Below are positions 1 to 64,000 of a stretch of 64,000 bases of DNA, in pieces. The translations under genes and the position numbers were made by a program. The notes below the pieces were generated by a model, which did not search any database, was not told where the DNA came from, and saw nothing but the letters and a program-made list of their open reading frames with translations. Within the stretch, counting starts at the first letter, position 1. Each line of letters begins with the position of its first letter. This DNA is from Saccharothrix saharensis (GTDB lineage: Bacteria; Actinomycetota; Actinomycetes; Mycobacteriales; Pseudonocardiaceae), in the NCBI RefSeq assembly GCF_006716745.1, contig NZ_VFPP01000001.1:2604001-2668000 (forward strand). Direction: 5' to 3'.

Positions 1-261
1 GGAAGTCGCGGATGTCGTAGCCGCCGTCGCGCAACGGCGAGTCGTAGAACGGCGGCAGCCACAGGCAGTCCACGCCGAGCCACTGGAGGTAGTCCAGGTG
101 GTCGGCCAGGCCGCGCAGGTCGCCCGAGCCGTCGCCGTTGCTGTCGCTGAACGCGCGGACGAGCACCTCGTAGAAGATCGCCGACTTGTACCACTCCGGC
201 TCCACGCCGATGGGCGTGGCTACGCGCGGCGACTCGCCGCTGGGCAGCAGACGGCGCGGCA

Positions 262-262
<1 letters not shown>
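1..262 (-). CDS. treS: Trehalose synthase / maltosyltransferase-partner TreS, N-terminal part (cut by window edge)
   Basis: Only the first ~87 codons are in the window; the gene runs off the left edge. The N-terminus reads as a GH13 alpha-amylase-family trehalose synthase, with FYEVLVRAF, the [11 protein letters not shown] calcium and loop motif, and the [13 protein letters not shown] beta-strand. TreS interconverts maltose and trehalose and feeds maltose to the maltokinase/GlgE route. Its ATG overlaps the stop of the upstream maltosyltransferase gene by 3-4 bases (ATGA), so the two are translationally coupled. This is the usual glgE-treS order in actinobacteria. The family call is firm; everything past residue ~87 is unseen. 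Confidence 0.88.
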
Positions 263-2229
<1,967 letters not shown>

Positions 2230-2368
2230 CAGGTCCACCTCTCGGATCCCTCCGCCGTGGGCAATTCCGTTACCGCCGCCCACCCATCCGAGAATGAACC
2301 CGCTCAACCCCTTGATCCATCATTCGGTAACCACTGCGAAAATTCGACGTAGTATCGGAAGAAATGCA

Positions 2369-2407
2369 CGAGACCCGGCTGCCGACAACGTCGGCAACCG
2401 GGTCTCG
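2369..2407. terminator. Strong bidirectional hairpin terminator
   Basis: An 18-bp stem with one mismatch (arms 2369-2386 and 2390-2407) and a three-base loop. On the + strand it is followed by TACGTTTTT; on the - strand T-rich sequence follows a few bases later. It lies just after the VOC gene stop and separates that operon from glgE. Confidence 0.85.
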
Positions 2408-2417
2408 TACGTTTTTC

Positions 2418-2831
2418 CTACAGTTCGTCGCGGTAGCCCTGGCTCACCTCGACCACGACCCCGTCGGGGTCGGTCAGCCACGCGCTGCGCCACCCCGGGA
2501 TGAAGCTGTCGAAGTCGATCGGACCCAGGTTGACCTGCGCGTCGTCGCCCATCTGCCGGAGCAGGGCGTCGACGTCGTCGACCTGGAACGCCAGGTGGCG
2601 GACCGTGCCGACGTGGTCGGGGCCGTCGCGCTCCACCAGCGTGGGCGCGCCGGCCGCGTCCACCGCGGCGCCGCCGAACAGCTCCAGGTACACCTCCCCC
2701 GACTTCAGGAAGACGATGGACGTGTCGCCGAGGTCGAAGAACCGGGCGCGCTTGAAACCGAACCAGCGCGTGTAGAATTCCTCGGTCGCGGCGAGGTCGC
2801 GGCAGTTGAGCGCGACGTGGGACCACTTCAT
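2418..2831 (-). CDS. VOC-family (glyoxalase/bleomycin-resistance-like) protein
   Basis: A protein of 137 aa with the single-domain vicinal-oxygen-chelate fold: the strand MKWSHVALNCRDL at the start, RHLAFQVDD in the middle and AWLTDPDGVVVEVSQG at the end. Metal ligands typical of the family are plausible (His6, His near residue 80, Glu near the C-terminus). Members bind or isomerise small electrophiles or sequester antibiotics; the substrate here is unknown. It is the last gene of a five-gene - strand operon (LLM, SnoaL-like, ABM-like, SDR, VOC), 45 bp after the SDR gene. This suggests a small-molecule modification or detoxification set rather than primary metabolism. Confidence 0.85.
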   Translation of the reverse strand: MKWSHVALNCRDLAATEEFYTRWFGFKRARFFDLGDTSIVFLKSGEVYLELFGGAAVDAAGAPTLVERDGPDHVGTVRHLAFQVDDVDALLRQMGDDAQVNLGPIDFDSFIPGWRSAWLTDPDGVVVEVSQGYRDEL

Positions 2832-2876
2832 GGGTTCGCCTTTCGGTGTTTCGGCAGTCGGCGACCCGTTCGCCCG

Positions 2877-3680
2877 TCAGTCCGCGGGCAGGCCGACCAG
2901 CTCGCTGCTGAGCCGCCACAGCCGCTGTCGCGCGGACGGGTCGTAGCACTGCGCGTGGGCACGGGCTTCGCGGACGCCGTCGTAGTAGCGCCCGGTGATC
3001 CCGGCGAGGTCGTCGGAGAGCGCGAAGCGCAGCGTCGCCTCGGAGCCCTCCGCCACGGTGCTCATGGTGTAGCCGAAGGTCTCGTAGACCATCTTGGTGC
3101 CCATCAAGGACGCCGGGTGCAGGCTGTTCACGGTTGCCTGCGCCGGGTCGAGCCGCTCGGCCAGCTCGAAGCAGGTCGCGATCTGGGCCAGTTTGCTCTG
3201 CCGATAGGCGCGCAGCGGCTCGTAGCCCCGGTGCAGCATCACGTCGTCGAAGTCGATCGGGGACTGCCCGGCCGACGCGACGGTGACGATCCGCGCGGCG
3301 GGTGACAGCAGCGGGAGCAGCAGCCTGGTGAGCAGGAACGGGGCGAGGTGGTTCACGGCGAACCGGAGTTCGTGTCCCCCCTTGCTCTCCAGGCGCCGGT
3401 CGTCGCGGCGGCCCGCGCCCATCCCGGCGTTGTTGATCAGCACGTCGAGCCGCACGCCGTCGTCCGCGAGACGTGCGGCCATAGCCCGCACCTGGTCGAA
3501 GTCGGCGAAGTCCGCCAGGTAGGTCCGCACGGCACCGCCCACGTCCCGTGCCGCGTTCGCCAGGCGTTGCGCGTCACGGCCGTGGATCAGCACGGTCGCC
3601 CCGGTCGCGGCGAGCCGCTTCGCCAGGTCCAGCCCGAGGCCGTCCGTGGCGCCGGTGACCAGGAAAGTGCGGTCCTTCAA
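2877..3680 (-). CDS. Short-chain dehydrogenase/reductase
   Basis: A protein of 267 aa and a classical NAD(P)-binding SDR. It has TGATDGLG (cofactor loop, residues ~9-16), INNAGMG, the catalytic Ser in IVTVASAGQ, and YRQSK as the YxxxK pair. The substrate loop and C-terminus resemble the retinol-dehydrogenase/WW-domain-oxidoreductase-like subgroup (GRYYDGVREA near the end). It probably reduces a carbonyl or oxidises an alcohol of an unidentified substrate. It sits 39 bp after the ABM-like gene and 45 bp before the VOC gene, in the operon probably controlled by the divergent MmyB-type regulator. Confidence 0.9.
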   Translation of the reverse strand: MKDRTFLVTGATDGLGLDLAKRLAATGATVLIHGRDAQRLANAARDVGGAVRTYLADFADFDQVRAMAARLADDGVRLDVLINNAGMGAGRRDDRRLESKGGHELRFAVNHLAPFLLTRLLLPLLSPAARIVTVASAGQSPIDFDDVMLHRGYEPLRAYRQSKLAQIATCFELAERLDPAQATVNSLHPASLMGTKMVYETFGYTMSTVAEGSEATLRFALSDDLAGITGRYYDGVREARAHAQCYDPSARQRLWRLSSELVGLPAD

Positions 3681-3719
3681 CGGTGTTCTCCTTCGGTTCG
3701 ACTCACGACCGGTCGCCGG

Positions 3720-4010
3720 TCAGGCCAGCTCGGTGACCGCGCGCACGCTCTGGGAGACGGGGTCGCCCTCCAGGCACGGCGCGAACTCCTCCCACACCGG
3801 GATGATCTTGGCGAGGTGGTCGTCGAGGTGCTGCCGGCTCTCCCAGCGCTCGAAGAGCGTGAACTTGTTCACGTCATCCTCGTGGCGCAGCCAGGTGAAG
3901 TCCACGCAGCCCTCGTCCTGCAGGGACAGCCGCTGGATCTCGGCGAGCGTGCGCAGGGCCTCGCCCTGGTGCTGGGGCTTGACGGTGATGTGCAGCAGGA
4001 ACGCGGGCAT
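3720..4010 (-). CDS. Antibiotic-biosynthesis-monooxygenase (ABM) domain protein
   Basis: A small (96 aa) ferredoxin-like dimeric barrel with FLLHITVKPQ at the start, CVDFTWLRHEDD in the middle and LFERWESRQHLDDHL, the usual ABM helix. Members are cofactor-free quinone-forming monooxygenases or stress proteins; no catalytic assignment can be made. I prefer the ATG at 4010, preceded by GGGGAT five bases upstream; a longer form from 4037 would overlap the previous gene by 4 bp. It lies between a SnoaL-like gene and an SDR, a grouping common in redox tailoring operons. Confidence 0.82.
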   Translation of the reverse strand: MPAFLLHITVKPQHQGEALRTLAEIQRLSLQDEGCVDFTWLRHEDDVNKFTLFERWESRQHLDDHLAKIIPVWEEFAPCLEGDPVSQSVRAVTELA

Positions 4011-4033
4011 GGTGATCCCCTTCACGGACGTGG

Positions 4034-4465
4034 TCACGGCAGCGGCACCCCGAGCTGGCGCAGGAGGCCCGCGGTGTCGGCCTGGACCCAGCGCTCGGCG
4101 ATGCGGCCGTGCTCGAAGCGGAAGACCTCGATGCTGGTCCAGGTGATCGGCTCACCGGTGGCGCGCTGGCCCAGGAAGTCCTTGACGAACCGCCCGGTGA
4201 AGGTGATGTGGATGACGACCTTGTCGTCACCGGCCGGGTAGATCAGGTCGTGGTGCGAGGTGAACGCCATCGCCGCGTGCGCCTCGGCGAGCAGCTTCTT
4301 GAGCTCGGCGACGTCGCGGACGCTCCACGCCGGGTTGTTGTCGACGAAGCCGGGCGCGAACAGCTCGTCCATGTCGTCGTAGCGGCGCTCGTTGACGACG
4401 TCGTTGAGCGTGCGGATGGCCAGCACGTGCTGCTCCTGGATCCGCAGCGGATCTGTTGTGGTCAC
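4034..4465 (-). CDS. SnoaL-like ester cyclase / NTF2-fold protein
   Basis: About 143 aa with the NTF2-like cone fold used by SnoaL-type cyclases. It has an N-terminal helix around NDVVNERRYDDMDELFAPGFVDNNP and later FTSHHDLIYPAGDDKV and WTSIEVFRFEHGRIAERWVQAD, the recognisable SnoaL C-terminal strand. I chose the GTG at 4465 because GGAGGAGAT lies just upstream; an ATG at 4534 has no ribosome-binding site. Function could be cyclase, hydrolase or structural; the substrate is unknown. It is the second gene of the LLM-SnoaL-ABM-SDR-VOC operon. Confidence 0.85.
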   Translation of the reverse strand: MTTTDPLRIQEQHVLAIRTLNDVVNERRYDDMDELFAPGFVDNNPAWSVRDVAELKKLLAEAHAAMAFTSHHDLIYPAGDDKVVIHITFTGRFVKDFLGQRATGEPITWTSIEVFRFEHGRIAERWVQADTAGLLRQLGVPLP

Positions 4466-4582
4466 GGGATCTCCTCCGGTGCCGAGTGGACTCCTGCCGC
4501 CACCCAGCCTGGCCGGTGGGGTCGGGGTGGACAATCAGCCCGGGTCCACTGTGGCAACTGCGCTCAGACGTCGTGGATCCGC

Positions 4583-5476
4583 TCACCCGGTGAACGGAGT
4601 CGCACCGATCTTCCCGGGCGCGTGCGCGCGCACGTAGTCGGTGAGCCCGGCGAGGTCGATGCCGTCGGGCGGGAAGAGCACGAGGCGCTCCGCGCCGACC
4701 TTCCGGTACTCGCCCACCACCTGGGGGCGGAGGGCGCCGCGCGGCGGTGTGACGGTGACTCCCAGGGGCCCGAGGTCGGCCGGCCGGCCGTGGACGTCGG
4801 CTTCGCGCTGGAGGCTCTCCTTCATCCACGCGACGGTGGCCGGGGGGAGGCCGAAGCCGTACCACCCGTGCGAATGCGTGACCGCGCCGCGCAATGCGGC
4901 CGGCGCGTGCCCGCCGGTGATGACGGGCAGGTCCGCCTGGACCGGTCGCGGGTGTGCGGCGATGTGGTCGAAATCGACGAACTCGCCGTGGAACCCCGGT
5001 TTCTCGTCGTGCCAGAGGGAACGCATCGCGGAAACGTGTTCCAGAGCGCGGGCGAGCCTGCGCTCGAACGGCACACCGACCGCCCGGAACGTCGGCTCGA
5101 TGTATCCCACGCCGTAGCCGAACATCAGCCGACCGCCGGACAGCACGTCCAGCGACGCGAGCTGCTTGGCCAGCACTACGGGATTACGTAGGGGCAGGAT
5201 CACAATGCCGGTGCCCAGCTTGATCCGGCTCGTCACACCGGCGAGGTACGACAGGTGCACGATCGGGTCGACCAGTTCCAGGTCCGCCGGGAACGGGCTG
5301 GCCGTGCCGGGCGGGTCGGGCAGCGCCGGGTGTTCCCCCACCCACAACGATTCGTAGCCCAGTTCCTCCGCCAACGACGCGATCCCGGCGAGTTCGGCGG
5401 GCCCCACGGTCGGTGCCATGTTCAACGCGAACAACCCCACCGCGGGCGGCGCGTCGGCGGTCCGGAACAGCGTCAC
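4583..5476 (-). CDS. LLM-class F420-dependent oxidoreductase
   Basis: A protein of 297 aa with a luciferase-like (beta/alpha)8 barrel. Typical motifs are GYESLWVGEHP near residue 45, KLGTGIVILPLRNPVVLAKQLASLDVLSGGRL near residues 85-115, and a C-terminal segment ending in a surface helix. F420H2-dependent members reduce C=C or C=N bonds of diverse substrates. It is the first gene of the five-gene operon and is transcribed divergently from the MmyB-type regulator, 123 bp away. That is the classic arrangement for a regulator and its target. The substrate is unknown. Confidence 0.9.
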   Translation of the reverse strand: MTLFRTADAPPAVGLFALNMAPTVGPAELAGIASLAEELGYESLWVGEHPALPDPPGTASPFPADLELVDPIVHLSYLAGVTSRIKLGTGIVILPLRNPVVLAKQLASLDVLSGGRLMFGYGVGYIEPTFRAVGVPFERRLARALEHVSAMRSLWHDEKPGFHGEFVDFDHIAAHPRPVQADLPVITGGHAPAALRGAVTHSHGWYGFGLPPATVAWMKESLQREADVHGRPADLGPLGVTVTPPRGALRPQVVGEYRKVGAERLVLFPPDGIDLAGLTDYVRAHAPGKIGATPFTG

Positions 5477-5599
5477 GACGATCTCCTATGCTGGGAAGAG
5501 TGCGTTGAGCAGGCCGTGCGGCCGCCGCGCCCGAATACGATGGCCGCGTTCCACCCGGCCCGGTGCGCCACCGGCCGGGCCTGACCGCGGAGAACCCCG

Positions 5600-6430
5600 A
5601 TGACGGACCACCGAAAGCGTGAGCTGGGCGCGTTCCTGCGCGCCCGCCGGGAACGGCTCAAGCCGCAGGACGTCGGCCTGGCGCCCGTCGCGGGTCGGCG
5701 ACGCACCCCCGGCCTGCGCCGCGAGGAGGTCGCGCAGCTGTCCGGCGTCGGCCTGACCTGGTACACGTGGCTGGAGCAGGGCCGCGACATCCCGTCGTCC
5801 CGGCAGGTCATCGAGGCGCTGGCGACGGCGTTGCGGCTGGACGACGACGACCGCGACCACATCTTCGAGCTGGCCGGGCTGCGGGCGGCCGAGCCGCGCT
5901 CGCCCGACGGCGAGCTGCCCGCGCTCGTGCAGCGGGTGCTGGACAACCTGATGCCGAACCCCGCGTACGTGTTCGACCAGCGGCTGGACATCCTGGCGTG
6001 GAACCGGGCGCAGGCGCTGCTGTGGCTGGACCCGGGCACGGTCGAGCCGGCCGAGCGCAACCTGCTGTGGCTGATCTTCACCGATCCGCTCGTGCGGTCG
6101 CTGCTGGTCGACTGGGAGTCGGCGGCGGGCAGCGTGCTCGGCCAGTTCCGCGCGGCGGCCGGGCGCAGCAGCGGCGACCACCGGTACGCCGAGATCGCGA
6201 ACCGGCTGCGCGAGGTGAGCCCGGAGTTCGGCAAGCGCTGGGACTCCTACCCGGTGGCCGAGTTCGACGTGGAGGTCAACCGCCTCGACCACCCCGGGGT
6301 CGGCCGCATCGACCTCGACCTGCTGCACTTGCGGCTGGTCGAGCACCCGACGCTGACGGTCGTGCTCCAGACCCCGGTCGGCCCGGTCGACTCGGCCCGC
6401 ATCGCAACCCTCCTCGACCGCTCCGGCTGA
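5600..6430 (+). CDS. MmyB-like XRE-family transcriptional regulator
   Basis: A protein of 276 aa. The N-terminal helix-turn-helix spans residues ~5-75 and includes RRTPGLRREEVAQLSGVGLTWYTWLEQG, diagnostic of the MmyB subgroup. A C-terminal ligand-binding PAS-like domain (residues ~105-270) has AYVFDQRLDILAWNRAQALL. In described members this C-terminal domain binds a fatty-acid-like ligand and the gene controls a divergent oxidoreductase. Here the divergent neighbour is the LLM-led operon, so local control of that operon is the simplest inference. The convergent MFS exporter could be a second target. Confidence 0.92.
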   Translation: MTDHRKRELGAFLRARRERLKPQDVGLAPVAGRRRTPGLRREEVAQLSGVGLTWYTWLEQGRDIPSSRQVIEALATALRLDDDDRDHIFELAGLRAAEPRSPDGELPALVQRVLDNLMPNPAYVFDQRLDILAWNRAQALLWLDPGTVEPAERNLLWLIFTDPLVRSLLVDWESAAGSVLGQFRAAAGRSSGDHRYAEIANRLREVSPEFGKRWDSYPVAEFDVEVNRLDHPGVGRIDLDLLHLRLVEHPTLTVVLQTPVGPVDSARIATLLDRSG

Positions 6431-6458
6431 TCCGCTCCCCGCCCGTCGGACGCGGGGC

Positions 6459-6488
6459 GGTGGGTGCCCGGGGGAGACGGCACCCACC
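6459..6488. terminator. Hairpin between convergent regulator and MFS genes
   Basis: A perfect 10-bp stem (6459-6468 with 6479-6488) around a 10-base loop, in the gap between two converging genes. There is no U-tract, as is usual in actinomycetes. A second, imperfect GC hairpin lies just before it. Confidence 0.6.
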
Positions 6489-6545
6489 ACCCGTCCAGGT
6501 CCGCCCGCGGGGGTTCGGCAGGACCAGGACGCCATCGCGGTCCAA

Positions 6546-8039
6546 TCAGGCGGCGGCGCGCTTGCGGGTCAGCGTCACGCCGATCACCGACGCGACCACG
6601 GACACCACCACCGCCACGATGAGCGCGTAGCGGAAGCCCGCCACCAGCGACGCCGGGTCCGCCTGCTCCAGCGGCGTGCCCTCGGCGAGCAGCCCGCCGG
6701 TGACGCCGACGGCGATCGCGGCGAACGCCGCCGCGCCCAGCGCCGCGCCGAGCTGCTGCGAGGTGTTCAGCAGACCACCCGCGAGGCCCTGCTGGTGGTC
6801 CGGCACACCGGACGTGGCCGAGATGCTGACGATGACGACCGCGGACACGTGCCCGAACCCGATCACCGCCATGCCGACGAGGATCCACCAGATCGCGCCG
6901 GTCGCGGGCAGGATCGCCAGCGCCACCGTGCCGACCGCCTGCATCAGCAGGCCGCCGACCAGCGTGGCCGTGCTGCCGAGCTTGCCGGACACCTTGCCCG
7001 CCGACATGCCGGCCACCACCGCGGTCGCGCCGAGCACCGCGAACGTCAAGCCGGTCTGCAGCGGCGTGAAGCCCTCGATGCCCTGGAGGTACAGGGTGAG
7101 GATGTAGGCGATGCCGACGAACGAGCCGATCAGCAGCACGTTGATCAGGTTCGCGGTCAGCAGCACGCGCTGCGCGACGACCTTGAGCGGGATCAGCGGG
7201 TGCGGGCTGCGCTGCTCGATCACCAGGAACGCGGCGAACAGCACGATCGACACCACCAGCGAGACCAGCCAGCCGAAGCCGCCCTGGGTGATCGTGGACA
7301 GCGCGTACACCATGCTGATCACCGATCCGGTGATGGTGACCGCGCCGGGCACGTCGAGCTTGCGGTTGCTCTCCAGGCCGCGGCTCTCCTTGATCAGCTT
7401 GGGCGCGAGCAGCGCCGCACCCAGGCCGATCGGCACGTTGACGAAGAACACCCACCGCCAGTTCAGCACGTCGGTGAGGATGCCGCCGAGCACCACGCCC
7501 GACACGAACCCGAACGACAGCACCGCGCCGTAGACGCCCAGCGCGCGGTTGCGCTCCGGACCCTCGGGGAACGACGTGGTCAGCAGCGACAGCGCCGCGG
7601 GCGCGACCACCGCCGCCGCCAGGCCCTGCGCACCGCGCAGCAGCACGAGCTGCACGTCGTCCTGCGCGATGCCCGCCACCAGGGAGACCAGCGCGAAGGC
7701 CACGAGGCCGATGATGAACAGCCGGCGCCGCCCGTAGAGGTCGGAGATCCGGCCGCCGAGCATCAGGAAACCACCGAAGGTGATGGCGTAGGCGCTGATG
7801 ACCCATTGCAGGCCGGAGGTGGTGAACTGCAACTCGGCCTGGATGACCGGCAGCGCCACGTTGGTGATGGAGAAGTCCAGGGCGATCATGAACTCGGCCA
7901 GGCACAACAACAGCAGAACGAGGCCGGCATTCGGCCGCCGGCCCGCCGCGGTCGTGTTCGCACTGGCCGTGGTCGCCGCATCCGACGCGGCGGTGCCCGT
8001 GGGCGGCCCTGCAGCCGTCTGGTCGGCAATGTGAGACAA
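6546..8039 (-). CDS. MFS drug exporter, DHA2 (14-TM) family
   Basis: A protein of 497 aa. After a ~30-residue Ala/Thr-rich cytoplasmic leader, hydrophobic segments run through the whole chain, consistent with 14 membrane helices. LDFSITNVALPVI in helix 1 and GGRISDLYGRRRLF in the helix 2-3 loop are hallmarks of the DHA2 drug:proton antiporters. Likely role: proton-coupled export of an amphipathic or toxic compound. It is expressed toward the regulator at 5.6-6.4 kb and shares a 377-bp divergent promoter region with the sugar/ThDP operon at 8.4 kb, which contains two inverted repeats. Confidence 0.92.
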   Translation of the reverse strand: MSHIADQTAAGPPTGTAASDAATTASANTTAAGRRPNAGLVLLLLCLAEFMIALDFSITNVALPVIQAELQFTTSGLQWVISAYAITFGGFLMLGGRISDLYGRRRLFIIGLVAFALVSLVAGIAQDDVQLVLLRGAQGLAAAVVAPAALSLLTTSFPEGPERNRALGVYGAVLSFGFVSGVVLGGILTDVLNWRWVFFVNVPIGLGAALLAPKLIKESRGLESNRKLDVPGAVTITGSVISMVYALSTITQGGFGWLVSLVVSIVLFAAFLVIEQRSPHPLIPLKVVAQRVLLTANLINVLLIGSFVGIAYILTLYLQGIEGFTPLQTGLTFAVLGATAVVAGMSAGKVSGKLGSTATLVGGLLMQAVGTVALAILPATGAIWWILVGMAVIGFGHVSAVVIVSISATSGVPDHQQGLAGGLLNTSQQLGAALGAAAFAAIAVGVTGGLLAEGTPLEQADPASLVAGFRYALIVAVVVSVVASVIGVTLTRKRAAA

Positions 8040-8122
8040 AGTCGGCTCCTTGATATCGCCGGCGTTACGCCGATGCGACCACTGTGCTCACCCCGAAGCC
8101 GGGTAGCCAGACCAGGGTCTTT

Positions 8123-8143
8123 CCTAGTAGCAGGACTACCAGG
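8123..8143. promoter_or_regulatory. Imperfect inverted repeat, candidate operator of the MFS gene
   Basis: CCTAGTAG, five bases, CTACCAGG: an 8-bp arm pair with one mismatch, 84 bp upstream of the exporter start. Size and symmetry fit a dimeric repressor site; the protein that binds it is unknown. Confidence 0.4.
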
Positions 8144-8318
8144 CAACGCCGGCCCGGACGGTCCGCGCCCCGGCCACCGGCGCGTCCCGGGCTCATCACC
8201 AGCACATTGACGGCGGACACAAAAACTGCGTGTTGCCCACGCGTGAAACAACCGACTCGCGCAATTCCGTCAAGTCCACCCAGTTGCACCGCGTGGCTTG
8301 CACCGATCCAGTGGCACG

Positions 8319-8339
8319 GATTGACTCATGTCGTCAATC
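8319..8339. promoter_or_regulatory. Perfect inverted repeat GATTGAC-N7-GTCAATC
   Basis: Perfect 7-bp arms with a 7-base spacer, about 80 bp before the first gene of the + strand operon. The left arm contains TTGACT, which could double as a -35 element, so a bound repressor would block the promoter. This is inference from symmetry and position only. Confidence 0.42.
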
Positions 8340-8416
8340 ACGACACCAAAGATGTCACAGCGGGTGACGGTCATCACGGTCCGTCCGCCACCGACACGGG
8401 CACACGGGAGAAATCA

Positions 8417-8851
8417 GTGGCAGCAACCCTCGACAATGATCTGATCAGCCGATTCGTCGGCGATTGGTACCGCGCCCTGGACGAGCACGCGACCGAGGAC
8501 GAGGTGCTCGGATATCTGGTCGACACCAATCCGGAGATGACTTTCCCGGAAGGCACGCTCCGGTCGACCGAAGAATTCCTGGGTTGGTACCGGACGGTCG
8601 TCAACCGCTTTTTCGACGAGGTGCACGAAGTCACCGAGGTGACGTCGTCCATTCGCGGCGACGTGGCCGACGTGAAGGTGCGCGTGAATTGGCAGGCGCG
8701 AATCTGGAACCCGCCGGCGGCGACGAGCCAGTGGCTCGGCTTCGACGCCGACCAGACGTGGCAGGTCGTGCGCGACGAGGCGGGCCGGCTGCGCATCCGC
8801 CGGTACGTGGTGGACGCCCTGCACCCGATGCCCGGCTCCGCCGAGCTCTGA
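8417..8851 (+). CDS. NTF2/SnoaL-like protein (first copy in operon)
   Basis: A protein of 144 aa. The GTG at 8417 is preceded by GGGAG. The NTF2-like fold is suggested by an N-terminal helix pair (ISRFVGDWYRALDEHA), FPEGTLRSTEEFLGWYRTVVNRFFDEVHEV, and later strands VADVKVRVNWQARIWNPP and DQTWQVVRDEAGRLRIRRYVVD. The same pattern (FxxWYR, then FDxxxxV, then W.S/A....W) recurs in the gene at 11387, so the two are paralogues within one operon. Members act as cyclases, isomerases or dimer partners. No catalytic residue can be assigned. It is the leader gene of the eight-gene + strand operon. Confidence 0.8.
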   Translation: MAATLDNDLISRFVGDWYRALDEHATEDEVLGYLVDTNPEMTFPEGTLRSTEEFLGWYRTVVNRFFDEVHEVTEVTSSIRGDVADVKVRVNWQARIWNPPAATSQWLGFDADQTWQVVRDEAGRLRIRRYVVDALHPMPGSAEL

Positions 8852-8879
8852 ACAACCCTCACAACCAGGGAGTAGAGAA

Positions 8880-9707
8880 GTGACCCGACGAGTTCTCGTG
8901 GTGCTGTCCGAGTACGGCTACTGGGGGGAGGAGCTGGTCGGTCCGCTGGAGGCGTTCGACGCCCGCGGCTACCAGGTCACCTTCGTCACCCCGACCGGCA
9001 AGCGCGCCCACGCGCTGCCGCCGAGCATGGACGCCGACTACATCGACCCGCCGCTCGGCCGCACGGTGACCACGCCGGAGATGGCCCGCGCGGTCCGCGC
9101 GCTGGACGAGTCCGACCGGCTGGACAACCCGCTCAGCCTGGCCGACCTCATCCCCGAGCGGCCCTACAACAGCTCGATCAACCACCTGCGCGAGCTGGAG
9201 GCCTACCACCGCACCCTGCAGCCCGCGGTGGACGACCTGGTCGCGGCCTACGACGCGCTGGTGCTCGTCGGCGGCTCCGGCCCGCTGGTCGACATGGTGA
9301 ACAACGAGCGCCTGCACGAGGTCGTCCTCGGCTTCCACGCCGCGGACAAGCCGATCCTCGCCGAGTGCTACGGCGTCACCGTGCTGGCCTTCGCCCGCGA
9401 CTGGGAGTCCCGCCAGAGCATCATCTACGGCAAGCACGTCACGGGTCACCCGAAGGAGTACGACTACAAGGACGGCACCGGCTTCCTCGGCGTCGACTTC
9501 AACATGGGCCCGCCCCCGTTCCCGCTGGAGTACATCCTGCGCGACGCGACCGGTGCCTTCGGCGGCTTCCACGGCAACGTGGGCAAGGAGCTGTCGGTGA
9601 TCGTGGACTACCCGTTCGTCACCGCGCGGTCCACTCCGGACTCCGCGCTGTCCGGTGAGCTGCTGGTGCAGACGCTGGAGAACGGCCTGCGCCGCTACGG
9701 CTGGTAG
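8880..9707 (+). CDS. DJ-1/PfpI (class I glutamine-amidotransferase-like) protein, long form
   Basis: A protein of 275 aa with the Rossmann-like DJ-1/PfpI fold: VLVVLSEYGYWGEELVGPLEAFDARGY at the start and the nucleophile elbow LAECYGVTVLAF near residue 162, where Cys would be catalytic. ALVLVGGSGP precedes the elbow. Family members act as glyoxalases, chaperones, isonitrile hydratases or amidases. At 275 aa it is longer than typical DJ-1 (~190 aa) and has an inserted central region. It lies 28 bp after the NTF2-like gene and 72 bp before the ThDP enzyme, and a second DJ-1-like gene follows at 12.3 kb. A carbonyl-processing role is inference. Confidence 0.85.
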   Translation: MTRRVLVVLSEYGYWGEELVGPLEAFDARGYQVTFVTPTGKRAHALPPSMDADYIDPPLGRTVTTPEMARAVRALDESDRLDNPLSLADLIPERPYNSSINHLRELEAYHRTLQPAVDDLVAAYDALVLVGGSGPLVDMVNNERLHEVVLGFHAADKPILAECYGVTVLAFARDWESRQSIIYGKHVTGHPKEYDYKDGTGFLGVDFNMGPPPFPLEYILRDATGAFGGFHGNVGKELSVIVDYPFVTARSTPDSALSGELLVQTLENGLRRYGW

Positions 9708-9779
9708 GGCGTCACGGGCGGACGCGGCGCCGGTCCGCGCCGCGTCCGCCACCACACTGGGGAAGGTGGAACGAAGCAC

Positions 9780-11390
9780 ATGACCAAACGACCGGGACGG
9801 GTCGCGATCTTCGAGCAGTTCGCGGCCGACGGCATCAAGCACATGTTCGGCAACCCGGGCACCGTCGAGCAGGGTCTGCTCGACGCCATGGGGCAGACCG
9901 ACATGTCCTACGTGCTGGCGTTGCAGGAGAGCGTGGCCGTGGCGATGGCCGACGGGTACGCCCGCGCCTCGCAGCAGCCGGGTCTGGTGCAGTTGCACAC
10001 GGGCGTCGGCCTGGGCAACGCGGTCGGCATGCTGTACCAGGCGAAGCGGGGAGGTTCGCCGCTGGTCGTGATCGCGGGTGACGCCGGGGTGCGCTACGAC
10101 GCGATGGACGCGCAGATGGCCGTCGACCTGGTGGCCATGGCCGAGCCGGTGACGAAGTACGCCACCCGGGTCACCGACCCGGAGTCGGTGCTGCGGGTGC
10201 TGCGCCGGGCGGTGAAGATCGCCATGACGCCGCCGCGCGGCCCGGTGTTCGTGGCGCTGCCCGCGGACGTGCTCGACGCCGTCACCGACGAGCCGGCGCT
10301 GCCGACCGTGGTGCCGTCCACGCGGGTCCTGCCGGAACCGGCGCTGGTGGCGCGGATGGCGTCGGTGCTGTCCGGCGGCAAGCGCCCGCTGGTGCTCATG
10401 GGCGACGGGGTGGCGACCAGCGGCGCGCAGCGCGAGCTGGCCACCGTGGCGCAGTTGCTGGGCGCGCGGGTGTACGGGGTGAACTCCTCCGAGGTGAACA
10501 TCGACGCGGCCGACCCGTCGTACGCGGGCAACGTGGGCCACATGTTCGGCGCGGACAGCGCGCGCATCGTCGGTGACGCGGACCGCGTGCTCATCGTGGG
10601 CACGTACGTGTTCCCCGAGGTGTTCCCGACGTTGAGCAACCCGTTCTCGCGGGACGCCCGGATCGTCCACATCGACCTGGACGCCTACGAGATCGCCAAG
10701 AACCACCCGGTGGAGATCGGTGTCGTGGCCGACCCGAAGCTCACGCTCGCCGCGCTGGCCGTGGAGCTGGGGCACCAGGGCGGGGCCGCCGCCGCGCCGG
10801 CCGCCCGTCCGGTCGCGCGGGCCACCGCGCCCTCGGGCCCGCCGAGCGTGCTGGAGCTGTTCACCGAGCGGCTGGCGCAGCAGGCGCCGAACGACCTGAT
10901 CCTGTTCGACGAGGCGCTGACGGCGGGCGAGCCGCTGGGTCGGCACCTGCCGGCGCGCGAACCGGGCCGGTTCTTCCAGACGCGCGGCGGTTCGCTGGGG
11001 ATCGGCATCCCCGGTGCGCTGGGCGCGAAGCTGGCGCGGCCGGACCAGCCGGTGATCGCGTTCACCGGCGACGGCGGCAGCATGTACACGATCCAGGCGC
11101 TGTGGACGGCCGCCCGGTACGACATCGACGCCAAGTTCGTGATCTGCAACAACGGCCGGTACCGGTTGCTCGACCACAACATCGACCAGTACTGGCGGGA
11201 GCAGGGCATCGAGCCGCACGAGCGGCCCGGCGCGTTCGACCTGACCAAGCCCGCCATCGGGTTCACGCAGCTGGCCGCGTCGCTGGGCGTGCCCGGTCGC
11301 CGGGTGAGCCGGTTGCGCGAGGTGGACGGCGCGGTGGCCGAGATGCTGAGCCACCGCGGTCCGTTCCTGATCGACCTGGTGATCGAGTGA
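9780..11390 (+). CDS. Thiamine-diphosphate-dependent enzyme, benzoylformate-decarboxylase/acetolactate-synthase type
   Basis: A protein of 536 aa with three domains. The N-terminal PYR domain (~1-170) has FGNPGTVEQGLLDA and the cofactor-activating Glu in LALQESVAVAMADGYAR. A central domain (~185-330) follows. The C-terminal PP domain has the GDG...NN thiamine-diphosphate motif (FTGDGGSMYTIQALW, then FVICNNGRYRLL). The closest remembered type is MdlC-like benzoylformate decarboxylase; 2-oxoacid decarboxylase or carboligase activity is expected. Its stop overlaps the next gene's GTG (GTGA). Neighbouring sugar-active and DJ-1 genes suggest an alpha-ketoacid or ketose-type substrate, but this is not proven. 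Confidence 0.93.
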   Translation: MTKRPGRVAIFEQFAADGIKHMFGNPGTVEQGLLDAMGQTDMSYVLALQESVAVAMADGYARASQQPGLVQLHTGVGLGNAVGMLYQAKRGGSPLVVIAGDAGVRYDAMDAQMAVDLVAMAEPVTKYATRVTDPESVLRVLRRAVKIAMTPPRGPVFVALPADVLDAVTDEPALPTVVPSTRVLPEPALVARMASVLSGGKRPLVLMGDGVATSGAQRELATVAQLLGARVYGVNSSEVNIDAADPSYAGNVGHMFGADSARIVGDADRVLIVGTYVFPEVFPTLSNPFSRDARIVHIDLDAYEIAKNHPVEIGVVADPKLTLAALAVELGHQGGAAAAPAARPVARATAPSGPPSVLELFTERLAQQAPNDLILFDEALTAGEPLGRHLPAREPGRFFQTRGGSLGIGIPGALGAKLARPDQPVIAFTGDGGSMYTIQALWTAARYDIDAKFVICNNGRYRLLDHNIDQYWREQGIEPHERPGAFDLTKPAIGFTQLAASLGVPGRRVSRLREVDGAVAEMLSHRGPFLIDLVIE

Positions 11391-12160
11391 GCGCCCCGGC
11401 GGTCCGCGGTCGGCTGGCGCGGGCCGAGGTCGAGTCGCTGGTGCGGGAGTGGCACGGCGGGCTGGCTCGGCACGCCGACGTGGCCGAGCTGCGGGGTCGC
11501 CTGGTGCGGTCGGGGTTGCTGCTGCGCTTGCCGGGCGCGACGGTGCGGGACGGCGAGCAGTTCGCGTCGTGGTACCGGGAGCTGAGCGACTCGTGCTTCG
11601 ACCAGCGGCGGGACGTGCTGTCGGTCGAGGTCGACCTGGTGTCGCCGCTGCACGCCGAGGTGACCGTGACGCTGATGTGGGAGTCGCGGCGCTGGCAGCG
11701 CCCCGCCCCGCGCAGCCGCTGGACGGGCTGCCTGCTCACCGAGCAGTGGCTGGTGGTGCTCCAGGACGGCGTGCCACGCATCCGCACCCTGGTGACCACG
11801 GCCGCCCAACCGCTGCCGGGCTCCCCTCCCCCGCTCGGTGACGCCGACCGCCTCGACCGGCTGCGGCAGGTCGTCGGAACCGGCGACGGGACGGCGTGGG
11901 TGCCGGGCACCCGGCCCGACCCGATCACCGCGGCGGCGTCGACCCCGGCCCCCGTCACCGGCTCGGACCAGCCACGGGCGGTCGCGAGCGGGGAGGGCGG
12001 GCGGCCGGGCGGGACCTCCCAGCCGGCGGGCACCGCAGGACCGGCGGGCACCGCAGAACCCGCGGCACCGGCGGGCACCGCAGGACCCACGCGCGCCGCG
12101 GGGCAGCGGCCCGGTGGCGGCGATGCCCGCGACCCCCGCGACGAGCTCGTCGCGAGCTGA
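11387..12160 (+). CDS. NTF2/SnoaL-like protein with low-complexity C-terminal tail
   Basis: A protein of 257 aa starting at a GTG that overlaps the previous stop by 4 bp. Residues ~1-140 form an NTF2-like domain paralogous to the one encoded at 8417 (QFASWYRELSDSCFDQRRDV, then VTVTLMWESRRWQRP, then WLVVLQDGVPRIRTLV). From residue ~165 the chain is Pro/Ala/Gly/Thr-rich, with PAGTAG-type tandem repeats, and is presumably disordered. The tail is unusual for this fold and may be a flexible linker or recently expanded sequence. The function is unknown, but strict coupling to the ThDP enzyme suggests a physical or metabolic partner. Confidence 0.78.
   Translation: MSAPAVRGRLARAEVESLVREWHGGLARHADVAELRGRLVRSGLLLRLPGATVRDGEQFASWYRELSDSCFDQRRDVLSVEVDLVSPLHAEVTVTLMWESRRWQRPAPRSRWTGCLLTEQWLVVLQDGVPRIRTLVTTAAQPLPGSPPPLGDADRLDRLRQVVGTGDGTAWVPGTRPDPITAAASTPAPVTGSDQPRAVASGEGGRPGGTSQPAGTAGPAGTAEPAAPAGTAGPTRAAGQRPGGGDARDPRDELVAS
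12023..12085 (+). repeat. 18-bp in-frame tandem repeat in the NTF2-like gene
   Basis: Units of 18 bp beginning CCGGCGGGCACCGCAG occur at 12023-12040, 12041-12058 and 12068-12085, with a 9-bp insert before the last. They encode the PAGTAG-like tail. The arrangement suggests replication slippage. Confidence 0.8.
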
Positions 12161-12307
12161 TCCACCTCCCCACCCACCGGCGGCGACGCGGCACTTCCGC
12201 GGGCGCCCGGTGTGTCACGCGGTGGCGGGCGGCGGCACAGCCGCCCGCCACCTCCCGTGCCGCGACGAGGCGGCAGTCCACTTCGGACCACGCAGATGGA
12301 GAACCCC

Positions 12308-12916
12308 ATGGACCTGAACGCCCCCGTCCTCCCCGGGCCGCTCGCCGGGCTGCGCATCGGCATCCTGATGGAGAGCGACTTCGTGGAGGCGGAGATCGCC
12401 TACTACCGCCTGCGGTTCGCCGAGGCGGGCGCCGAGGTCAAGCTGTACACCCGCCTGTGGGGCAACGAGTCGCTGACCTTCACCGGCCGCGAGCTCGGCG
12501 GCGAGATCAAGGTGGACGGCGACCTGGAAGCCCTGGACTACCACGAGCTGAACGGCCTGCACGCCCTCATCGTGCCCTCCGGCATGGTGTCGGACCGGCT
12601 GCGCTACAGCGAACGGCCCGGTGGCGTCGCGCCCGCGGTGCAGGTGATGCGCCGGGCGTTCCGCATCCCCCGGCTGCTGAAGGTGTTCTCCTGCCACGGC
12701 CTGTGGCTGATGTCCGCCGCGCCGGAGGTCATGGCCGGCCGCACGGTCACCTGCCACAACAACCTGGTCAGCGACGTGCGCAACATGGGTGCGGTCTACT
12801 CCGACACCGACGTGGCGGTGGACCGCGACCTGATCAGCACCCGCACCGTCGAGCACTGCCACCTGCTCGCCCGCACGGTCATCGACCAGCTGTCCGCCAG
12901 GCTGGTGGCGGCGTGA
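12308..12916 (+). CDS. DJ-1/PfpI-family protein, short form
   Basis: A protein of 202 aa, a second DJ-1/PfpI fold in the operon. It has GLRIGILMESDFVEAEIAYYRLRFAEAGAEV at the start, a central LIVPSGMVSDRLRY segment and the nucleophile elbow KVFSCHGLWLM near residue 123. I prefer the ATG at 12308, which has GGAG six to seven bases upstream; an in-frame ATG at 12296 overlaps that site. The family includes proteases, hydratases and glyoxalases; activity is not assignable. Its stop overlaps the GTG of the epimerase-like gene by 4 bp, so co-translation is expected. Confidence 0.85.
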   Translation: MDLNAPVLPGPLAGLRIGILMESDFVEAEIAYYRLRFAEAGAEVKLYTRLWGNESLTFTGRELGGEIKVDGDLEALDYHELNGLHALIVPSGMVSDRLRYSERPGGVAPAVQVMRRAFRIPRLLKVFSCHGLWLMSAAPEVMAGRTVTCHNNLVSDVRNMGAVYSDTDVAVDRDLISTRTVEHCHLLARTVIDQLSARLVAA

Positions 12917-14742
12917 CCACGGCACCCGAACGCACCTACTCCGACCTCTACGGCGGCTACGTCGTCGAGTCGTCGGGCGACCGGCTGGTGCTGACCACGT
13001 TCGGCGGCGACCGCGAGGTCGTGCACCGCACGTCGGAGACCGCGGCCCAGCTCGTGCGCAACCTCGGGGAGCCCTACCGGGACGTCACCGGCCGGCTCGA
13101 CGAGCTGCTCAAGCCCGGCGCGATGGTGTTCAGCTTCGGCCCGATCTACCCGAACCCGCGCCGCCAGCAGGCCGATCGCATCTGGCTGGTCGCCGACGAC
13201 GCGGGCCGCGCGGTGTTCGACCGGCCGGACTGGTGGGTCGACCAGGTCCGGTCGCTGGCCAGGTTCTACCGCCGCGCGCAGTTCGGCACGGGCCCGGTGG
13301 ACTTCGCCGACTACCGCACGGTGCTGCGGCTCGGCGGCGACAAGACCGACTCGCACGTGCAGGAGACCGACACGATCTCCCGCCTGGTCTACGGCATGGC
13401 CACCGCGTACATGCTGACCGGCGACGAGGCGCACCTGGAGGTCGCCGAGCGCGGCTCGGAGTACCTGCGGGACAACCTGCGCTTCGTCGACGAGACCGAC
13501 GTCGGCCGCCTGGTGTACTGGTACCACGGCCTGGAGGTCGACGGCGGCAGGCAGCGCAAGCTGTTCGCCTCGGAGTTCAGCGACGACGAGCTCACCATCC
13601 CGGCCTACGAGCAGATCTACGCGCTGGCCGGCCTGGTGCAGACCTACCGGCTCACCGGCACGCCGTGGCTGCGCGACGACATCGAGGCGACGGTCCGGCT
13701 GTTCGAGCGGCACTACGCCGACCCGCGCCTGGGCGGCTACTTCTCGCACATCGACCCGCTCACGCTCAGCCCGCACGCCGAGTCGCTGGGGCGCAACAGG
13801 TCCCGCAAGAACTGGAACTCCGTCGGCGACCACGCCCCGGCCTACCTGTTCAACCTGTACCTGGCCACCGGCGAGCAGCGCTACCTGCGGATGCTGGAGC
13901 ACACCTTCGACATGATCGTGACCCACTTCCCGGACCGGGGCCCGGACGCGAGCCCGTTCGTGCGCGAGCGGTTCCACGCGGACTGGACGCCGGACAAGAC
14001 GTGGGGCTGGCAGCAGGACCGCGCGGTGGTCGGGCACAACCTCAAGATCGCGTGGAACCTCACCCGGATGAACTCGTTGCGGCCCAAGAACGAGTACACG
14101 CGCACGGCCGCGCGGCTCGCCGCCACCATGCCCGGCGTGGGCCGCGACCCGCGCCGCGGCGGCTGGTACGACGTCCTGGAGCGGCAGGCGCGCGACGGGC
14201 GGCACGCGTTCGTCTGGCACGACCGCAAGGCGTGGTGGCAGCAGGAGCAGGCGATCCTGGCCTACCTGGTCCTGGCGGGTGCCACCGGCGACGCCGAGTA
14301 CCTCAAGCACGCGGCCGAGGCGGAGGCGTTCTACAACGCGTTCTTCCTCGACCACGACGACGGCGCGGTGTACTTCGCCGTGCAGGCCGCCGGATCGCCC
14401 TACCTGGCGGGCCTGGAACGCCTCAAGGGCAACCACTCCATGAGCATGTACCACTCGGCCGAGCTGTGCTACCTCGCGACCGTCTACAACAGACTGCTCT
14501 GGCACGGCGAACCGCTGGACCTGTGGTTCTCGCCGGACCCGGACGCGGCGTTCCCCGGCGGGGTGCTGCGGGTCGCGCCGGACGCGCTGCCGCGCGGGCG
14601 GGTCGTGCTGGACCGGGTGCTCGTCGACGGGAGCCCTTACCGGGACTTCGACGCGGAGAAGATGACGGTGAAGCTGCCGGGGGGCACGTCCCGGCGGACG
14701 GTCCAGGTGCGCCTGCGACCCCTGGGAGAGGACGAGCGGTGA
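12913..14742 (+). CDS. AGE-type (N-acylglucosamine 2-epimerase fold) sugar epimerase/isomerase-like protein
   Basis: A protein of 609 aa. The central and C-terminal ~480 residues form an (alpha/alpha)6 barrel with repeated helix pairs, such as SRLVYGMATAYMLTGDEAHLEVAERGSEYL-like and YLFNLYLATGEQRYLRMLEHTFD-like segments. The conserved His-rich stretches RAVVGHNLKIAWNL and HSMSMYHSAELCYL match the catalytic-face region of AGE/cellobiose-epimerase relatives. Known relatives epimerise at C2 of aldoses or oligosaccharides. The extra N-terminal ~100 residues are not recognised. Coupled on both sides (GTGA overlaps) to DJ-1 and GlgX-like genes, it most likely acts on a glucan-derived sugar. Confidence 0.82.
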   Translation: MTTAPERTYSDLYGGYVVESSGDRLVLTTFGGDREVVHRTSETAAQLVRNLGEPYRDVTGRLDELLKPGAMVFSFGPIYPNPRRQQADRIWLVADDAGRAVFDRPDWWVDQVRSLARFYRRAQFGTGPVDFADYRTVLRLGGDKTDSHVQETDTISRLVYGMATAYMLTGDEAHLEVAERGSEYLRDNLRFVDETDVGRLVYWYHGLEVDGGRQRKLFASEFSDDELTIPAYEQIYALAGLVQTYRLTGTPWLRDDIEATVRLFERHYADPRLGGYFSHIDPLTLSPHAESLGRNRSRKNWNSVGDHAPAYLFNLYLATGEQRYLRMLEHTFDMIVTHFPDRGPDASPFVRERFHADWTPDKTWGWQQDRAVVGHNLKIAWNLTRMNSLRPKNEYTRTAARLAATMPGVGRDPRRGGWYDVLERQARDGRHAFVWHDRKAWWQQEQAILAYLVLAGATGDAEYLKHAAEAEAFYNAFFLDHDDGAVYFAVQAAGSPYLAGLERLKGNHSMSMYHSAELCYLATVYNRLLWHGEPLDLWFSPDPDAAFPGGVLRVAPDALPRGRVVLDRVLVDGSPYRDFDAEKMTVKLPGGTSRRTVQVRLRPLGEDER

Positions 14743-16802
14743 CCGTGACGGCGACGGGCCGCCTGGCCGGGCTCCGGCTCGCGCCGGGCAGCCCCACCCC
14801 GTTCGGGGCGACCCCGACGGCCGAGGGCGTGAACTTCGCGGTCGCCGCGGCGCGGGCCGACCGCATGTGGCTGGTGCTCATGGACCGGGCCGATGGTTCG
14901 GTGCTGACCGAACTGGAGTTCCCGCCGGAGCACCGGGTCGGCGAGGTGTTCACCACCCACGTGCTGGGCCTGGACCCGGCCGACGCCGACTACGGGTTCC
15001 GGGTCGAGCGGGCCGGCGAGCGCGGTCCGGTCCTGCTCGACCCGGACGCCCGGCTGCTGGCCGGCGCGGGCGAGTGGGGCAGCCGGCCCGCCTACCGGTC
15101 CCGGATCGCCACCGGCGACTTCGACTGGGGCGACGACCGTCCGCCGCGCGTGCCCACCGAGGACCTGGTGGTGTACGAGCTGCACGTGCGGGGCTTCACC
15201 CGGTCCGACACCTCCGGTGTGGCGGCACCCGGCACGTTCGCCGGGTTGGCCGAGAAGATCCCGTACCTGCGGTGGCTCGGCGTGAACTGCGTGGAGCTGA
15301 TGCCGGTCTTCGAGTTCGACGAGACCGACAACGTCCACGTGCACCCGGAGACGGGCGTGCCGCTGCTCAACACGTGGGGCTACAGCCCGGTCGGCGTCTT
15401 CGCGCCCAAGGCGAACTACGCCCACGGCGAACGCCCCGACGTGGAGCTGAAGGAACTGGTGAAGCGGCTGCACGCGGCGGGCATCGAGGTGGTCCTGGAC
15501 GTGGTGTTCAACCACACCTCCGAAGGGGACCACCGCGGGCCCACGCTGTCGCTGCGCGGCCTGGACGAGTCGTCCTACTACCTGCTGGACGAGGCGGGCA
15601 GGCACCACAACTTCAGCGGCGCGGGCAACACGCTCAACGCCAACCACCCGCTGGTGCGGGACTGGGTCGTGCGCAGCCTGCGCCACTGGGTGCACGAGTA
15701 CCACGTGGACGGCTTCCGCTTCGACCTCGCCTCGGTGCTCACCCGGGGCCGTGACGGCGCGCCGCTGGCCGACCCGCCGCTCGTGGCGGCGCTGGCCGCG
15801 GATCCCGTGCTGGCCGGCACCCGGCTGATCGCGGAGGCGTGGGACGCGGGGGGCCTATACCAGGTCGGCGCGTTCCCGCACTACGGCCGATGGATGGAGT
15901 GGAACGGCCGCTACCGCGACGCGCTGCGGGCGTTCCTGGTGGGGCGCGAGGGAACCACCGGCGACGTCGCGACCCGGCTCGTCGGGTCACCCGACCTCTA
16001 CAACGGACGTGGCGCCACCGCGTCGGTCAACTTCGTCACGTGCCACGACGGGTTCACGCTGGCCGACTGGTCGTCCTACGACCACAAGCACAACCGCCTC
16101 AACGGCGAGGACGGCCGCGACGGGGAGAACCACAACATCTCGTGGAACGGCGGCGCGGAAGGGCCGACCGACGACCCGGAGGTGCTCGCGACCAGGGCGC
16201 GGCAGCAGCGCAACGCGCTGTTGCTGCTGCTCACCAGCTGCGGCGTGCCGATGTTGCTGGCCGGCGACGAGTTCGGCCGGTCGCAGGGCGGCAACAACAA
16301 CGCCTACCCGCACGACGACCCGGTGACCTGGCTGGACTGGTCACTGGTGGACCGCAACCGGGACCTCGTCGAGTTCACCCGGGCCTGCCTCCGGTTCCGC
16401 CGGGAGCACCCGGTGCTGCGGCGTGCCGAACACCCGCACGGCGAATCCACTCCGGACGGCGGCTACCCACCGGTGAGCTGGCACGGTGAACAGCCGTGGC
16501 AACCCGACTGGTCACCGGGCTCGCACCTGGTGATCGCGATGATGCATGATCCGAATCCGCGGGGGCGGGGATTGTCGGATCGTTTGGATACTGTGGTCGT
16601 GGCCGCGAACTCCGGTTCCGAGGACAAGGAAGTGGCACTCCCCCAGCCACCCGCCGACAGCACGTGGCGCGTCTTCGCCAACACCGGATTCGCCCGGCCG
16701 CTCGACGCCGCGACGACGCTGCGCGACGGCCACGTCCTGCGCCTCCCCGCGCGGTCCGCGGCCGTGCTGTGGGCGCACACACCGTCCAACGAGGAGGGTT
16801 AG
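14739..16802 (+). CDS. glgX: Glycogen-debranching enzyme GlgX-type (GH13, isoamylase family)
   Basis: A protein of 687 aa, normal for GlgX. An N-terminal CBM48-like sandwich (~10-110: GSPTPFGATPTAEGVNFAV) precedes the GH13 barrel. Motifs are VYELHVRGFT, DVVFNHTSEG, the nucleophile region VDGFRFDLAS (Asp), the acid/base LIAEAWDAGG (Glu) and FVTCHDGFTLADW. It hydrolyses alpha-1,6 branch points of glycogen-type glucans. The GTG start overlaps the epimerase stop, so this copy is dedicated to the operon and does not sit with the glgE locus. The gene name reflects family; the substrate in this operon could differ. Confidence 0.92.
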   Translation: MTVTATGRLAGLRLAPGSPTPFGATPTAEGVNFAVAAARADRMWLVLMDRADGSVLTELEFPPEHRVGEVFTTHVLGLDPADADYGFRVERAGERGPVLLDPDARLLAGAGEWGSRPAYRSRIATGDFDWGDDRPPRVPTEDLVVYELHVRGFTRSDTSGVAAPGTFAGLAEKIPYLRWLGVNCVELMPVFEFDETDNVHVHPETGVPLLNTWGYSPVGVFAPKANYAHGERPDVELKELVKRLHAAGIEVVLDVVFNHTSEGDHRGPTLSLRGLDESSYYLLDEAGRHHNFSGAGNTLNANHPLVRDWVVRSLRHWVHEYHVDGFRFDLASVLTRGRDGAPLADPPLVAALAADPVLAGTRLIAEAWDAGGLYQVGAFPHYGRWMEWNGRYRDALRAFLVGREGTTGDVATRLVGSPDLYNGRGATASVNFVTCHDGFTLADWSSYDHKHNRLNGEDGRDGENHNISWNGGAEGPTDDPEVLATRARQQRNALLLLLTSCGVPMLLAGDEFGRSQGGNNNAYPHDDPVTWLDWSLVDRNRDLVEFTRACLRFRREHPVLRRAEHPHGESTPDGGYPPVSWHGEQPWQPDWSPGSHLVIAMMHDPNPRGRGLSDRLDTVVVAANSGSEDKEVALPQPPADSTWRVFANTGFARPLDAATTLRDGHVLRLPARSAAVLWAHTPSNEEG

Positions 16803-17111
16803 ATGAGCACGTCGGTCTACGCGGGGTCGCACGGCCGGTCCACCACCATCCACCTGGCAGGCGAAGTGGACGACGAGGCGCTGCCCCGTCTGCGCGACCT
16901 GCTCGACGAGCTCGGCGGCCGGCAGGTGCGCCGCCTGGTCATCGAACTGCGCGAGGTGACCGGTCTGTCGCCGGGCGCCGTCCGCGCCCTGGTCTACGCC
17001 CAGCAGCGGCTGCCGGCGGGCGCCGAGGTCATCGTCGTCGGCGCCCGGCTGTCGGTGGTGGCGGCGTTGGCGCTGGGCGGGTTGGGAGGCACCGCGACTC
17101 TGGCGAGCTAG
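16803..17111 (+). CDS. STAS-domain (anti-sigma-factor antagonist-like) protein
   Basis: A protein of 102 aa with the STAS fold: IHLAGEVDDEALPRLRDLLDELG, then RLVIELREVTGLSPGAVRALVYAQQRL and VIVVGARLSVVAALALGG. In classical antagonists (SpoIIAA) a DSSG serine is phosphorylated. Here the corresponding stretch is GLSPG, so regulation by phosphorylation is uncertain. The ATG directly follows the glgX stop, with GAGGAGGG upstream, making it the last gene of the eight-gene operon. A STAS protein ending a metabolic operon suggests that its expression reports to a sigma-factor circuit (inference). Confidence 0.85.
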   Translation: MSTSVYAGSHGRSTTIHLAGEVDDEALPRLRDLLDELGGRQVRRLVIELREVTGLSPGAVRALVYAQQRLPAGAEVIVVGARLSVVAALALGGLGGTATLAS

Positions 17112-17192
17112 TCATCTGGAGCCCGAAGCGCCGTGGCAGCACGGGGCTTGCGAGACACAGGGCCAAGGACAAGACACTTGGGGGAGTTCCTG

Positions 17193-18386
17193 GTGGAGTT
17201 GCAGACGCATTTAGCTGGCGGTGTGCGAGCCTTCGCGCACCGGATGTTCCAGTCCATGCCGCGCGCGGACCAGCGGCGTTGGGCCGAGATCTACCTGTCC
17301 GGCCTGGTCAACGCGGCCGGGCGCAAGTCCATCAGCAAGATCGCCGAGCTGGCGGGTGGCGGCTCGGCCGTCCAGTCGCTGCAGCAGTTCGTCAACCAGA
17401 GCCCGTGGGACTGGCAGCCGGTGCGCGAGGCGCTGGCGCTGTACCTCGCGGAGCGGTTGCCGGTGCGGGCTTGGTTGCTCGGGTACGCGGTCATCCACAA
17501 GCGCGGCGACCACTCGGTGGGTGTCGAGCGCCGGTTCGTGCGTGACGCGGGACGCCTGGTCAACTGTCAACTGGGGTTGAGCCTGCAACTGGACGTCGGG
17601 GAGACCGCGGTGCCGGTCAACTGGCGGCTGCTGCTGTCGAGGCGGTGGACCGAGGACGCGGAGCGGCGTCGTCGGACCCGAATCCCGGAGCACGAGGGCG
17701 GGATCTGCGAGCGCGAGCACATGCTGGGGATGCTCGACGAGCTGATCACGCTGCGGGTGCCGACCGCGCCCGTGGTGTTCGACGCCACGGACGTGCCGAA
17801 CGCGCACCGGCTGCTGGACGACCTGACCGATCGCGGACTGGGGTACGTGATCGGCGTCAAAGGCGACGAACGCATCTTGGCGGAGCCGCACCTGCGTGCG
17901 GTGATGCCGACCAGGCAGGCGGACCAGCGGGTCGGGCGGCGGGCGCTGAGCCCGTCGGAGATCCTGCGGGGTTGGCGGGACCACCCGTCCTCGCACCGGG
18001 TCTGGCCGGGGCTGCCCGGGCACGGTGCCGGGCGCGTGCAGGTCCGCGCGGCGTCGGCGCGGCTGGTCGACACCGAGCGGCGGCCGGGCTCACCGGTGCG
18101 GCTGGTCGCCGAGCGCCCGCTGGGCAGCACGGCCCCGACGCGGTACTGGATCACCAACCTGGTGGACCGGCCGGTGCCGGAGCTGTTCGACCTGATCACC
18201 CGGAAGGACCGGGCGGACGCGAACGCGGCGCGCGACCCCTACGGCCTGCACGACTTCGAGGGCCGCAGCTACCAGGGGTGGCACCACCACATGACGATGG
18301 TGTCGGTGGCCCACGCGTACGCGCTGCTGACGGGCGCGAACACCGACGACGCCGACTACCTGTCGTCGGAGAACGCCACTTCGTGA
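17193..18386 (+). CDS. IS701-like transposase homologue, probably domesticated (copy 1)
   Basis: About 397 aa from a GTG with GGGGGAG upstream (17133 is an alternative GTG). It matches IS701-family DDE proteins: DQRRWAEIYLSGLVNAAGRKS near the start, GDHSVGVERRFVRDAGRLVNCQLG, PVNWRLLLSRRW, then PVVFDATDVPN and a C-terminal EGRSYQGWHHHMTM. In IS701 transposases the HSVGV motif is preceded by a DDTG catalytic Asp; here that position reads GYAVIHK, so the first catalytic acid is missing. I see no terminal inverted repeats or target duplications. Codon L of ...THLAGG is a TTA (17211-17213). A regulatory or structural role is more likely than transposition. Confidence 0.8.
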   Translation: MELQTHLAGGVRAFAHRMFQSMPRADQRRWAEIYLSGLVNAAGRKSISKIAELAGGGSAVQSLQQFVNQSPWDWQPVREALALYLAERLPVRAWLLGYAVIHKRGDHSVGVERRFVRDAGRLVNCQLGLSLQLDVGETAVPVNWRLLLSRRWTEDAERRRRTRIPEHEGGICEREHMLGMLDELITLRVPTAPVVFDATDVPNAHRLLDDLTDRGLGYVIGVKGDERILAEPHLRAVMPTRQADQRVGRRALSPSEILRGWRDHPSSHRVWPGLPGHGAGRVQVRAASARLVDTERRPGSPVRLVAERPLGSTAPTRYWITNLVDRPVPELFDLITRKDRADANAARDPYGLHDFEGRSYQGWHHHMTMVSVAHAYALLTGANTDDADYLSSENATS

Positions 18387-18393
18387 CACCGAA

Positions 18394-18434
18394 CCGGGGG
18401 TGGCCCGCCGCAGCCGGCGGCGGGCCACCCCCGG
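18394..18434. terminator. Perfect 17-bp hairpin, bidirectional terminator
   Basis: Arms 18394-18410 and 18418-18434 pair perfectly around a 7-base loop. It sits exactly between the converging transposase-like gene and the last gene of the hydrazine operon, ending both transcripts. Confidence 0.88.
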
Positions 18435-18435
18435 C

Positions 18436-18921
18436 TCAGTCGGACACCCGCCGGCCGAGGACGGCGACGAACGCCCTGCGCCGCTCTTCGGTCGTGAGGT
18501 CCTTGGCGACGGCCAGTGCCTGGTTCCTGCCCGGCACGAGGTGCCCCGCGTCGGGCTCCTCCTCGACGCGCTGGACCGTCGACCAGGCGATCCGCTGGTC
18601 GTACGCCGCGGCCTCCATGGTGAAGCCCGCCCCGTCGGCGGTGAGCCGCCAGTCCTGCCGGACGGCCGGGTTCTGCGCGCGCATGCTCTGCCACGCCGGG
18701 AACGGCTCCACGGCCAGGGCGTGGACCAGGACCAGGACCAGGACGAGCACGGCGACCGACGTGGTCGTGGACCCGCTCGGGAACATCAGCACCACGCCGA
18801 GGGCGACCATGAGCGATCGCCGCATGCGCTGCTCGTCATAAGGAACGTCTATCGAGAACCCCGCGCGCGGATTCCGGTCCGCCCACGCCGACGAGGGTGG
18901 CGGAACGCCCGCCACCCTCAC
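18436..18921 (-). CDS. YcxB-like membrane protein at the operon end
   Basis: A protein of 161 aa starting from a GTG that overlaps the alkyltransferase stop (GTGA). Residues ~20-35 (FSIDVPYDEQRMRRSLMVAL) resemble the N-terminal strand of YcxB-like proteins. Two membrane segments follow (LMVALGVVLMF and VAVLVLVLVLVHALAV), then a soluble C-terminal domain (RQDWRLTADGAGFTMEAAAYDQRIAWSTVQRVEEEPDA) like a PH/YcxB fold. The function is unknown. Strict coupling to the alkyltransferase implies co-production with the hydrazine operon, but it may be a passenger. Confidence 0.72.
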   Translation of the reverse strand: MRVAGVPPPSSAWADRNPRAGFSIDVPYDEQRMRRSLMVALGVVLMFPSGSTTTSVAVLVLVLVLVHALAVEPFPAWQSMRAQNPAVRQDWRLTADGAGFTMEAAAYDQRIAWSTVQRVEEEPDAGHLVPGRNQALAVAKDLTTEERRRAFVAVLGRRVSD

Positions 18922-19421
18922 CAGAGCAGGTCGCCGCGCTCGAAGCCGAGCAGCATGCGCTTGCGCTCGATGCCACCGCCGTACCCGGTCAGGCTGCCGG
19001 TCGAGCCGACCACCCGGTGGCACGGCACGATGATGCTGATCGGGTTCTTGCCGTTGGCCAGCCCGACCGCGCGGGACGCGGTGGGCCGGCCGATCCGGGC
19101 CGCCAGCTCGCCGTAGGACACCGTCTCACCGTGCGGGATCTCCTTGAGCGCGTCCCACACGGTCCGCTGGAACGGGGTGCCCGCCATCGACAGCGGCAGC
19201 TCGAACTCCGTCCGCTTGCCCGCGAAGTACTCCTCGAGCTGGGCGACGACCTCGTCGAACGGGGCCGCGTCGCGCTCGCCGAAGGTCTCCAGCGCGGGCC
19301 GGTGGCGGTGTTCGTGCATGTAGAGGCCGGCGAGCACGCCGTCGCGGGCGACGAGCGTGATCTCACCGACCGGGCTGTCGATCACCGTGTGCACGGCGAC
19401 TGGGGTTGGCATGCGCGTCAT
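18918..19421 (-). CDS. ogt: Methylated-DNA--[protein]-cysteine S-methyltransferase (O6-alkylguanine-DNA alkyltransferase)
   Basis: A protein of 167 aa. The N-terminal domain begins VIDSPVGEITLVARDGVLAGLYMHEH. The C-terminal active-site domain has GTPFQRTVWDALKEIPHGETVSYGELA and the acceptor motif IIVPCHRVVGSTG, with the suicidal Cys, then LTGYGGGIERKRMLL. It removes alkyl groups from O6-guanine. The ATG overlaps the ATP-grasp stop by 4 bp (ATGA), so it is co-translated inside a hydrazine biosynthesis operon. Because hydrazines and the diazo compounds formed from them alkylate guanine, I infer a self-resistance role. The alternative is a chance housekeeping ogt. Confidence 0.95.
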   Translation of the reverse strand: MTRMPTPVAVHTVIDSPVGEITLVARDGVLAGLYMHEHRHRPALETFGERDAAPFDEVVAQLEEYFAGKRTEFELPLSMAGTPFQRTVWDALKEIPHGETVSYGELAARIGRPTASRAVGLANGKNPISIIVPCHRVVGSTGSLTGYGGGIERKRMLLGFERGDLLW

Positions 19422-20668
19422 TCTGCCGCGCGCACCTCGATGCGGATCGCGTCGGCCGCCTTCTCCGCGAGCGCCAGCGCCTCGGCCGGGGTGTCCGCGA
19501 CGACCGTGACCGACCCGGCCCGGTCCCACGAGCTGCGCAGTTCCCGCACGGCCTCGCCCGGCGCGGCCATCACCGACGCGGCGAGCACGCCGGGCATGGC
19601 CTTGACCTCCTCCAGGCCCTCGACCGACACGACCTCGCCGGGCTCGGCCCGCAGGAAGCGCACGGACGCCGCCCGTTCGGCCCTGGCGGGCAGCGCGGGG
19701 TGCTCCTCGCCGCGCATGATCGAGTAGTAGCGCTCGGCCAGCGGGAACCCGTAGGCCTCGTCGATCAGCCACGTGATGCCGTCGCCGGGGAACCGGCCGG
19801 CGCACTCGACCAGGTGCGGCGTGCCGTCGGCGAGGATCCACTCGCAGTGCACGACGCCGGTGCCGAACCCGACCGCCCGCAGCACGGCCGCGGTGCGGTC
19901 GGCGAGCAGCGCGGCCGTGTCCTCGGGCAGGTCCGCGGGCACGAGGTGGCCCAGCTCGATCGGGCGCGGCCCGGGGAACAGCGTCTTGCCGGTGATGTTG
20001 GTGAACAGCGGCACGCCGTCGCGCACCAGCATCTCCACGCTGTACTCCTCGCCGCGGACGAACGTCTCGACCAGCATCCGCAGCGGGATCTCCCGGTCGG
20101 GCACGAGGATGCCCTCGTCCTGCCCGGCCAGGCACTCCTGCCACGCCTGGTCGACCTCGGCCGGGTCGTGCAGCACCTTCGTGCCCAGCGAGGCCTGCCG
20201 GTTCGCGGGCTTGAGCACGACCGGGCCGGGGTGGGCGGCCATGAACGCGCGCACCTCGTCCGGCGTGTCCACGGCCGTGGACACCGGGTTGTCGACGCCC
20301 GCGGCCCGGGTGACGCGCCGCAGCAGCTCCTTGTCGCGCAGCAGCTCGGCCGCGCCGCTGGTCGCCCCGGGCAGGCCGTAGCGCTCGGCGAGCCGGGCGG
20401 CGAACGGCGTGGCGTACTCCACCAGCGGCACCACGTAGGCCGGGTCCAGGTCGGGGTGGGTGTTGTAGAACTCGTCGGCCGCGCCGGGCAGCTGGTACTC
20501 CCACGGCACCAGCTCGCGCAGCGAGGCCGCGCCCGCCATCTTCGCCGCGATGTCCCGCTTGCGGATGACGTCGGGCTCGTCCACGAGGACCATCGAGCCG
20601 TCCTCGAACTCGGTGCGGGTGGGCAGCGGGGCCAGGAAGCCGACGATGATCACCGGTCGCGCGGTCAT
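19418..20668 (-). CDS. ATP-grasp carboxylate-amine ligase (ligase 1)
   Basis: A protein of 416 aa. A pre-ATP-grasp domain (~1-110) is followed by the ATP-grasp core, with LLRDKELLRRVTRAAGV, the ATP-binding strand GPVVLKPANRQASLGTKVL, EEYSVEMLVRDG, HCEWILADGTPHLVECAGRFPGDG (the usual Glu...Asn/Asp metal-site strand), and a C-terminal lid. Such enzymes join an acyl phosphate to an amine, making a peptide or amide bond without an NRPS. The start has GAGAGGAC five bases upstream. Because it follows hydrazine-forming genes, hydrazinoacetate or its amino-acid conjugate is a plausible substrate (inference). Confidence 0.92.
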   Translation of the reverse strand: MTARPVIIVGFLAPLPTRTEFEDGSMVLVDEPDVIRKRDIAAKMAGAASLRELVPWEYQLPGAADEFYNTHPDLDPAYVVPLVEYATPFAARLAERYGLPGATSGAAELLRDKELLRRVTRAAGVDNPVSTAVDTPDEVRAFMAAHPGPVVLKPANRQASLGTKVLHDPAEVDQAWQECLAGQDEGILVPDREIPLRMLVETFVRGEEYSVEMLVRDGVPLFTNITGKTLFPGPRPIELGHLVPADLPEDTAALLADRTAAVLRAVGFGTGVVHCEWILADGTPHLVECAGRFPGDGITWLIDEAYGFPLAERYYSIMRGEEHPALPARAERAASVRFLRAEPGEVVSVEGLEEVKAMPGVLAASVMAAPGEAVRELRSSWDRAGSVTVVADTPAEALALAEKAADAIRIEVRAAE

Positions 20669-20699
20669 GGTGTCCTCTCGCAGGTCGGTCGGGTCGGGG

Positions 20700-21851
20700 C
20701 TAGCGGGTGATGCCGAGCGCGAGCGGGAAGGCGGGCGCGCCGCCGAGCAGGTGGGCGCCCGCGGTCTGCAGGATGCGGTCCTGCGCCACGATGTGCTGGC
20801 ACATGGTCGTGGTGTCGCGCAGCCACCTGTCAAGCGGCGAAGGTCGGTAGATCGACGCGGTCTGCATCAGGTCGTACAGCCTGGTGACGATCGACCGGGC
20901 GGTGCGGAACGCGTGCAGCCGGGACAGCGGGAGCGCGGCCCGCTCGCGCGGTGAGAGGTCGTCCAGCGTGCCACCCGCCGACAGCACGTCCCACTGCCGG
21001 CGCAGGCTCTCGTACACGCCGGCGCGGGTGGCGGTGAAGTCGGCCTCGCACTCGGCGAGCGTCACCTGGGTGCGGTAGTTGTCCGCCCAACCCTTGCCGG
21101 CGGCGGTGTCCCGGGCGAAGTCGAGGGCGGCGCGGGCCACGCCGAGCGGCACGCCCGGCATGTTGCGCATGTGCACCTCGGCCTGGGCCAGCGGGCCGGC
21201 GGGCCCGTGCACCTCGCTGAACAGCAGGGTGTGCTCGGCGGGCACGAACACGTCGGTGATCGTGTAGTCGCAGCTGCCGCTGCCCGCCAGCCCGGTGGTG
21301 TGCCAGGTGTCGACGACCTCGACCTGCTCGCGCGGCACCATCATCAGCATCGAGTTCTGCGGCACGCCGTCGGGCTCGCCGTCGCGGAACAGCATCGCGC
21401 CGGACACGACCCAGTCGGCGTGCGTGATGCCGCTGCCGAACTGCCAGCGGCCGGTCAGCCGGTAGCCGCCCGGCACGATCTCCGCCCGGCCGGTCGGGAA
21501 CAGCAGCCCGGCGGTGACCATGTCGATGCTCGGGAACATCTCCTTGGCCGCAGCCGGCTCCAGGAACCGGGCGTACAGGCCGGTGTCCATGCCGATCATG
21601 GCGCACCACCCGGCGGACGCGTCGCCGTAGGCCAGCTCCTCCACCACCCGCGTCTGCTGCTCGGAGGTCATCTCGGGGCCGCCCCAGTCGCGGCCGAAGC
21701 CCATCCGGAACACGCCCGCGGCGCGCAGCCGCGCCACGACGTCCTCGGGCAGGCGGCGCAGGCGTTCGATCTCCTCGGACCGCTCGCGCAGCCAAGGGGC
21801 CAGCTCCTGGGCGGCGGCGAGGATCTGCTCGCCGGTCTCGGGCACGGTCAT
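20700..21851 (-). CDS. Acyl-CoA-dehydrogenase-fold flavoprotein (HpaB/nitrososynthase-like monooxygenase)
   Basis: A protein of 383 aa with the three-domain acyl-CoA dehydrogenase fold: an N-terminal helical domain with VFRMGFGRDWGGPEMTSE, a mid beta-domain with YRLTGRWQFGSGITHADWVV, and a C-terminal helical bundle. There is no acyl-CoA catalytic Glu signature I can recognise. Members such as HpaB, DszC and the KijD3-type nitrososynthases use reduced flavin and O2 to hydroxylate aromatics or oxidise amine nitrogen. A dedicated flavin reductase lies immediately upstream and almost overlaps it, supporting a two-component monooxygenase. Oxidation of the hydrazine to a hydrazone, azo or diazo group is an attractive but unproven role. 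Confidence 0.88.
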   Translation of the reverse strand: MTVPETGEQILAAAQELAPWLRERSEEIERLRRLPEDVVARLRAAGVFRMGFGRDWGGPEMTSEQQTRVVEELAYGDASAGWCAMIGMDTGLYARFLEPAAAKEMFPSIDMVTAGLLFPTGRAEIVPGGYRLTGRWQFGSGITHADWVVSGAMLFRDGEPDGVPQNSMLMMVPREQVEVVDTWHTTGLAGSGSCDYTITDVFVPAEHTLLFSEVHGPAGPLAQAEVHMRNMPGVPLGVARAALDFARDTAAGKGWADNYRTQVTLAECEADFTATRAGVYESLRRQWDVLSAGGTLDDLSPRERAALPLSRLHAFRTARSIVTRLYDLMQTASIYRPSPLDRWLRDTTTMCQHIVAQDRILQTAGAHLLGGAPAFPLALGITR

Positions 21852-21856
21852 GGTGC

Positions 21857-22369
21857 TCACTCCTCGCCGTTCGGTGGGTCGGTGTCGTCCAACGTGCGGT
21901 AGCGACCGCGCAGGTAGAGCAGGGGCACGCGGGGGTCGCCCGCCGCGGCGGCCACCACCTCGCCGACGACCATCGTGTGGTCGCCGAGCTGGAAGGAGTC
22001 CCACAGCTCGCACTCCAACCAGCTCGGCGCGTCCAGCACGAGCGCGCCGGTGTGCCGCCCCGGTGACGCGGGCAGCGACGACAGGGCGCCGACCCGGCTC
22101 GCCCGGTCGCCCGAGCAGAGCCGGGCCGCGGCGGCGGCCGAGCCGTCCAGGATGGACAGCGCCCACTTCTTCGTGGTCAGCAGGTCGGCCAGGAAGCGGG
22201 ATTCCAGCTTGAGGCAGAGGGAGACCAACGGCGGGTCGAGGGAGACGGAGGTGACCGAGTTGACCGTCACCGCGTCGTGGTCCCGCCGGTCGCCGTGGTC
22301 GACGTAGGTGGTCGCGATGCACACGCCGGTCGCGAGGTTCCGCATGGCTCCGCGCAGGTCTGGTGGCAC
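21857..22369 (-). CDS. Flavin reductase (HpaC-like), partner of the adjacent monooxygenase
   Basis: A protein of 170 aa. An FMN-binding split barrel has LRGAMRNLATGVCIATT at the start, DAVTVNSVTSVSLDPPLVSLCLK as the flavin-binding strand-turn-helix, and FQLGDHTMVVGEVV near the C-terminus. It supplies reduced FMN or FAD to the monooxygenase encoded next, whose start is within a few bases of its stop. The GTG start has AGGAG six bases upstream and begins nine bases after the BBE-type oxidase gene. Members use NADH or NADPH; preference is not readable. Confidence 0.92.
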   Translation of the reverse strand: MPPDLRGAMRNLATGVCIATTYVDHGDRRDHDAVTVNSVTSVSLDPPLVSLCLKLESRFLADLLTTKKWALSILDGSAAAAARLCSGDRASRVGALSSLPASPGRHTGALVLDAPSWLECELWDSFQLGDHTMVVGEVVAAAAGDPRVPLLYLRGRYRTLDDTDPPNGEE

Positions 22370-22378
22370 CGGTGGCTC

Positions 22379-23743
22379 CTAGATCGCCTGGGGGAAGCGG
22401 AAGACGCGGTCGGGGTCGTAGCGGCGCTTCACCTCGGCCAAGCGGGCGTAGTTCGGCCCGTGGTAGGCCGACTGCCAGTCGCCCAGGTCGGGGTCGGTGA
22501 AGTTGACGTACGCCGAGTCCGCGGCGAACTCCCCCATCCGCTCGTGCAGCGCGGTGAGCCAGTCGAGGTTGGCCCGCGCCACGGCCGGGCCGTCCTCGAC
22601 GTGCCAGGAGGTGTCCATCGAGATCAGGAACAGCACGTCGCGGTGCGGGAACGCGGTCTCGGTCACCGGCACGCGGTTGATCGCGCCGCCCCACGTGAAC
22701 AGGGCGACCCCCGCGCCGTCGGCGTTGCCGCTGCCCGGCCACGCGTCCACCGCGTCGATCATCGTGGCCACGCCCGCGTCCGGCAGCGGCTTGGACGTGG
22801 ACCGGGTGCGCACGGCGAACGCGCCGCCCTCGGTGTTGTGGTGCAGGTAGTCCTTGGCCTCCCAGTACGTCCGGTCGGCGATGTCGACCCGGAACGGCTC
22901 GGCGACCGCCAGCGCGGGCCGCAGCATCTCGCGCAGCTCCTCGGCCGGGCCGAGGTGCCAACCGACGACCGAGACGACGGCCTCCTCGTCGGCGGCGCGC
23001 GCGATGCCGATGCGGGCCGCGAACTCGTCCGGCGCGCGGTCCATGATCTCCTGCATGCACGCCAGCACTTCCCGTGCGTGCTTGCGGTGCCACAGCAGCA
23101 GGCACGTGGAGCTGGCCAGCACCGGCCGCGCCTGGAAGGTGAACGAGGTGTTGACGCCGAAGTTGCCGCCGCCACCGCCCCGGCACGCCCAGAACAGGTC
23201 GGCGTTGCTGGTCTCGTTGCACGTGACCGTGGTGCCGTCGGCCAGCACCACGTCGGTCTCCACCAGCGAGTCGCAGGTCAGGCCGAACGACCGGGACACG
23301 GCCGCGACACCGCCGCCCAGCACCAGCCCACCGATGGCCACGTCGTCCGCGTTGCCCGCCGGGAAAGCCAGGTCGTACGGCTCCAGCCCGGCGTACAGGG
23401 TGGACATCCGGGTGCCGCCGCCGACCGTCACCAGCTCGCTGGACCGGTCCACCCGCACCTGGTCCAGCCCGCGCAGGTCCAGCACCAGGCCGGTGTTCAC
23501 CGAGTTGCCCGCGTAGCTGTGCCCGCCGCCCCGCGCCACGATCGGCACGTCGTTGCCGCGCGCCCACACGATCGCCTTGCCCACGTCGTCCGCACTGGCC
23601 ACGGACAGCACGGCGGACGGGCGGACGTCGGCGTACCGCTTGTTGAACGGGCGGCTCGCGGCGTCGAAGCCGGGGTCGCCCGGCAGCCGCACGTAGCCGT
23701 CGACGAGGTTCGCGAGCTTCGAGAAGTCGACCGATCCGCCCAC
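22379..23743 (-). CDS. FAD-linked oxidase of the berberine-bridge-enzyme (BBE/PCMH) type
   Basis: A protein of 454 aa. The FAD domain (~35-205) has VPIVARGGGHSYAGNS with the histidine for 8-alpha-N1-histidyl FAD, DLRGLDQVRVDRSS, and FWACRGGGGGNFGVNTSF. The C-terminal BBE motif is YARLAEVKRRYDPDRVFRFPQ. The usual second FAD link is a Cys in a PGGSC-type motif; here that stretch reads PAGNADDVAIGG, so only single covalent attachment is expected. BBE-like enzymes oxidise alcohols, amines or C-C/C-N bonds with O2. In this operon the substrate may be a hydrazine or its conjugate. GAGGAGG precedes the GTG start. Confidence 0.93.
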   Translation of the reverse strand: MGGSVDFSKLANLVDGYVRLPGDPGFDAASRPFNKRYADVRPSAVLSVASADDVGKAIVWARGNDVPIVARGGGHSYAGNSVNTGLVLDLRGLDQVRVDRSSELVTVGGGTRMSTLYAGLEPYDLAFPAGNADDVAIGGLVLGGGVAAVSRSFGLTCDSLVETDVVLADGTTVTCNETSNADLFWACRGGGGGNFGVNTSFTFQARPVLASSTCLLLWHRKHAREVLACMQEIMDRAPDEFAARIGIARAADEEAVVSVVGWHLGPAEELREMLRPALAVAEPFRVDIADRTYWEAKDYLHHNTEGGAFAVRTRSTSKPLPDAGVATMIDAVDAWPGSGNADGAGVALFTWGGAINRVPVTETAFPHRDVLFLISMDTSWHVEDGPAVARANLDWLTALHERMGEFAADSAYVNFTDPDLGDWQSAYHGPNYARLAEVKRRYDPDRVFRFPQAI

Positions 23744-23744
23744 G

Positions 23745-24071
23745 TCAGCGCACCTCCTCGAGGTAGGAGACGCCGGTCGCGGCGTGCTCGCCGTAGCGCT
23801 GCCACTCCTCGCGCAGCACCAGGCGGCCGTCGGGCTCCTGGCGCGGCACGTTGACCGTGTGGCCCGCGATGACCTCGCCGGTGATCAGCACCATCGTGTA
23901 GGCCAGCCGGATCGTGCCGTCCGGGCCGCACGTGCCGGTGACCGTGCCGCGGCGCACCTTGCCGCCGGTGAAGTCGGCCCACACCAGGTCGCCGTCCTGG
24001 TGGTAGCGGGCCTCGGTGCCGTCGCCGCCGCCCGCCTTGCGGAACCGCCGCCCGTCGTAGTTGATCGTCAT
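23745..24071 (-). CDS. Small lipocalin-like protein (often mis-annotated as N-acetylglutamate synthase)
   Basis: A protein of 108 aa, almost all beta-strand: YDGRRFRKAGGGDGTEARYHQDGDLVWADFTGG, KVRRGTVTGTCGPDGTIRL and EEWQRYGEHAATGVSYLEEV. I recognise the family from actinobacterial genomes, where it is commonly labelled n-acetylglutamate synthase without any acyltransferase motif. A ligand-binding barrel is more likely. The ATG overlaps the second ATP-grasp stop by 4 bp, and the BBE-type oxidase starts one base after its own stop. Strict coupling suggests it serves the pathway, perhaps as a carrier or cyclase, but nothing shows how. Confidence 0.75.
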   Translation of the reverse strand: MTINYDGRRFRKAGGGDGTEARYHQDGDLVWADFTGGKVRRGTVTGTCGPDGTIRLAYTMVLITGEVIAGHTVNVPRQEPDGRLVLREEWQRYGEHAATGVSYLEEVR

Positions 24072-25390
24072 TCGTCCACGTCCAGGAGTCCGGTGGGCAT
24101 TTCCAGGGTCGCGCCGGGTGGCAGCGGGTCGATCCGCTCGGCGTCCAGCTCGACCAGCGCCTGCGCCGCCACGAGCCGGTCGCGGCAGGTGTCGGCGTCG
24201 TCGGCCGCGCACACCACGAACGAGTGGCGCGCGATGTAGCCGCCGGGGGGCAGCCGCAGGCTCGCGCCGGGGTCGACCATCGGCGCGGCGGTGACCAGGC
24301 CGGGCGCCTCGGCGGGCACGGTCACCGACCGCACCACGCAGTCGTGGTCGGGGTAGCCGAAGCGGATGCCCGCCACCGAGCGCTTCGTCGCGGCCACCTC
24401 GGGCCGCCGGCCGGTGGCGACGTCGAACAGCACCTCGCCGGGGTCGATGCCGGTGGCGGTCTTGCCGAGGAACGGGATCAGGTCGCCGCCGAGCCTGCCG
24501 TTGATCTCGATGATCACCGGGCCGCGGTCGGTCAGCCGCACCTCGGCGTGCGTGATGCCGTCCTCGACGCCGAGCACGCGGTGCGCCCGCGCCAGCGTGT
24601 CCATCAGCTCTTCGTCGCGCAGCAGCGGGTCGTCCGCGTCCACGACGTGGCCGACCTCCTCGAAGTACGGCGGCATGCCGGTCTGCTTGCGGGCCAGGAA
24701 CAGCGGCTGGTACTCGCCCTTGTGCAGCGCGCCGTCCACGCTGATCTCCGGGCCGTCGGCGTAGCCCTCCACGATCGCGCCGCCGCGGTAGGGCTCGTCG
24801 CCGATCAGGCTGGCGTCCGAGGCGACCCGGAACGCCGCGTCCAGCTCGCTCTCGTCGGCGGCGAGCACCACGCCCATGCTCGCGCCCAACGCCCGCGGCT
24901 TCACCACGACCGGGTAACCGATGCGCGCGGCGGCGGCACGGGCCTCCTCCACCGTCGCGGTCATCTCACAGCCTGGCTGCGGCAGGCCGGCGGCGGTGAG
25001 CAGGGACCGCGTGTGGTACTTGTCCCGGCAACCGTCCACACCGGACACGCTCAGCCCCGGCACGCCGAACTCGGCGGCGATGTGCGCCGACGGCATGACG
25101 AACGGCTCGTCCCAGCACATCACGCCGACGATGCGCCGCCGTGACGCGACCTCGCGGGCGGTCTCGGCCAGCAGCTCGTGGTCGAACAGGTTGATCACGG
25201 AGATCTCGTCGAAGTACGCCCGCTGCCAGGTCGGCTGGATGTTGTTGACCAGCACCAGGTCCAGCCCGGCATCCCGCGCCCGGCCCGCGATCGAACTCAC
25301 CAGGTACTCGCGGTACAGCTTCAACCCGCTGCCGATCACCAGCACGGCGTCGGTCGTCCGATTGTCGGCTCCGCCGACGATACCGCTCAT
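24068..25390 (-). CDS. ATP-grasp carboxylate-amine ligase (ligase 2)
   Basis: A protein of 440 aa with the ATP-grasp domain order of carbamoyl-phosphate-synthase-like ligases: DKYHTRSLLTAAGLPQP, GYPVVVKPRALGASMGVVLA (ATP-binding lysine strand), GPEISVDGALHKGEYQPLFLA, HAEVRLTDRGPVIIEINGRLGGDLIP (metal-binding Glu/Asn), then a C-terminal SAICAR-synthetase-like segment. It activates a carboxylate as acyl phosphate and couples it to an amine. The ATG overlaps the DAO-like stop. Sited directly after the three hydrazine-forming steps, it is the best candidate for the first conjugation of hydrazinoacetate with an amino acid (inference). Confidence 0.93.
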   Translation of the reverse strand: MSGIVGGADNRTTDAVLVIGSGLKLYREYLVSSIAGRARDAGLDLVLVNNIQPTWQRAYFDEISVINLFDHELLAETAREVASRRRIVGVMCWDEPFVMPSAHIAAEFGVPGLSVSGVDGCRDKYHTRSLLTAAGLPQPGCEMTATVEEARAAAARIGYPVVVKPRALGASMGVVLAADESELDAAFRVASDASLIGDEPYRGGAIVEGYADGPEISVDGALHKGEYQPLFLARKQTGMPPYFEEVGHVVDADDPLLRDEELMDTLARAHRVLGVEDGITHAEVRLTDRGPVIIEINGRLGGDLIPFLGKTATGIDPGEVLFDVATGRRPEVAATKRSVAGIRFGYPDHDCVVRSVTVPAEAPGLVTAAPMVDPGASLRLPPGGYIARHSFVVCAADDADTCRDRLVAAQALVELDAERIDPLPPGATLEMPTGLLDVDE

Positions 25391-26418
25391 GTCCCTACCT
25401 CCTCGGCGATCCGCTCGGCGACGACGGGCGCGGTGCGGAACCCGTCCCCGCCGCTGGCCGCGCGTGCCCACGTTGACGGTCCGATCCGGACCACTTCACC
25501 ACCGCCGGTCACCGGGTCGACCGCGTAGTGGCACGTCCTGCTCCCGGTGACGGTGTAGCGCTCCCAGTCGGCCAGCACCGACGACAGCGCCAACCGGCCG
25601 GTCCACGCCTCCGCGTCCTCCCCCACCGCCTCCACCTCGCGGCACAGGGTCGCGGAACTGATCTTGAGCTGCGTCCCGTCACCGGGCGGCCACAGCCACG
25701 CCCGACCGTCGTCCCCGATGCGACCGGCACTCGGCGCGCCCTCCCACCAGTGCGCCAGGTCGTCAGGTGGCCGCAGGTAGACGGTGACCTGCCGGTGCAG
25801 CACCGTCGGCACGTCCACCAACCCGCCCGACCACGGCCCGGCGGCCACGACCACCGCGTCGCCCCGCACGGTCAGCCCGTCGGCGGTCACCACGGCGGCC
25901 GCGTCCACGTCGACCTCCCGCACCGCGCACCCCGGTCGCAGCACCACCAGCGGCTGCTCGCGCAGCCACCGCACGGCGGCGTCGAGCACGCGGTCGGCCA
26001 GCAGCACGCCGGCGTCGACCTCCAGCAGCCCGGCGGACCCGGCGGGGAAGCGCAGGTGCGGGTACTTCTCCGGGGCCACCGCGGAGACCGGCACGCCGGC
26101 CTCCGCCGCGACCTCCAGCGCCGCGCCCACCGCGTCGGCGGGCCACCCGGTGACCACGCCGACGCGCCGGTAGAACCGCTTGCCCAGCAACGACTCCAGC
26201 TCCAGCCACCGCCGGTGCAGCACCGCCGAGGCACGGGTGGCGGCCACGTCACCCGGGTCGAGCGCGCGGATCGCCCGGTGCTCGTCGTGCGACGTGGCGG
26301 CCGGGTTCGGCACGGGGCCGGAGTCGAGCACGGTGACGCGCAGCCCGGCGCGCGCGCACCGGACCGCGGTGAGCAGCCCGGTGACGCCCGCGCCCACGAC
26401 GACCACGTGCCGACCCAT
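25387..26418 (-). CDS. FAD-dependent oxidoreductase, glycine/D-amino-acid-oxidase family
   Basis: A protein of 343 aa. It has the N-terminal Rossmann FAD motif VVVVGAGVTGLLTAVRCARAGLRVTVLD, VVVAAGPWSGGLV mid-chain, and the DAO-type C-terminal FAD contact SGGDGFRTAPVVAERIAEE. DAO enzymes dehydrogenate the C-N bond of amino acids. In the described hydrazine pathway a FAD enzyme of this class cleaves N6-(carboxymethylamino)lysine to release hydrazinoacetate and 2-aminoadipate semialdehyde. This gene sits exactly where that step is needed, one base downstream of the MetRS-like ligase and overlapping the next ATP-grasp gene. Assignment rests on family and context. Confidence 0.9.
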   Translation of the reverse strand: MGRHVVVVGAGVTGLLTAVRCARAGLRVTVLDSGPVPNPAATSHDEHRAIRALDPGDVAATRASAVLHRRWLELESLLGKRFYRRVGVVTGWPADAVGAALEVAAEAGVPVSAVAPEKYPHLRFPAGSAGLLEVDAGVLLADRVLDAAVRWLREQPLVVLRPGCAVREVDVDAAAVVTADGLTVRGDAVVVAAGPWSGGLVDVPTVLHRQVTVYLRPPDDLAHWWEGAPSAGRIGDDGRAWLWPPGDGTQLKISSATLCREVEAVGEDAEAWTGRLALSSVLADWERYTVTGSRTCHYAVDPVTGGGEVVRIGPSTWARAASGGDGFRTAPVVAERIAEEVGT

Positions 26419-26419
26419 C

Positions 26420-27961
26420 TCAGACCACCCCGGCCGACAGCCTCGGCAGCGCCCGGGGCGTGATCTCGGTGGTCGACGGCACGGCCGGGATGTCCGTGTC
26501 CGGCAACGCCTGCGCCGCCAGGTCCACCAGGATCGGCGCGGCGCAGCGCAGGAACACGTCCAGCTCGTGCCAGAAGTCGCCCGCGTCGGCCTCGGCGACC
26601 TCCCACCGCGACAGCCGGCCCAGCTGCTCGGCCACCAGCTCGGCCGCGCGGCTGAGGCTGAAGTGGCGCAGCTCGTAGGCCGCCGCGAAGCGCGCCACCA
26701 CCCGTGCCGCGACCGACCGGGACCGGTCCGACACCGGCAGCGGCCCTTGGCCGACCCACCGCCGCGCCTTGTCCACCACCGCGTTCCACGGCTCCACGAG
26801 CCGGGTTCGGGTGATGGTCTCCAACCCGTCGTGGGTGTAATTGGTGCGCTGGTGCTCCGGGCTGGTCGTGGCCAGGTGGAACCGGATCAGGTCGCGCGGC
26901 ACCCGCCCGGCCAGGTCCCGGCCCTGCACCACGTGGCCCCGGCTGGTGGAGAACTTCTCGTTCTCCAGCTCGTAGAACTCGTTGGTGACGAACCGGTGGG
27001 GCAGCGCGTAGCGGTCGCCGTGCGCCATCAGCATGGCCAGGCCCGCGACGGCGAACGGGAACGTGTTGTCGAACCCGAGGAAGTACACCACCTCCGAGCC
27101 CGCGCCCGCCTTCCACAGCTCGTCCTCCGCGCCGAGCGACACGCCCCGCGCCTCGGCCGCCAGCGCGGCGCAGTGCATGCTCCACGCCTGCGTCTCGGCG
27201 TTCGGGTTGATCACCTGCCCCGGCGTCTCGGCGAACGGGGCCGGGATGCCCCACGAGACCGGGTGCGTGATCGGGAAGTCGGGCAGCGGCCGGGACAGCA
27301 GCTCCTCGACGAGCTGCGCCATGTGCGGGCGCATCGAGTCGGCGTGCCGGGCGAAGTGCTCCCGCAGCCGCGGCCGGAACTCCTCCAGCGGCAGCACGAG
27401 GACGTCGGCCTCGCGCAGCTCCACCGGCTCCTCGGGGCGCAGCGTGGCGCGCGGGTTGACCAGGTCGCCCGGCGCCACCGGGTGACCGCAGCTCTCGCAC
27501 AGCCCGGCGCACCCGTCGGCCAGGCACAGCGGGCACCCGCCGCGCACGTACCCGTCCACCAGGAACTCGCCGGTGCGGGACAGGTACGGCAGCTTCACCG
27601 TCCGCAGCCGCAGGCGCCCGGTGGCGTGCAGCTGCTCCATGAAGCCCTCGACCCACTTGGTGAACCGGCTGTCGAACCCGGTGAACCCGTCGACGTCGAC
27701 GCCCACCGCCGCCAGGGTCGCCTCGATCTCGGCGGCCGACCGCTCGGCCAGCTCGCGCGGCCCGAGCCCGAGCCGGTGCGCCGTGGTCACGACGTAGGTG
27801 GGCGTGTCCTGCGCGCCCGTGCCGAACACCGCGTCGCGGCCCACCGCGCGGGCGTAGCGGGTGTGCACGTCGGCGGCGAGGAACGGACCGGCCAGGTGGC
27901 CGAGGTGGAGGTCGCCGTTGGCCGTGGGCGCGGGCGACACCACCACCACGCGGCCGGTCAC
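26420..27961 (-). CDS. Methionyl-tRNA-synthetase-like N-N bond-forming ligase
   Basis: A protein of 513 aa. A class I synthetase fold retains HLGH (HIGH-type signature, residue ~19), a zinc knuckle of four Cys between residues ~140 and 160 (CPLC...CESC), YFLGFDNTFPFAVAG, and KFSTSRG in place of KMSKS. A shortened helical C-terminal domain replaces a normal anticodon-binding region. Described relatives (MetRS domain of Spb40) use ATP to activate glycine and, with a cupin, join it to N6-hydroxylysine through an N-N bond. The GTG start overlaps the cupin stop by 4 bp. A housekeeping MetRS is excluded by context and by the changed motifs. Confidence 0.9.
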   Translation of the reverse strand: MTGRVVVVSPAPTANGDLHLGHLAGPFLAADVHTRYARAVGRDAVFGTGAQDTPTYVVTTAHRLGLGPRELAERSAAEIEATLAAVGVDVDGFTGFDSRFTKWVEGFMEQLHATGRLRLRTVKLPYLSRTGEFLVDGYVRGGCPLCLADGCAGLCESCGHPVAPGDLVNPRATLRPEEPVELREADVLVLPLEEFRPRLREHFARHADSMRPHMAQLVEELLSRPLPDFPITHPVSWGIPAPFAETPGQVINPNAETQAWSMHCAALAAEARGVSLGAEDELWKAGAGSEVVYFLGFDNTFPFAVAGLAMLMAHGDRYALPHRFVTNEFYELENEKFSTSRGHVVQGRDLAGRVPRDLIRFHLATTSPEHQRTNYTHDGLETITRTRLVEPWNAVVDKARRWVGQGPLPVSDRSRSVAARVVARFAAAYELRHFSLSRAAELVAEQLGRLSRWEVAEADAGDFWHELDVFLRCAAPILVDLAAQALPDTDIPAVPSTTEITPRALPRLSAGVV

Positions 27962-28329
27962 CGCTTCTTCTCCTCGTGGCGGGCCACGAAGGCCGCGGAC
28001 ATGTCGGTGTCCCACCAGATCGCGTAGTACTCGAAGTCGGCGTCGTGCTCGTTGAGCACCTGGTGGGTCGTGCCCGGGATCAGGTGCGCGATGTCGCCCT
28101 CGACCAGCTCGCGCCGCTCGTCCTCGACGACCAGCGTGGCGCGGCCCTTCATCGCGATGAAGATCTCGTACTCGTGGTGGGAGTGCGCGGTGGACACGTC
28201 GCCCGGCCGCACGACGCACCAGGCGCCCTCGAACGGCGCGTTGAGCACGTCCCACGGCAGCAACCGCTCGGAGTCCAGGCCGTAGGCGCGGGTCAGGTTC
28301 TCCCGGTCCAGCCTGCGGATCTCGATCAT
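27958..28329 (-). CDS. Cupin, N-N bond-forming partner of the MetRS-like ligase
   Basis: A protein of 123 aa forming a single cupin beta-barrel. Motif 1 is VSTAHSHHEYEIFIAMKG (His, His and Glu metal ligands) and motif 2 is GDIAHLIPGTTHQVLN (His ligand). Cupin domains in hydrazine synthetases rearrange the O-glycyl ester of N6-hydroxylysine so that glycine nitrogen bonds to lysine N6. In the system I remember best the cupin and MetRS domains form one chain; here they are separate genes in the same order, joined by a 4-bp overlap. The ATG also overlaps the lysine hydroxylase stop. Confidence 0.92.
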   Translation of the reverse strand: MIEIRRLDRENLTRAYGLDSERLLPWDVLNAPFEGAWCVVRPGDVSTAHSHHEYEIFIAMKGRATLVVEDERRELVEGDIAHLIPGTTHQVLNEHDADFEYYAIWWDTDMSAAFVARHEEKKR

Positions 28330-29603
28330 GCCCCCGCCACCTCCACCGCGCGCCGGTCGAGCAGGTCGCCGACGATGTCGCCGGACCGGTGCGCGAGCAC
28401 GCTGATCAGCGAGTCGGCGATGCCGTGCGTCTCCTCGTTGACGCCCTGCAGGTACAGCGCGCCCCAGGCGGACTCGCCCAGGTCGACCCGGTAGCGGCGG
28501 CTGACCGCGACGTCCTCGACGCCCGTGCGGGCGACCAGGTCGCGCACCAGCTTCGGCATCCGCGGCTCGTAGCCGGTGCCGAGCAGCACGACGTCGCAGT
28601 GCAGCGGCTCGACCTTGCCGCTCTTGCGGTCGCGCACGTCCAGGACCACCTCGTCGTGCTCGACCCTCGCCCGCACGACCTCCGTCATCGAGCGGACGGT
28701 CGAGCGCGGCTTGCCCAGCATCTTCTGCTGGTAGAGCATCGAGTACGTCTCGTCCAGGAACGGCGGCGCGAGACCCGCGTAGTTGGTCAGGTGCACCTCG
28801 TCGAGGATCTGCGCGCGCACTTCCGGCGCGCAGTCGTAGAACTCGTCCACGAAGGACGGGAAGAACAGCTCGTTGACGAACTTGCTGGTCTGGTAGTTCT
28901 GGAAGCCGATCGAGCGCAGCACGATCGTCGGCTCGCACTTGGGCAGGTCGTGGTGCAGCGCCATGAACATCTCGGCCGCGCTCTGCGCACCGCCGATCAC
29001 CACGGCCCGCAGCGGCTTGTCGGCGTCGAGCTGCGCGACCCGCGTGCAGTACTGGGTGCTGTGGATGACCCGGTCCGCGGGCAGCTCGCCGAACACCTCC
29101 GGCACGCGCGGGTCGCGGCCGATGCCGACGACGAGGTCGCGGGAGCGCACGGTGTCGCCGCCCGCCAGCGTCACGACCCAGCCCCGGATCGAGCCGTCGT
29201 CGCCGCGCCACGGGTCGATGCGCTCGCCCCGCGCGCCGTAGCGGACTCCCACCTGCTCGAGGGAGTTCGCGACCCACTGCATGTACTCCGACAGCTCCCA
29301 CCGGTACGGGTTGAACGTGCTCAGGTTGACGAACTCGTCCAACCGGCCGGTGGTGTGCAGGAAGTTCAGGAAGGAGAACCGGCTGCGCGGGTTGCGCAGG
29401 GTCACCAGGTCCTTGAGGAACGAGACCTGGCTGCGCGCCCACGGCAGCAGCAGGTTGCGCTGCCACTTGATGTCCGGGTGCTGCTCCAGCAGCAGCGTGT
29501 TCTCGGCGAGGCCGGGCACCCCCGACTCCTCGATGGCCGCCGCGAGGGCCAGGTTCGCCGGGCCGGCACCGATCGCCAGCACGTCCACCTCTTGGTCTGT
29601 CAC
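28326..29603 (-). CDS. L-lysine N6-monooxygenase (N-hydroxylase)
   Basis: A protein of 425 aa. A flavin N-monooxygenase of the IucD/SidA class has the FAD motif DVLAIGAGPANLALAAAIEE, the NADPH motif AVVIGGAQSAAEMF and the C-terminal LGTGYEPRMP signature. SFLKDLVTLRNPRSRFSFLNFL is the substrate loop typical of lysine/ornithine hydroxylases. It would make N6-hydroxylysine, the first committed substrate of the hydrazine route. I chose the GTG at 29603, which has GGGGTGGG upstream. It is the first gene of the 12-gene - strand operon; no siderophore synthetase lies nearby, so the product is not used for a siderophore here. Confidence 0.93.
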   Translation of the reverse strand: MTDQEVDVLAIGAGPANLALAAAIEESGVPGLAENTLLLEQHPDIKWQRNLLLPWARSQVSFLKDLVTLRNPRSRFSFLNFLHTTGRLDEFVNLSTFNPYRWELSEYMQWVANSLEQVGVRYGARGERIDPWRGDDGSIRGWVVTLAGGDTVRSRDLVVGIGRDPRVPEVFGELPADRVIHSTQYCTRVAQLDADKPLRAVVIGGAQSAAEMFMALHHDLPKCEPTIVLRSIGFQNYQTSKFVNELFFPSFVDEFYDCAPEVRAQILDEVHLTNYAGLAPPFLDETYSMLYQQKMLGKPRSTVRSMTEVVRARVEHDEVVLDVRDRKSGKVEPLHCDVVLLGTGYEPRMPKLVRDLVARTGVEDVAVSRRYRVDLGESAWGALYLQGVNEETHGIADSLISVLAHRSGDIVGDLLDRRAVEVAGA

Positions 29604-29724
29604 ATCCCACCCCGATCTTCGTGTTCGGCCGAAACTGTGCGCGTGCCAGTGCCGGCTGCGCACACCGGTGCGCGGCCTGATTCGTTGGTTCGTCGGTTCC
29701 CAGTGGGGAAGAATTAAAGCCCCG

Positions 29725-29750
29725 GTTCGCGGGAACACATTCCCGCGAAC
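29725..29750. promoter_or_regulatory. Perfect 10-bp inverted repeat upstream of the hydrazine operon
   Basis: GTTCGCGGGA, six bases, TCCCGCGAAC: a perfect palindrome 122 bp before the lysine hydroxylase start and 40 bp after the NB-ARC regulator gene. It could be an operator of the operon or, read on the - strand and followed by CGGGGCTTTAATT, a weak terminator of the regulator gene. The symmetry is certain; the role is not. Confidence 0.55.
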
Positions 29751-29789
29751 TCCCGGATGAATTCCGTCAAGCGTCCGGCACGACTACAG

Positions 29790-31136
29790 TCAAGCCGACG
29801 GGACGGTTGATCGGTAGTGCCGGCCGGCCGTGACAATCAATTCCTGGCGGGCCGGGCGGCGCACCGCGTGGCCGGTGCCGCGCAGGTCGAGCACGAACGC
29901 GCGGGCCAGCGGGTCGAGCCGGTACGCGCCCGGTCTGCCCGCGCCGCGCAGCAGGCCCGCGTCCGCCAGCTCGTACACCGGCTCGTCGTCGGTGAACGCG
30001 CCGAGCAGCACGGGCTCGTCCACGGGCTGGTGCGCCACCTGGTGCAGCACCGCCTTGGCCGCTTCGCCGAGCCCGAGGTAGGTGGACTGGTAGGAGTCCC
30101 GGACCGACAGGTCGCCGACGCGCAGCCAGTCCAGCAGCGCGCCCGGCTCGGTCAGCCGCGCCAGCACCCGGCTGACCGGGACGTCCGGCCTCGCCGCGAG
30201 CCTGCGCGCGGCGATGTCCAGCGCGAGCGGCAGGTCGCCGCACAGCCGGGCCAGCCGGTCGCAGTCCTGCGGCTCGGCCGCGACCGGGTCCGGCACGGCG
30301 CCCGACAGCATGGCGATGGCCTCCACCCGCGGCGGCACGGCCAACCGCAGCCTGCGCACGTCGCGCAGGCCGAGCAGCGGCGTCCGGCCGACGATGATCG
30401 TGCGGCTGTGCGGGCTCTCCACCAGCAGCGGCCGGACCTGCCGCTCGTCGCGGACGTTGTCCAGCAGCACGACGAGCCGGCGTTCGGCGATCAACGACCG
30501 GTACAGGCACGCCTGCTGGTCGACGGTGTCGGGCAGGTGCTCGACGGGCACGCCGAGCGCGCGCAGGAACCCCTCCAGCACGGTCCGCGCACCGCGCTCG
30601 CCCGGCTCCAGCGGCCCGAGGTCGACGTAGAGCCGGCCGTCCACCGCGGCGGCGGCCAGCTGGTGGGCGTGGTGCAGCGCCAGGTCGGTCTTGCCGACGC
30701 CGGCCGGCCCGCTGATCACCACCGGGGTGGCCGGGTCGGTGGCGAGCAGGCGCAGTTCCCCGGTCCGGCCGACGAAACCGCGCGGCCTCATCGGCAGCTG
30801 CGCCGGGCGCGGGAAGCACGAGCGCGCGGCGACCGGTTCCGGGCGGCTCGACGTGCCGCCCGCCTCGGGGTCCAGCCCGCTGGAGACCTCCAGCCACCGC
30901 CGCCGCCACTGCTCCCGGTCGCCACCGCACGCGGCCACGAACGCCAGCGTCACCTGCAACGTCGGCATCCGGTGGCCGCTGGCCGCGCTGGACAGCACCG
31001 ACGAGGAGTACAGGGCCGCCCGGCCCATGTCCCGGTACGTGGGGTTGCCCGCCCGAGCGCGCAGTCGTCTCAATTCGCTCGCGAAGGTCGCGACCGCGCC
31101 GGACGAGACGTCGACAGGTTTTTCCGGTCTACCCAT
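29790..31136 (-). CDS. XRE-NB-ARC (AfsR/STAND-type) transcriptional regulator
   Basis: About 448 aa from the ATG at 31136 (31172 is also possible). An N-terminal helix-turn-helix (FASELRRLRARAGNPTYRDMGRA...SVLSSAASGHRMPTLQVTLAFV) is followed by an NB-ARC ATPase with Walker A ISGPAGVGKTDLALHHAHQL, Walker B RLVVLLDNVRDE, and the GDLPLALDIAARRL helix. It ends after the winged-helix region and lacks the TPR tail of full-length AfsR-like proteins. Such regulators switch on antibiotic clusters. It lies directly upstream of and co-oriented with the hydrazine operon, so I infer it is the pathway-specific activator. Confidence 0.9.
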   Translation of the reverse strand: MGRPEKPVDVSSGAVATFASELRRLRARAGNPTYRDMGRAALYSSSVLSSAASGHRMPTLQVTLAFVAACGGDREQWRRRWLEVSSGLDPEAGGTSSRPEPVAARSCFPRPAQLPMRPRGFVGRTGELRLLATDPATPVVISGPAGVGKTDLALHHAHQLAAAAVDGRLYVDLGPLEPGERGARTVLEGFLRALGVPVEHLPDTVDQQACLYRSLIAERRLVVLLDNVRDERQVRPLLVESPHSRTIIVGRTPLLGLRDVRRLRLAVPPRVEAIAMLSGAVPDPVAAEPQDCDRLARLCGDLPLALDIAARRLAARPDVPVSRVLARLTEPGALLDWLRVGDLSVRDSYQSTYLGLGEAAKAVLHQVAHQPVDEPVLLGAFTDDEPVYELADAGLLRGAGRPGAYRLDPLARAFVLDLRGTGHAVRRPARQELIVTAGRHYRSTVPSA

Positions 31137-31364
31137 CCCCAGCGGATCCCTTTCTCTCCATGTGCGGGCCAAGCATGAATAAGGGGCCGACTCCCCGCTA
31201 CCGCCGATCGGAGGACCATAGGATTTGAATATGACGGCAAACCGAGGGTCCGTAACGTTTAGCCGGGGACGTATTTGTGACCGAACGTCGCGACACGTGC
31301 GCGGCGCGTTGCGTCCGTATTATCGGCGACCCGGAAAATGCCCGGAAAAGAGCCTCGCGCCGAA

Positions 31365-31408
31365 CGACGACCGGCCCGGCAGGGCGTCGCCTGCCGGGCC
31401 GGTCGTCG
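31365..31408 (-). terminator. Perfect 19-bp hairpin terminator after the MFS gene
   Basis: Arms 31365-31383 and 31390-31408 pair without mismatch around a 6-base loop. It ends the - strand exporter transcript and insulates the roughly 230-bp regulator promoter region that follows (31137-31364), which is noticeably less GC-rich. Confidence 0.9.
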
Positions 31409-31420
31409 GTGCGGGGATGG

Positions 31421-32644
31421 TCACACGGTGGTCTTGTTCTCCCGCATGCCCACCATGGCGAACCAGCCGCCGAGGAGCCCGAGCGCACCGCACAGCAGCC
31501 ACACGCCGTTGCCGAACGCGCCCCAGGCCAGCACGCCGAGCGTCGGTCCGAGCGCCGAGCCGAGGCCGAACGTGGCCTGGTGCGTGCCGACGTACCGGCC
31601 GCGCACCGAGGCGGGGAACTTCGCCGGGTGCGCGAACATCGTGGGCCCGCTGATCATCACGCCGAGCACGAACACCGCCGTGCTGACCACGATCACGACC
31701 GCGTGCGAGCCGAGCCCGTAGCCGGCCGCGCCCAGGCCCATCACCGCCGTGCCGACCGCGCCCGCCGCCCACGGCACCCAGTTCTTCACGTACGAGGTGA
31801 TCTTCAGCTCGGACACGACCAGGATGATCGACGCCGTGGTGAGCACGATGCTGTAGAGCGCCGCCGGGTGACCCTCGCTGGTGATCTTCAACGGCAGCGC
31901 GACCACGTACTGCACGTAGATGAGCGTGCCGAGCAGCACCGAGGCGAGGAACGCCAGGTACCGGCCGTCGCGCAGCATCACCGCGTACGCCGACCGCTTC
32001 TGCTCGCCCGACTCGGCTTCGTCCTCGTCGTCGCGCGGCGCGTCGGTGGCGGGCAGCGTCAGCCGCGCCACGACCGCGTAGGCCAGCGCCGACACCGCGT
32101 CGAAGTAGAACAGCAGGTCCCAGTCGAGCAGGATCAGGCCGGCCGCGATGAGCGGCGCGAGGGCCGCGCCGCCGTTGAGCGCGATGCGCATCATGGAGAA
32201 CGCCATGACCCGGTGCTCGGCCGGCATCAGCTCGCTGAGCAGCACGGCCGCCGCGGGCCGGTAGCACTGGGTGGCCAGGCCCGCCGCGCCGATGGCGACC
32301 AGCAGCCCGCCGAACAGGCCCGGCGTGCTGAGCGTCGGCATGACCGCCAGCACCGCCGCCGACGCCGTCATGGCGCCGACGATCGTGGCGCGCGGCCCGA
32401 GCCGGTGCACCAGTTCCCCGCCGAGCAGCGTGCCGAGCACCGCGCCCGCGCTGTAGCACGTGAGCGCGACACCGGCCTGGCCGATGGAGAAGTGGCGCAC
32501 GGTCAGGTACAGCACCAGGAACGTCTGCGCGAACGCGCCCAGCTGGTTGATCAGCACGCCACCGAGCAGGTAGCGGACCGGCTTGGGCGTGGCGCGGACG
32601 CTCGCGAAGACGCCGCCCGGTGCACCCGCTTCCTTCGTGGTCAC
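31421..32644 (-). CDS. MFS transporter (12-TM type)
   Basis: A protein of 407 aa with helices throughout: LGGVLINQLGAFAQTFLVLYL, SIGQAGVALTCYSAGAVLGTLLGGELVHRLGPRATI (the helix 2-3 motif), and a charged central loop (DAPRDDEDEAESGEQKRSA) splitting it into two six-helix halves. It resembles MDR-type drug efflux proteins. The GTG start encodes MTTKEAG. Placed beside the NB-ARC regulator and hydrazine operon and bounded by its own terminator, it is a good candidate exporter of the pathway product (inference from position). Confidence 0.92.
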   Translation of the reverse strand: MTTKEAGAPGGVFASVRATPKPVRYLLGGVLINQLGAFAQTFLVLYLTVRHFSIGQAGVALTCYSAGAVLGTLLGGELVHRLGPRATIVGAMTASAAVLAVMPTLSTPGLFGGLLVAIGAAGLATQCYRPAAAVLLSELMPAEHRVMAFSMMRIALNGGAALAPLIAAGLILLDWDLLFYFDAVSALAYAVVARLTLPATDAPRDDEDEAESGEQKRSAYAVMLRDGRYLAFLASVLLGTLIYVQYVVALPLKITSEGHPAALYSIVLTTASIILVVSELKITSYVKNWVPWAAGAVGTAVMGLGAAGYGLGSHAVVIVVSTAVFVLGVMISGPTMFAHPAKFPASVRGRYVGTHQATFGLGSALGPTLGVLAWGAFGNGVWLLCGALGLLGGWFAMVGMRENKTTV

Positions 32645-32684
32645 TGCGATTCCCCGTCCGCCGTCCGAATTGACGCCTCGTCAT

Positions 32685-32715
32685 CCGTCGGGACGCCGTG
32701 GCGGCGTCCCGACGG
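32685..32715 (-). terminator. Perfect 14-bp hairpin terminator after the PEP-mutase-family gene
   Basis: Arms 32685-32698 and 32702-32715 pair perfectly around a 3-base loop. It lies between the PEP-mutase-family gene and the MFS gene, so the two are probably separate transcripts. Confidence 0.85.
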
Positions 32716-32778
32716 GCCCAGTCCACCCGAGTCGGCCGTTGTCCGACAGGGTTGATCTGAGCTGGCGATCAATCGCGG

Positions 32779-33606
32779 TCAGCGCGCGAACACACCGTTG
32801 ACGGCGCCGAAGTCCAGCGCGCCGTCGAGCTCGGTGTAGGTGCCCTTGGTCAGGGCCTCCTCGGTGGCGCGGTGCGCGACGGAGTACGCGGCCTGGGTGA
32901 CCGCGGTGCCGAGGCTGACCCGCCGGACGCCGACGGCCTCGAACTCGGCCACGGTCGGCGCGCCGGGGCCCGCCATCACGTTGACCGGCAGCGGCGAGGC
33001 CTCGACCAGCGTCTTCAGCACGTCCAGGTCGACCAGGCCGGGCACGAACAGCACATCGGCGCCCGCTTCGGCGTAGACCGCCGCACGGGCCAGCACGTCG
33101 TCCAGCCGACCCTCGGGCTCGCCGACCTGGAAGAGGAACACGTCGGTGCGGATGTTGACCACCAGTTCGGGCAGCCCGGCCCGCTGCGCCGCCTCCCGCG
33201 CCGCCCGCAGGCGCGCGGCCTGCTCCTCGGCGGTGAACAGCGGCACCCCGAAACCCTTGGAGTCCTCGATGTTCACGCCGACGGCGCCCGCGCCGATCAC
33301 GGCCTCGACGGTCGCCGCGACGTCCTCAGGGGCGTGGCCGTAGCCGCCCTCGACGTCGGCGGTCACGGGCACGTCCACGGCGGCGGCGATCAGGCGCACC
33401 TGCTCGACCATCTCGTCGCGGGACAGGCTCTGCCCGTCGGGCCGCCCGAGCGCCCACGACACGCCGCCGCTGGTGGTGGCGACGGCCTTCGCCCCGGCGC
33501 GGGCGATCATGGCGGCGCTGCCCGCGTCCCAGGCGTTCGGGAGCACCAGCACCCCGTCCGCGTGGAGGCCGCGCAGTAAGTCCGCCTTGGGCTTGTTGCT
33601 GTGCAT
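32779..33606 (-). CDS. Isocitrate lyase/PEP-mutase superfamily protein
   Basis: A protein of 275 aa with the (beta/alpha)8 fold of the ICL/PEPM superfamily: LVLPNAWDAGSAAMIARAGAKAVATTSGG, PVTADVEGGYG, GAVGVNIEDSKG and a C-terminal VRRVSLGTAVTQAAY. The metal site acids (Asp in ADVEGG, Glu in NIEDS) are present. The PEP-mutase EDKxxxxxNS motif is not, so a lyase or oxaloacetate-type hydrolase is likelier than phosphonate formation. Codon 10 is a rare TTA (33577-33579), linking expression to the UUA tRNA. Ribosome-binding site GAAAGGTGAC. No partner gene suggests its substrate. Confidence 0.88.
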   Translation of the reverse strand: MHSNKPKADLLRGLHADGVLVLPNAWDAGSAAMIARAGAKAVATTSGGVSWALGRPDGQSLSRDEMVEQVRLIAAAVDVPVTADVEGGYGHAPEDVAATVEAVIGAGAVGVNIEDSKGFGVPLFTAEEQAARLRAAREAAQRAGLPELVVNIRTDVFLFQVGEPEGRLDDVLARAAVYAEAGADVLFVPGLVDLDVLKTLVEASPLPVNVMAGPGAPTVAEFEAVGVRRVSLGTAVTQAAYSVAHRATEEALTKGTYTELDGALDFGAVNGVFAR

Positions 33607-34094
33607 GGAGATGTCACCTTTCCGATGACCGCGACTGGGTGGGGCGGCGCATCGTAACAGCGCCAGGCGACGGTCGAGGTGGACTTCCAAGCCCTGTAAC
33701 GGGTTGACGCCCGCGGCCGACAGTGCCGGGTGGGCGCACGCCCGTGATCCGGACGTCCGCGACGGCGGCCGTGGTGAGCGGCGGGAACCACGCGGAGCTG
33801 GGCGACGACCGGAGCCCGGCGCAGGTCCGGTACGACGGAGGACGCCTCGGTCCACCTGACCTGCGGCGACCCGCGGCTGGCCGACGAGCACGGCGCGGAG
33901 GCCGGGTGTCCGCGTCGTCTGCGACGCCAACCCGGCCTCCGCCGACTACCACCGGCGCGACGTCGACCGGCCGGCCCGCTCCCCGCGGCAGCAGGGCGGA
34001 ACCGCGCCGGGCGAGGTCCGGCAGGTGGCCGCGAACCTCGCCACCGACCGACGCCGACGCGCTCGGCGTCGTCACGCGCCCCGGGTCGCCTTCC
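33607..34094. other. Gene-poor stretch, possibly decayed coding sequence
   Basis: These 488 bases hold no gene I can support. Short oppositely framed fragments on the + strand (for example VRVVCDANPASADYHRRDV around 33900-33960) look protein-like but are interrupted in every frame. The region includes the promoter of the PEP-mutase-family gene at its left end. Interpretation as an old pseudogene is weak. Confidence 0.4.
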
Positions 34095-34864
34095 TCACCG
34101 GTTGGCGTCGTCGCGGGACAGGCGCAGCCAACCGAGCAGCAGGGCGCCGGCGGCCCAGCACAGCAGCGTCACCACCGAGGACGTCCACGTCATCCCCGGC
34201 ACCTGGCCGATCAGCAGGAACGCCGCGCCGGAGCCGGGCAGCAGCCGGGCGAGCGCGGTCAGCCACTCGTTGCCGAAGTTCGGCAGCACCAGCGGCAGGA
34301 CGAGCATCAGCAGGAACACCGCGACCAGCGTGCCCGCGGTGTTGCGCAGCACGAAACCCAGCCCCAGCGCGAACGCCGACCCGGCGGCGAAGACCAGCGC
34401 GACGTCGGGCAGCACGTCCAGGCCGCCGGCCATGCTCAACAACGGCCGCGCCGTCACGAACGACGCGACCGCGGCCGCCGACGACAGCAGCACGCCGAGC
34501 ACCGTGGCCACGACCACCGCCACCACCGCTCGGGACAGGAACAGCACCGCGCGCCGTGGCGTCCACTGCAGGCTCGGCACGATCCCGCCGGTCGCGTAGT
34601 CCGACGTCAGGCGCTCAGCGCGAGCGCCAGCAGCGCGAACTGGCCCGGCAACGCCGTCACGGACGCCGCCGCCCAAGCCGACCGCCCCGGCGTCGGATCG
34701 GGGGACGCCGCCGCCTCCAGGCCGGCGATGGTGGCGATGCCGACCACCGTCACCGCACCCGCGGCGAGGAACCACCACGTCGCCTTCACCGTCCACAGCC
34801 GCGTCCACTCCGCGGCGCACGCGCGGGCGAACACCCGTCCGACCGAGACCTCCCGGACCGTCAT
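34095..34864 (-). pseudogene. ABC transporter permease with a one-base frameshift
   Basis: The first 85 codons (from the ATG at 34864) encode TVKATWWFLAAGAVTVVGIATIAG and end at TGA (34607-34609) right after GQFALLALALSA. A different frame then continues seamlessly from TSDYATGGIVPSLQWTPRRAV to the end at 34095, with four or more further hydrophobic segments. Adding one base before TGACGTCGG restores the expected ALSAVTSDYATGG. So this is one six-helix exporter permease (ABC-2 type, ~256 aa) split by a single-base loss, or a sequencing error. The start overlaps the ATPase stop by 4 bp. Confidence 0.85.
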
Positions 34865-35787
34865 CGCGCCCCCTCCGTCGCGAGCTCGTGGCCCTGGTAC
34901 TCGACGCTGCCGCTCGTCAGCTCCAAGTAGGCGTCCTCGAGCGACTGGCGCACCTCGGAGAGGTGCTGCAACGGGACGTCCAGGGCGTGGGCGAGCGCGC
35001 CGACCTCCTCGGCGGCACCGCCGTCGACCAGCAGCTCACCCGCGTCGACCCGCTCCACCTCGAACCCGCGTTCCCGCAGCCCGGTGAGCAGGACGTCCGA
35101 CCGGGGACTGCGCACCCGCACCTGGACGTGCCCCAGGCCGCTCATGATCCGCTCCGTCGTGGCGTCGGCGATCAGCCGGCCGCGGCCGATGACGACCAAC
35201 CGGTCGGCGACCTGCTCCACCTCCCCGAGCAGGTGGCTGGAGATCAGCACGGTGCGGCCCTCGTCGGCGAGTTGGCGCAGCAGCCCGCGGATCCACCGGA
35301 CGCCGTCGAGGTCGAGCCCGTTGATCGGCTCGTCGAACACCAGCACGCCGGGGTCGCCGATCAGCGCCGTCGCGATGCCGAGGCGCTGCCGCATGCCGAG
35401 CGAGTAGCCCTTGATCCGGCGGCGCGACGCGCGGCCGAGCCCGACCCGCTCGATCACCTCCTCCACCCGTCGGCGGGGGATTCCGTTCGCCCGGGCGGCC
35501 ACCCGCAGGTGGCCGCGCCCGGTGCGGCCGGGGTGCACCGCACCGGGGTCCAGCAGCGCCCCGACCTCGCGCAGCGGTTCGGCGAACGCCGCGTACCGCC
35601 GCCCGTTCACCAGGGCCGTGCCCGACGTGGGCCGGTCGAGGCCCAGCACCACCCGCATGGTGGTGGACTTGCCCGCGCCGTTCGGCCCGAGGAACCCGGT
35701 GACCTTGCCGGGTTCGACGGTGAAGCTCAGCTCGTCGACCGCGAGCACGTCGCCGTAGCGCCTGGTCAGCCCGCGCACCTCGATCAC
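34861..35787 (-). CDS. ABC transporter ATP-binding protein (ABC-2/daunorubicin-type)
   Basis: A protein of 308 aa. Walker A is GFLGPNGAGKSTTMRVVLGL, the ABC signature YSLGMRQRLGIATALI, Walker B GVLVFDEPINGLD, and the H-loop VLISSHLLGE. A C-terminal domain of ~90 residues resembles the DrrA-type regulatory tail. It powers an ABC-2 permease; its permease gene next door is frameshifted, so transport may be lost. The GTG start (35787) overlaps the small helix-turn-helix gene by 4 bp. The operon order is DUF2975 membrane protein, HTH, ATPase, permease. Confidence 0.94.
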   Translation of the reverse strand: MIEVRGLTRRYGDVLAVDELSFTVEPGKVTGFLGPNGAGKSTTMRVVLGLDRPTSGTALVNGRRYAAFAEPLREVGALLDPGAVHPGRTGRGHLRVAARANGIPRRRVEEVIERVGLGRASRRRIKGYSLGMRQRLGIATALIGDPGVLVFDEPINGLDLDGVRWIRGLLRQLADEGRTVLISSHLLGEVEQVADRLVVIGRGRLIADATTERIMSGLGHVQVRVRSPRSDVLLTGLRERGFEVERVDAGELLVDGGAAEEVGALAHALDVPLQHLSEVRQSLEDAYLELTSGSVEYQGHELATEGAR

Positions 35788-36020
35788 GTGCCCACCTCGT
35801 CGCCGTGGGCGTTGTCGTCGTCCACCCATTCGAGCAGGTCGCCGGGCTGGCACTCGAGCACCCGGCACATGGCCTCCAGGGTGCTGAACCGCACCGCCTT
35901 CGCCCGGCCGTTCTTCAGCACCGCCACGTTCGACGGCGTGAGCCCGACCCGTTCGGCGAACTCGCCGACGCTCATCTTGCGCTTGGCCAGCTCGACGTCG
36001 ATGCGCACGATGATCGGCAT
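35784..36020 (-). CDS. Small YozG-like Cro/CI-type regulator
   Basis: A protein of 78 aa, nearly all of it one helix-turn-helix: IIVRIDVELAKRKMSVGEFAERVGLTPSNVAVLKNGRAKAVRFSTLEAMCRVLECQPGDLLEW. This type is routinely encoded next to a DUF2975 membrane protein, as here, where the stop of the DUF2975 gene overlaps its ATG (TGATG). It probably autoregulates the operon. Ends with GTGA overlap into the ATPase gene. Confidence 0.9.
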   Translation of the reverse strand: MPIIVRIDVELAKRKMSVGEFAERVGLTPSNVAVLKNGRAKAVRFSTLEAMCRVLECQPGDLLEWVDDDNAHGDEVGT

Positions 36021-36499
36021 CAGATCACCGACTCCATGTCGGCGCGCAGCGTGGTGGCCTGGCGCAGCAACGCGCGCATCACCACCATGAGCAGGCCCAC
36101 CACGGTGATGCCGATGGACAGCAGGAACATCACCAGCGGCACGCCGGGGTCGTCGGCGTTGAAGCCGACGAACAGGAAGACGACCTGGTAGACCACCCAC
36201 CCGGCGGCGATGGCCCACACGATCGCGTCCACCCACTTCAGGGACGCCTCGCTGAAGATGCGGTCCTTCTTGACCAGCGTCAGCAGCTTCCAGATGGCCA
36301 CGATCACCACCTGCACGCACAGCACCCAGAACACCGTCACGGCGGTCAGCGGCCACCGCAGGTACGCCATGTCAGGCGACTCCTGGGCCATGTGCCGGAA
36401 CTGCCCCGGCAGCGACATGACCTGGAACAGCAGCAGGACGCCGAACATCAGCACGAGGAACACCCGGAGCGCGGCTACCGCTCGATGCGTTGTGACCAT
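36020..36499 (-). CDS. DUF2975 family membrane protein
   Basis: A protein of 159 aa with four predicted membrane helices: AVAALRVFLVLMFGVLLLFQVM, WPLTAVTVFWVLCVQVVIVAIW, AIVWAIAAGWVVYQVVFLFV and VPLVMFLLSIGITVVGLLMVVM. KDRIFSEASLKWVDAI between helices 2 and 3 is the characteristic DUF2975 loop. The family partners small Cro/CI regulators; a sensor or anti-regulator role is commonly supposed but unproven. It is the first gene of the ABC operon. Confidence 0.88.
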   Translation of the reverse strand: MVTTHRAVAALRVFLVLMFGVLLLFQVMSLPGQFRHMAQESPDMAYLRWPLTAVTVFWVLCVQVVIVAIWKLLTLVKKDRIFSEASLKWVDAIVWAIAAGWVVYQVVFLFVGFNADDPGVPLVMFLLSIGITVVGLLMVVMRALLRQATTLRADMESVI

Positions 36500-36575
36500 G
36501 CATCGAGTCTCGCGTGTTACCTATCGAAAGTCAATCGGTAGTTGTCGTTTCACAACATCACCACTGTCCGACCGG

Positions 36576-36935
36576 CTAGTCCGCCGACCCTTCCACCTCC
36601 TCCTCGCGCACGGGCGTCAGGTCGCGCGTCCACGTCAGCTTGACCTTCAGGTGCCCCTCCACGCCGGTCTTGGCGATCACCGCGCCGGCCTGCGCGGTGA
36701 GCTTCACGCCGAACTCCACCTGCACCTCGTCCGGTCGCACGTCCATCTCGCGGAAGTTCGCCAACGCGGTCGACGCGGCCTTGCGCACGTGCCGCAGCGC
36801 GTCGTCGAGGGAGGTCGCGGCGGACCGGATCACGTCGCCGCCGCGCGAGACCGGCGAGATCTCCGGCCCGTCGGCCTCCACCTCGACCAGCACCACGTCG
36901 TCGTCGGGCAGGGAAAAGCTGATCAGCTCGGGCAC
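36576..36935 (-). CDS. CU044_2847 family protein
   Basis: A protein of 119 aa starting at a GTG behind GGGGGAC. ELISFSLPDDDVVLVEVEADG, SLDDALRHVRKAASTALANFREMDVRPDEVQVEFGVKLTAQAGAVIAKTGVEGHLKVKLTW fits the CU044_2847 family, in which the VEFGVKL...AGA...A..GV...L.V.L.W pattern is conserved. The family occurs beside trypsin-like peptidase, WD40 or caspase-like genes of predicted signalling and conflict systems. Here the adjacent upstream WD40-like gene is decayed, so this may be an orphan remnant. Function unknown. Confidence 0.85.
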   Translation of the reverse strand: MPELISFSLPDDDVVLVEVEADGPEISPVSRGGDVIRSAATSLDDALRHVRKAASTALANFREMDVRPDEVQVEFGVKLTAQAGAVIAKTGVEGHLKVKLTWTRDLTPVREEEVEGSAD

Positions 36936-37860
36936 ACGTCCCCCTGGTAGGCATCCGGCGGCACCGGTTCCGGACCGCCTCGTCGGTGTCGGATCGGCCG
37001 GCACCGCGCACAGCCGGACCATGATCTCGCCCGTACCCGGAGGCCGCACGACCGGCCGCTCCCCGGTCTCCGGCCGTACGGTGCCACTCGCCCACCAGCT
37101 CCCGGGCGGCGGTGGCGGCGGTGTCGAAGTCGTCGGACCAGGCGAGCAGCAGGGTGCGCCCGGGCCGTCGAGCCCGACCCGGCCGCGTGCCCGTTCCGGG
37201 GAGAACCCGCCGACGCGCGTGGTGACCACACCCGTTCGGGTGTCCCGCACGACGACCTCGGGCGCACTGTCCGATGTGGAGGTCGTCACCGCGAACACCC
37301 GCCGGTCCAACGCGACCGCCGCCGCCCCGGGGTGCGCGTGGTGACCTCCCGCAGGGTCGGCGGCCCGGCGGGGTGGACGGCGGGCAGCGCCACCACCACA
37401 CCGTCTCGTCGGGCCCGTCCACCACTTCCTCCCTCAGCACCGCGCCACGCCCGCACGGCCCCAGCCACAGGTCGGTGACCCGGCCGGACCACGGCAGCCG
37501 CCGCGCCTCGCGCCGCTCCCCGGTCCCGCAGGTCCCACTGCGCCACGTGCCCGGCGGAGTTCGTGGTCACGACGCGCCGACCGCCGGCACGGGCCTTTGT
37601 GGACACCCGGGCGGCGTTGACGGAACGTGACACCGGTGCCGGTGCGGTGGGCAACGCCAGTTGCAGCCTGCCGTAGCTGTCGCAGCCCCCAGCCGCGTGG
37701 ACTTCGCCGACTCCGGCGACGCCGCCGCACCACGTCGACGGTGATCAGGTAGCCCGGCTCGTGGTGGATCTCCACCCACCCGGTGGCCACCGCGCCGCCG
37801 TAGACCCGGCTCCAACCGCCGGGGCGATCCCACCACCACCAACTGGTACCCGGACCCACG
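36936..37860 (-). pseudogene. Decayed WD40/beta-propeller gene
   Basis: Protein-like pieces alternate between reading frames on the - strand: TGWVEIHHEPGYLITVD (~37750), VVTTNSAGHVAQWDLRDRG (~37540), SGRVTDLWLGPCGRGAVLREE (~37460), VVVALPAVHPAGPPTLREVTT (~37380), RRVFAVTTSTSDSAPEVVVRDTRTGVV (~37280) and LLLAWSDDFDTAA (~37140). The AQWDLRDR and VVVRDTRTG units are WD40 blade signatures. At least four frame changes are needed to read through. The gene once preceded the CU044_2847 gene as in intact loci of this type. Confidence 0.7.
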
Positions 37861-37941
37861 CCGTTGCGCGGCCACCCCTGCTTGGCGGGTGCGGCCGGCC
37901 GGGCAGGGTTGCCCGGTGATCGGATTGGGCACACCACCCTG

Positions 37942-39384
37942 GTGATTGCGACACGTGATGCGCGGCAGGTCGTGGTCGTCGAGCGGTTCGCGGTGCGCAG
38001 TGCCGTGTCGTGGGCCGCCGCCACCGCCGCCGGGGTGGCGTTCGCGGTGGTCATGGCCGTCGTGTGGTCCGGGTGGGCGCCGGTGCGCGAGGCCGACCGG
38101 GCGATCTCGGCCGGGTTGACGCGGTGGGCCGCGGGCTCGGACGTGGTGGTCGCGGTGCTGCGCGGGCTCACGCGGCTCGGTGACACCGCGACGCTCACCG
38201 CGGTGGCCGCCCTGGCGGTGGCGTGGTTGCTGCTGCGCAAGCGGCCGTGGGTGGCGGCGCACGTGGTCGTCACCGCGCTCGGCGGCGGGTTGCTCGGCGT
38301 GGTGGTGAAGGAGCTGGTCGAGCGGTTGCGGCCGCTGGTGGACGTCGAGGTGGCCACCGCGTCGGGCTGGAGCTTCCCCAGCGGCCACACGTTGGGCGCG
38401 ACCGTCACCTACGGCGTGCTGCTGCTGGTGTTCGCCTCCGTGCGGCGGGCGCGGCGCGCGATGACCGCGCTGGTGGTCGTGATCGTGCCGGCGGTGGCCT
38501 TCACGCGGGTGGCGCTGGGCGTGCACTACGCCACCGACGTGCTCGGCGGCTTCCTGCTCGGCCTGCTGTGGCTCGCCCTGACCAGCGAGGTGTTCCGGCG
38601 GTGGCGTCGGGACGAGGGCATGCCGGAGGTGCCGCTGACCCGGGGCCTGGCACCGGAAGCCGCGGCCGACCTGCGGCCCGTGTCCGGGCGGCGGGTCCAC
38701 GTGCCGGACGACTTCCGGTTCCTGGCGGCCCGCCTGCTCGTCGTCTGGGGCCTGCTGCTCGGCGTGTTGTTCGCGCTGGGCTCGTGGCTGACCGCCGCCG
38801 GACCGGACGTGCCCGCGGCCTGGGACCGCGCCGTGGTCGAGTGGTTCGCGCAACGGCGCGTCCCGGCGTGGGACGTGGCGATGGACCGGGTGGAGGCCTT
38901 CAGCGGTACGGGGCCGGTGATCGGGGCCGCGGTGGTCGTCTGCGTGCTGGCCCTGGCGCGGACGCGCTCGTGGCGTCCGGTGCTGTTCGTCGCGCTGGGG
39001 ATGCTGGGCGAGGTCACGCTGTTCCTGCTCACCACCGCCATCATCGACCGCGCCCGGCCGGCGGCCAAGCTGCCCGCCGACCTGCCGCCCACGTCCAGCT
39101 TCCCGTCCGGGCACGTCGCCGCGTCGCTGGTGCTCGCCACGGCGGTGGCCGTCCTGGTCGTGCGCGGGACAGGGCAGTGGTGGCGGTGGCCGGTGGCGGT
39201 GCTCGCGCTGGCCGTGCCGGTGGTGGTGGCCGGGCAACGCCTCTACTCGGGCGTCCACTACCCCACCGACCTGCTCGGCAGCCTCCTGCTGGCCCTGCCC
39301 TGGATCACCGCCGTGGCCGTGACCACGCTCGGCGTCGGCGCCGCCCGATCCGCGGCACCGACGCGCTCCCACACGACGCGCTGA
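37942..39384 (+). CDS. Tandem PAP2 phosphatase (two PAP2 domains in one chain)
   Basis: About 480 aa (start uncertain; TTG at 37864 and GTGs near 37942-38000 are possible). The N-half has KELVERLRP, SFPSGHTLGA and RVALGVHYATDV; the C-half has DRARP, SFPSGHVAAS and RLYSGVHYPTDL. Both contain the PSGH histidine and the SR/HxxxD-type histidine of type 2 phosphatidic acid phosphatases. The C-terminal half lacks the Lys of the first motif. Around a dozen hydrophobic segments make it an integral membrane protein. It probably dephosphorylates lipid phosphates such as undecaprenyl diphosphate. A fused duplicate is unusual; single-domain proteins are ~200-250 aa. Confidence 0.85.
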   Translation: MIATRDARQVVVVERFAVRSAVSWAAATAAGVAFAVVMAVVWSGWAPVREADRAISAGLTRWAAGSDVVVAVLRGLTRLGDTATLTAVAALAVAWLLLRKRPWVAAHVVVTALGGGLLGVVVKELVERLRPLVDVEVATASGWSFPSGHTLGATVTYGVLLLVFASVRRARRAMTALVVVIVPAVAFTRVALGVHYATDVLGGFLLGLLWLALTSEVFRRWRRDEGMPEVPLTRGLAPEAAADLRPVSGRRVHVPDDFRFLAARLLVVWGLLLGVLFALGSWLTAAGPDVPAAWDRAVVEWFAQRRVPAWDVAMDRVEAFSGTGPVIGAAVVVCVLALARTRSWRPVLFVALGMLGEVTLFLLTTAIIDRARPAAKLPADLPPTSSFPSGHVAASLVLATAVAVLVVRGTGQWWRWPVAVLALAVPVVVAGQRLYSGVHYPTDLLGSLLLALPWITAVAVTTLGVGAARSAAPTRSHTTR

Positions 39385-39395
39385 ACCGGTTCAGC
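39380..39395. promoter_or_regulatory. Perfect 16-bp palindrome over the PAP2 stop codon
   Basis: GCTGAACCGGTTCAGC reads the same on both strands and includes the PAP2 TGA. It may be an operator or a small terminator. It begins a cluster of nested palindromes that continues to 39435. Confidence 0.5.
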
Positions 39396-39399
39396 GAGT

Positions 39400-39435
39400 A
39401 TTCGACGGTTATTCGACATCGAATCACCGTCGAAT
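39400..39435. promoter_or_regulatory. Nested palindromes between PAP2 and GH6 genes
   Basis: An outer perfect pair ATTCGACGGT / ACCGTCGAAT (39400-39409 and 39426-39435) encloses an inner perfect palindrome ATTCGA-CA-TCGAAT (39411-39424). ATTCGA thus repeats several times in alternating orientation, as expected for cooperative repressor binding or an unusual hairpin. Confidence 0.5.
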
Positions 39436-39551
39436 GCGTCAACGTGATTGTTCGACTTCGGGTTCCGCCTGGTCTGGAATAACCCCTACCGAGGTCCATT
39501 GGCCGTGAAAACTCTTCACGGACCCTCGTTCCCCTGCTACGGTCCGTTTTC

Positions 39552-39565
39552 TGGAAACGTTCCCG
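39552..39565. promoter_or_regulatory. CebR/LacI-like operator candidate upstream of the cellulase
   Basis: TGGAAACGTTCCCG matches 10 of 14 positions of the actinobacterial CebR box TGGGAGCGCTCCCA and has the central CG of LacI-family sites. It is 61 bp before the GH6 start, where a cellobiose-responsive repressor would act. Recalled consensus; binding not shown. Confidence 0.45.
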
Positions 39566-39625
39566 GAATACCGTCGCCGCTTGCAGCAGATCGCTTGGAC
39601 ATCGATCTCGACGAGGGAGCCGAAG

Positions 39626-41008
39626 ATGCCACTGAAGTCATCACCAGGCCGGAGCGGGAGGCGGGGGCCGCGTCGCGGACTCGCGGCGACGGCGGCGTTC
39701 GCGTTCGCCGCGGCCATGGCGCTGGGCACGGGCCCGGCCACCGCGGACGTGACCGCGGCCGCGCGCGTGGACAACCCGTACGCGGGCGCGTCGGTGTACG
39801 TGAACCCGGACTGGTCGGCGAAGGCGCGCGCCGACGGCGGGTCCGCCATCGCGAACCAGCCGACGTTCGTCTGGCTGGACCGGATCGCCGCGATCAACGG
39901 CGTGAACGGCGCCCGCGGCCTGCGCTCGCACCTGGACAACGCGCTGAGCCAGGCGGCCGGGCGGACCATGGTCGTGCAGTTCGTCATCTACAACCTGCCC
40001 GGCCGCGACTGCGCCGCGCTGGCGTCCAACGGCGAACTCGGCCCGGACGACCTGCCCCGCTACAAGACCGAGTACATCGACCCCATCGCGGCGATCATGG
40101 GCGAGGCGAAGTACGCCAACCTGCGGATCGTGACGATCATCGAGATCGACTCGCTGCCCAACCTGGTGACCAACGTTGGCGGCCGGCCCACCGCGACCGC
40201 CATGTGCGACCGGATGCTGCAGAACGGCAACTACGTCAACGGCGTCGGGTACGCGCTGGCCAAGCTCGGCGCGATCGGCAACGTGTACAACTACATCGAC
40301 GCCGCCCACCACGGCTGGATCGGCTGGGACGACAACTTCCGCGCCTCCGCGACGCTGTTCGCCCAAGCCGCCCGCGCGTCCGGCAGCACGGTGGACAACG
40401 TCACCGGATTCATCGCGAACACGGCGAACTACGGCGTCCTGAAAGAGGACCACTTCACGATCGACGACACCGTGAACGGCACTTCCGTGCGCCAGTCCAA
40501 GTGGGTCGACTGGAATCGCTACGTGGACGAGCTGTCGTTCGCCCAGGCGTTCCGGACACAATTGGTCAGCGCCGGGTTCCCGTCGAACATCGGCATGCTG
40601 ATCGACACGTCCCGCAACGGGTGGGGTGGTTCCCAGCGGCCGACGGCGAAGGGTCCGACGACGAGCGTGGACGCCTACGTCAACGGCGGCCGGTACGACC
40701 GGCGCATCCACCTCGGCAACTGGTGCAACCAGTCCGGTGCGGGCATCGGCGAGCGCCCGAAGGCGAACCCGGCCTCGGGCATCGACGCCTACGTGTGGGC
40801 CAAGCCGCCGGGCGAGTCGGACGGCGCGAGCCGCGAGATCCCGAACGACGAGGGCAAGGGCTTCGACCGGATGTGCGACCCCACGTACACGGGCAACGCC
40901 CGCAACGGCAACAACATGTCCGGTGCGCTGGCCAACGCGCCGCTGTCGGGCCACTGGTTCCCCGCCCAGTTCCGCCAGCTGCTGGCCAACGCCCACCCCC
41001 GCCTCTGA
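39626..41008 (+). CDS. Secreted glycoside hydrolase family 6 cellulase (cellobiohydrolase type)
   Basis: A protein of 460 aa. The signal peptide has an Arg-rich start (SGRRGPRRGL) and a hydrophobic core AATAAFAFAAAMALG, with cleavage near ATADVTAA; the twin arginines might allow Tat export. GH6 motifs are VQFVIYNLPGRDCAALASNGEL (with the acid Asp), VTIIEIDSLPNLVTN, HHGWIGWDDN, GMLIDTSRNGWGG and DAYVWAKPPGESDG. It cleaves cellobiose from cellulose chains. There is no carbohydrate-binding module in this chain. The ATG at 39626 has GAGGGAG upstream. A CebR-like site upstream fits induction by cellobiose. Confidence 0.95.
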   Translation: MPLKSSPGRSGRRGPRRGLAATAAFAFAAAMALGTGPATADVTAAARVDNPYAGASVYVNPDWSAKARADGGSAIANQPTFVWLDRIAAINGVNGARGLRSHLDNALSQAAGRTMVVQFVIYNLPGRDCAALASNGELGPDDLPRYKTEYIDPIAAIMGEAKYANLRIVTIIEIDSLPNLVTNVGGRPTATAMCDRMLQNGNYVNGVGYALAKLGAIGNVYNYIDAAHHGWIGWDDNFRASATLFAQAARASGSTVDNVTGFIANTANYGVLKEDHFTIDDTVNGTSVRQSKWVDWNRYVDELSFAQAFRTQLVSAGFPSNIGMLIDTSRNGWGGSQRPTAKGPTTSVDAYVNGGRYDRRIHLGNWCNQSGAGIGERPKANPASGIDAYVWAKPPGESDGASREIPNDEGKGFDRMCDPTYTGNARNGNNMSGALANAPLSGHWFPAQFRQLLANAHPRL

Positions 41009-41126
41009 CCGGCTGGGACGCGCTCCGGGACCGCCGCCCCGGACCACCTCGGCCACGGGAACACCGGTGACCGGCCACGGCCTTGCTCGCCGCGACCTCC
41101 CCCGCACCTGCCACCCAGGCCCGACC

Positions 41127-41160
41127 CGGTCGCCCACGAGCGAGAGCCCGTGGGCGACCG
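41127..41160. terminator. Perfect 12-bp hairpin between converging genes
   Basis: Arms 41127-41138 and 41149-41160 pair fully around a 10-base loop, between the cellulase stop and the stop of the Tat-exported protein gene. It serves both strands. Confidence 0.82.
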
Positions 41161-41165
41161 ACCCG

Positions 41166-41822
41166 TCAGCCGGTGGCGATCTGCCGTTCCGCCAGCCGCT
41201 CCGCCGCCCGCCGACGACCCGGCGTGAACGGGTCGGCGGGTGCGGCCCGGCCCGGTTCCCCGGCCCAACCGCCGACCTTGGCCGCGACCCGGGCGAGCGC
41301 CGGGTCGCCCGGCTTCACGTCCAGCCGGAAGTGGCCCTCCTTCGGCGTCTTCCGGGAGTCACCGCCCCAGCGGACCACGCCCTCGCACTCGGCCAGGATG
41401 TCGCGGACCACCGCCAGCTCGTGCGGGAACAGGCCGCCGGTCGCGCCCGCCGGGTACCGGGCCGCGTGCACGGCGATGGCGGTCCCGGAGCGGTAGTCCG
41501 CCTCGAACGGGGTGCCCGCCGGCGGTTCGGCGTAGCCGGTGATGTCCCCGGCCCGCAGGGTGGCGACCTCGTAGTGGTAGCGCCGCGCGACGTGCAGCAG
41601 CACGACCGCGGCCGGCCCGGACAGCAGCGTCACGGACGCGTTCGAGCCCTCGACGGGGAACGCGGCCAGGGCGTCCGGGCGGGCGGGTGCGTTGGCGGGC
41701 GGCGCGGCCGACGCCCCGGGTGCGATCGCCACGCCGATCGACGCGGCGGCGACCAGGCCGCCGGTGATGGCGAGGAACCGGCGACGCCCCAGCCGGGTCG
41801 CGTCCTCGGTGGGTTCGCTCAT
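41166..41822 (-). CDS. Tat-exported protein, possibly peptidase M15-like
   Basis: A protein of 218 aa. A twin-arginine signal (RLGRRRFLAITGGLVAAASIGVAIA, cleavage near GASAAPP) shows Tat export. The mature part has RSGTAIAVHAARYPAG and CEGVVRWGGDSRKTPKEGHFRLD, which resemble the SGxAxD and WGGD...HF motifs of VanY/M15 peptidoglycan peptidases. The Asp of the first motif appears to be Ala here, so zinc peptidase activity is doubtful. The next gene upstream on the same strand encodes a small membrane protein, 6 bp away, and the pair may be one operon. The M15 link is tentative. Confidence 0.6.
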   Translation of the reverse strand: MSEPTEDATRLGRRRFLAITGGLVAAASIGVAIAPGASAAPPANAPARPDALAAFPVEGSNASVTLLSGPAAVVLLHVARRYHYEVATLRAGDITGYAEPPAGTPFEADYRSGTAIAVHAARYPAGATGGLFPHELAVVRDILAECEGVVRWGGDSRKTPKEGHFRLDVKPGDPALARVAAKVGGWAGEPGRAAPADPFTPGRRRAAERLAERQIATG

Positions 41823-41828
41823 GGTGGT

Positions 41829-42149
41829 TCACAGCTCCTTGCGGGATCGGGGGTTTCGGCGGGCGGCGACGGCCAGGCCCACGCACGACGCGGTCGCGAC
41901 GAGCAGCACGACGACCGCCGGGTTCACGTAGGGCGGCACCAGGTCCTGGTAGGCGTTGCACGGCCGGGACAGCGGGAAGTAGGTCACCCGCCCGTAGGCC
42001 CGGTCCCACCCGCCGTGCTCCAGCTCGCAGGTCTCGCGGAAGTCCGGCGTGTAGAGGTGGATCGCGCCCCAGGCGTACACCAGGAACGCGGCGGACGGGG
42101 CGCACATCGCGGCCACCGCCCACCGTCGCGCCGTTCCCGGGACGCCCAC
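41829..42149 (-). CDS. Small two-helix membrane protein of unknown function
   Basis: A protein of 106 aa from a GTG behind GAGGAGGGGGAG. Helix 1 is WAVAAMCAPSAAFLVYAWGAIHLY; helix 2 is NPAVVVLLVATASCVGLAVAA. Between them lies an exported segment with Cys residues (RETCELEHGG... and LSRPCNAYQDLVPPY) that could form a disulphide. I do not recognise the family. It lies 6 bp upstream of the Tat-exported protein gene, so co-export partners are possible. Confidence 0.65.
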   Translation of the reverse strand: MGVPGTARRWAVAAMCAPSAAFLVYAWGAIHLYTPDFRETCELEHGGWDRAYGRVTYFPLSRPCNAYQDLVPPYVNPAVVVLLVATASCVGLAVAARRNPRSRKEL

Positions 42150-42184
42150 GCTCCCCCTCCTCACACGCCGCGGGGGGCGTGCCG

Positions 42185-44482
42185 TCAGCTGCGCGACAAC
42201 CTCTCGATCGTCTCCGCATAGCCTTGCAGAAAGGGCTCCAGCTTGGCCGAGGGCAGCTGCATGGGCAGCAGGCAGGCACCCCCGGTCCTGCGGATGGCGG
42301 CTTCGGTCAGCGTGGCGAGCTGCGCGTCCGCGGTGTTGCCGCCGAGCGCGCTCCAGGCCGCGTCGCGGACCCCGGTCACCGTGCCGCCGTAGCGGCCGGC
42401 GTAGAACTGCCGGAACCTCGTCCGGTGCCCGCTGGTGAGGTGGTCGCGGATGGCCTGGTCGATCCGCGCGCCGTCGCGCACCGCGCTCCCGATCAGGTAG
42501 CCGTCGACGTCCTCCACCAAGTCGTTGAGCGGGAACGACGACAGCACGTTGATCTTGGCCAGTCGGTCGGCGCAGAACGCGTACCCGGAGGCGTACTCCT
42601 CGCCGTGCGACCGCCACTCGCCGTAGAACGTGGCCAGGTCGCCCGACCAGCCGCCGAAGTCGCCGCGGCCGCCGCCGCCCTTCAGGTACACCGCGTTGGC
42701 GGTCGCCCCGAGGTGGTCGACGTTGACCGTGATGCCCAGGCCCGGGTCCACGTAGGACTCGACCCGGGCCGGCGCGTGCTCTGCCGCGTGGTCGATCCAC
42801 GCCTGGTCGACGTTGCCGATCAGCAGCTCCCAGCCCGACCAAGCGCCGTTGTAGTTCGGGTAGCGCAGGTACTCCATCACCCGCTGGTTCGCGTCACCGC
42901 CGTAGGCCACCGCGGTCGCGTACAAGCCGTCGACGTAGCGCAGGAAGGCGTCCAGCGGCGAGTCGCCGCCGCCGACGTTCTCCGGGCCCACGCCCGGGTC
43001 GTTGCCCCGGCGGACGTCGCGGTCGAGCGCGAAGACGTCGCCGTCGGCGGTGAACTGGAACTCCTTGATCTGGTTGTACGACCAGTTCGCGGGCAGCGGG
43101 AAGCCCAGGTTGCCGGAGAAGCCCCACGACATGCCGGACACGAACGAGTACCGGGCGAAGGCCTCGTCGCTGACCCGCGCGCACACGTTGCGCGAACCGT
43201 AGACGCCGGCGACGTACCGCTTGCCGCGGGTGCCCAGACCGGCCTGGACGCCCTGGAAGTACGGGATGATGTTGCTGGTGATCTGCTCGCCGGTGGCGTC
43301 GTAGTCCACCGCGAAGTAGATCACCGTGCCCCGGTTGAAGCCGTAGCCGACGGCCCGGTCGTGCGCCCGCAGCGCGTGGTCGTAGCCGTTGGACCAGGTG
43401 AAGTCCTCGACCGTGTCGGCGGCGTACTGCGAGATGGGGAACACCCGCATGCCACCGGCGAAGATGGCCTCCAGCTCACCGGGCTGGATCTCCTTGTCGA
43501 GGGTGCTCCACGGGTCCTCGTCCAGGTAGCGGCCGACCACCTCGTAGCCCGCCGCCTTCAGCGCCCGCGCCCGGGAGGCGCTGATGTGGAACCGGGTGTC
43601 GCTGCCCGTCGCGGGCCGGTCCGGGTCGCCCATGGACACCAGCAGCTGCGCCCACGTGGCGTAGTCGCCGATGCCCGTGGAGGTGAGGGCGGAGAACTCC
43701 TGGAACGACGTCACGAAGGTGCCGAGCGCCGCGTCCCAGCTCGAGGTGAACGCGGCGTGCACCCCGTCGGCGCCGCCGTTGACCACGCAGGCCGCGCTGA
43801 ACAGCCGCACCCAGGCGGGCGGTGAACCGGGCCGCACGGTGTTCGCGCGCAGGCCGTTCTGCGTGCCCGGCCCGAAGTTGCCCGTGGCCTGGTCCTCGGG
43901 GATGCCGATCTGGTACTGGATGGCCCGCATCAGGGCCACCTGCACGTCCCGCGAGTAGTGGCCGTCGCACGGGATGACGAAGAACGTCGACCTGTTGATG
44001 TAGGTGGCGTTCAGCCAGCGCTGGATGTCCCGCACCTCGGGCCGGCCGCCGGACAGCAGCACGTAGGCGTCCATGTTGAGGATCGCCTTGAAGACCTTCG
44101 GCGGGATGTAGCCGTCGGAGGAGAAGCCGATGTCGCCCTTCAGGTTCCGCACCGCGTCGTACAGGTCGTCGTCGAAGACCCCGTCGGACGTGTCGCCCGC
44201 CGAATAGCCCTTGCAGAAGAGCCCGTACTTCGCGATCCGCACGATGTTCGCGTTGGTGTAGCCGGGACCGACGTTGCCCCGCTCGGCGAGTTTGCCCAAC
44301 GTGGTCGGCCCGAACGAGTCGGACAACGCCGTGATGCCCAATTCGTGCTGCAACGCGCGGGTCAGCGAGAACATGACACCCCACCCGGTGGTGCCGTTCT
44401 CCGCGCAGCGCTCGTAACCCGGCACCGAACCGTAGGTCGAGTTCACCCAACGCTGCGCTTCGAGCACCTTCTGGTCCACCAT
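42185..44482 (-). CDS. DUF1906 glycoside-hydrolase-like protein with peptidoglycan-binding-like repeats
   Basis: A protein of 765 aa. Two N-terminal peptidoglycan-binding-like repeats (~1-230: EAQRWVNSTYG... and IQRWLNATYINRSTFFVIPCDGHYS) precede the Rv2525c-like DUF1906 domain (~285-500: GYEVVGRYLDEDP, FPISQYAADTVEDFTWSNGYDHALRAHDRAVGYGFNRGTVIYFAVDYDA, YVAGVYGSRNVC, EFQFTADGDVFALDRDV). The C-terminal ~250 residues are unfamiliar. No signal peptide is visible, though many relatives are secreted, so export may be non-classical. It probably binds or cleaves cell-wall glycans. The start could be the ATG at 44482 or the next GTG. Confidence 0.82.
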   Translation of the reverse strand: MVDQKVLEAQRWVNSTYGSVPGYERCAENGTTGWGVMFSLTRALQHELGITALSDSFGPTTLGKLAERGNVGPGYTNANIVRIAKYGLFCKGYSAGDTSDGVFDDDLYDAVRNLKGDIGFSSDGYIPPKVFKAILNMDAYVLLSGGRPEVRDIQRWLNATYINRSTFFVIPCDGHYSRDVQVALMRAIQYQIGIPEDQATGNFGPGTQNGLRANTVRPGSPPAWVRLFSAACVVNGGADGVHAAFTSSWDAALGTFVTSFQEFSALTSTGIGDYATWAQLLVSMGDPDRPATGSDTRFHISASRARALKAAGYEVVGRYLDEDPWSTLDKEIQPGELEAIFAGGMRVFPISQYAADTVEDFTWSNGYDHALRAHDRAVGYGFNRGTVIYFAVDYDATGEQITSNIIPYFQGVQAGLGTRGKRYVAGVYGSRNVCARVSDEAFARYSFVSGMSWGFSGNLGFPLPANWSYNQIKEFQFTADGDVFALDRDVRRGNDPGVGPENVGGGDSPLDAFLRYVDGLYATAVAYGGDANQRVMEYLRYPNYNGAWSGWELLIGNVDQAWIDHAAEHAPARVESYVDPGLGITVNVDHLGATANAVYLKGGGGRGDFGGWSGDLATFYGEWRSHGEEYASGYAFCADRLAKINVLSSFPLNDLVEDVDGYLIGSAVRDGARIDQAIRDHLTSGHRTRFRQFYAGRYGGTVTGVRDAAWSALGGNTADAQLATLTEAAIRRTGGACLLPMQLPSAKLEPFLQGYAETIERLSRS

Positions 44483-44579
44483 GGTCCGCGTTCCCCCGGG
44501 ATCGTCGTGAGGTCCGGCGCCCGCGCCGAACACACCCGGAATGACGGGAATCAGCGAAGTGGAACAGCGGGGCCGGTAC

Positions 44580-44606
44580 CTTTCGCTGCTCCCCTCGCAG
44601 CGAAAG
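44580..44606. promoter_or_regulatory. Perfect 10-bp inverted repeat CTTTCGCTGC / GCAGCGAAAG
   Basis: Arms 44580-44589 and 44597-44606 with a 7-base spacer, about 98 bp upstream of the DUF1906 gene and 69 bp after the SGNH gene on the same strand. It could be an operator or a terminator; no U-tract follows. A second small repeat ACCGTC-AAG-GACGGT lies nearby. Confidence 0.45.
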
Positions 44607-44674
44607 AAACGCTAGCCCGCTCCCGAAAGGACCGTCAAGGACGGTGTGTGGGACTTGTGAAGGACCGGTGCAGG

Positions 44675-45283
44675 TCAGGCCGCCCAGCGGTGCGCCGCCG
44701 CCCGCACGGACGGCGCCAGCGCGTCGGCGATGACCGCGTACCCGGCCGCCGAGGGGTGGAAGCGGTCCGCCGAGAACAGGGCCGGCTCGCCCGCGAACCG
44801 GGCGGACACCTCGGCCCCGACCGCCGCGACCACCCCGCCCGCGCCGACCACCGCGTCGGCCTGCGCGCGGGCGTAGAGGCCGCTGGCCTGCGACACGAAC
44901 GCCCGGTACGCGGGCGGCACGTGCGAGACGACGCCGAGGTCCGGCGCCGTCGCCACCACCACCTGCGCACCCGCGCGGCGCAGGCCGGCCACGGCGTCGT
45001 GCAGCAACCGCGCGCCCACGGCGGGCGGCGTGAACGACGTGAGGTCGTTCGCGCCGATCACGATCAGCGCGACGTCCACCCCCGCCCGCACGGCCGCGCG
45101 GACCTGGGCGTCCAGCCCGGTGGAGCGGGCGCCGGACACCGCGTGCACGCCGAGGTCGACCGCGTGCCCCTCCGCGCGGAGCACCGCGGCCAACCGCTCG
45201 CCCAACGTCTCCTCGACCCGCGTGCAGCCCACCCCGGCGGCCAGCGAGTCACCCAGCACTCTGAAGCGCAGCAGTCCGTTCAT
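44675..45283 (-). CDS. SGNH/GDSL-family hydrolase
   Basis: A protein of 202 aa. Blocks of the SGNH fold are RFRVLGDSLAAGVG (catalytic Ser), HAVSGARS (Gly block), LIVIGANDLTSF (Asn block) and DRFHPSAAGYAVIADAL (catalytic Asp and His). It hydrolyses ester or amide bonds of lipids or acetylated sugars. There is no signal peptide, so it appears cytoplasmic. The start codon is ambiguous among TTG, GTG and ATG near 45283-45295. No operon partner: the upstream lipoprotein gene ends 43 bp away. Confidence 0.9.
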   Translation of the reverse strand: MNGLLRFRVLGDSLAAGVGCTRVEETLGERLAAVLRAEGHAVDLGVHAVSGARSTGLDAQVRAAVRAGVDVALIVIGANDLTSFTPPAVGARLLHDAVAGLRRAGAQVVVATAPDLGVVSHVPPAYRAFVSQASGLYARAQADAVVGAGGVVAAVGAEVSARFAGEPALFSADRFHPSAAGYAVIADALAPSVRAAAHRWAA

Positions 45284-45326
45284 CACCAAGGACAACGCAC
45301 GAGCCGCGCCCGGTGATCCCGTGCGG

Positions 45327-45722
45327 TCACGGCGTGCAGGCGGCGGTGAGGTCGGCGACCCGGGCGGCCTTGTCCTCCAGCCACGCGGCCGGCTGCAGCA
45401 CCAGGTCGTCCAGCGTCACCTCGCGCATCGTGGTGGCCAGCGCGGTGAGGGCTTGGTTGACGGTGGTGTCGGCGGCGTTGGCGGCCAGCTCGGTCAGCCG
45501 GTCCGCGGCGGAGTGCGCCCGGTCGACCGCCCGCTCCGGGCTGCCGGGGTCGAAGACGGCGGTGGCCTGCGACAACGCCTCGGTGCACACCTGGACCGTG
45601 GACGCGGTGTCGGCGACCGCGGCGGCCGCGTCGGACGCCTCCTGCAACGATCCGCACGCGGTCAGCGCGGTGGCGGCGGCGATGGCGGCGGCAGCGGTGG
45701 CTAGGCGGGTCGTGACGCGCAT
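45327..45722 (-). CDS. Small lipoprotein
   Basis: A protein of 131 aa. A signal peptide (RLATAAAAIAAATALTACGS) ends in the lipobox LTAC, whose Cys would be lipidated. The mature part is helical and Ala-rich (SLQEASDAAAAVADTASTVQVCTEALSQA...), with an even coiled-coil-like spacing and two further Cys residues. I do not recognise a family. The ATG has GGAGG upstream. A surface-anchored binding or stabilising protein is plausible. Confidence 0.75.
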   Translation of the reverse strand: MRVTTRLATAAAAIAAATALTACGSLQEASDAAAAVADTASTVQVCTEALSQATAVFDPGSPERAVDRAHSAADRLTELAANAADTTVNQALTALATTMREVTLDDLVLQPAAWLEDKAARVADLTAACTP

Positions 45723-45929
45723 GGCGTGGTCCTCCGGCTCTCGTCTGACGAACCAGAGGTCTCCCCGACCACCGGGCGGTGGCGCCGTGACCGGACCGCT
45801 GCGGAGCGGCCGTAATGACGATCACGGGCGGAGTGGGTACTCCCCTCTGCCACCAGCATGCCGGGCCCGCCGCCGTCCGGTCAAAGTGACGCGCGTAACC
45901 GAGGAGATCCGACGGCGGCGGGCAACCCC

Positions 45930-46487
45930 TCAGCGGGGTGCGAGTCCGGTCATCCGGCCCTCGGCGAACACCAGCGGCCGGCGGAACGGGTCCGGGTCGG
46001 TGATGTCCAGGACCTCGGCCAGGACCAGGTCGTGGTCGCCCGCCCGGACGGTGGAGTGCCTGCGGGCGTGGACGGCCAGGACCGAGTTGTCGATCACCGG
46101 GGTGCCCAGCGGCGAGGTCGACCACTTCACCTCGGTGAAGCGGTCGTGCAGGGGGCCGCAGAACGCGCCCGGCGTGGTCGTGTCGTCGTCGGCCAGCACG
46201 CTGAACGTCCACAGGTCCAGGTCCAGCAGGTGGCGCAGGGTCTTGGAGCCGTGGTCGCCCAGGAAGCCGACCAGCAGCGGGTCCAGCGACACGCTGGTGA
46301 ACGAACCGAGGAGCATGCCGATCGGCCGGTCCCCCGCCATGCCCGCGGCGATGACGACGCTCGTGGGCAGGTGGCGCATGGCCGACCGGAACCGGCCGGA
46401 GGTGACCGCAGGCTCCCACCCGGCCGGGTCGGGGTCGGCGAGGTCGGGCATCGTGAGGTGGTCTTCCGGGCTCAGCTGCTCGGACAC
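45930..46487 (-). CDS. Flavin reductase (second copy)
   Basis: About 185 aa with the FMN-binding split barrel: SGRFRSAMRHLPTSVVIAAGMAG, IGMLLGSFTSVSLDPLLVGFLGD, and LVLAEVLDITDPDPFRRPLVFAEGRMTGL. It would feed reduced flavin to a two-component oxygenase; the only orphan candidate in the window is the acyl-CoA-dehydrogenase-like protein at 62.7-63.9 kb. The GTG at 46487 is chosen; upstream starts exist. It follows the CAR-methyltransferase-MetK-AdoK run but is separated from AdoK by a strong hairpin. Confidence 0.88.
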   Translation of the reverse strand: MSEQLSPEDHLTMPDLADPDPAGWEPAVTSGRFRSAMRHLPTSVVIAAGMAGDRPIGMLLGSFTSVSLDPLLVGFLGDHGSKTLRHLLDLDLWTFSVLADDDTTTPGAFCGPLHDRFTEVKWSTSPLGTPVIDNSVLAVHARRHSTVRAGDHDLVLAEVLDITDPDPFRRPLVFAEGRMTGLAPR

Positions 46488-46528
46488 GTGGTCCACGTCC
46501 TTCCGTGGTGTGGGCGCCGTCGACCGGG

Positions 46529-46574
46529 CACGTGCGGACGCCGGTCCGGCCGGACGGGCCGGCGTCCGCACGTG
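46529..46574 (-). terminator. 20-bp hairpin after the adenosine kinase gene
   Basis: Arms 46529-46548 and 46555-46574 pair with one G-U-type mismatch around a 6-base loop, beginning two bases after the kinase stop. It probably ends or attenuates the CAR-MT-MetK-AdoK transcript before the flavin reductase gene. Confidence 0.85.
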
Positions 46575-46575
46575 G

Positions 46576-47553
46576 TCAGATCCGCAGCCTGCTCTCGATC
46601 TCGGCCGCGGCGTCCTCGCCGTACGCGCGGGCGACGCGGTCCGCCACGCTCGCACGGCTGAGCTTGTACTCCTGCGTGCCGACGCTCTCCAGCGCGGCGG
46701 CGGCGATCGCGCACCCCACCTGGCACGCCCGTTCGAACCCGAGCCTGGCCCACGTGGCCCAGAGGAACCCGGCGCGGAACGCGTCGCCGACGCCGGTCGG
46801 GTCCGCCTCCTCCTTCACCGCGACCGCGGCCACGGTCAGCGGCGGGTGGCCGCGCCGCTCGACCCGCACGCCCTCCGCGCCCAACGTGGTGATCCACGTG
46901 CCGACCCGGTCGAGCACCTCGTCGGCGGACCACCCCGTCGACTGGCGCAACAAGACGCTCTCGTACTCGTTGGTGAACAAGTACTTCGCACCGTCCACAA
47001 GGGATCGCACCGACTCGCCGTCCATCCGGGCCAGTTGCTGCGACGGGTCCGCGGCGAACGGCAGGCCCAGCGCACGCGCCTCGGCGGTGTGCCGGACCAT
47101 CGCCTCCGGGTCGTTCGGCGCGACCACCACCAGGTCGAGCCCGCCCAGGCCGTCCGCGATCGGCGCCAGCGCGATCTCCCTGGCCTCCTGCATCGCGCCC
47201 GCGTAGAACGACGCGATCTGGTTCTGGTCCTGGTCGGTCGTGCACAGGAACCGCGAGGTGTGCCTGGTCGGCGAGACGCGCACGAACCGGGTGTCCACCC
47301 CGTGCCCGATCAGCCAGGCGCGGTAGTCGTCGAAGTCCTTGCCCACCGAGCCGACCAGGGCCGGCGACACGCCGAGCTGGGCCAGGCCGAACGAGATGTT
47401 CGCCGCGACGCCGCCGCGACGCACTTCGAGGTCGTCCACGAGGAACGACAGCGACACGGTGTCGAGGTGGTCGGAGAGGAAGTGCTCGGTGAACCTGCCG
47501 GGGTAGACCATCAGGTGGTCGGTGGCGATGGAGCCGGTCACGGCGATGCGCAT
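46576..47553 (-). CDS. Adenosine kinase (mycobacterial PfkB type)
   Basis: A protein of 325 aa. It is close in length and motif to Mycobacterium tuberculosis AdoK (Rv2202c): IAVTGSIATDHLM at the start, SLSFLVDDLEVRRGGVAANISFGLAQLG, PFAADPSQQLARM, KYLFTNEYE, and the catalytic DPTGVGDAFRAGFL (base Asp). It phosphorylates adenosine to AMP. Its position after SAM synthetase and methyltransferase genes suggests disposal of adenosine from S-adenosylhomocysteine to keep methylation running. An S-adenosylhomocysteine hydrolase is not in the window. Confidence 0.93.
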   Translation of the reverse strand: MRIAVTGSIATDHLMVYPGRFTEHFLSDHLDTVSLSFLVDDLEVRRGGVAANISFGLAQLGVSPALVGSVGKDFDDYRAWLIGHGVDTRFVRVSPTRHTSRFLCTTDQDQNQIASFYAGAMQEAREIALAPIADGLGGLDLVVVAPNDPEAMVRHTAEARALGLPFAADPSQQLARMDGESVRSLVDGAKYLFTNEYESVLLRQSTGWSADEVLDRVGTWITTLGAEGVRVERRGHPPLTVAAVAVKEEADPTGVGDAFRAGFLWATWARLGFERACQVGCAIAAAALESVGTQEYKLSRASVADRVARAYGEDAAAEIESRLRI

Positions 47554-47587
47554 GGGGTGGAGCCCTTCGGGAGCGGTGGGTCGGTGG

Positions 47588-48781
47588 TCAGCTGGTCGCG
47601 GCCTGCTTGAGGGCGTCGGCGCGGTCGGTGCGCTCCCACGGCAGGTCCAGCTCGGGCCGGCCGAAGTGCCCGTACGCCGCGGTCTGCGCGTAGATCGGGC
47701 GCAGCAGGTCCAGGTCGCGGATGATCGCCGCCGGGCGCAGGTCGAACACGTCCGCGATGGCCTGCCGGATGCGCGCCGGGTCGACGTTCTCGGTGCCGAA
47801 CGTCTCCACGAACAACCCGACCGGCGCCGCCCGGCCGATCGCGTACGCCACCTGCACCTCGACCCGGCCCGCGAGCCCGGCCGCGACCGCGTTCTTGGCC
47901 ACCCAGCGCATCGCGTACGCCGCCGACCGGTCCACCTTCGACGGGTCCTTGCCCGAGAACGCGCCACCACCGTGCCGCGCCATACCGCCGTAGGTGTCCA
48001 CGATGATCTTGCGGCCGGTCAGGCCCGCGTCACCCATCGGACCACCGATCACGAACCGACCCGTCGGGTTCACCAGCACCCGGACCCCGGACGCGTCCAG
48101 CTCCAGCGACGCAAGCTCTGGCTCGATCACCTGCTCGCGGACGTCCCTGGCGAGCAGGGCTTCCGGGTCGACGCCGTCGGCGTGCTGGCTGGACACCACG
48201 ACCGTGTCCAGCCGCACCGGCTCGTCGCCCGCGTACTCGATGGTCACCTGCGTCTTGCCGTCGGGCCGCAGGTAGGGCACCGCGCCGCTCTTGCGCACCG
48301 CGGTCAGCCGGCGCGCCAGCCGGTGCGCGAGCGCGATCGGCAGCGGCATCAGCTCCGGCGTGTCCGCGCAGGCGTAGCCGAACATCAGGCCCTGGTCGCC
48401 CGCGCCCTGCCGGTCCAGGTCGTCCAGCGCCTCCTCCAGCCGGGACTCGTAGGCGGTGTCGACGCCCTGCGCGATGTCCGGGGACTGCGAGCCGAGGGCG
48501 ACGTTCACGCCGCAGGAGTTCCCGTCGAACCCCTTGGCGGACGAGTCGTAGCCGATGTCCAGGATCACCCGGCGCGCGATACCCGCGATGTCCACGTGTG
48601 CGTCGGCGGTCACCTCCCCCGCCACGTGCACCTGGCCGGTGGTCACCAGCGTCTCCACCGCCACCCGCGCCCGCGGGTCCGCGCGCAGGTAGGAGTCCAG
48701 GACCGCGTCGCTGATCGCGTCGCAGATCTTGTCCGGGTGCCCCTCGGTCACCGACTCGGAACTGAACAAGCGTGTGGTCAC
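47588..48781 (-). CDS. metK: S-adenosylmethionine synthetase (MetK)
   Basis: A protein of 397 aa of standard length. Signature motifs are [23 protein letters not shown] at the start, [12 protein letters not shown] (hexapeptide), the P-loop-like [21 protein letters not shown], and [14 protein letters not shown]. It makes SAM from methionine and ATP. The copy sits 25 bp after a methyltransferase gene and 34 bp before adenosine kinase in a biosynthetic operon, so it may be a pathway-dedicated paralogue in addition to a housekeeping one elsewhere (inference). Confidence 0.97.
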
Positions 48782-48806
48782 GATCTCCTCCGTGGTGTGG
48801 CGAGGG

Positions 48807-49508
48807 TCAGCGGGTGATCTCGAAGACGTTGTAGGTGACTTCCTCGCCGGTCAGCCGCCTGGTGGCGCTGTCGAGCCGGGTCAGCCGGACGCCCGCGTCG
48901 GCCGCGAGCTGGTTGATCCGGTTGAGGTCGCCGAGGCTGTTGAAGGTGACCAGCGCGCGCCCGCCGGGCAGCAGCCACCCGTGGACCTCGGCCAGGTAGC
49001 GGCTCAGCGCGGTGTAGCCGCGGTCGAAGATCGCCCACTCGAAGTCCTGGGTGAACTCGAAGTCCCGCGGCGCCTCGATGACGCTGCAGTTCCAGAAGAT
49101 CGTGTCGAACCGCTGCCCCGGTTCGAGGTCGGCGAACACGTCGCTGCGCTGCACGTGCACCTTCTGCTCCACGCCGTGCCGCTTCACGTTGAGCGCGGTG
49201 CTCTCCACGGCGGTCTCGGTGATGTCGGTCGCGGTCACGTGCGCGCAGCCGTGCAGCGCTGCCCACACCGCCGTGACGCCCGCGCCGCAGCCGATCTCCA
49301 GGAACCGGCCGCCCTGCGGGTACGGGATCGCGGTGGTGTAGTACTCGGTGCCGGTGCCCGGCGCGGGCGCGTACGCGCCGGGCACCAGGTCCCACTCCAT
49401 GCCGAGGAGGTCGAACGTGGTGTTCGCGTTGTCGACGGGCCCGAGCTCGTCCACGAGCTTGCGCCCGATCCGGTAGCGCTCGTCGAACTTCGAAGACTGC
49501 TGGCTCAT
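48807..49508 (-). CDS. SAM-dependent methyltransferase
   Basis: A protein of 233 aa with the class I fold: motif [19 protein letters not shown], acidic [13 protein letters not shown], post-[19 protein letters not shown], and [13 protein letters not shown]. The NCSVIEAP element resembles the NPP(Y/F) of release-factor/N6-type methyltransferases but reads NCSV, which hints at a different N- or O-acceptor. The substrate is unknown. It is flanked by the reductase gene (52 bp upstream) and metK (25 bp downstream), so it is probably the tailoring step that needs the local SAM supply. Confidence 0.88.
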
Positions 49509-49560
49509 GACTCTCCTCGGGTGCTGGGCGACGGCCCGGGGGGGCGGGCCGCGGCAGGGC

Positions 49561-52500
49561 TCAGATGGACAGCAGGTGCTTCAAGTCGGCGGAGTACTTG
49601 CGGATGAAGGGTTCCGAGAGGTGCGGGACGTCGCCGGTCGGGCCGACGCCCGCGGCGCGGACCGCGGCGCGGAACCGCTGCGACGGGATCTCGGAGCCGC
49701 GCACGACCTCCTCCGGCCGCTCGAACCGGTGCAGCAGCGGGAGCGCCGAGTGCTGCCGCTGCGCCTCGGGCAGCGCGCGCATGGCCGTCTCGAACCGGGC
49801 GAGCCAGTCGGCGTAGTCGTCCACCCGCTCGATGCGGTGGCCCGCCGCGCTCAGCCACTCCACGAACGTGTCGAGCGAGACGCCGTCGTCGTGCGGGTTC
49901 ACCAGGCTGAACGTGCGGTAGCCCGCGGCCTGCCCGCCCAGCGACACGACGGCGGCGGCGGTGAAGTCGACCGGCAGGCCGTCGTAGTGCGCCGCCGAGG
50001 CGTCGCCCGCGTAGAACGACCGCGGCGCGATGCCGGTCGCGATGACGCTGAACAGCAGGCGGGTGAACACGTCCGGTACGTTCAGCTGCCCGCCGTACCG
50101 GCTGTGCGCGAGGATCATGCTGGAGCGGAACACGGTGACCGGCATGGCGCACAGGTCGTGCGCCTCCCGCAGCAGCACCTCGCCCGCCCACTTGCTGGTG
50201 GCGTAGCCGCCCGCGTAACCCTCGTGCACCGGCTGCGCGGCCAGCGCCTGGCGCACGTCGGCGTCCTCGTCCAGCGCGGGCTGCCGTGAGGTGGAGACGG
50301 CGACGCTGGACAGGTAGGTGAACGGCTTGACCCGCGCGGTGAGCCCGAGGCGGACCAGCTCGGCGGTGCCCACCACGTTCGCGTCGAACAGGTGCGGGTA
50401 GGGCAGCACGTGGTTCACCAGCGCGCCGATGTGGACGATCAGGTCGACCTCCTCGGCCAGCCGGTCCCACGTCGGCTCGTCCAGGCCGAGCCGCGGTTCG
50501 GCGATGTCGCCCGCCAGCACCTCCAGGTGCCCGGCCAGCTCCGCCACCGTCGCGACGAGGTCCGAGTCGCCGCCCGCGAACGCCTCGTCGAGCCGCTTCG
50601 CCGCGGCCTCGTCGTCCTTGCCGCGGACCAGGCAGACCAGCTTCCCGCCGGCGGGGGCCAGCCGCTGCAACCACTCGAGGGCGACGAACCGGCCGAGGTA
50701 GCCGCTCGCGCCGGTGAGCAGGACGGTGCGCGGCTCGCCGGTCACGCGCGGGAGGTTTTCGGCCTCGGCGAGGGTGCGCGCGTCGAGGAACTTGTCCAGG
50801 GTGAGGTCGGCGGCGCGGACCTCGGCGGACGCCTCGCCGTGCACCGACTCGAACGTCGGCCGGTCCAGCCCGGCGGACCGCTTCGCCTCGATGTAGGCGG
50901 CCACCTGCCGCAGGTCGTTCGCCGGGCTGATGAGCACGTCCACCGGCACGCGCACGGCGAAGATGTCGTGCAGCAGGTTGGCGTAGGACACCGCGGACAG
51001 CGAGTCGCCGCCCAGGTCGCGGAAGTGCGCGGCGGGGCTGACGTCGGCCATGGACCCGGCCAGCAGCGCCCGCGCGGCCCGCTGCACGGTCTCCAGCACC
51101 GGCCGGTCCGCGCCCGTGCGGCGGACTTCGAGCAGCTCGTCGGACTCGCGCCGGGCGATCTCGGCGTACAGCGCCTCCAGCTCGTCGCGGTACCGCGCGA
51201 GCAGTTGCGGGCGCAGCAGCTTGCGGTGGTCGGACAGCAGGCCGTTGGCCTGGCTGAACGGTTCGGTCTCGATCAGGAAGTCGCGCGGGATCTCGTAGGA
51301 GTTCAGACCCGCTTCCCGGGCGATCTGCTGGATCGACTCGGTCACCCGCTGCTTGATCTCGCCCGGCCGGTCGGCGAACTTCTCCAGCACGGCGGGCGTG
51401 GGCACGACCACGGCCAGCAGGTAGGACCGCTCGCTGTTGCCGTACACGAAGACCTGCCGGACCAGCGGGCTCGTGCCGAACGTCGCCTCCAGGCTCGGCG
51501 TGGCCACGAACTCGCCCTGCGACAGCTTCAGCACGCTGTTGCGGCGGTCCAGGATCTCCAGCTTGTCCGGCGCGACCTCGGCGACGATGTCACCGGTCTT
51601 GTAGTAGCCGTCCTCGTCGAAGATGGTCGCCGACAGCTCGGGTTGCTTGTAGTAGCCCGGGATCGCGGCGTCGGTCTTGAGCAGCAGCTCGCCGCGCGGG
51701 TGCGGCACGTCGGTCCGGTAGTAGCCCAGCTCCGGCACGTCCACGATCTTGTAGTCGACCACCGGCGGGCGCAGCATCGCACCGTCCACGGAGACGCCGG
51801 CCACTTCCGTCGTGCCGTACAGGATGTGCAGCTCGAGGTCCAACAAGGACTCGACGAACGCGCGCAGCTCGGCCGACAGCGGCGCGGAACCGCAACTGGC
51901 CCACCCGATCCGGCCCCCCAGGACGTGCTCCCGGATATGCCGCTTGACCTCCGCCTCCAGCGCCGCGCGATCGACGTCGCCGACGGCGCGGCGGTCGACC
52001 TCGCTGCGGTGGAACTGGAACAGCATCTCGCACACCCGGGGCACCAGGGACAGCTCGGTGGGCCGGGCGAGCGCGATGTCCTCGAAGAACGTGGACAGGT
52101 CGCTGCTCGCGGTGAAGTAGCTGATCCCTCCGCGCGCCAACGTGTTCTTCACCGACGAGTGCCCGGCCACGTGGCTCATCGGCATGTAGTGGAAGGTGAC
52201 GGCCTGCTGCTCGGAGAACAGGTCCGCCCACCCGCCGCCGCCGAACATCGCGGCCACCAGGCGTTCGGTGTAGATCGCGCCCTTCGGCGTGCCGGTGCTG
52301 CCCGACGTGTAGACGAGCATGGTCATCGGGTCGTCGCCGTCCTCCGGCGTGAACAGCGGCGCTTCCGGCAGCCGCGCCCCCTGCTCGAGAACGTCCGACA
52401 AGGACTCGACGGACACGCCCCGGTCCGCCAGGCGCTTCTGCGCGGCGGTGAACCGGTCGTGCTGGTCGTCCACTCGCGCGTGGTAGTCGAAGACGACCAG

Positions 52501-52941
52501 GCGGCGCACGGACGGAGTGGCCAGCGCCAGCTCCACGGCGGCGTCCACCCGTTCGACGGAGGCGGCCACGACGGTCGGCTCGGTCTCGGCCAGGATGTCC
52601 TTCAACTGCGCGATCGGCGCGCTGGTCTGCAACGGGATGGTGATCGCGCCGAGGCAGATGCACGCCAGGTCGACCGTGGTGTAGTCGCGGCTGGCGAAGC
52701 CCAGCAGGGCGACGCGGTCGCCGGGCTCGGTGGCGTGCGCGGTGTTGTGGCGCCACTCGGTGGTGACCGCGCGGACGCGCTGCCACAACTGGTCGAAAGT
52801 GGTCGTCTCGTACGACGGCAGCAGCCGGAGCGAGGTGCGGCCGGTGTCGGGGTCCCGGGTGAACTCCTTCGCGCGTTCCCCCAGGGCGGGACGGTCGGCG
52901 TAGCGCCGCATCACTGCTGCCACCGTTTGCGTAAGCCGCAT
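49561..52941 (-). CDS. Carboxylic acid reductase (A-T-R, CAR type)
   Basis: A protein of 1126 aa from the ATG at 52941 (GGAG six bases upstream). The adenylation domain (~15-600) has [33 protein letters not shown] and YYKTGDI. A peptidyl carrier domain (~615-690) has the phosphopantetheine serine in [14 protein letters not shown] (Ser ~647). The reductase domain (~735-1126) has [20 protein letters not shown] and [13 protein letters not shown]. CARs convert a carboxylic acid to an aldehyde using ATP and NADPH. With phzC/D/E nearby, dihydro-3-hydroxyanthranilate or an aromatised relative is a reasonable substrate (inference). It is the first gene of an operon with methyltransferase, metK and adenosine kinase. 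Confidence 0.94.
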
Positions 52942-53181
52942 GCTGGTCTCCACATCGCATCACTGGCCGACTGCGAGGCTCGAAAACCGAGGGCCTGGTG
53001 CTCATCGGAGCGTTCGTCGGCGGGTCGCGCTGTTCTCCAGATCGACACCGACGCTAGCCGTGCGCGGAGTGGAATTCCCACACGCCGGACGACAGTCTGT
53101 CATGTCGACCGGGGACCGAACTTCGTTGTGGGAGCGGGAAGGCAGTCGCGGCGTCGTCATCGGGGACGCGCGCGGAACAGG

Positions 53182-53214
53182 ACCGCCGACGCGCGTCAGG
53201 CGCGCGTCGGCGGT
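53182..53214 (-). terminator. Perfect 14-bp hairpin after the MarR gene
   Basis: Arms 53182-53195 and 53201-53214 pair fully around a 5-base loop, 17 bases after the MarR stop. It ends the regulator transcript ahead of the CAR promoter region (52942-53181). Confidence 0.86.
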
Positions 53215-53230
53215 TGCGTGAGGACGATCG

Positions 53231-53689
53231 TCAGCGGGACGTGCCGGCGTACGGCAGGGCGGCGAGCGCGTCGACCAGCGGCGCCAGCTCGGGCAGCTCC
53301 GCGGCTTCCTTCAACGCTTGCGCCAGCGCTCCGTCGTGCGTCGAGCGCGCACGGTCGAGGGCGGCGCGGCCGGCCTCGGTGACCTCGGTGTAGATGCCGC
53401 GGCGGTCGTCCTCGCACAGGGACCGCTGGAGCAGCCCGCGCCGCTCCAGCCGGGTCACCAGCCGGGTGGTCGCGGACTGGCTCAGCACGACGGCCTTGGC
53501 GACCTGGTTCATCCGCAGCAACTGGCGCGGTGACGCCTGGCGGGAGAGCACGTCCAGGAGGCTGTACTCGCTCACGGACAGGTCGTGTCCCTGCTGGAGC
53601 GCGCGCTCCAGCACGTCTTCGATGCGCGCGTGCAGCGCGGCCAGGGTTCGCCACCCCTGCGCCCGGGTCTCGACGGCGTCGCTGTCCAC
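53231..53689 (-). CDS. MarR-family transcriptional regulator
   Basis: A protein of about 152 aa from the GTG at 53689 with AGGAGGG upstream. The winged helix-turn-helix shows LLDVLSRQASPRQLLRMNQVAKAVVLSQSATTRLVTRLERRGLLQRSLCEDDRRGIYTEVTEAGRAAL, the MarR recognition helix and wing. Such regulators sense small aromatic acids and de-repress export or metabolic genes. A perfect palindrome in its own upstream region (53756-53772) is the likely operator. It precedes the CAR operon on the same strand and may control it. Confidence 0.93.
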   Translation of the reverse strand: MDSDAVETRAQGWRTLAALHARIEDVLERALQQGHDLSVSEYSLLDVLSRQASPRQLLRMNQVAKAVVLSQSATTRLVTRLERRGLLQRSLCEDDRRGIYTEVTEAGRAALDRARSTHDGALAQALKEAAELPELAPLVDALAALPYAGTSR

Positions 53690-54704
53690 CGTGACATCCC
53701 TCCTGCCGTCCACTGCTCTCGCACGGCGACTCGGTGCCACACCCTATGCACGCCGTGTGCAACTATTGCACAGGCTGGTAGAGTGCTTGTGACCATGATA
53801 CCGGCACATCGCAAGTCCGTGCCGGACTCGACACCGACCCGGTGACGACCCCTTCGGGGGCGGGCCGCCGTCCGCGGTGGCCGGAGGAAATGGCGCTCAC
53901 CCGCACCGCCGCCGTTCCCGTCGAATCGGTGGCGCGGTCGGCGATCCGTGATTTGCGTCGGTGCGGGACGGTCTCGCCACGTGCCGCAGGTCGTCCACCG
54001 ACCCCGCCGCAATTGCCCGCGCCATTGGTGACCGGTGCGCGGAAGCGGGAAAGCGCGGTCGTCCGCCGTCGACTCGGCGCGCCGGAAAGCACGACAATGG
54101 AACCCGGGTTCCGCACGACCGCGCGTTTATGCCCGACGAGGTGGAAACACCGTCGGCGGTCCGACCCCGGACCGGCGGATCAGCGCGCCGCAAGCGCGTG
54201 CGGGATGTGCGACCACCCCTCCGGTCTATCGTCGTGGTCGCAACTCGTGCACTGCGCACTGCACACGATCGGCGGTTACGCGAGGGTGACATCGCTGGTC
54301 ACCCCGCGACTCGCGATCGGGGGCGGCTTCGGTTTCACGCACAGGTCCGCCGCCTCGACCCGGCCGGGACGCGTGCCCGGCGCGGGCCGCCCGGCCCGCC
54401 GACGTCCCGCCGACCGGGACGTTCGACGCGCGGTCCTGGCGCTGCTCACACGAGGGCACCTCGCGTGCGCGCGAGCCGAGCACCACCCGATCGGTCGATT
54501 CCGCGAACTCCCTCGCATTTAATGGCGGACAGGTCGGGTTCCCCTTTCCCGCAGTTCGCGCGCACGTCGACCGAAGCCTCCCGGACGGCGATTTCGATAC
54601 GCTGAGGAGTGACCGGATAGAACGTCTACGGACCGTGGTTGCCCGACGAATGCAGTGGTGCGATCGGGTGACGGCAGTAGACTCGACATGGGGGTATCCT
54701 GACC
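53690..54704. other. Gene-free region between MarR and PucR-type regulators
   Basis: About 1 kb with no supportable gene; every open frame has no recognisable fold, no conserved motif and no ribosome-binding site. It contains the MarR palindrome near its left end. It must hold the promoter of the PucR-type gene on the right. A long untranslated leader or a small RNA is possible but nothing in the sequence proves one. Confidence 0.5.
53756..53772. promoter_or_regulatory. MarR-type operator TGTGCAA-CTA-TTGCACA
   Basis: A perfect palindrome with 7-bp arms and a 3-base spacer, 67 bp upstream of the MarR start. Size and half-site composition are typical of MarR dimers, which usually repress their own genes. 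Binding is inferred. Confidence 0.65.
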
Positions 54705-56669
54705 GTGGAGACTTTTGTGCCTCCGCAGCTGACAGTAAGCGGCGGCATAGACGAGTTACTCGATTTGCTGGCCAGCGGGGCGCCGGCGGACGCGTTCGAG
54801 GACTTCCTGGACGACGCGCGGAGGTTCGGCGTCACGGGGGCCACGACCACCGACATGAAGGCCGCCGTGTGGCGGGCCATGCGGGTGCACACGCAGATCC
54901 AACGGGGGCGGGTCCGGGAGGCGGGTCTCACCGCGCTGGTGGACGCCGCCCGCGACCTGGCGCTGCCCTACGACTCGGTCGGCGGCCTGCTGCACGCCAT
55001 CGCCCGGCGCGCCCGCCACCTGCTGAGCATGGACATGGCCTACATCACGATCGTCGACCAGGAGCACGGCTGCGTCCAGGTGCGTGCCGCGGACGGCCAC
55101 ACGTCCGGGCTGAGCGTCGGCCTGCGCCTGCCCGCCGACGACGGCATCACCACGGTCGGGCCGGTCACCACGGCCCCGTTCGCCACGCACGACCTGCTGG
55201 CGGACGACCAGATCGCGCTCAACCCGGCGTTCGAGGAGATGGTCCGGGTCGAAGGCCTGCACGCCATGATCGCGGTGCCGCTGAGCTGCGGCGACCACTC
55301 CACCGGCCGCGTGCCGCGGGGCAGGCTGTACGTGGCGAGCCGCAAGGTGCACCACTTCACCGCCGACGAGCGGTCGCTGGTCGGCTCGCTCGGCATCCTC
55401 GCCGCCATCTACCTGGAGACCACCCACCTGCGCCTCGCCGCCGACGCGCGCGCCGCCGAGCTGGAGGCCCGGCTGGCGCAGGTGTCCCGGACCGCCGAGC
55501 GGTTCCGCGAGGACTGCGACCTCCAGGCGTCGTTGGTGGACATGCTGGTCTCCGACGGCGACCTGCGCACGCTGGTCGCGACCGCCGCGGACTCGTTCGG
55601 CGGCCGGGTGACGCTCTACACCGCCGTGGGGGACGTGCTGGTCACCGCGGGCGACGGCCAGGACGACGGCGACGACGCGGCGGCGCTGGCCACCGCCGTG
55701 GAGATGCTGACCCAGGACCCGGCGGCGGCGGGCGGCGGGCGCTGGGTGGCGCCGCTGTGCGCGGCGAAGGACTACGTCGGCGCGCTGGTGCTGTCCGCGC
55801 CCGGCGACCTGTCCCCCGCCGCGCGCAAGCGGTTGCGGCTCTACGCGCAGATGGCGTCGCTGTTCATCCGCCGCGACAAGCTCACCTCCGGCCACGACGG
55901 CGAGGTGCGCGACCGGCTGCTCGACGACGCGCTCAGCGACGAGCGCCGGGTGCCCCGGCTGCTCACCGAGCGGGCCCGCCGGATCGGACTCGACCTGTCG
56001 CGGCCGTACCTGATGGTGGTGGCCCGGCCGGACGGCAGCATCCAGAGCCGCGCCAATGCGTGGGGTTCGGCCTACGCGCGGCGCAAGGGCGGGCTGCGCA
56101 GCTGCCGCAACGGGCACCTGATCCTGCTGCTGCCGGGCAGCGACGCGGGGCCCGTGGCGCGGGACGTGGCCGCCGCGATGGCGGCGGACCTGGGCAAACC
56201 GGTGTCGACGGGCGCGGCGGGCCCGCTCACCGGCGCGGAATCCGTCCAACGCGGCTACCGCGAGGCCATCCGCTGCCTCGACGCGGTGACCGCGCTCGGT
56301 GTCGAGGGCGGCGCGGGTTCCGCGCGCGAGCTGGGGTTCGTCGGCGCGCTGGTCTCCGCCGACCACGACGTGGCGGGGTTCATCGAGGCGGCGCTGGGCC
56401 CGGTGCTGGGCTACGACCGGGAGCGGTTCACCGACCTCGTGCCCACGTTGCAGGCGTACTTCGACGCGGGCGGCAGCCCCACCTACGCCGCCGAACGCCT
56501 GCACGTGCACACGAACACGGTCACCCGCCGCCTCGACCGGATCAAGGAGCTGCTCGGCCCGGACTGGCAGAAACCCGCGCAGGCGTTGGAGATCCAGCTC
56601 GCGCTGCGCCTGCTGCGGGTCCGCGAGACGCTGACCGCGCAACCGGAGGCGCTGGCCGTCGGCACCTGA
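54705..56669 (+). CDS. GAF-PucR (CdaR-type) transcriptional regulator with TTA codon
   Basis: A protein of 654 aa. A GAF-like domain (~90-240: GGLLHAIARRARHLLSMDMAYITIVDQ...FEEMVRVEGLHAMIAVPL), a linker helix, and the C-terminal PucR helix-turn-helix (~575-630: TLQAYFDAGGSPTYAAERLHVHTNTVTRRLDRIKELLG). The GAF domain may bind a pathway acid or ring compound. Codon 18 is the rare TTA (54756-54758), so translation depends on the bldA-type tRNA. It is convergent with phzE and faces it across a hairpin. It is the best candidate activator of the chorismate-derived arm (inference). Confidence 0.92.
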   Translation: METFVPPQLTVSGGIDELLDLLASGAPADAFEDFLDDARRFGVTGATTTDMKAAVWRAMRVHTQIQRGRVREAGLTALVDAARDLALPYDSVGGLLHAIARRARHLLSMDMAYITIVDQEHGCVQVRAADGHTSGLSVGLRLPADDGITTVGPVTTAPFATHDLLADDQIALNPAFEEMVRVEGLHAMIAVPLSCGDHSTGRVPRGRLYVASRKVHHFTADERSLVGSLGILAAIYLETTHLRLAADARAAELEARLAQVSRTAERFREDCDLQASLVDMLVSDGDLRTLVATAADSFGGRVTLYTAVGDVLVTAGDGQDDGDDAAALATAVEMLTQDPAAAGGGRWVAPLCAAKDYVGALVLSAPGDLSPAARKRLRLYAQMASLFIRRDKLTSGHDGEVRDRLLDDALSDERRVPRLLTERARRIGLDLSRPYLMVVARPDGSIQSRANAWGSAYARRKGGLRSCRNGHLILLLPGSDAGPVARDVAAAMAADLGKPVSTGAAGPLTGAESVQRGYREAIRCLDAVTALGVEGGAGSARELGFVGALVSADHDVAGFIEAALGPVLGYDRERFTDLVPTLQAYFDAGGSPTYAAERLHVHTNTVTRRLDRIKELLGPDWQKPAQALEIQLALRLLRVRETLTAQPEALAVGT

Positions 56670-56687
56670 TCCCGGCCGACGCACGGG

Positions 56688-56726
56688 GTGCGGCGGGTGG
56701 CTGGTGCGCGCCACCACCCGCCGCAC
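56688..56726. terminator. GC-rich hairpin between PucR-type gene and phzE
   Basis: An 11-bp perfect stem (56688-56698 with 56716-56726), extended by two more pairs, in the gap between converging genes. It is the only strong structure in that 176-bp gap and probably terminates both transcripts. Confidence 0.78.
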
Positions 56727-56845
56727 TCCGCACGCCGGCCGGACCGGCTGCCGAGGCGGGTTCCTGTCCGAGGTCCGGTCGAAGCGCACCCGCGCCCCGA
56801 CCGGACCGGCGGTTGACACCCGTGCACGCCCGCTCCGCGGCGCCG

Positions 56846-58825
56846 CTACACCGGTGGCCGCGGCAAGCGCCTGCGGTGCGGCCAGGGCACGTCGCCACCA
56901 CCCGTCACCGCCTCCACCCCGACCCGCTGCCGCGGCCGGTGCAGCACCGGGAGCAGGCCGGTCAGCAGGGAGCCGATGATGGCCGGTCCGTCCTGCGTCA
57001 GCACGGACTCCGCGTGGAACTGGATCGAGGCGAAGTGCGGACCCCGCAACGCGTGCACCTGGTGCGTGACCGGGTCGCGGCAGATCTCCACCGCGCCGAT
57101 GTCCGGGTGGTCCAGCACCTCGTCGGCACTGCTCGCCGCGAACGTGTTGTAGAAGCCCACCCGCCGCGACGTGCCGAACAGGTCGATGCCGAGCTGCACG
57201 CCCTGGTTCGGCACGTCCCGGCGGATCAGCGGCAGCCCGAGCCGGGAGCTGAGCACCTGGTGGCTCAGGCAGACCGCCAGGAACGGCACCCGGCCGGCCA
57301 GGAGCCGCTCCACAGTGGACCACAGGTGCGCGATCTTCGGGTGGCCGAGCTCGCGCGGGTCGCCCGGGCCCGGCCCCATCAGGACGACGTCGGCGTCGTG
57401 CACGTCGTAGCGCTCGTCGAAGCGGCGGATCACCACCTCCAGCCCCAACGCGCGCAACTGGTGCGCCAGCATCGAGGTGAACGTGTCCTCCGCGTCCACG
57501 ATCAGCACCCGCAACCCCGCCAGCGCCGGGTCGGCCGCGTCCCGCGCGCCGTCCTCCGACAACCAGAACCGCGCGATGTCGACGTTGCGCGCGCGCAACG
57601 CGTCGCGGACCTCGGGGTGGTCGGCGAACCCGACCGGGTCGACCGACCGCGGGCTCGGGTCCGACCCCAGCGCGGCCAGCAACCCCGCCGCCTTGGCCCG
57701 CGTCTCGGCGACCTCCGCCAACGGGTCGGAGTGGCGGACCAGCGTCGCGCCGACGTCGACGCGGACCGTGCCGCCGCCGTCGATGGCGGCCGTGCGGATG
57801 AGGATCGACGAGTCCAGCGAACGGCTGCCGTCGGCCTCGCGGCCGATGAGCGCCACCACACCGCTGTAGTACGCGCGGCCGTCCGGCTCGTGGCGGCTGA
57901 TCACCTTGCAGGCGCTCTCCAACGGGCTGCCGGTGACCGTGGGCGCGAACATCGTCTCGCGCAGGACGTCGCGCGGGTCGCGGTCGGTGCGGCCCGCGAT
58001 GAAGTACTCGGTGTGCGCGAGCCGGGCCATCTCCCGCAGGTACGGCCCGTGGACGCGGCCGCCGTCGGGGCAGATGCGGCCCATCATCTTCAGTTCCTCG
58101 TCCAGCACCATGTAGAGCTCGTCGGACTCCTTGGTGTCGGCCAGGAAGTCCAGCACGCCGCGCAGCGCGGGACCCGTCGGCGGGTAGCGGTACGTGCCGC
58201 TGATCGGGTTCATCACCGCCGTGCCGCCGGTGACGCTGATGTGCCGCTCCGGGGTCGCGCCGACGAACGTGCGGTCGCCCGTGTGCACCAGGAAGGTCCA
58301 GTAGGCGCCCGTCTCGTCCAAGAGCAGCCGGCGGAACAACGACAGGGCCGACCGGGGCGAGTGGTCCACGATGTCGGCGACGTACGCCCGCCGGATGACG
58401 AAGTTCGCGCCCTCGCCCTCGCCGATCTCGTCGGTCAGGACCCGGCGGACGATCTCGGCGTAGCTCTCGTCGTCGGTGTCGAACCGGCCGCGCGCCAGCT
58501 CCAGCGGCACGTCCGGCAGCCGGCGCAGCACGTCCGGCAGCGCCAGCACGGCCTGGTCGGCCACGGTCAGCGCGAGCAGCGGCTCGCCGTCGTCGCGGTG
58601 CACGTAGCCGCGCTCGCGGATCTGCCGGAACGGCACCACCGCCAGCACGTCGTGGCGCGCCCCGGCGACCGGGCCGGTCGGCAGCGCGATGTCCGCCAGC
58701 ACGTCCGGCGTCGTGACGTCACCGACCAGCACGTCCACCCGGCCGCGGCCGGACTCGGTGCGGTGCAGCAGGGCGAAGGGCCGGTCCGGCGCGGCCAGCA
58801 CGCGGTCGAGCAGGTCCCCGGTCAC
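56846..58825 (-). CDS. phzE: 2-Amino-2-deoxyisochorismate (ADIC) synthase, PhzE-type
   Basis: A protein of 659 aa that fuses a chorismate-binding (MenF/TrpE-like) domain (~80-400) with a C-terminal class I glutamine amidotransferase domain (~440-620). PhzE hallmarks are [68 protein letters not shown], then [21 protein letters not shown] (nucleophile Cys) and [11 protein letters not shown]. It makes ADIC from chorismate and glutamine. The GTG overlaps the phzD stop by 4 bp. It belongs to a phzC-phzD-phzE run. This also occurs in benzoxazole, pyrrolobenzodiazepine and related pathways, so phenazine is not implied. Confidence 0.95.
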
Positions 58826-59481
58826 AGCGCCACCCGCTCCCGGTCGGCCGCCCCGAACTGGGCCAGGAGCGCGTCCGTGGTGGCGACCACCGCGCACCGC
58901 TGCGCCGCGTAGTCCACGGCCAGCCGGTGGTAGTCGGCGGTGAAGTCACCGATCGCGTCGGCCACGACGAACGTGCGGATGTCGTTGGTGTAGGCCTCCA
59001 GCGCCGTCACCAGCACGCCGACGTGCGCGTACACCCCGCACACGATCAGCTGGTCGCGGTCCTCGGCGCGCATCCGCTCCAGCAGGTCCGAGCGGAAGAA
59101 CGCGCTGTAGCGCCACTTGGTGAGCACCCAGTCGCCGTCGGCGGGCGCGAGCTCGTCCACCACCTCGCGGTCGCTCGGGTCGACCCGCATCCCCGGACCC
59201 CAGAAGTCCCGCAGCAGACCGCGCTGCCGCTCCGTCATGCCGCCCGGCTGCGCGGTGTAGGCGATCCGCGCGCCTCGGGCCGCGCACGCCGTCCGCAGCG
59301 CCGCGATGTTGCCGACGATCCGGTCGCGCATCGCGTCGGGGAACGGCCGGACGAAGTACCGCTGCATGTCGTGGACCAGCACGACCGCCCGCCGCGGGTC
59401 CGCGGTCCACGTCGCGGTGTTGGCCGGCAGGTCGTCCGACGTGGGCAGCGGGTAGTGCTCGATCGGGGGGATGCCTGTCAT
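58822..59481 (-). CDS. phzD: Isochorismatase-type PhzD (trans-2,3-dihydro-3-hydroxyanthranilate-forming)
   Basis: A protein of 219 aa with the cysteine-hydrolase-fold isochorismatase: [22 protein letters not shown] (catalytic Asp), [18 protein letters not shown] (Lys) and [20 protein letters not shown]. It hydrolyses the pyruvate ether of ADIC to trans-2,3-dihydro-3-hydroxyanthranilate. The ATG at 59481 has GGAGG upstream. Its stop overlaps the phzE GTG, and it lies 76 bp after phzC. The sequence and order match phz-type operons. Confidence 0.94.
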
Positions 59482-59557
59482 CGTGGTCCTCCGTCGGGGA
59501 TGGGACGGCGAGTGCGGCGCCGCCCGCGTCGGTCGTGGACGGCGGGCGCGCGCCCGG

Positions 59558-60727
59558 TCAGGCGGTCCAGGCCGCCACGGCGGCGACCGCCTGGTCCGGG
59601 TTGAGCCGGGGGTCGCAGTAGCTCGTGTACTTGTCACCGACGCGGTCCGCGCCCGACTCGTCGTAGGCGCACTCGGTGACGTCGTCCGGCGTGGTCTCCA
59701 GGTGCAGGCCGCCGGCGACGCCGCCCTCGGCGCGCAGCACGTGCTGGAACCGCTCGATCTCGACGACGACGGTCTCCACGTACCGGGTCTTGAGGCCGTC
59801 CGGCGTGCGCACGGTGTTGCCGTGCATCGGGTCGCACAGCCAGATCGCCGGGTGCCCGGCCGCGCGCACCGCGGCCACCAGCGCGGGCAGCCGGTCGGCG
59901 ACGAGGTCCGCGCCCATCCGGGCGATCAGGGTCAGCCGGCCGGGCTCGCGGCCCGGGTCGAGCCGGCCCGCCAGCGCCAGCAGCTCGTCGGTGCCCATCG
60001 TCGGCCCGACCTTGCAGGCGACCGGGTTCACCACCCCGGCCAGGAGCTCGACGTGCGCGCCGTCCAACTGGCGGGTGCGGTCACCGATCCACGGCAGGTG
60101 CGTGGAGGCCAGGAACCTCCGCCCGGTGTGGTCGTCGCGCAGCATCGGCACCTCGTAGTCCAGCAGCAGCGCCTCGTGGCTGGTCCACATCGGAGGGTCG
60201 ATGAGCCGTGAGCCGCCGTCGCCCCAACCGAGCAGGGACGTGACGGTCCGGGCCGCGTCGTACCCGGCCAGCACCCGGTTCGCGTCCGGCCGCCTGCCCT
60301 CCACGTCGGGCTCGGGGCTGTTGACCATGTGACCGCGGAACGAGGGCAGCTCCACGTTGCCGACGACCTCGGTGGGGCTGGACCGCGGCTTGGCGAACTG
60401 GCCCGCGATCCGGCCGATCCGCACCACCGGCAGGTGGGTGGCCATCTTCATGACCCCGGCCAGCAGGTCGAGCAGGCCGGCCTTGCGGGCGACGTAACCC
60501 GCTTCGCACTCCGCGAAGTCCTCGGCGCAGTCGCCGGCCTGCACGACGTGCGCGCCGCCCGCGGCCACCAGGGCCAGCGTGGTGCGCAGCTGCCCGACCT
60601 CGTCGGCGGTGACCAGTCCGGGCCGGGAGGTCAAGGTGGCCCGCACCCGGCGCACGAGGTCGTGGTCGTCCCAATCCGGTTGCTGCAGCGCGATCCTCGG
60701 CGGGCTCTCGCGCACGGCGTTGTCCAC
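59558..60727 (-). CDS. phzC: Type II DAHP synthase, PhzC/AroH-like
   Basis: A protein of 389 aa. The class II 3-deoxy-D-arabino-heptulosonate-7-phosphate synthase motifs are [41 protein letters not shown] and [15 protein letters not shown]. It makes the first shikimate-pathway intermediate and often appears as an extra copy to boost chorismate supply in secondary metabolism. The start is the GTG at 60727 with GGAG five bases upstream; longer forms exist. It is the first gene of the phzC-phzD-phzE unit. Confidence 0.94.
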
Positions 60728-61242
60728 TGACACTCCAATCACGAAGGGACCGGGCACGACCGGGAGACGGGTGTGCGATGAGTGCGGTCGTGCGGCTGAA
60801 GTTCGCGGATGAACACCACTTCGTCGACACCGCGATCGTGGAGCCGAACCCGGACAAGGGGCAACGAATCGGGAACGCAGTTCGTCAGGTTCCCGCTTTC
60901 TCCGTCATGTCCGCCGGGGTGTGGCGGGGCGGGCCGCACCAGGTCGTCCGCCCGGGTCTCCTCCGGGCCGGAGAGTCCGCGCCGCCCGCCCGTCCAGGTG
61001 CCGTGACCTGCGACGTCGACCCCGGAAGCGGCCACTTGGAGCAGTGGCCCCGGCCGGATGGACGTGTGGCCCGAACACCGCCCGATTTGGCCGGGTCGGC
61101 GGGGATCGACGGCTATGCGCGGTCGAGTGGAGTCGGCCCACCCCCGGGCCGCACAGGACGGTGCTCCCCGGATCTAGGCAGGTCCGCGTCCGGCGAGCAC
61201 GTTGGGTGGCAGCCCTGTCGACACGACGTGAAGAGAGGCTCC
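60728..61242. promoter_or_regulatory. Divergent promoter region, phzC and transposase-like gene
   Basis: A 515-bp region without a gene I can support; long open frames here have no recognisable fold. It holds the start-site signals of phzC (leftward) and the transposase-like gene (rightward). No inverted repeat above background was seen. Confidence 0.6.
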
Positions 61243-62559
61243 ATGCCCGGCGGAAGGAACTCAGCAGCGCGCACCATCCCGGACTTCTCGCGTGATCTGG
61301 TCGTCGCCGAACTCGGTTCCGCCCTGTTCTCCTCGTTCGCGCGCGAGGACCAGCGGCGCAAGGGCGTCGAGTACCTGAACGGCCTGCTCCGGGCCGGCGG
61401 CCGCAAGTCGATCCGCAACATCGCCCAGGCCGTGGGCGGCCAGGGGACCGAGCAGTACCTGCACCACTTCATCAGCGACTCGACGTGGGGCTGGGGGCCG
61501 GTGCGCAGGGCGTTGGCCGAGCACGTGCGCCGGGTCGCCGAGCCGGACGCGTGGGTGGTGCGGCCGATGCTGATCCCCAAGGCGGGCAAGCACTCCGTCG
61601 GCGTGGCCCGGCGGTTCTGCCCCGAGCTCGGCCAGACCCTCAACGCGCAGCAGGCCATGGGCGTGTGGGCGGCGTCCGACGACGTCACCGTGCCGGTCGA
61701 CTGGCGGCTGCACCTGTCGCAGGCGTGGGTGCAGGACGCGGGTCGGCGCAGCCGCGCCGCGATCCCGGACTGGGTGCGCGCGGAGACCGAGGGCGAGTGC
61801 GCCATCGAGGCGTTCCTGGGGACGGACGCCCGGCTGGACTTCCCGGACCGGCCGCTGGTGCTGGACGCGCGCGGGATGGACGTGCACGCCGCCGTCGCCC
61901 GCCTGCACCCCACCACACCGCTGCTGATGCGGATCAGCGGCACGCAGGGTTTCACCGTGCTCGACCCGGCCGTGGCCCGCCGCGGCGCGGAACCGCTGCC
62001 GGCGCGGCAGATCATGGGCATGGCCCGGGAGACCCACAAGCCGGTCGCGGGCCGCTGGCCACTGCTGGCGGCGACCGTGCGCGTCGGCGTGCCGGGCCTG
62101 GGCGGCCGCGCGGGCGACCCCGTTCGGGTCGGTGTCGGGGTCGGACAGGCCGGCCAGGCGGGAGCCCCCGGTCAGACCGCGCGGATCGGTGCGGCGGGCC
62201 GGGCGCGGGTCGGTGAGCTCGTGCTGCTGGGCGTCGGTTCGGCCGGTCAGTCGTGGCCCGCCGAGTTGTGGCTGTCCAACCAGCCCGACGTGGACGCCGC
62301 GACCTTGTTGCACACCAGCCGGTTCATCGACCGCGTCGACCACGACTTCGCCCGGTTCGGGGACCGGGTCGGGTTGCGCGACTTCACCGGCCGGTCGTTC
62401 GCGGGCTGGCACCGGCACACCACGCTGGCGTCCGCGGCCCACGCCGTGCTCGCGCTGGCCGACTCCGCCCACCGCGGCGGCTGGCCGAGCTGGACCGACG
62501 AACCGGCCACTGTGGACTACCACTACCCGCTCACGGACGAGCTGCCGCCCGCCCAGTGA
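61243..62559 (+). CDS. IS701-like transposase homologue, probably domesticated (copy 2)
   Basis: A protein of 438 aa from the ATG at 61243 (AGAGAGG upstream). It is homologous to the gene at 17.2 kb: DQRRKGVEYLNGLLRAGGRKSIRNIAQ, GKHSVGVARRFCPELGQ, PVDWRLHLSQAW, PLVLDARGMDVHAA and a C-terminal FTGRSFAGWHRHTTLASAAHA. The expected DDTG before HSVGV reads RPMLIPK, so the first catalytic Asp is lost, as in the other copy. No terminal repeats were found. Family homology is clear, but an active element is unlikely. Placement at both ends of the 18-61 kb biosynthetic block is notable. Confidence 0.82.
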   Translation: MPGGRNSAARTIPDFSRDLVVAELGSALFSSFAREDQRRKGVEYLNGLLRAGGRKSIRNIAQAVGGQGTEQYLHHFISDSTWGWGPVRRALAEHVRRVAEPDAWVVRPMLIPKAGKHSVGVARRFCPELGQTLNAQQAMGVWAASDDVTVPVDWRLHLSQAWVQDAGRRSRAAIPDWVRAETEGECAIEAFLGTDARLDFPDRPLVLDARGMDVHAAVARLHPTTPLLMRISGTQGFTVLDPAVARRGAEPLPARQIMGMARETHKPVAGRWPLLAATVRVGVPGLGGRAGDPVRVGVGVGQAGQAGAPGQTARIGAAGRARVGELVLLGVGSAGQSWPAELWLSNQPDVDAATLLHTSRFIDRVDHDFARFGDRVGLRDFTGRSFAGWHRHTTLASAAHAVLALADSAHRGGWPSWTDEPATVDYHYPLTDELPPAQ

Positions 62560-62566
62560 CACGCGC

Positions 62567-62606
62567 CGGAGCACGGGCCGACGTCACCACGTCGGCCCGT
62601 GCTCCG
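62567..62606. terminator. Perfect 18-bp hairpin terminator
   Basis: Arms 62567-62584 and 62589-62606 pair without mismatch around a 4-base loop, directly after the transposase-like gene. It is the strongest hairpin in the window and serves the + strand transcript. Confidence 0.92.
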
Positions 62607-62634
62607 CTGTCGGCACGACGAACGGACGACAGGC

Positions 62635-62667
62635 AGGAACCGGCGCCCTGGGGAGACGCCGGTTCCT
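62635..62667 (-). terminator. Perfect 11-bp hairpin after the acyl-CoA-dehydrogenase-like gene
   Basis: Arms 62635-62645 and 62657-62667 pair fully around an 11-base loop, 17 bases after the - strand gene stop. It is the likely terminator of that gene, facing the preceding + strand terminator. Confidence 0.82.
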
Positions 62668-62683
62668 TGGTCCGGGTGCGGGA

Positions 62684-63859
62684 TCAGATGTAGGGGGTGC
62701 CGGGGTCCATGCCGAGCAGCACGCGGCCCTGGAGCTCCATGTTGGCGTTGTACTGGATCAGCGCGTGCAGGGACAGGGCCTCGATGTCGCGGCGGAACCG
62801 GCCGAGGGCCACGTCGTTGCGGATCACCGAGCCGCCACCGGCGCTGAACAGCAGCTCCACCGCTTCTTTGGCCAACTGGGCGGCGTAAGTCGTCTGACCG
62901 CGGACGATCGCCTTCTCCTCGTTGGTCAGTTCCTCCCGCGCGTCCGCGCGCTCCTGGATCACCTTGTGCCACACCGACGCGAACGCCTCGGCCGCGTCGA
63001 TCTTGTTCTTGGCGATGGCGACCTGCATCTGGGTCAGCGGGTGCTCGCTCTGCTCGGTCCACGGCGTGTAGGTGATGCCGCGGCCCGGCAGCCGCTTGAG
63101 GAACTCCTCGTAGGCACCGCGCGCCATGCCGGTGAAGATGCCGGAGATGATGGCCATCACCAGGCTCATCAGGCCGTAGGCGCGACCGTCGGAGCCGTCG
63201 TCGCTGCGGCCCTCGACCGTGCCCGCCAGCACGTCGGCGTACTTCACCACGCGGTGCTCGGGCACGAAGACGTTGTCCGCGACCGAGGTCGTGCTGCCGG
63301 TCGCCGCCGCGCCCATCACGTCCCAGTCGTCCAGGATGGTCAGCTCGCTGACCGGGATGAGCATCATCATGGTGCTCGACGTGCCGTCGGGCTCTTCGAG
63401 CAGGGCGTTGACCAGGTTCCAGTCCGCGCCGCGGACACCGGTGTTGAAGTTCCACTTGCCGCTGACGACGTAGCCGCCGTCGGTCTTGGTGATGGTGGCG
63501 GTCGGCGGGATCGTGCCGGAGACGCGGACCGAGCCGCCCGCGAAGACGTCCTCCTGCGCCGCGTCCGGGAAGAGCCGCACGGTCCACGCGGTGTGCACCC
63601 ACACCATCGTGACCCAGCCGGTCGCGCCGCAGCCCCGGCTGATCTCGGAGATGACCTTCGCCATGTCGGCCGCGGAGTAGGCCAGGCCCCCGAACCGCGC
63701 GGGCACGCCCATCCGGAACACGCCCGCCTTCTCCTGCAGGGCGATGTTCTCGTCCGGGATCCACCGGTTCCGGTCGGCCTCGGCACCGTTCTGGCGGAGA
63801 GTGGGGATCATCTCCCGCACGGCTTCCAGCATTGCCTCGGGTGACACGTCGGTCGACAT
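62684..63859 (-). CDS. Acyl-CoA-dehydrogenase-fold flavoprotein (second copy)
   Basis: A protein of 391 aa. The three-domain fold shows VFRMGVPARFGGLAYSAADM, GCGATGWVTMVWVHTAWTVRLF, GYVVSGKWNFNTGVRGADWNLV and a C-terminal helical domain. It resembles the HpaB/DszC/nitrososynthase-like group more than catabolic dehydrogenases. The start at 63859 has GAAGGAAGG upstream. It is a paralogue in fold of the 20.7-kb gene but divergent in sequence. The flavin reductase at 45.9 kb could serve it. Substrate unknown; hydroxylation of the dihydro-3-hydroxyanthranilate-derived ring or N-oxidation are alternatives. Nothing is seen in the remaining 141 bp to the window edge. Confidence 0.88.
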   Translation of the reverse strand: MSTDVSPEAMLEAVREMIPTLRQNGAEADRNRWIPDENIALQEKAGVFRMGVPARFGGLAYSAADMAKVISEISRGCGATGWVTMVWVHTAWTVRLFPDAAQEDVFAGGSVRVSGTIPPTATITKTDGGYVVSGKWNFNTGVRGADWNLVNALLEEPDGTSSTMMMLIPVSELTILDDWDVMGAAATGSTTSVADNVFVPEHRVVKYADVLAGTVEGRSDDGSDGRAYGLMSLVMAIISGIFTGMARGAYEEFLKRLPGRGITYTPWTEQSEHPLTQMQVAIAKNKIDAAEAFASVWHKVIQERADAREELTNEEKAIVRGQTTYAAQLAKEAVELLFSAGGGSVIRNDVALGRFRRDIEALSLHALIQYNANMELQGRVLLGMDPGTPYI

Positions 63860-64000
63860 GGCTTTCCTTCCTTCGGGATGGCGTGGACAGCTGTGTGACT
63901 CGCTGATGATCGACGCCGGAATCGCGCCCCAGTTCGTGGCCCGGGAATCGGTGCGGCTATTCGACCGGTCGAATCCGCACGTCGCCGACCCCTTCGCCAC

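Follow-up and report, generated by a model that had tools for sequence, protein, structure and literature searches.

What does a gene set that places a methionyl-tRNA synthetase (MetRS) paralogue beside a cupin make in Saccharothrix saharensis, and does it form a nitrogen-nitrogen (N-N) bond? Such bonds, seldom found in biology, are the basis of reactive metabolites, among them azaserine and the triacsins. In the window, by which we mean the whole 64,000-nucleotide stretch of DNA that was analysed, four genes coupled on the minus strand (29603-25387) specify an N-hydroxylating monooxygenase (NMO), a cupin with one domain, a MetRS paralogue not fused to it, and a flavoprotein of the DAO family. 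A sequence-only reading had proposed that these enzymes join N6-hydroxylysine to glycine and release hydrazinoacetate. We found the four genes, their families and their tight junctions as that reading had described them (-4 bp for NMO/cupin, where the two genes overlap, -4 bp for cupin/MetRS-like and +1 bp for MetRS-like/DAO), with no internal stop in any of the four. The downstream partners that it had listed, two ATP-grasp ligases, a berberine-bridge-type (BBE) oxidase and an acyl-CoA-dehydrogenase-like protein, were also present. A codon-position G+C filter accepted the NMO, MetRS-like and DAO frames; the cupin frame, absent from that filter's list, is supported by Pfam and by conservation. 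Because the same core genes occur in the same order in other genomes, we conclude that the arrangement is not due to chance. The core genes stand at the head of a ten-gene minus-strand unit (29603-19418) with gaps of at most 31 bp, a small gene set that combines four N-N core genes with six tailoring genes. Two members of this unit, the genes for a 108-aa protein and a flavin reductase, had not been mentioned in the earlier reading.

Table. Genes of the operon and its upstream flank, with the principal matches of their products.
Feature	Coordinates	Strand	Evidence
NMO	28326..29603	-	GTG start, 425 aa; Pfam Lys_Orn_oxgnase 7.2e-86
Cupin	27958..28329	-	123 aa; Pfam Cupin_2 3.5e-13
MetRS-like protein	26420..27961	-	GTG start, 513 aa; Pfam tRNA-synt_1g 4.1e-60
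DAO-family flavin oxidase	25387..26418	-	343 aa; Pfam DAO 1.2e-23
ATP-grasp ligase 1, BacD/L-amino-acid-ligase-like	24068..25390	-	ATP-grasp_4 4.3e-19; PDB 3vot, BacD
108-aa protein	23745..24071	-	Precomputed Pfam id PF26421; predicted avidin-fold beta barrel
BBE-type FAD oxidase	22379..23743	-	FAD_binding_4 1.5e-29, BBE 3.7e-19
Flavin reductase	21857..22369	-	Flavin_Reduct 1.9e-32
Acyl-CoA-dehydrogenase-like, HsaA/Rv3094c-type flavin monooxygenase	20700..21851	-	Acyl-CoA_dh_2 2.5e-16
ATP-grasp ligase 2 with L-amino-acid-ligase C-terminal domain	19418..20668	-	LAL_C2 4.3e-25, ATP-grasp_4 1.1e-16 (longer frame 19418-20833 scanned); PDB 3vot
Possible cluster regulator	29790..31172	-	HTH_31 26.6 bits, AAA_22 21.2 bits, both below Pfam cut-off
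MFS exporter	31421..32644	-	MFS_1 5.5e-36
PEP-mutase/isocitrate-lyase family protein	32779..33627	-	PEP_mutase 1e-78 (longer frame 32779-33930 scanned); start inferred

The MetRS-like protein carries the signatures that had been read from its sequence, with HLGH placed at residue 19 and KFSTS at 336; the knuckle rich in cysteine (CPLC..CESC) starts at residue 143. That its closest homologues might be housekeeping enzymes had been named as a finding that would count against an N-N pathway. We found instead that it is 30% identical to the probable housekeeping MetRS of its own genome and 62-91% identical to 120 listed database relatives, and that it groups with hydrazine-synthetase-type rows in a tree with the probable housekeeping enzyme as outgroup; on these grounds we rejected a housekeeping identity. 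The clade that contains it had an SH-aLRT value of 99 in a tree built with the pocket columns left out. Some hydrazine synthetases consist of a MetRS-like protein and a separate cupin (PMC8664883), and the core is, judged by its sequences, a split MetRS/cupin hydrazine synthetase of this known family. The operon very probably forms an N-N bond by means of an enzyme of known type, and this part of the earlier proposal is supported by the MetRS-like identities and by the relatives that share its amino-acid pocket.

The RHS1 cupin of Rhodococcus jostii RHA1 (PDB 5UQP) and its MetRS-like partner, for which the amino acid is Glu, are likewise separate proteins encoded near an N-hydroxylase, and this MetRS-like protein is 29% identical to that of the window. 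The putative metal ligands of the window's cupin, H49-x-H51-x3-E55 and H89, align with the published RHS1 ligands D63/H65/E69/H103: the spacing is kept and the invariant Glu is present, but the first ligand is His here and Asp in RHS1. Together with its PDB matches (4rd7, 4mv2 and 5uqp), this is consistent with a stand-alone cupin predicted to be the zinc-dependent rearrangement half of a hydrazine synthetase. The two loci differ in that a saccharopine-dehydrogenase gene accompanies the RHA1 synthetase (PMC8664883); the RHA1 locus gave one weak ATP-grasp match and no DAO match.

The NMO belongs to the SidA/IucD/PvdA family; its predicted substrate is a diamino acid, either ornithine or lysine, which it would hydroxylate on the side-chain amine nitrogen. 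Its best PDB sequence match is the L-ornithine 5-monooxygenase 3s5w (275.6 bits), which we take to be PvdA, followed by the lysine enzyme MbtG (232.8 bits). Like PvdA, it carries K64/N244/N274/S398 (K-N-N-S), presumably the SidA/PvdA substrate positions, whereas four loci taken as lysine-pathway references carry K-N-S instead. Because MbtG also shows K-N-N-S by alignment, lysine may yet be the substrate. The earlier label "IucD-class" is right for the family; with an ornithine enzyme as nearest solved relative, lysine is no more than a candidate substrate.

The amino-acid pocket of the MetRS-like protein sets it further apart. At positions that correspond to the pocket of E. coli MetRS (numbered Asp52, Trp253 and so on), it has Gln51 and Asn254 in place of the Asp and Trp of MetRS and of the fused glycine-type synthetases. 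The altered pocket is common to the 120 listed relatives, none of which keeps either residue, and is missing from the genome's probable housekeeping MetRS. Among the 120 listed relatives of the fused set, Asp is present in all and Trp in 119, so that 119 keep both; each of the two sets is a list of close relatives capped at 120, and glycine use is known for only a few members of the fused "glycine-type" set. Similarly, the pair is kept at 18 of the 19 loci that lie outside the clade (35 of the 54 loci examined, defined by MetRS identity of at least 56%). Since substrates are established for a minority of those 19 loci, Asp and Trp are not proof of glycine. In the RHA1 enzyme the same Asp and Trp are also lost, both replaced by Ala, and its pocket reads Ala/Ala/Arg as against Gln/Asn/Phe here. 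The pocket residues do not tell which amino acid is activated; judged by sequence, it is probably not glycine. Within the clade the pocket pairs co-vary, Gln with Asn and His with Asp or His, which would predict at least two substrate specificities inside one clade.

The DAO-family oxidase, whose PDB matches include sarcosine oxidases and NikD, is predicted to break a single C-N bond in the hydrazine intermediate. Its Cys296, at a position that we take to be one of covalent flavin attachment, is present in 37 of 38 aligned DAOs, the window's protein included. BLASTP gave no significant match between this oxidase and the DAO of locus L085, the only fused-type DAO compared, although both are Pfam DAO proteins. 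The side of cleavage varies among such oxidases, with Apy10 cutting on one and Spb39 on the other (PMC11705231). It is conceivable, if unlikely, that the window's enzyme, like Apy10, acts on the other C-N bond, so that the diamino acid keeps the N-amino group (for example as N5-aminoornithine) and goes on to the ATP-grasp ligases. Its remoteness from the fused-type DAO compared and the two amino-acid ligases encoded downstream are in keeping with such a cut, but its sarcosine-oxidase-like relatives are not diagnostic of the side. In the hydrazine synthetase system of actinopyridazinone (Apy9/Apy10/Apy11), DABA and Ala are used, the hydroxylamine is not derived from lysine and the flavin oxidase cuts that other side (PMC11705231); we liken it to the window's operon by description, not by sequence.

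The azaserine, triacsin and dob hydrazinoacetate pathways (AzsN, Tri28 and DobE) share with the operon the chemistry of an N-hydroxylase, a DAO-type oxidase, a cupin and a MetRS-like protein. They employ a fused enzyme, glycine, and later a succinylation and carrier-protein route (PMC10445470, PMC13061610), for which the ten operon proteins offered no genes by Pfam: at E 1e-3 there was no AMP-binding, carrier-protein, GNAT or C45-peptidase match, nor one to an acyl ligase, and we rejected an azaserine/triacsin-type cluster for the operon. These absences also weigh against the original proposal, in which N6-hydroxylysine and glycine are condensed, a Spb39-like DAO cleaves the product to hydrazinoacetate, and new tailoring follows. 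The enzyme families are indeed those of s56-p1, triacsin and azaserine (PMC11705231), and several characterised members use glycine. However, the pocket string is PATQNTQSDNF here and TPTDWMSFDNH in 105 of the 120 listed fused relatives, including the Glycomyces harbinensis and Nocardia tenerifensis proteins; with the K-N-N-S hydroxylase and the lack of a match to the fused-type DAO compared, this makes hydrazinoacetate from lysine and glycine improbable. Because pocket and finishing enzymes differ from those of known hydrazinoacetate pathways, the operon's product is probably not ordinary hydrazinoacetic acid. A route with no N-N bond at all, in which the MetRS paralogue acts as a peptide ligase and a modified dipeptide is formed, is very improbable: Aravind et al. 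2010 proposed it from gene context (PMC2922099), and the operon has two further ligases, but later biochemistry shows that the family forms N-N bonds, stand-alone pairs included (PMC8664883), and the metal-ligand spacing is preserved in the cupin.

Among the tailoring proteins, the acyl-CoA-dehydrogenase-like protein matched the HsaA model at 5.3e-44, below the model's cut-off, and PDB Rv3094c at 1.5e-55; it would oxidise the hydrazine or a carbon, with the flavin reductase as its probable partner. His75 of the BBE oxidase, which we take to be the flavin-linking position, is His in 25 of 25 aligned proteins, the window's included. The 108-aa protein had no match in local Pfam or NCBIfam. Structure prediction gave it an avidin fold, a match that shows no function, and Foldseek alone found nothing at E 0.001 or better for the predicted structure. 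Relatives of this protein occur in 16 of 396 genomes of the phylum, its own included, and the others are 32-42% identical. Because only one of those other genomes also had a MetRS match, 1.6 Mb from the relative, members of the wider family also occur outside such clusters. The presence of a predicted avidin-fold protein in most of these clusters nevertheless makes it a candidate new component. Together, the ATP-grasp pair, the BBE oxidase, the flavin reductase with its monooxygenase and the 108-aa protein suggest a hydrazino-peptide made without an NRPS.

Related clusters were found in Saccharothrix, Streptomyces (including S. scabiei 87.22 and S. ipomoeae) and Kitasatospora. The N-hydroxylase and DAO genes are present at all 35 clade loci, followed by ATP-grasp 1 (33), the acyl-CoA-dehydrogenase-like gene (32, as against 0 of the 19 other loci), ATP-grasp 2 (29), the cupin (27, counted within range of the MetRS locus), the 108-aa protein (26), BBE (23) and the flavin reductase (12). 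This last gene occurs at 12 of the 13 loci with a Gln-type pocket and at none of the 41 others. We tentatively suggest that the clade comprises N-N clusters in which a split synthetase with a reshaped pocket would use a non-glycine-type amino acid, and in which carrier-free tailoring (two ATP-grasp ligases, BBE-type oxidase, two-component flavin monooxygenase and avidin-fold protein) could yield a di- or tripeptide that bears a new N-N group or ring in oxidised form.

For the window itself, we think it reasonably likely that the ten-gene operon makes a small N-N-bonded, peptide-like metabolite without an NRPS or carrier protein; that the cupin, BBE and flavin reductase genes were not found at every clade locus counts against it. 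The monooxygenase would first hydroxylate the side-chain amine of ornithine or lysine; the MetRS-like protein would adenylate another amino acid, one that is probably not glycine, then esterify it to the hydroxylamine; and the zinc cupin would rearrange the ester to a hydrazine. The DAO would then oxidise one C-N bond and free a hydrazino acid. These first three steps, and the general role of the DAO in the fourth, are modelled on published relatives; we infer the substrates and the later steps. The two ATP-grasp ligases would join amino acids to the hydrazino acid, the BBE-type oxidase and the flavin monooxygenase/reductase would convert the hydrazine unit to a hydrazone, an azo or azoxy group or a ring, and the MFS protein would export the product. 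The avidin-fold protein might bind a ligand or assist cyclisation.

Split cupin and MetRS-like genes with an N-hydroxylase also occur at a second paralogue of the same genome (8.69 Mb) and in Pantoea, Klebsiella and Deinococcus plasmid operons. Their MetRS-like proteins are 41-48% identical to that of the window and keep Asp and Trp, and none of these loci had a flavin-monooxygenase match within range. With the exception of Klebsiella, where the stretch stops at the end of its record, each also has an ATP-grasp gene. The Pantoea plasmid operon is carried by P. ananatis, and its equation with Pantoea natural product 3 (PNP-3) was unsupported; it had been considered since each has about eight genes in about 8.5 kb. 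The passages concerned with PNP-3 name no genes of such type, and list P. agglomerans, P. vagans and Pantoea spp. but not P. ananatis (PMC7744662, PMC11350110); as described there, the survey relied on nucleotide identity, which makes that absence weak evidence. No paper in the literature searched, which did not extend to Matsuda 2018, 2022 and 2024, describes a cluster of these genes. A relative may already have been assayed in published work. Kit1-Kit2 of Kitasatospora gansuensis, an assayed hydrazine synthetase pair (Table 2 of PMC11705231), may lie near the window's clade.

Upstream of the operon, the possible regulator gene is present at 12 of the 13 Gln-type loci, the PEP-mutase-like gene at 11 of the 13, and the MFS gene at 28 of the 35 clade loci and 6 of the 13 Gln-type loci. 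The PEP-mutase-like protein could possibly serve precursor supply; the azaserine cluster also has an isocitrate-lyase gene, azsC (PMC10445470). Its candidacy as a phosphonate enzyme was rejected, as we noticed no other phosphonate enzyme in the proteins scanned. In the relatives, the operon runs from near the PEP-mutase-like gene to ATP-grasp 2, and on this ground we take the gene set at 44.7-60.8 kb to be a separate cluster and not part of this one. An AMP-binding/carrier/reductase gene lies 20 kb from the operon, among other genes.

The host genome is a single contig of 8.92 Mb, in which the window occupies positions 2604001-2668000. The ten genes of the operon lie head to tail and contain no internal stops, and the junctions between successive genes are -4, -4, +1, -4, -4, +1, +9, +5 and +31 bp. 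From this intergenic spacing, we infer that all ten genes share one transcript. The four leading genes and the motifs described for them by the sequence-only reading were borne out.

Features of the operon and its surroundings (window coordinates)
Feature	Position	Strand	Content or remark
Operon genes 1-5	within 29603-19418	minus	N-hydroxylating monooxygenase, cupin, MetRS-like, DAO, ATP-grasp 1
Operon genes 6-10	within 29603-19418	minus	108-aa protein, berberine-bridge-type oxidase (BBE), flavin reductase, acyl-CoA-dehydrogenase-like monooxygenase, ATP-grasp 2
Candidate regulator	upstream of operon		both domain matches under the Pfam cut-off
MFS transporter	upstream of operon
PEP-mutase/isocitrate-lyase family gene	upstream of operon
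DDE-type transposase gene	17133-18386		~1 kb past operon end

MetRS-like domains couple an N-hydroxy amino acid to another amino acid, Zn cupins convert the ester to an N-N bond by rearrangement, and the two can exist as separate proteins (PMC8664883). We located RHS1, the stand-alone cupin of Rhodococcus jostii RHA1, in a plasmid locus of that organism (L083), whose translation matches the published numbers D63, H65 and E69; in the alignment, H49, H51, E55 and H89 of the window cupin have spacing identical to RHS1. By homology, the window core is thus well supported as a split hydrazine synthetase, in agreement with the earlier claim of a hydrazine-forming core. The family had been foreseen in 2010 on the basis of gene neighbourhoods, several of which contain ATP-grasp genes (PMC2922099). 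Because of that prediction and the published N-N chemistry, the core as such is already known. The solved structures nearest by sequence to the window cupin are 4rd7, named only as a conserved-barrel protein (E 7.5e-40), and 4mv2/4q29, named only as plu4264 (6.4e-33), with RHS1 (5uqp) at 4.6e-8; the first two cupins may possibly form N-N bonds as well.

The sequence-only reading had also proposed that the operon makes hydrazinoacetate from lysine and glycine. This was not supported, as the pocket lacks the Asp and Trp of the glycine type. We compared eleven positions of the methionine pocket, as numbered in E. coli MetRS: the string is PATQNTQSDNF in the window protein and AWYDWAVYDNH in the probable housekeeping MetRS of the genome. 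The best 120 of 1228 matched relatives share 62-91% identity with the window protein; at the Asp position, 99 of them have Gln, 21 have His and none has Asp, and at the Trp position, 97 have Asn, 20 have Asp, two have Phe, one has His and none has Trp. As a control, we aligned the best 120 of 1247 relatives of a fused cupin-MetRS protein (query L085); Asp was present in 120/120 and Trp in 119/120, and 105/120 had a single pocket string in common. Both sets hold close relatives, and glycine use is known for few fused members.

The control set contains proteins listed under Glycomyces harbinensis, the source of the azaserine synthetase AzaE/Aza12 (PMC11705231), and under Nocardia tenerifensis, which carries a dob cluster; DobE of the dob pathway is a demonstrated glycine-using enzyme (PMC13061610). 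Judging by organism, size and domains, these two proteins are probably AzaE/Aza12 and the dob enzyme. Locus L076, which has the azaserine-cluster gene order tabulated in PMC10445470, shares the pocket residues of the fused set. Asp and Trp are retained in 18/19 loci outside the window clade, whose substrates are mostly uncharacterised. In the glutamate-using R. jostii enzyme, both are lost (Ala, Ala), and Arg stands at another pocket position. These comparisons suggest that the window MetRS-like protein is unlikely to use glycine in the usual mode.

A quick-search tree of 54 MetRS rows, with the pocket columns left out, assigned the window to a clade of 34 rows (SH-aLRT 99). An adjoining clade of 11 rows (SH-aLRT 88) retains Asp and Trp; its members include the second paralogue from this genome and plasmid operons of Pantoea, Klebsiella and Deinococcus. 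Support is weak at 15/51 inner branches, and long branches lead to the R. jostii and housekeeping enzymes. The 54 loci were chosen by MetRS similarity, not at random, and 35 have a MetRS at least 56% identical. These 35 carry the N-hydroxylase (35), DAO (35), ATP-grasp 1 (33), acyl-CoA-dehydrogenase-like protein (32), ATP-grasp 2 (29), MFS (28), cupin (27), 108-aa protein (26), BBE (23), regulator (13), flavin reductase (12) and PEP-mutase-like protein (11). The other 19 carry ATP-grasp 1 (10), ATP-grasp 2 (6), the 108-aa protein (4), a DAO of the window type (3) and BBE (1), with no acyl-CoA-dehydrogenase-like or flavin reductase gene within the ~9-10 kb covered on each side, a span that makes absences tentative. 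Among the 35, with L014 and L015 unscored, gene content tracks pocket type: flavin reductase occurs in 12 of the 13 loci with the Gln/Asn pocket and in 0/20 with the His pocket, which pairs His with Asp in 11 loci and with a second His in nine. MetRS-like matches occur in at least 56 of 297 family genomes (E 1e-60 or better) and at least two of 396 phylum genomes (1e-50), own genome included; both are lower bounds, with 3-5 candidates scored per genome.

The hydroxylase best matches the L-ornithine 5-monooxygenase 3s5w (275.6 bits), followed by the lysine enzyme MbtG (232.8). K-N-N-S occupies four positions in 47/55 aligned hydroxylases, including the window's, and K-N-S is found in those of R. 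jostii, L076, L085 and L086. MbtG also aligns as K-N-N, so that either ornithine or lysine may be the substrate. By sequence, the DAO is closest to sarcosine oxidases, with NikD lower in the list; a Cys is conserved in 37/38 aligned DAOs, and BLASTP gave no significant match between the window and L085 DAOs. Since Apy10 and Spb39 cleave opposite C-N bonds (PMC11705231), the window DAO may cut on either side.

Both ATP-grasp proteins look like L-amino-acid ligases. The acyl-CoA-dehydrogenase-like protein is similar to Rv3094c and HsaA, and the flavin reductase gene adjoins it; together with the BBE, this monooxygenase and reductase would oxidise the hydrazine unit. Literature searches, which did not reach key subscription papers, found no description of a cluster composed of these genes. 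The operon most likely represents a new version of the system, in which a split hydrazine synthetase has a re-shaped pocket and the tailoring enzymes work without an NRPS or carrier protein.

Window positions 44675-60757 encode a class-II DAHP synthase, an isochorismatase, a chorismate-binding/GATase protein, an AMP-binding/carrier/reductase protein, a SAM synthetase, a methyltransferase and a flavin reductase, and look like a cluster of the dihydro-hydroxyanthranilate type. Elsewhere in this genome, a further cluster of the split hydrazine-synthetase kind (8679500-8699400; L049; MetRS 45-46%) includes ATP-grasp genes and also encodes a KS-III-like protein and a relative of the 108-aa protein.

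On a Streptomyces sp. SAT1 plasmid (L085, 1818-10632), a fused glycine-type synthetase adjoins an N-hydroxylase and DAO, together with an annotated lysine 2,3-aminomutase, a SAM methyltransferase and a PGM1-type ligase. Given the structure of negamycin, these genes could suit a negamycin-like beta-lysyl methylhydrazinoacetate. Plasmids of Pantoea agglomerans, P. ananatis and Klebsiella variicola (L079, L080, L087) carry split hydrazine-synthetase genes near a NIPSNAP family gene, and both Pantoea operons also contain FAD-oxidoreductase, MFS, ATP-grasp and GNAT genes. In L077 (Pfam match) and L078 (same sequence cluster), a gene for methylaspartate (glutamate) mutase E hints at methylaspartate as a building block. 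Finally, L008 (17373-18215) and other Streptomyces loci encode a protein that weakly matches the dimethylargininase family; in these relatives its gene separates the flavin monooxygenase gene from that of ATP-grasp 2, and several have a second copy upstream.
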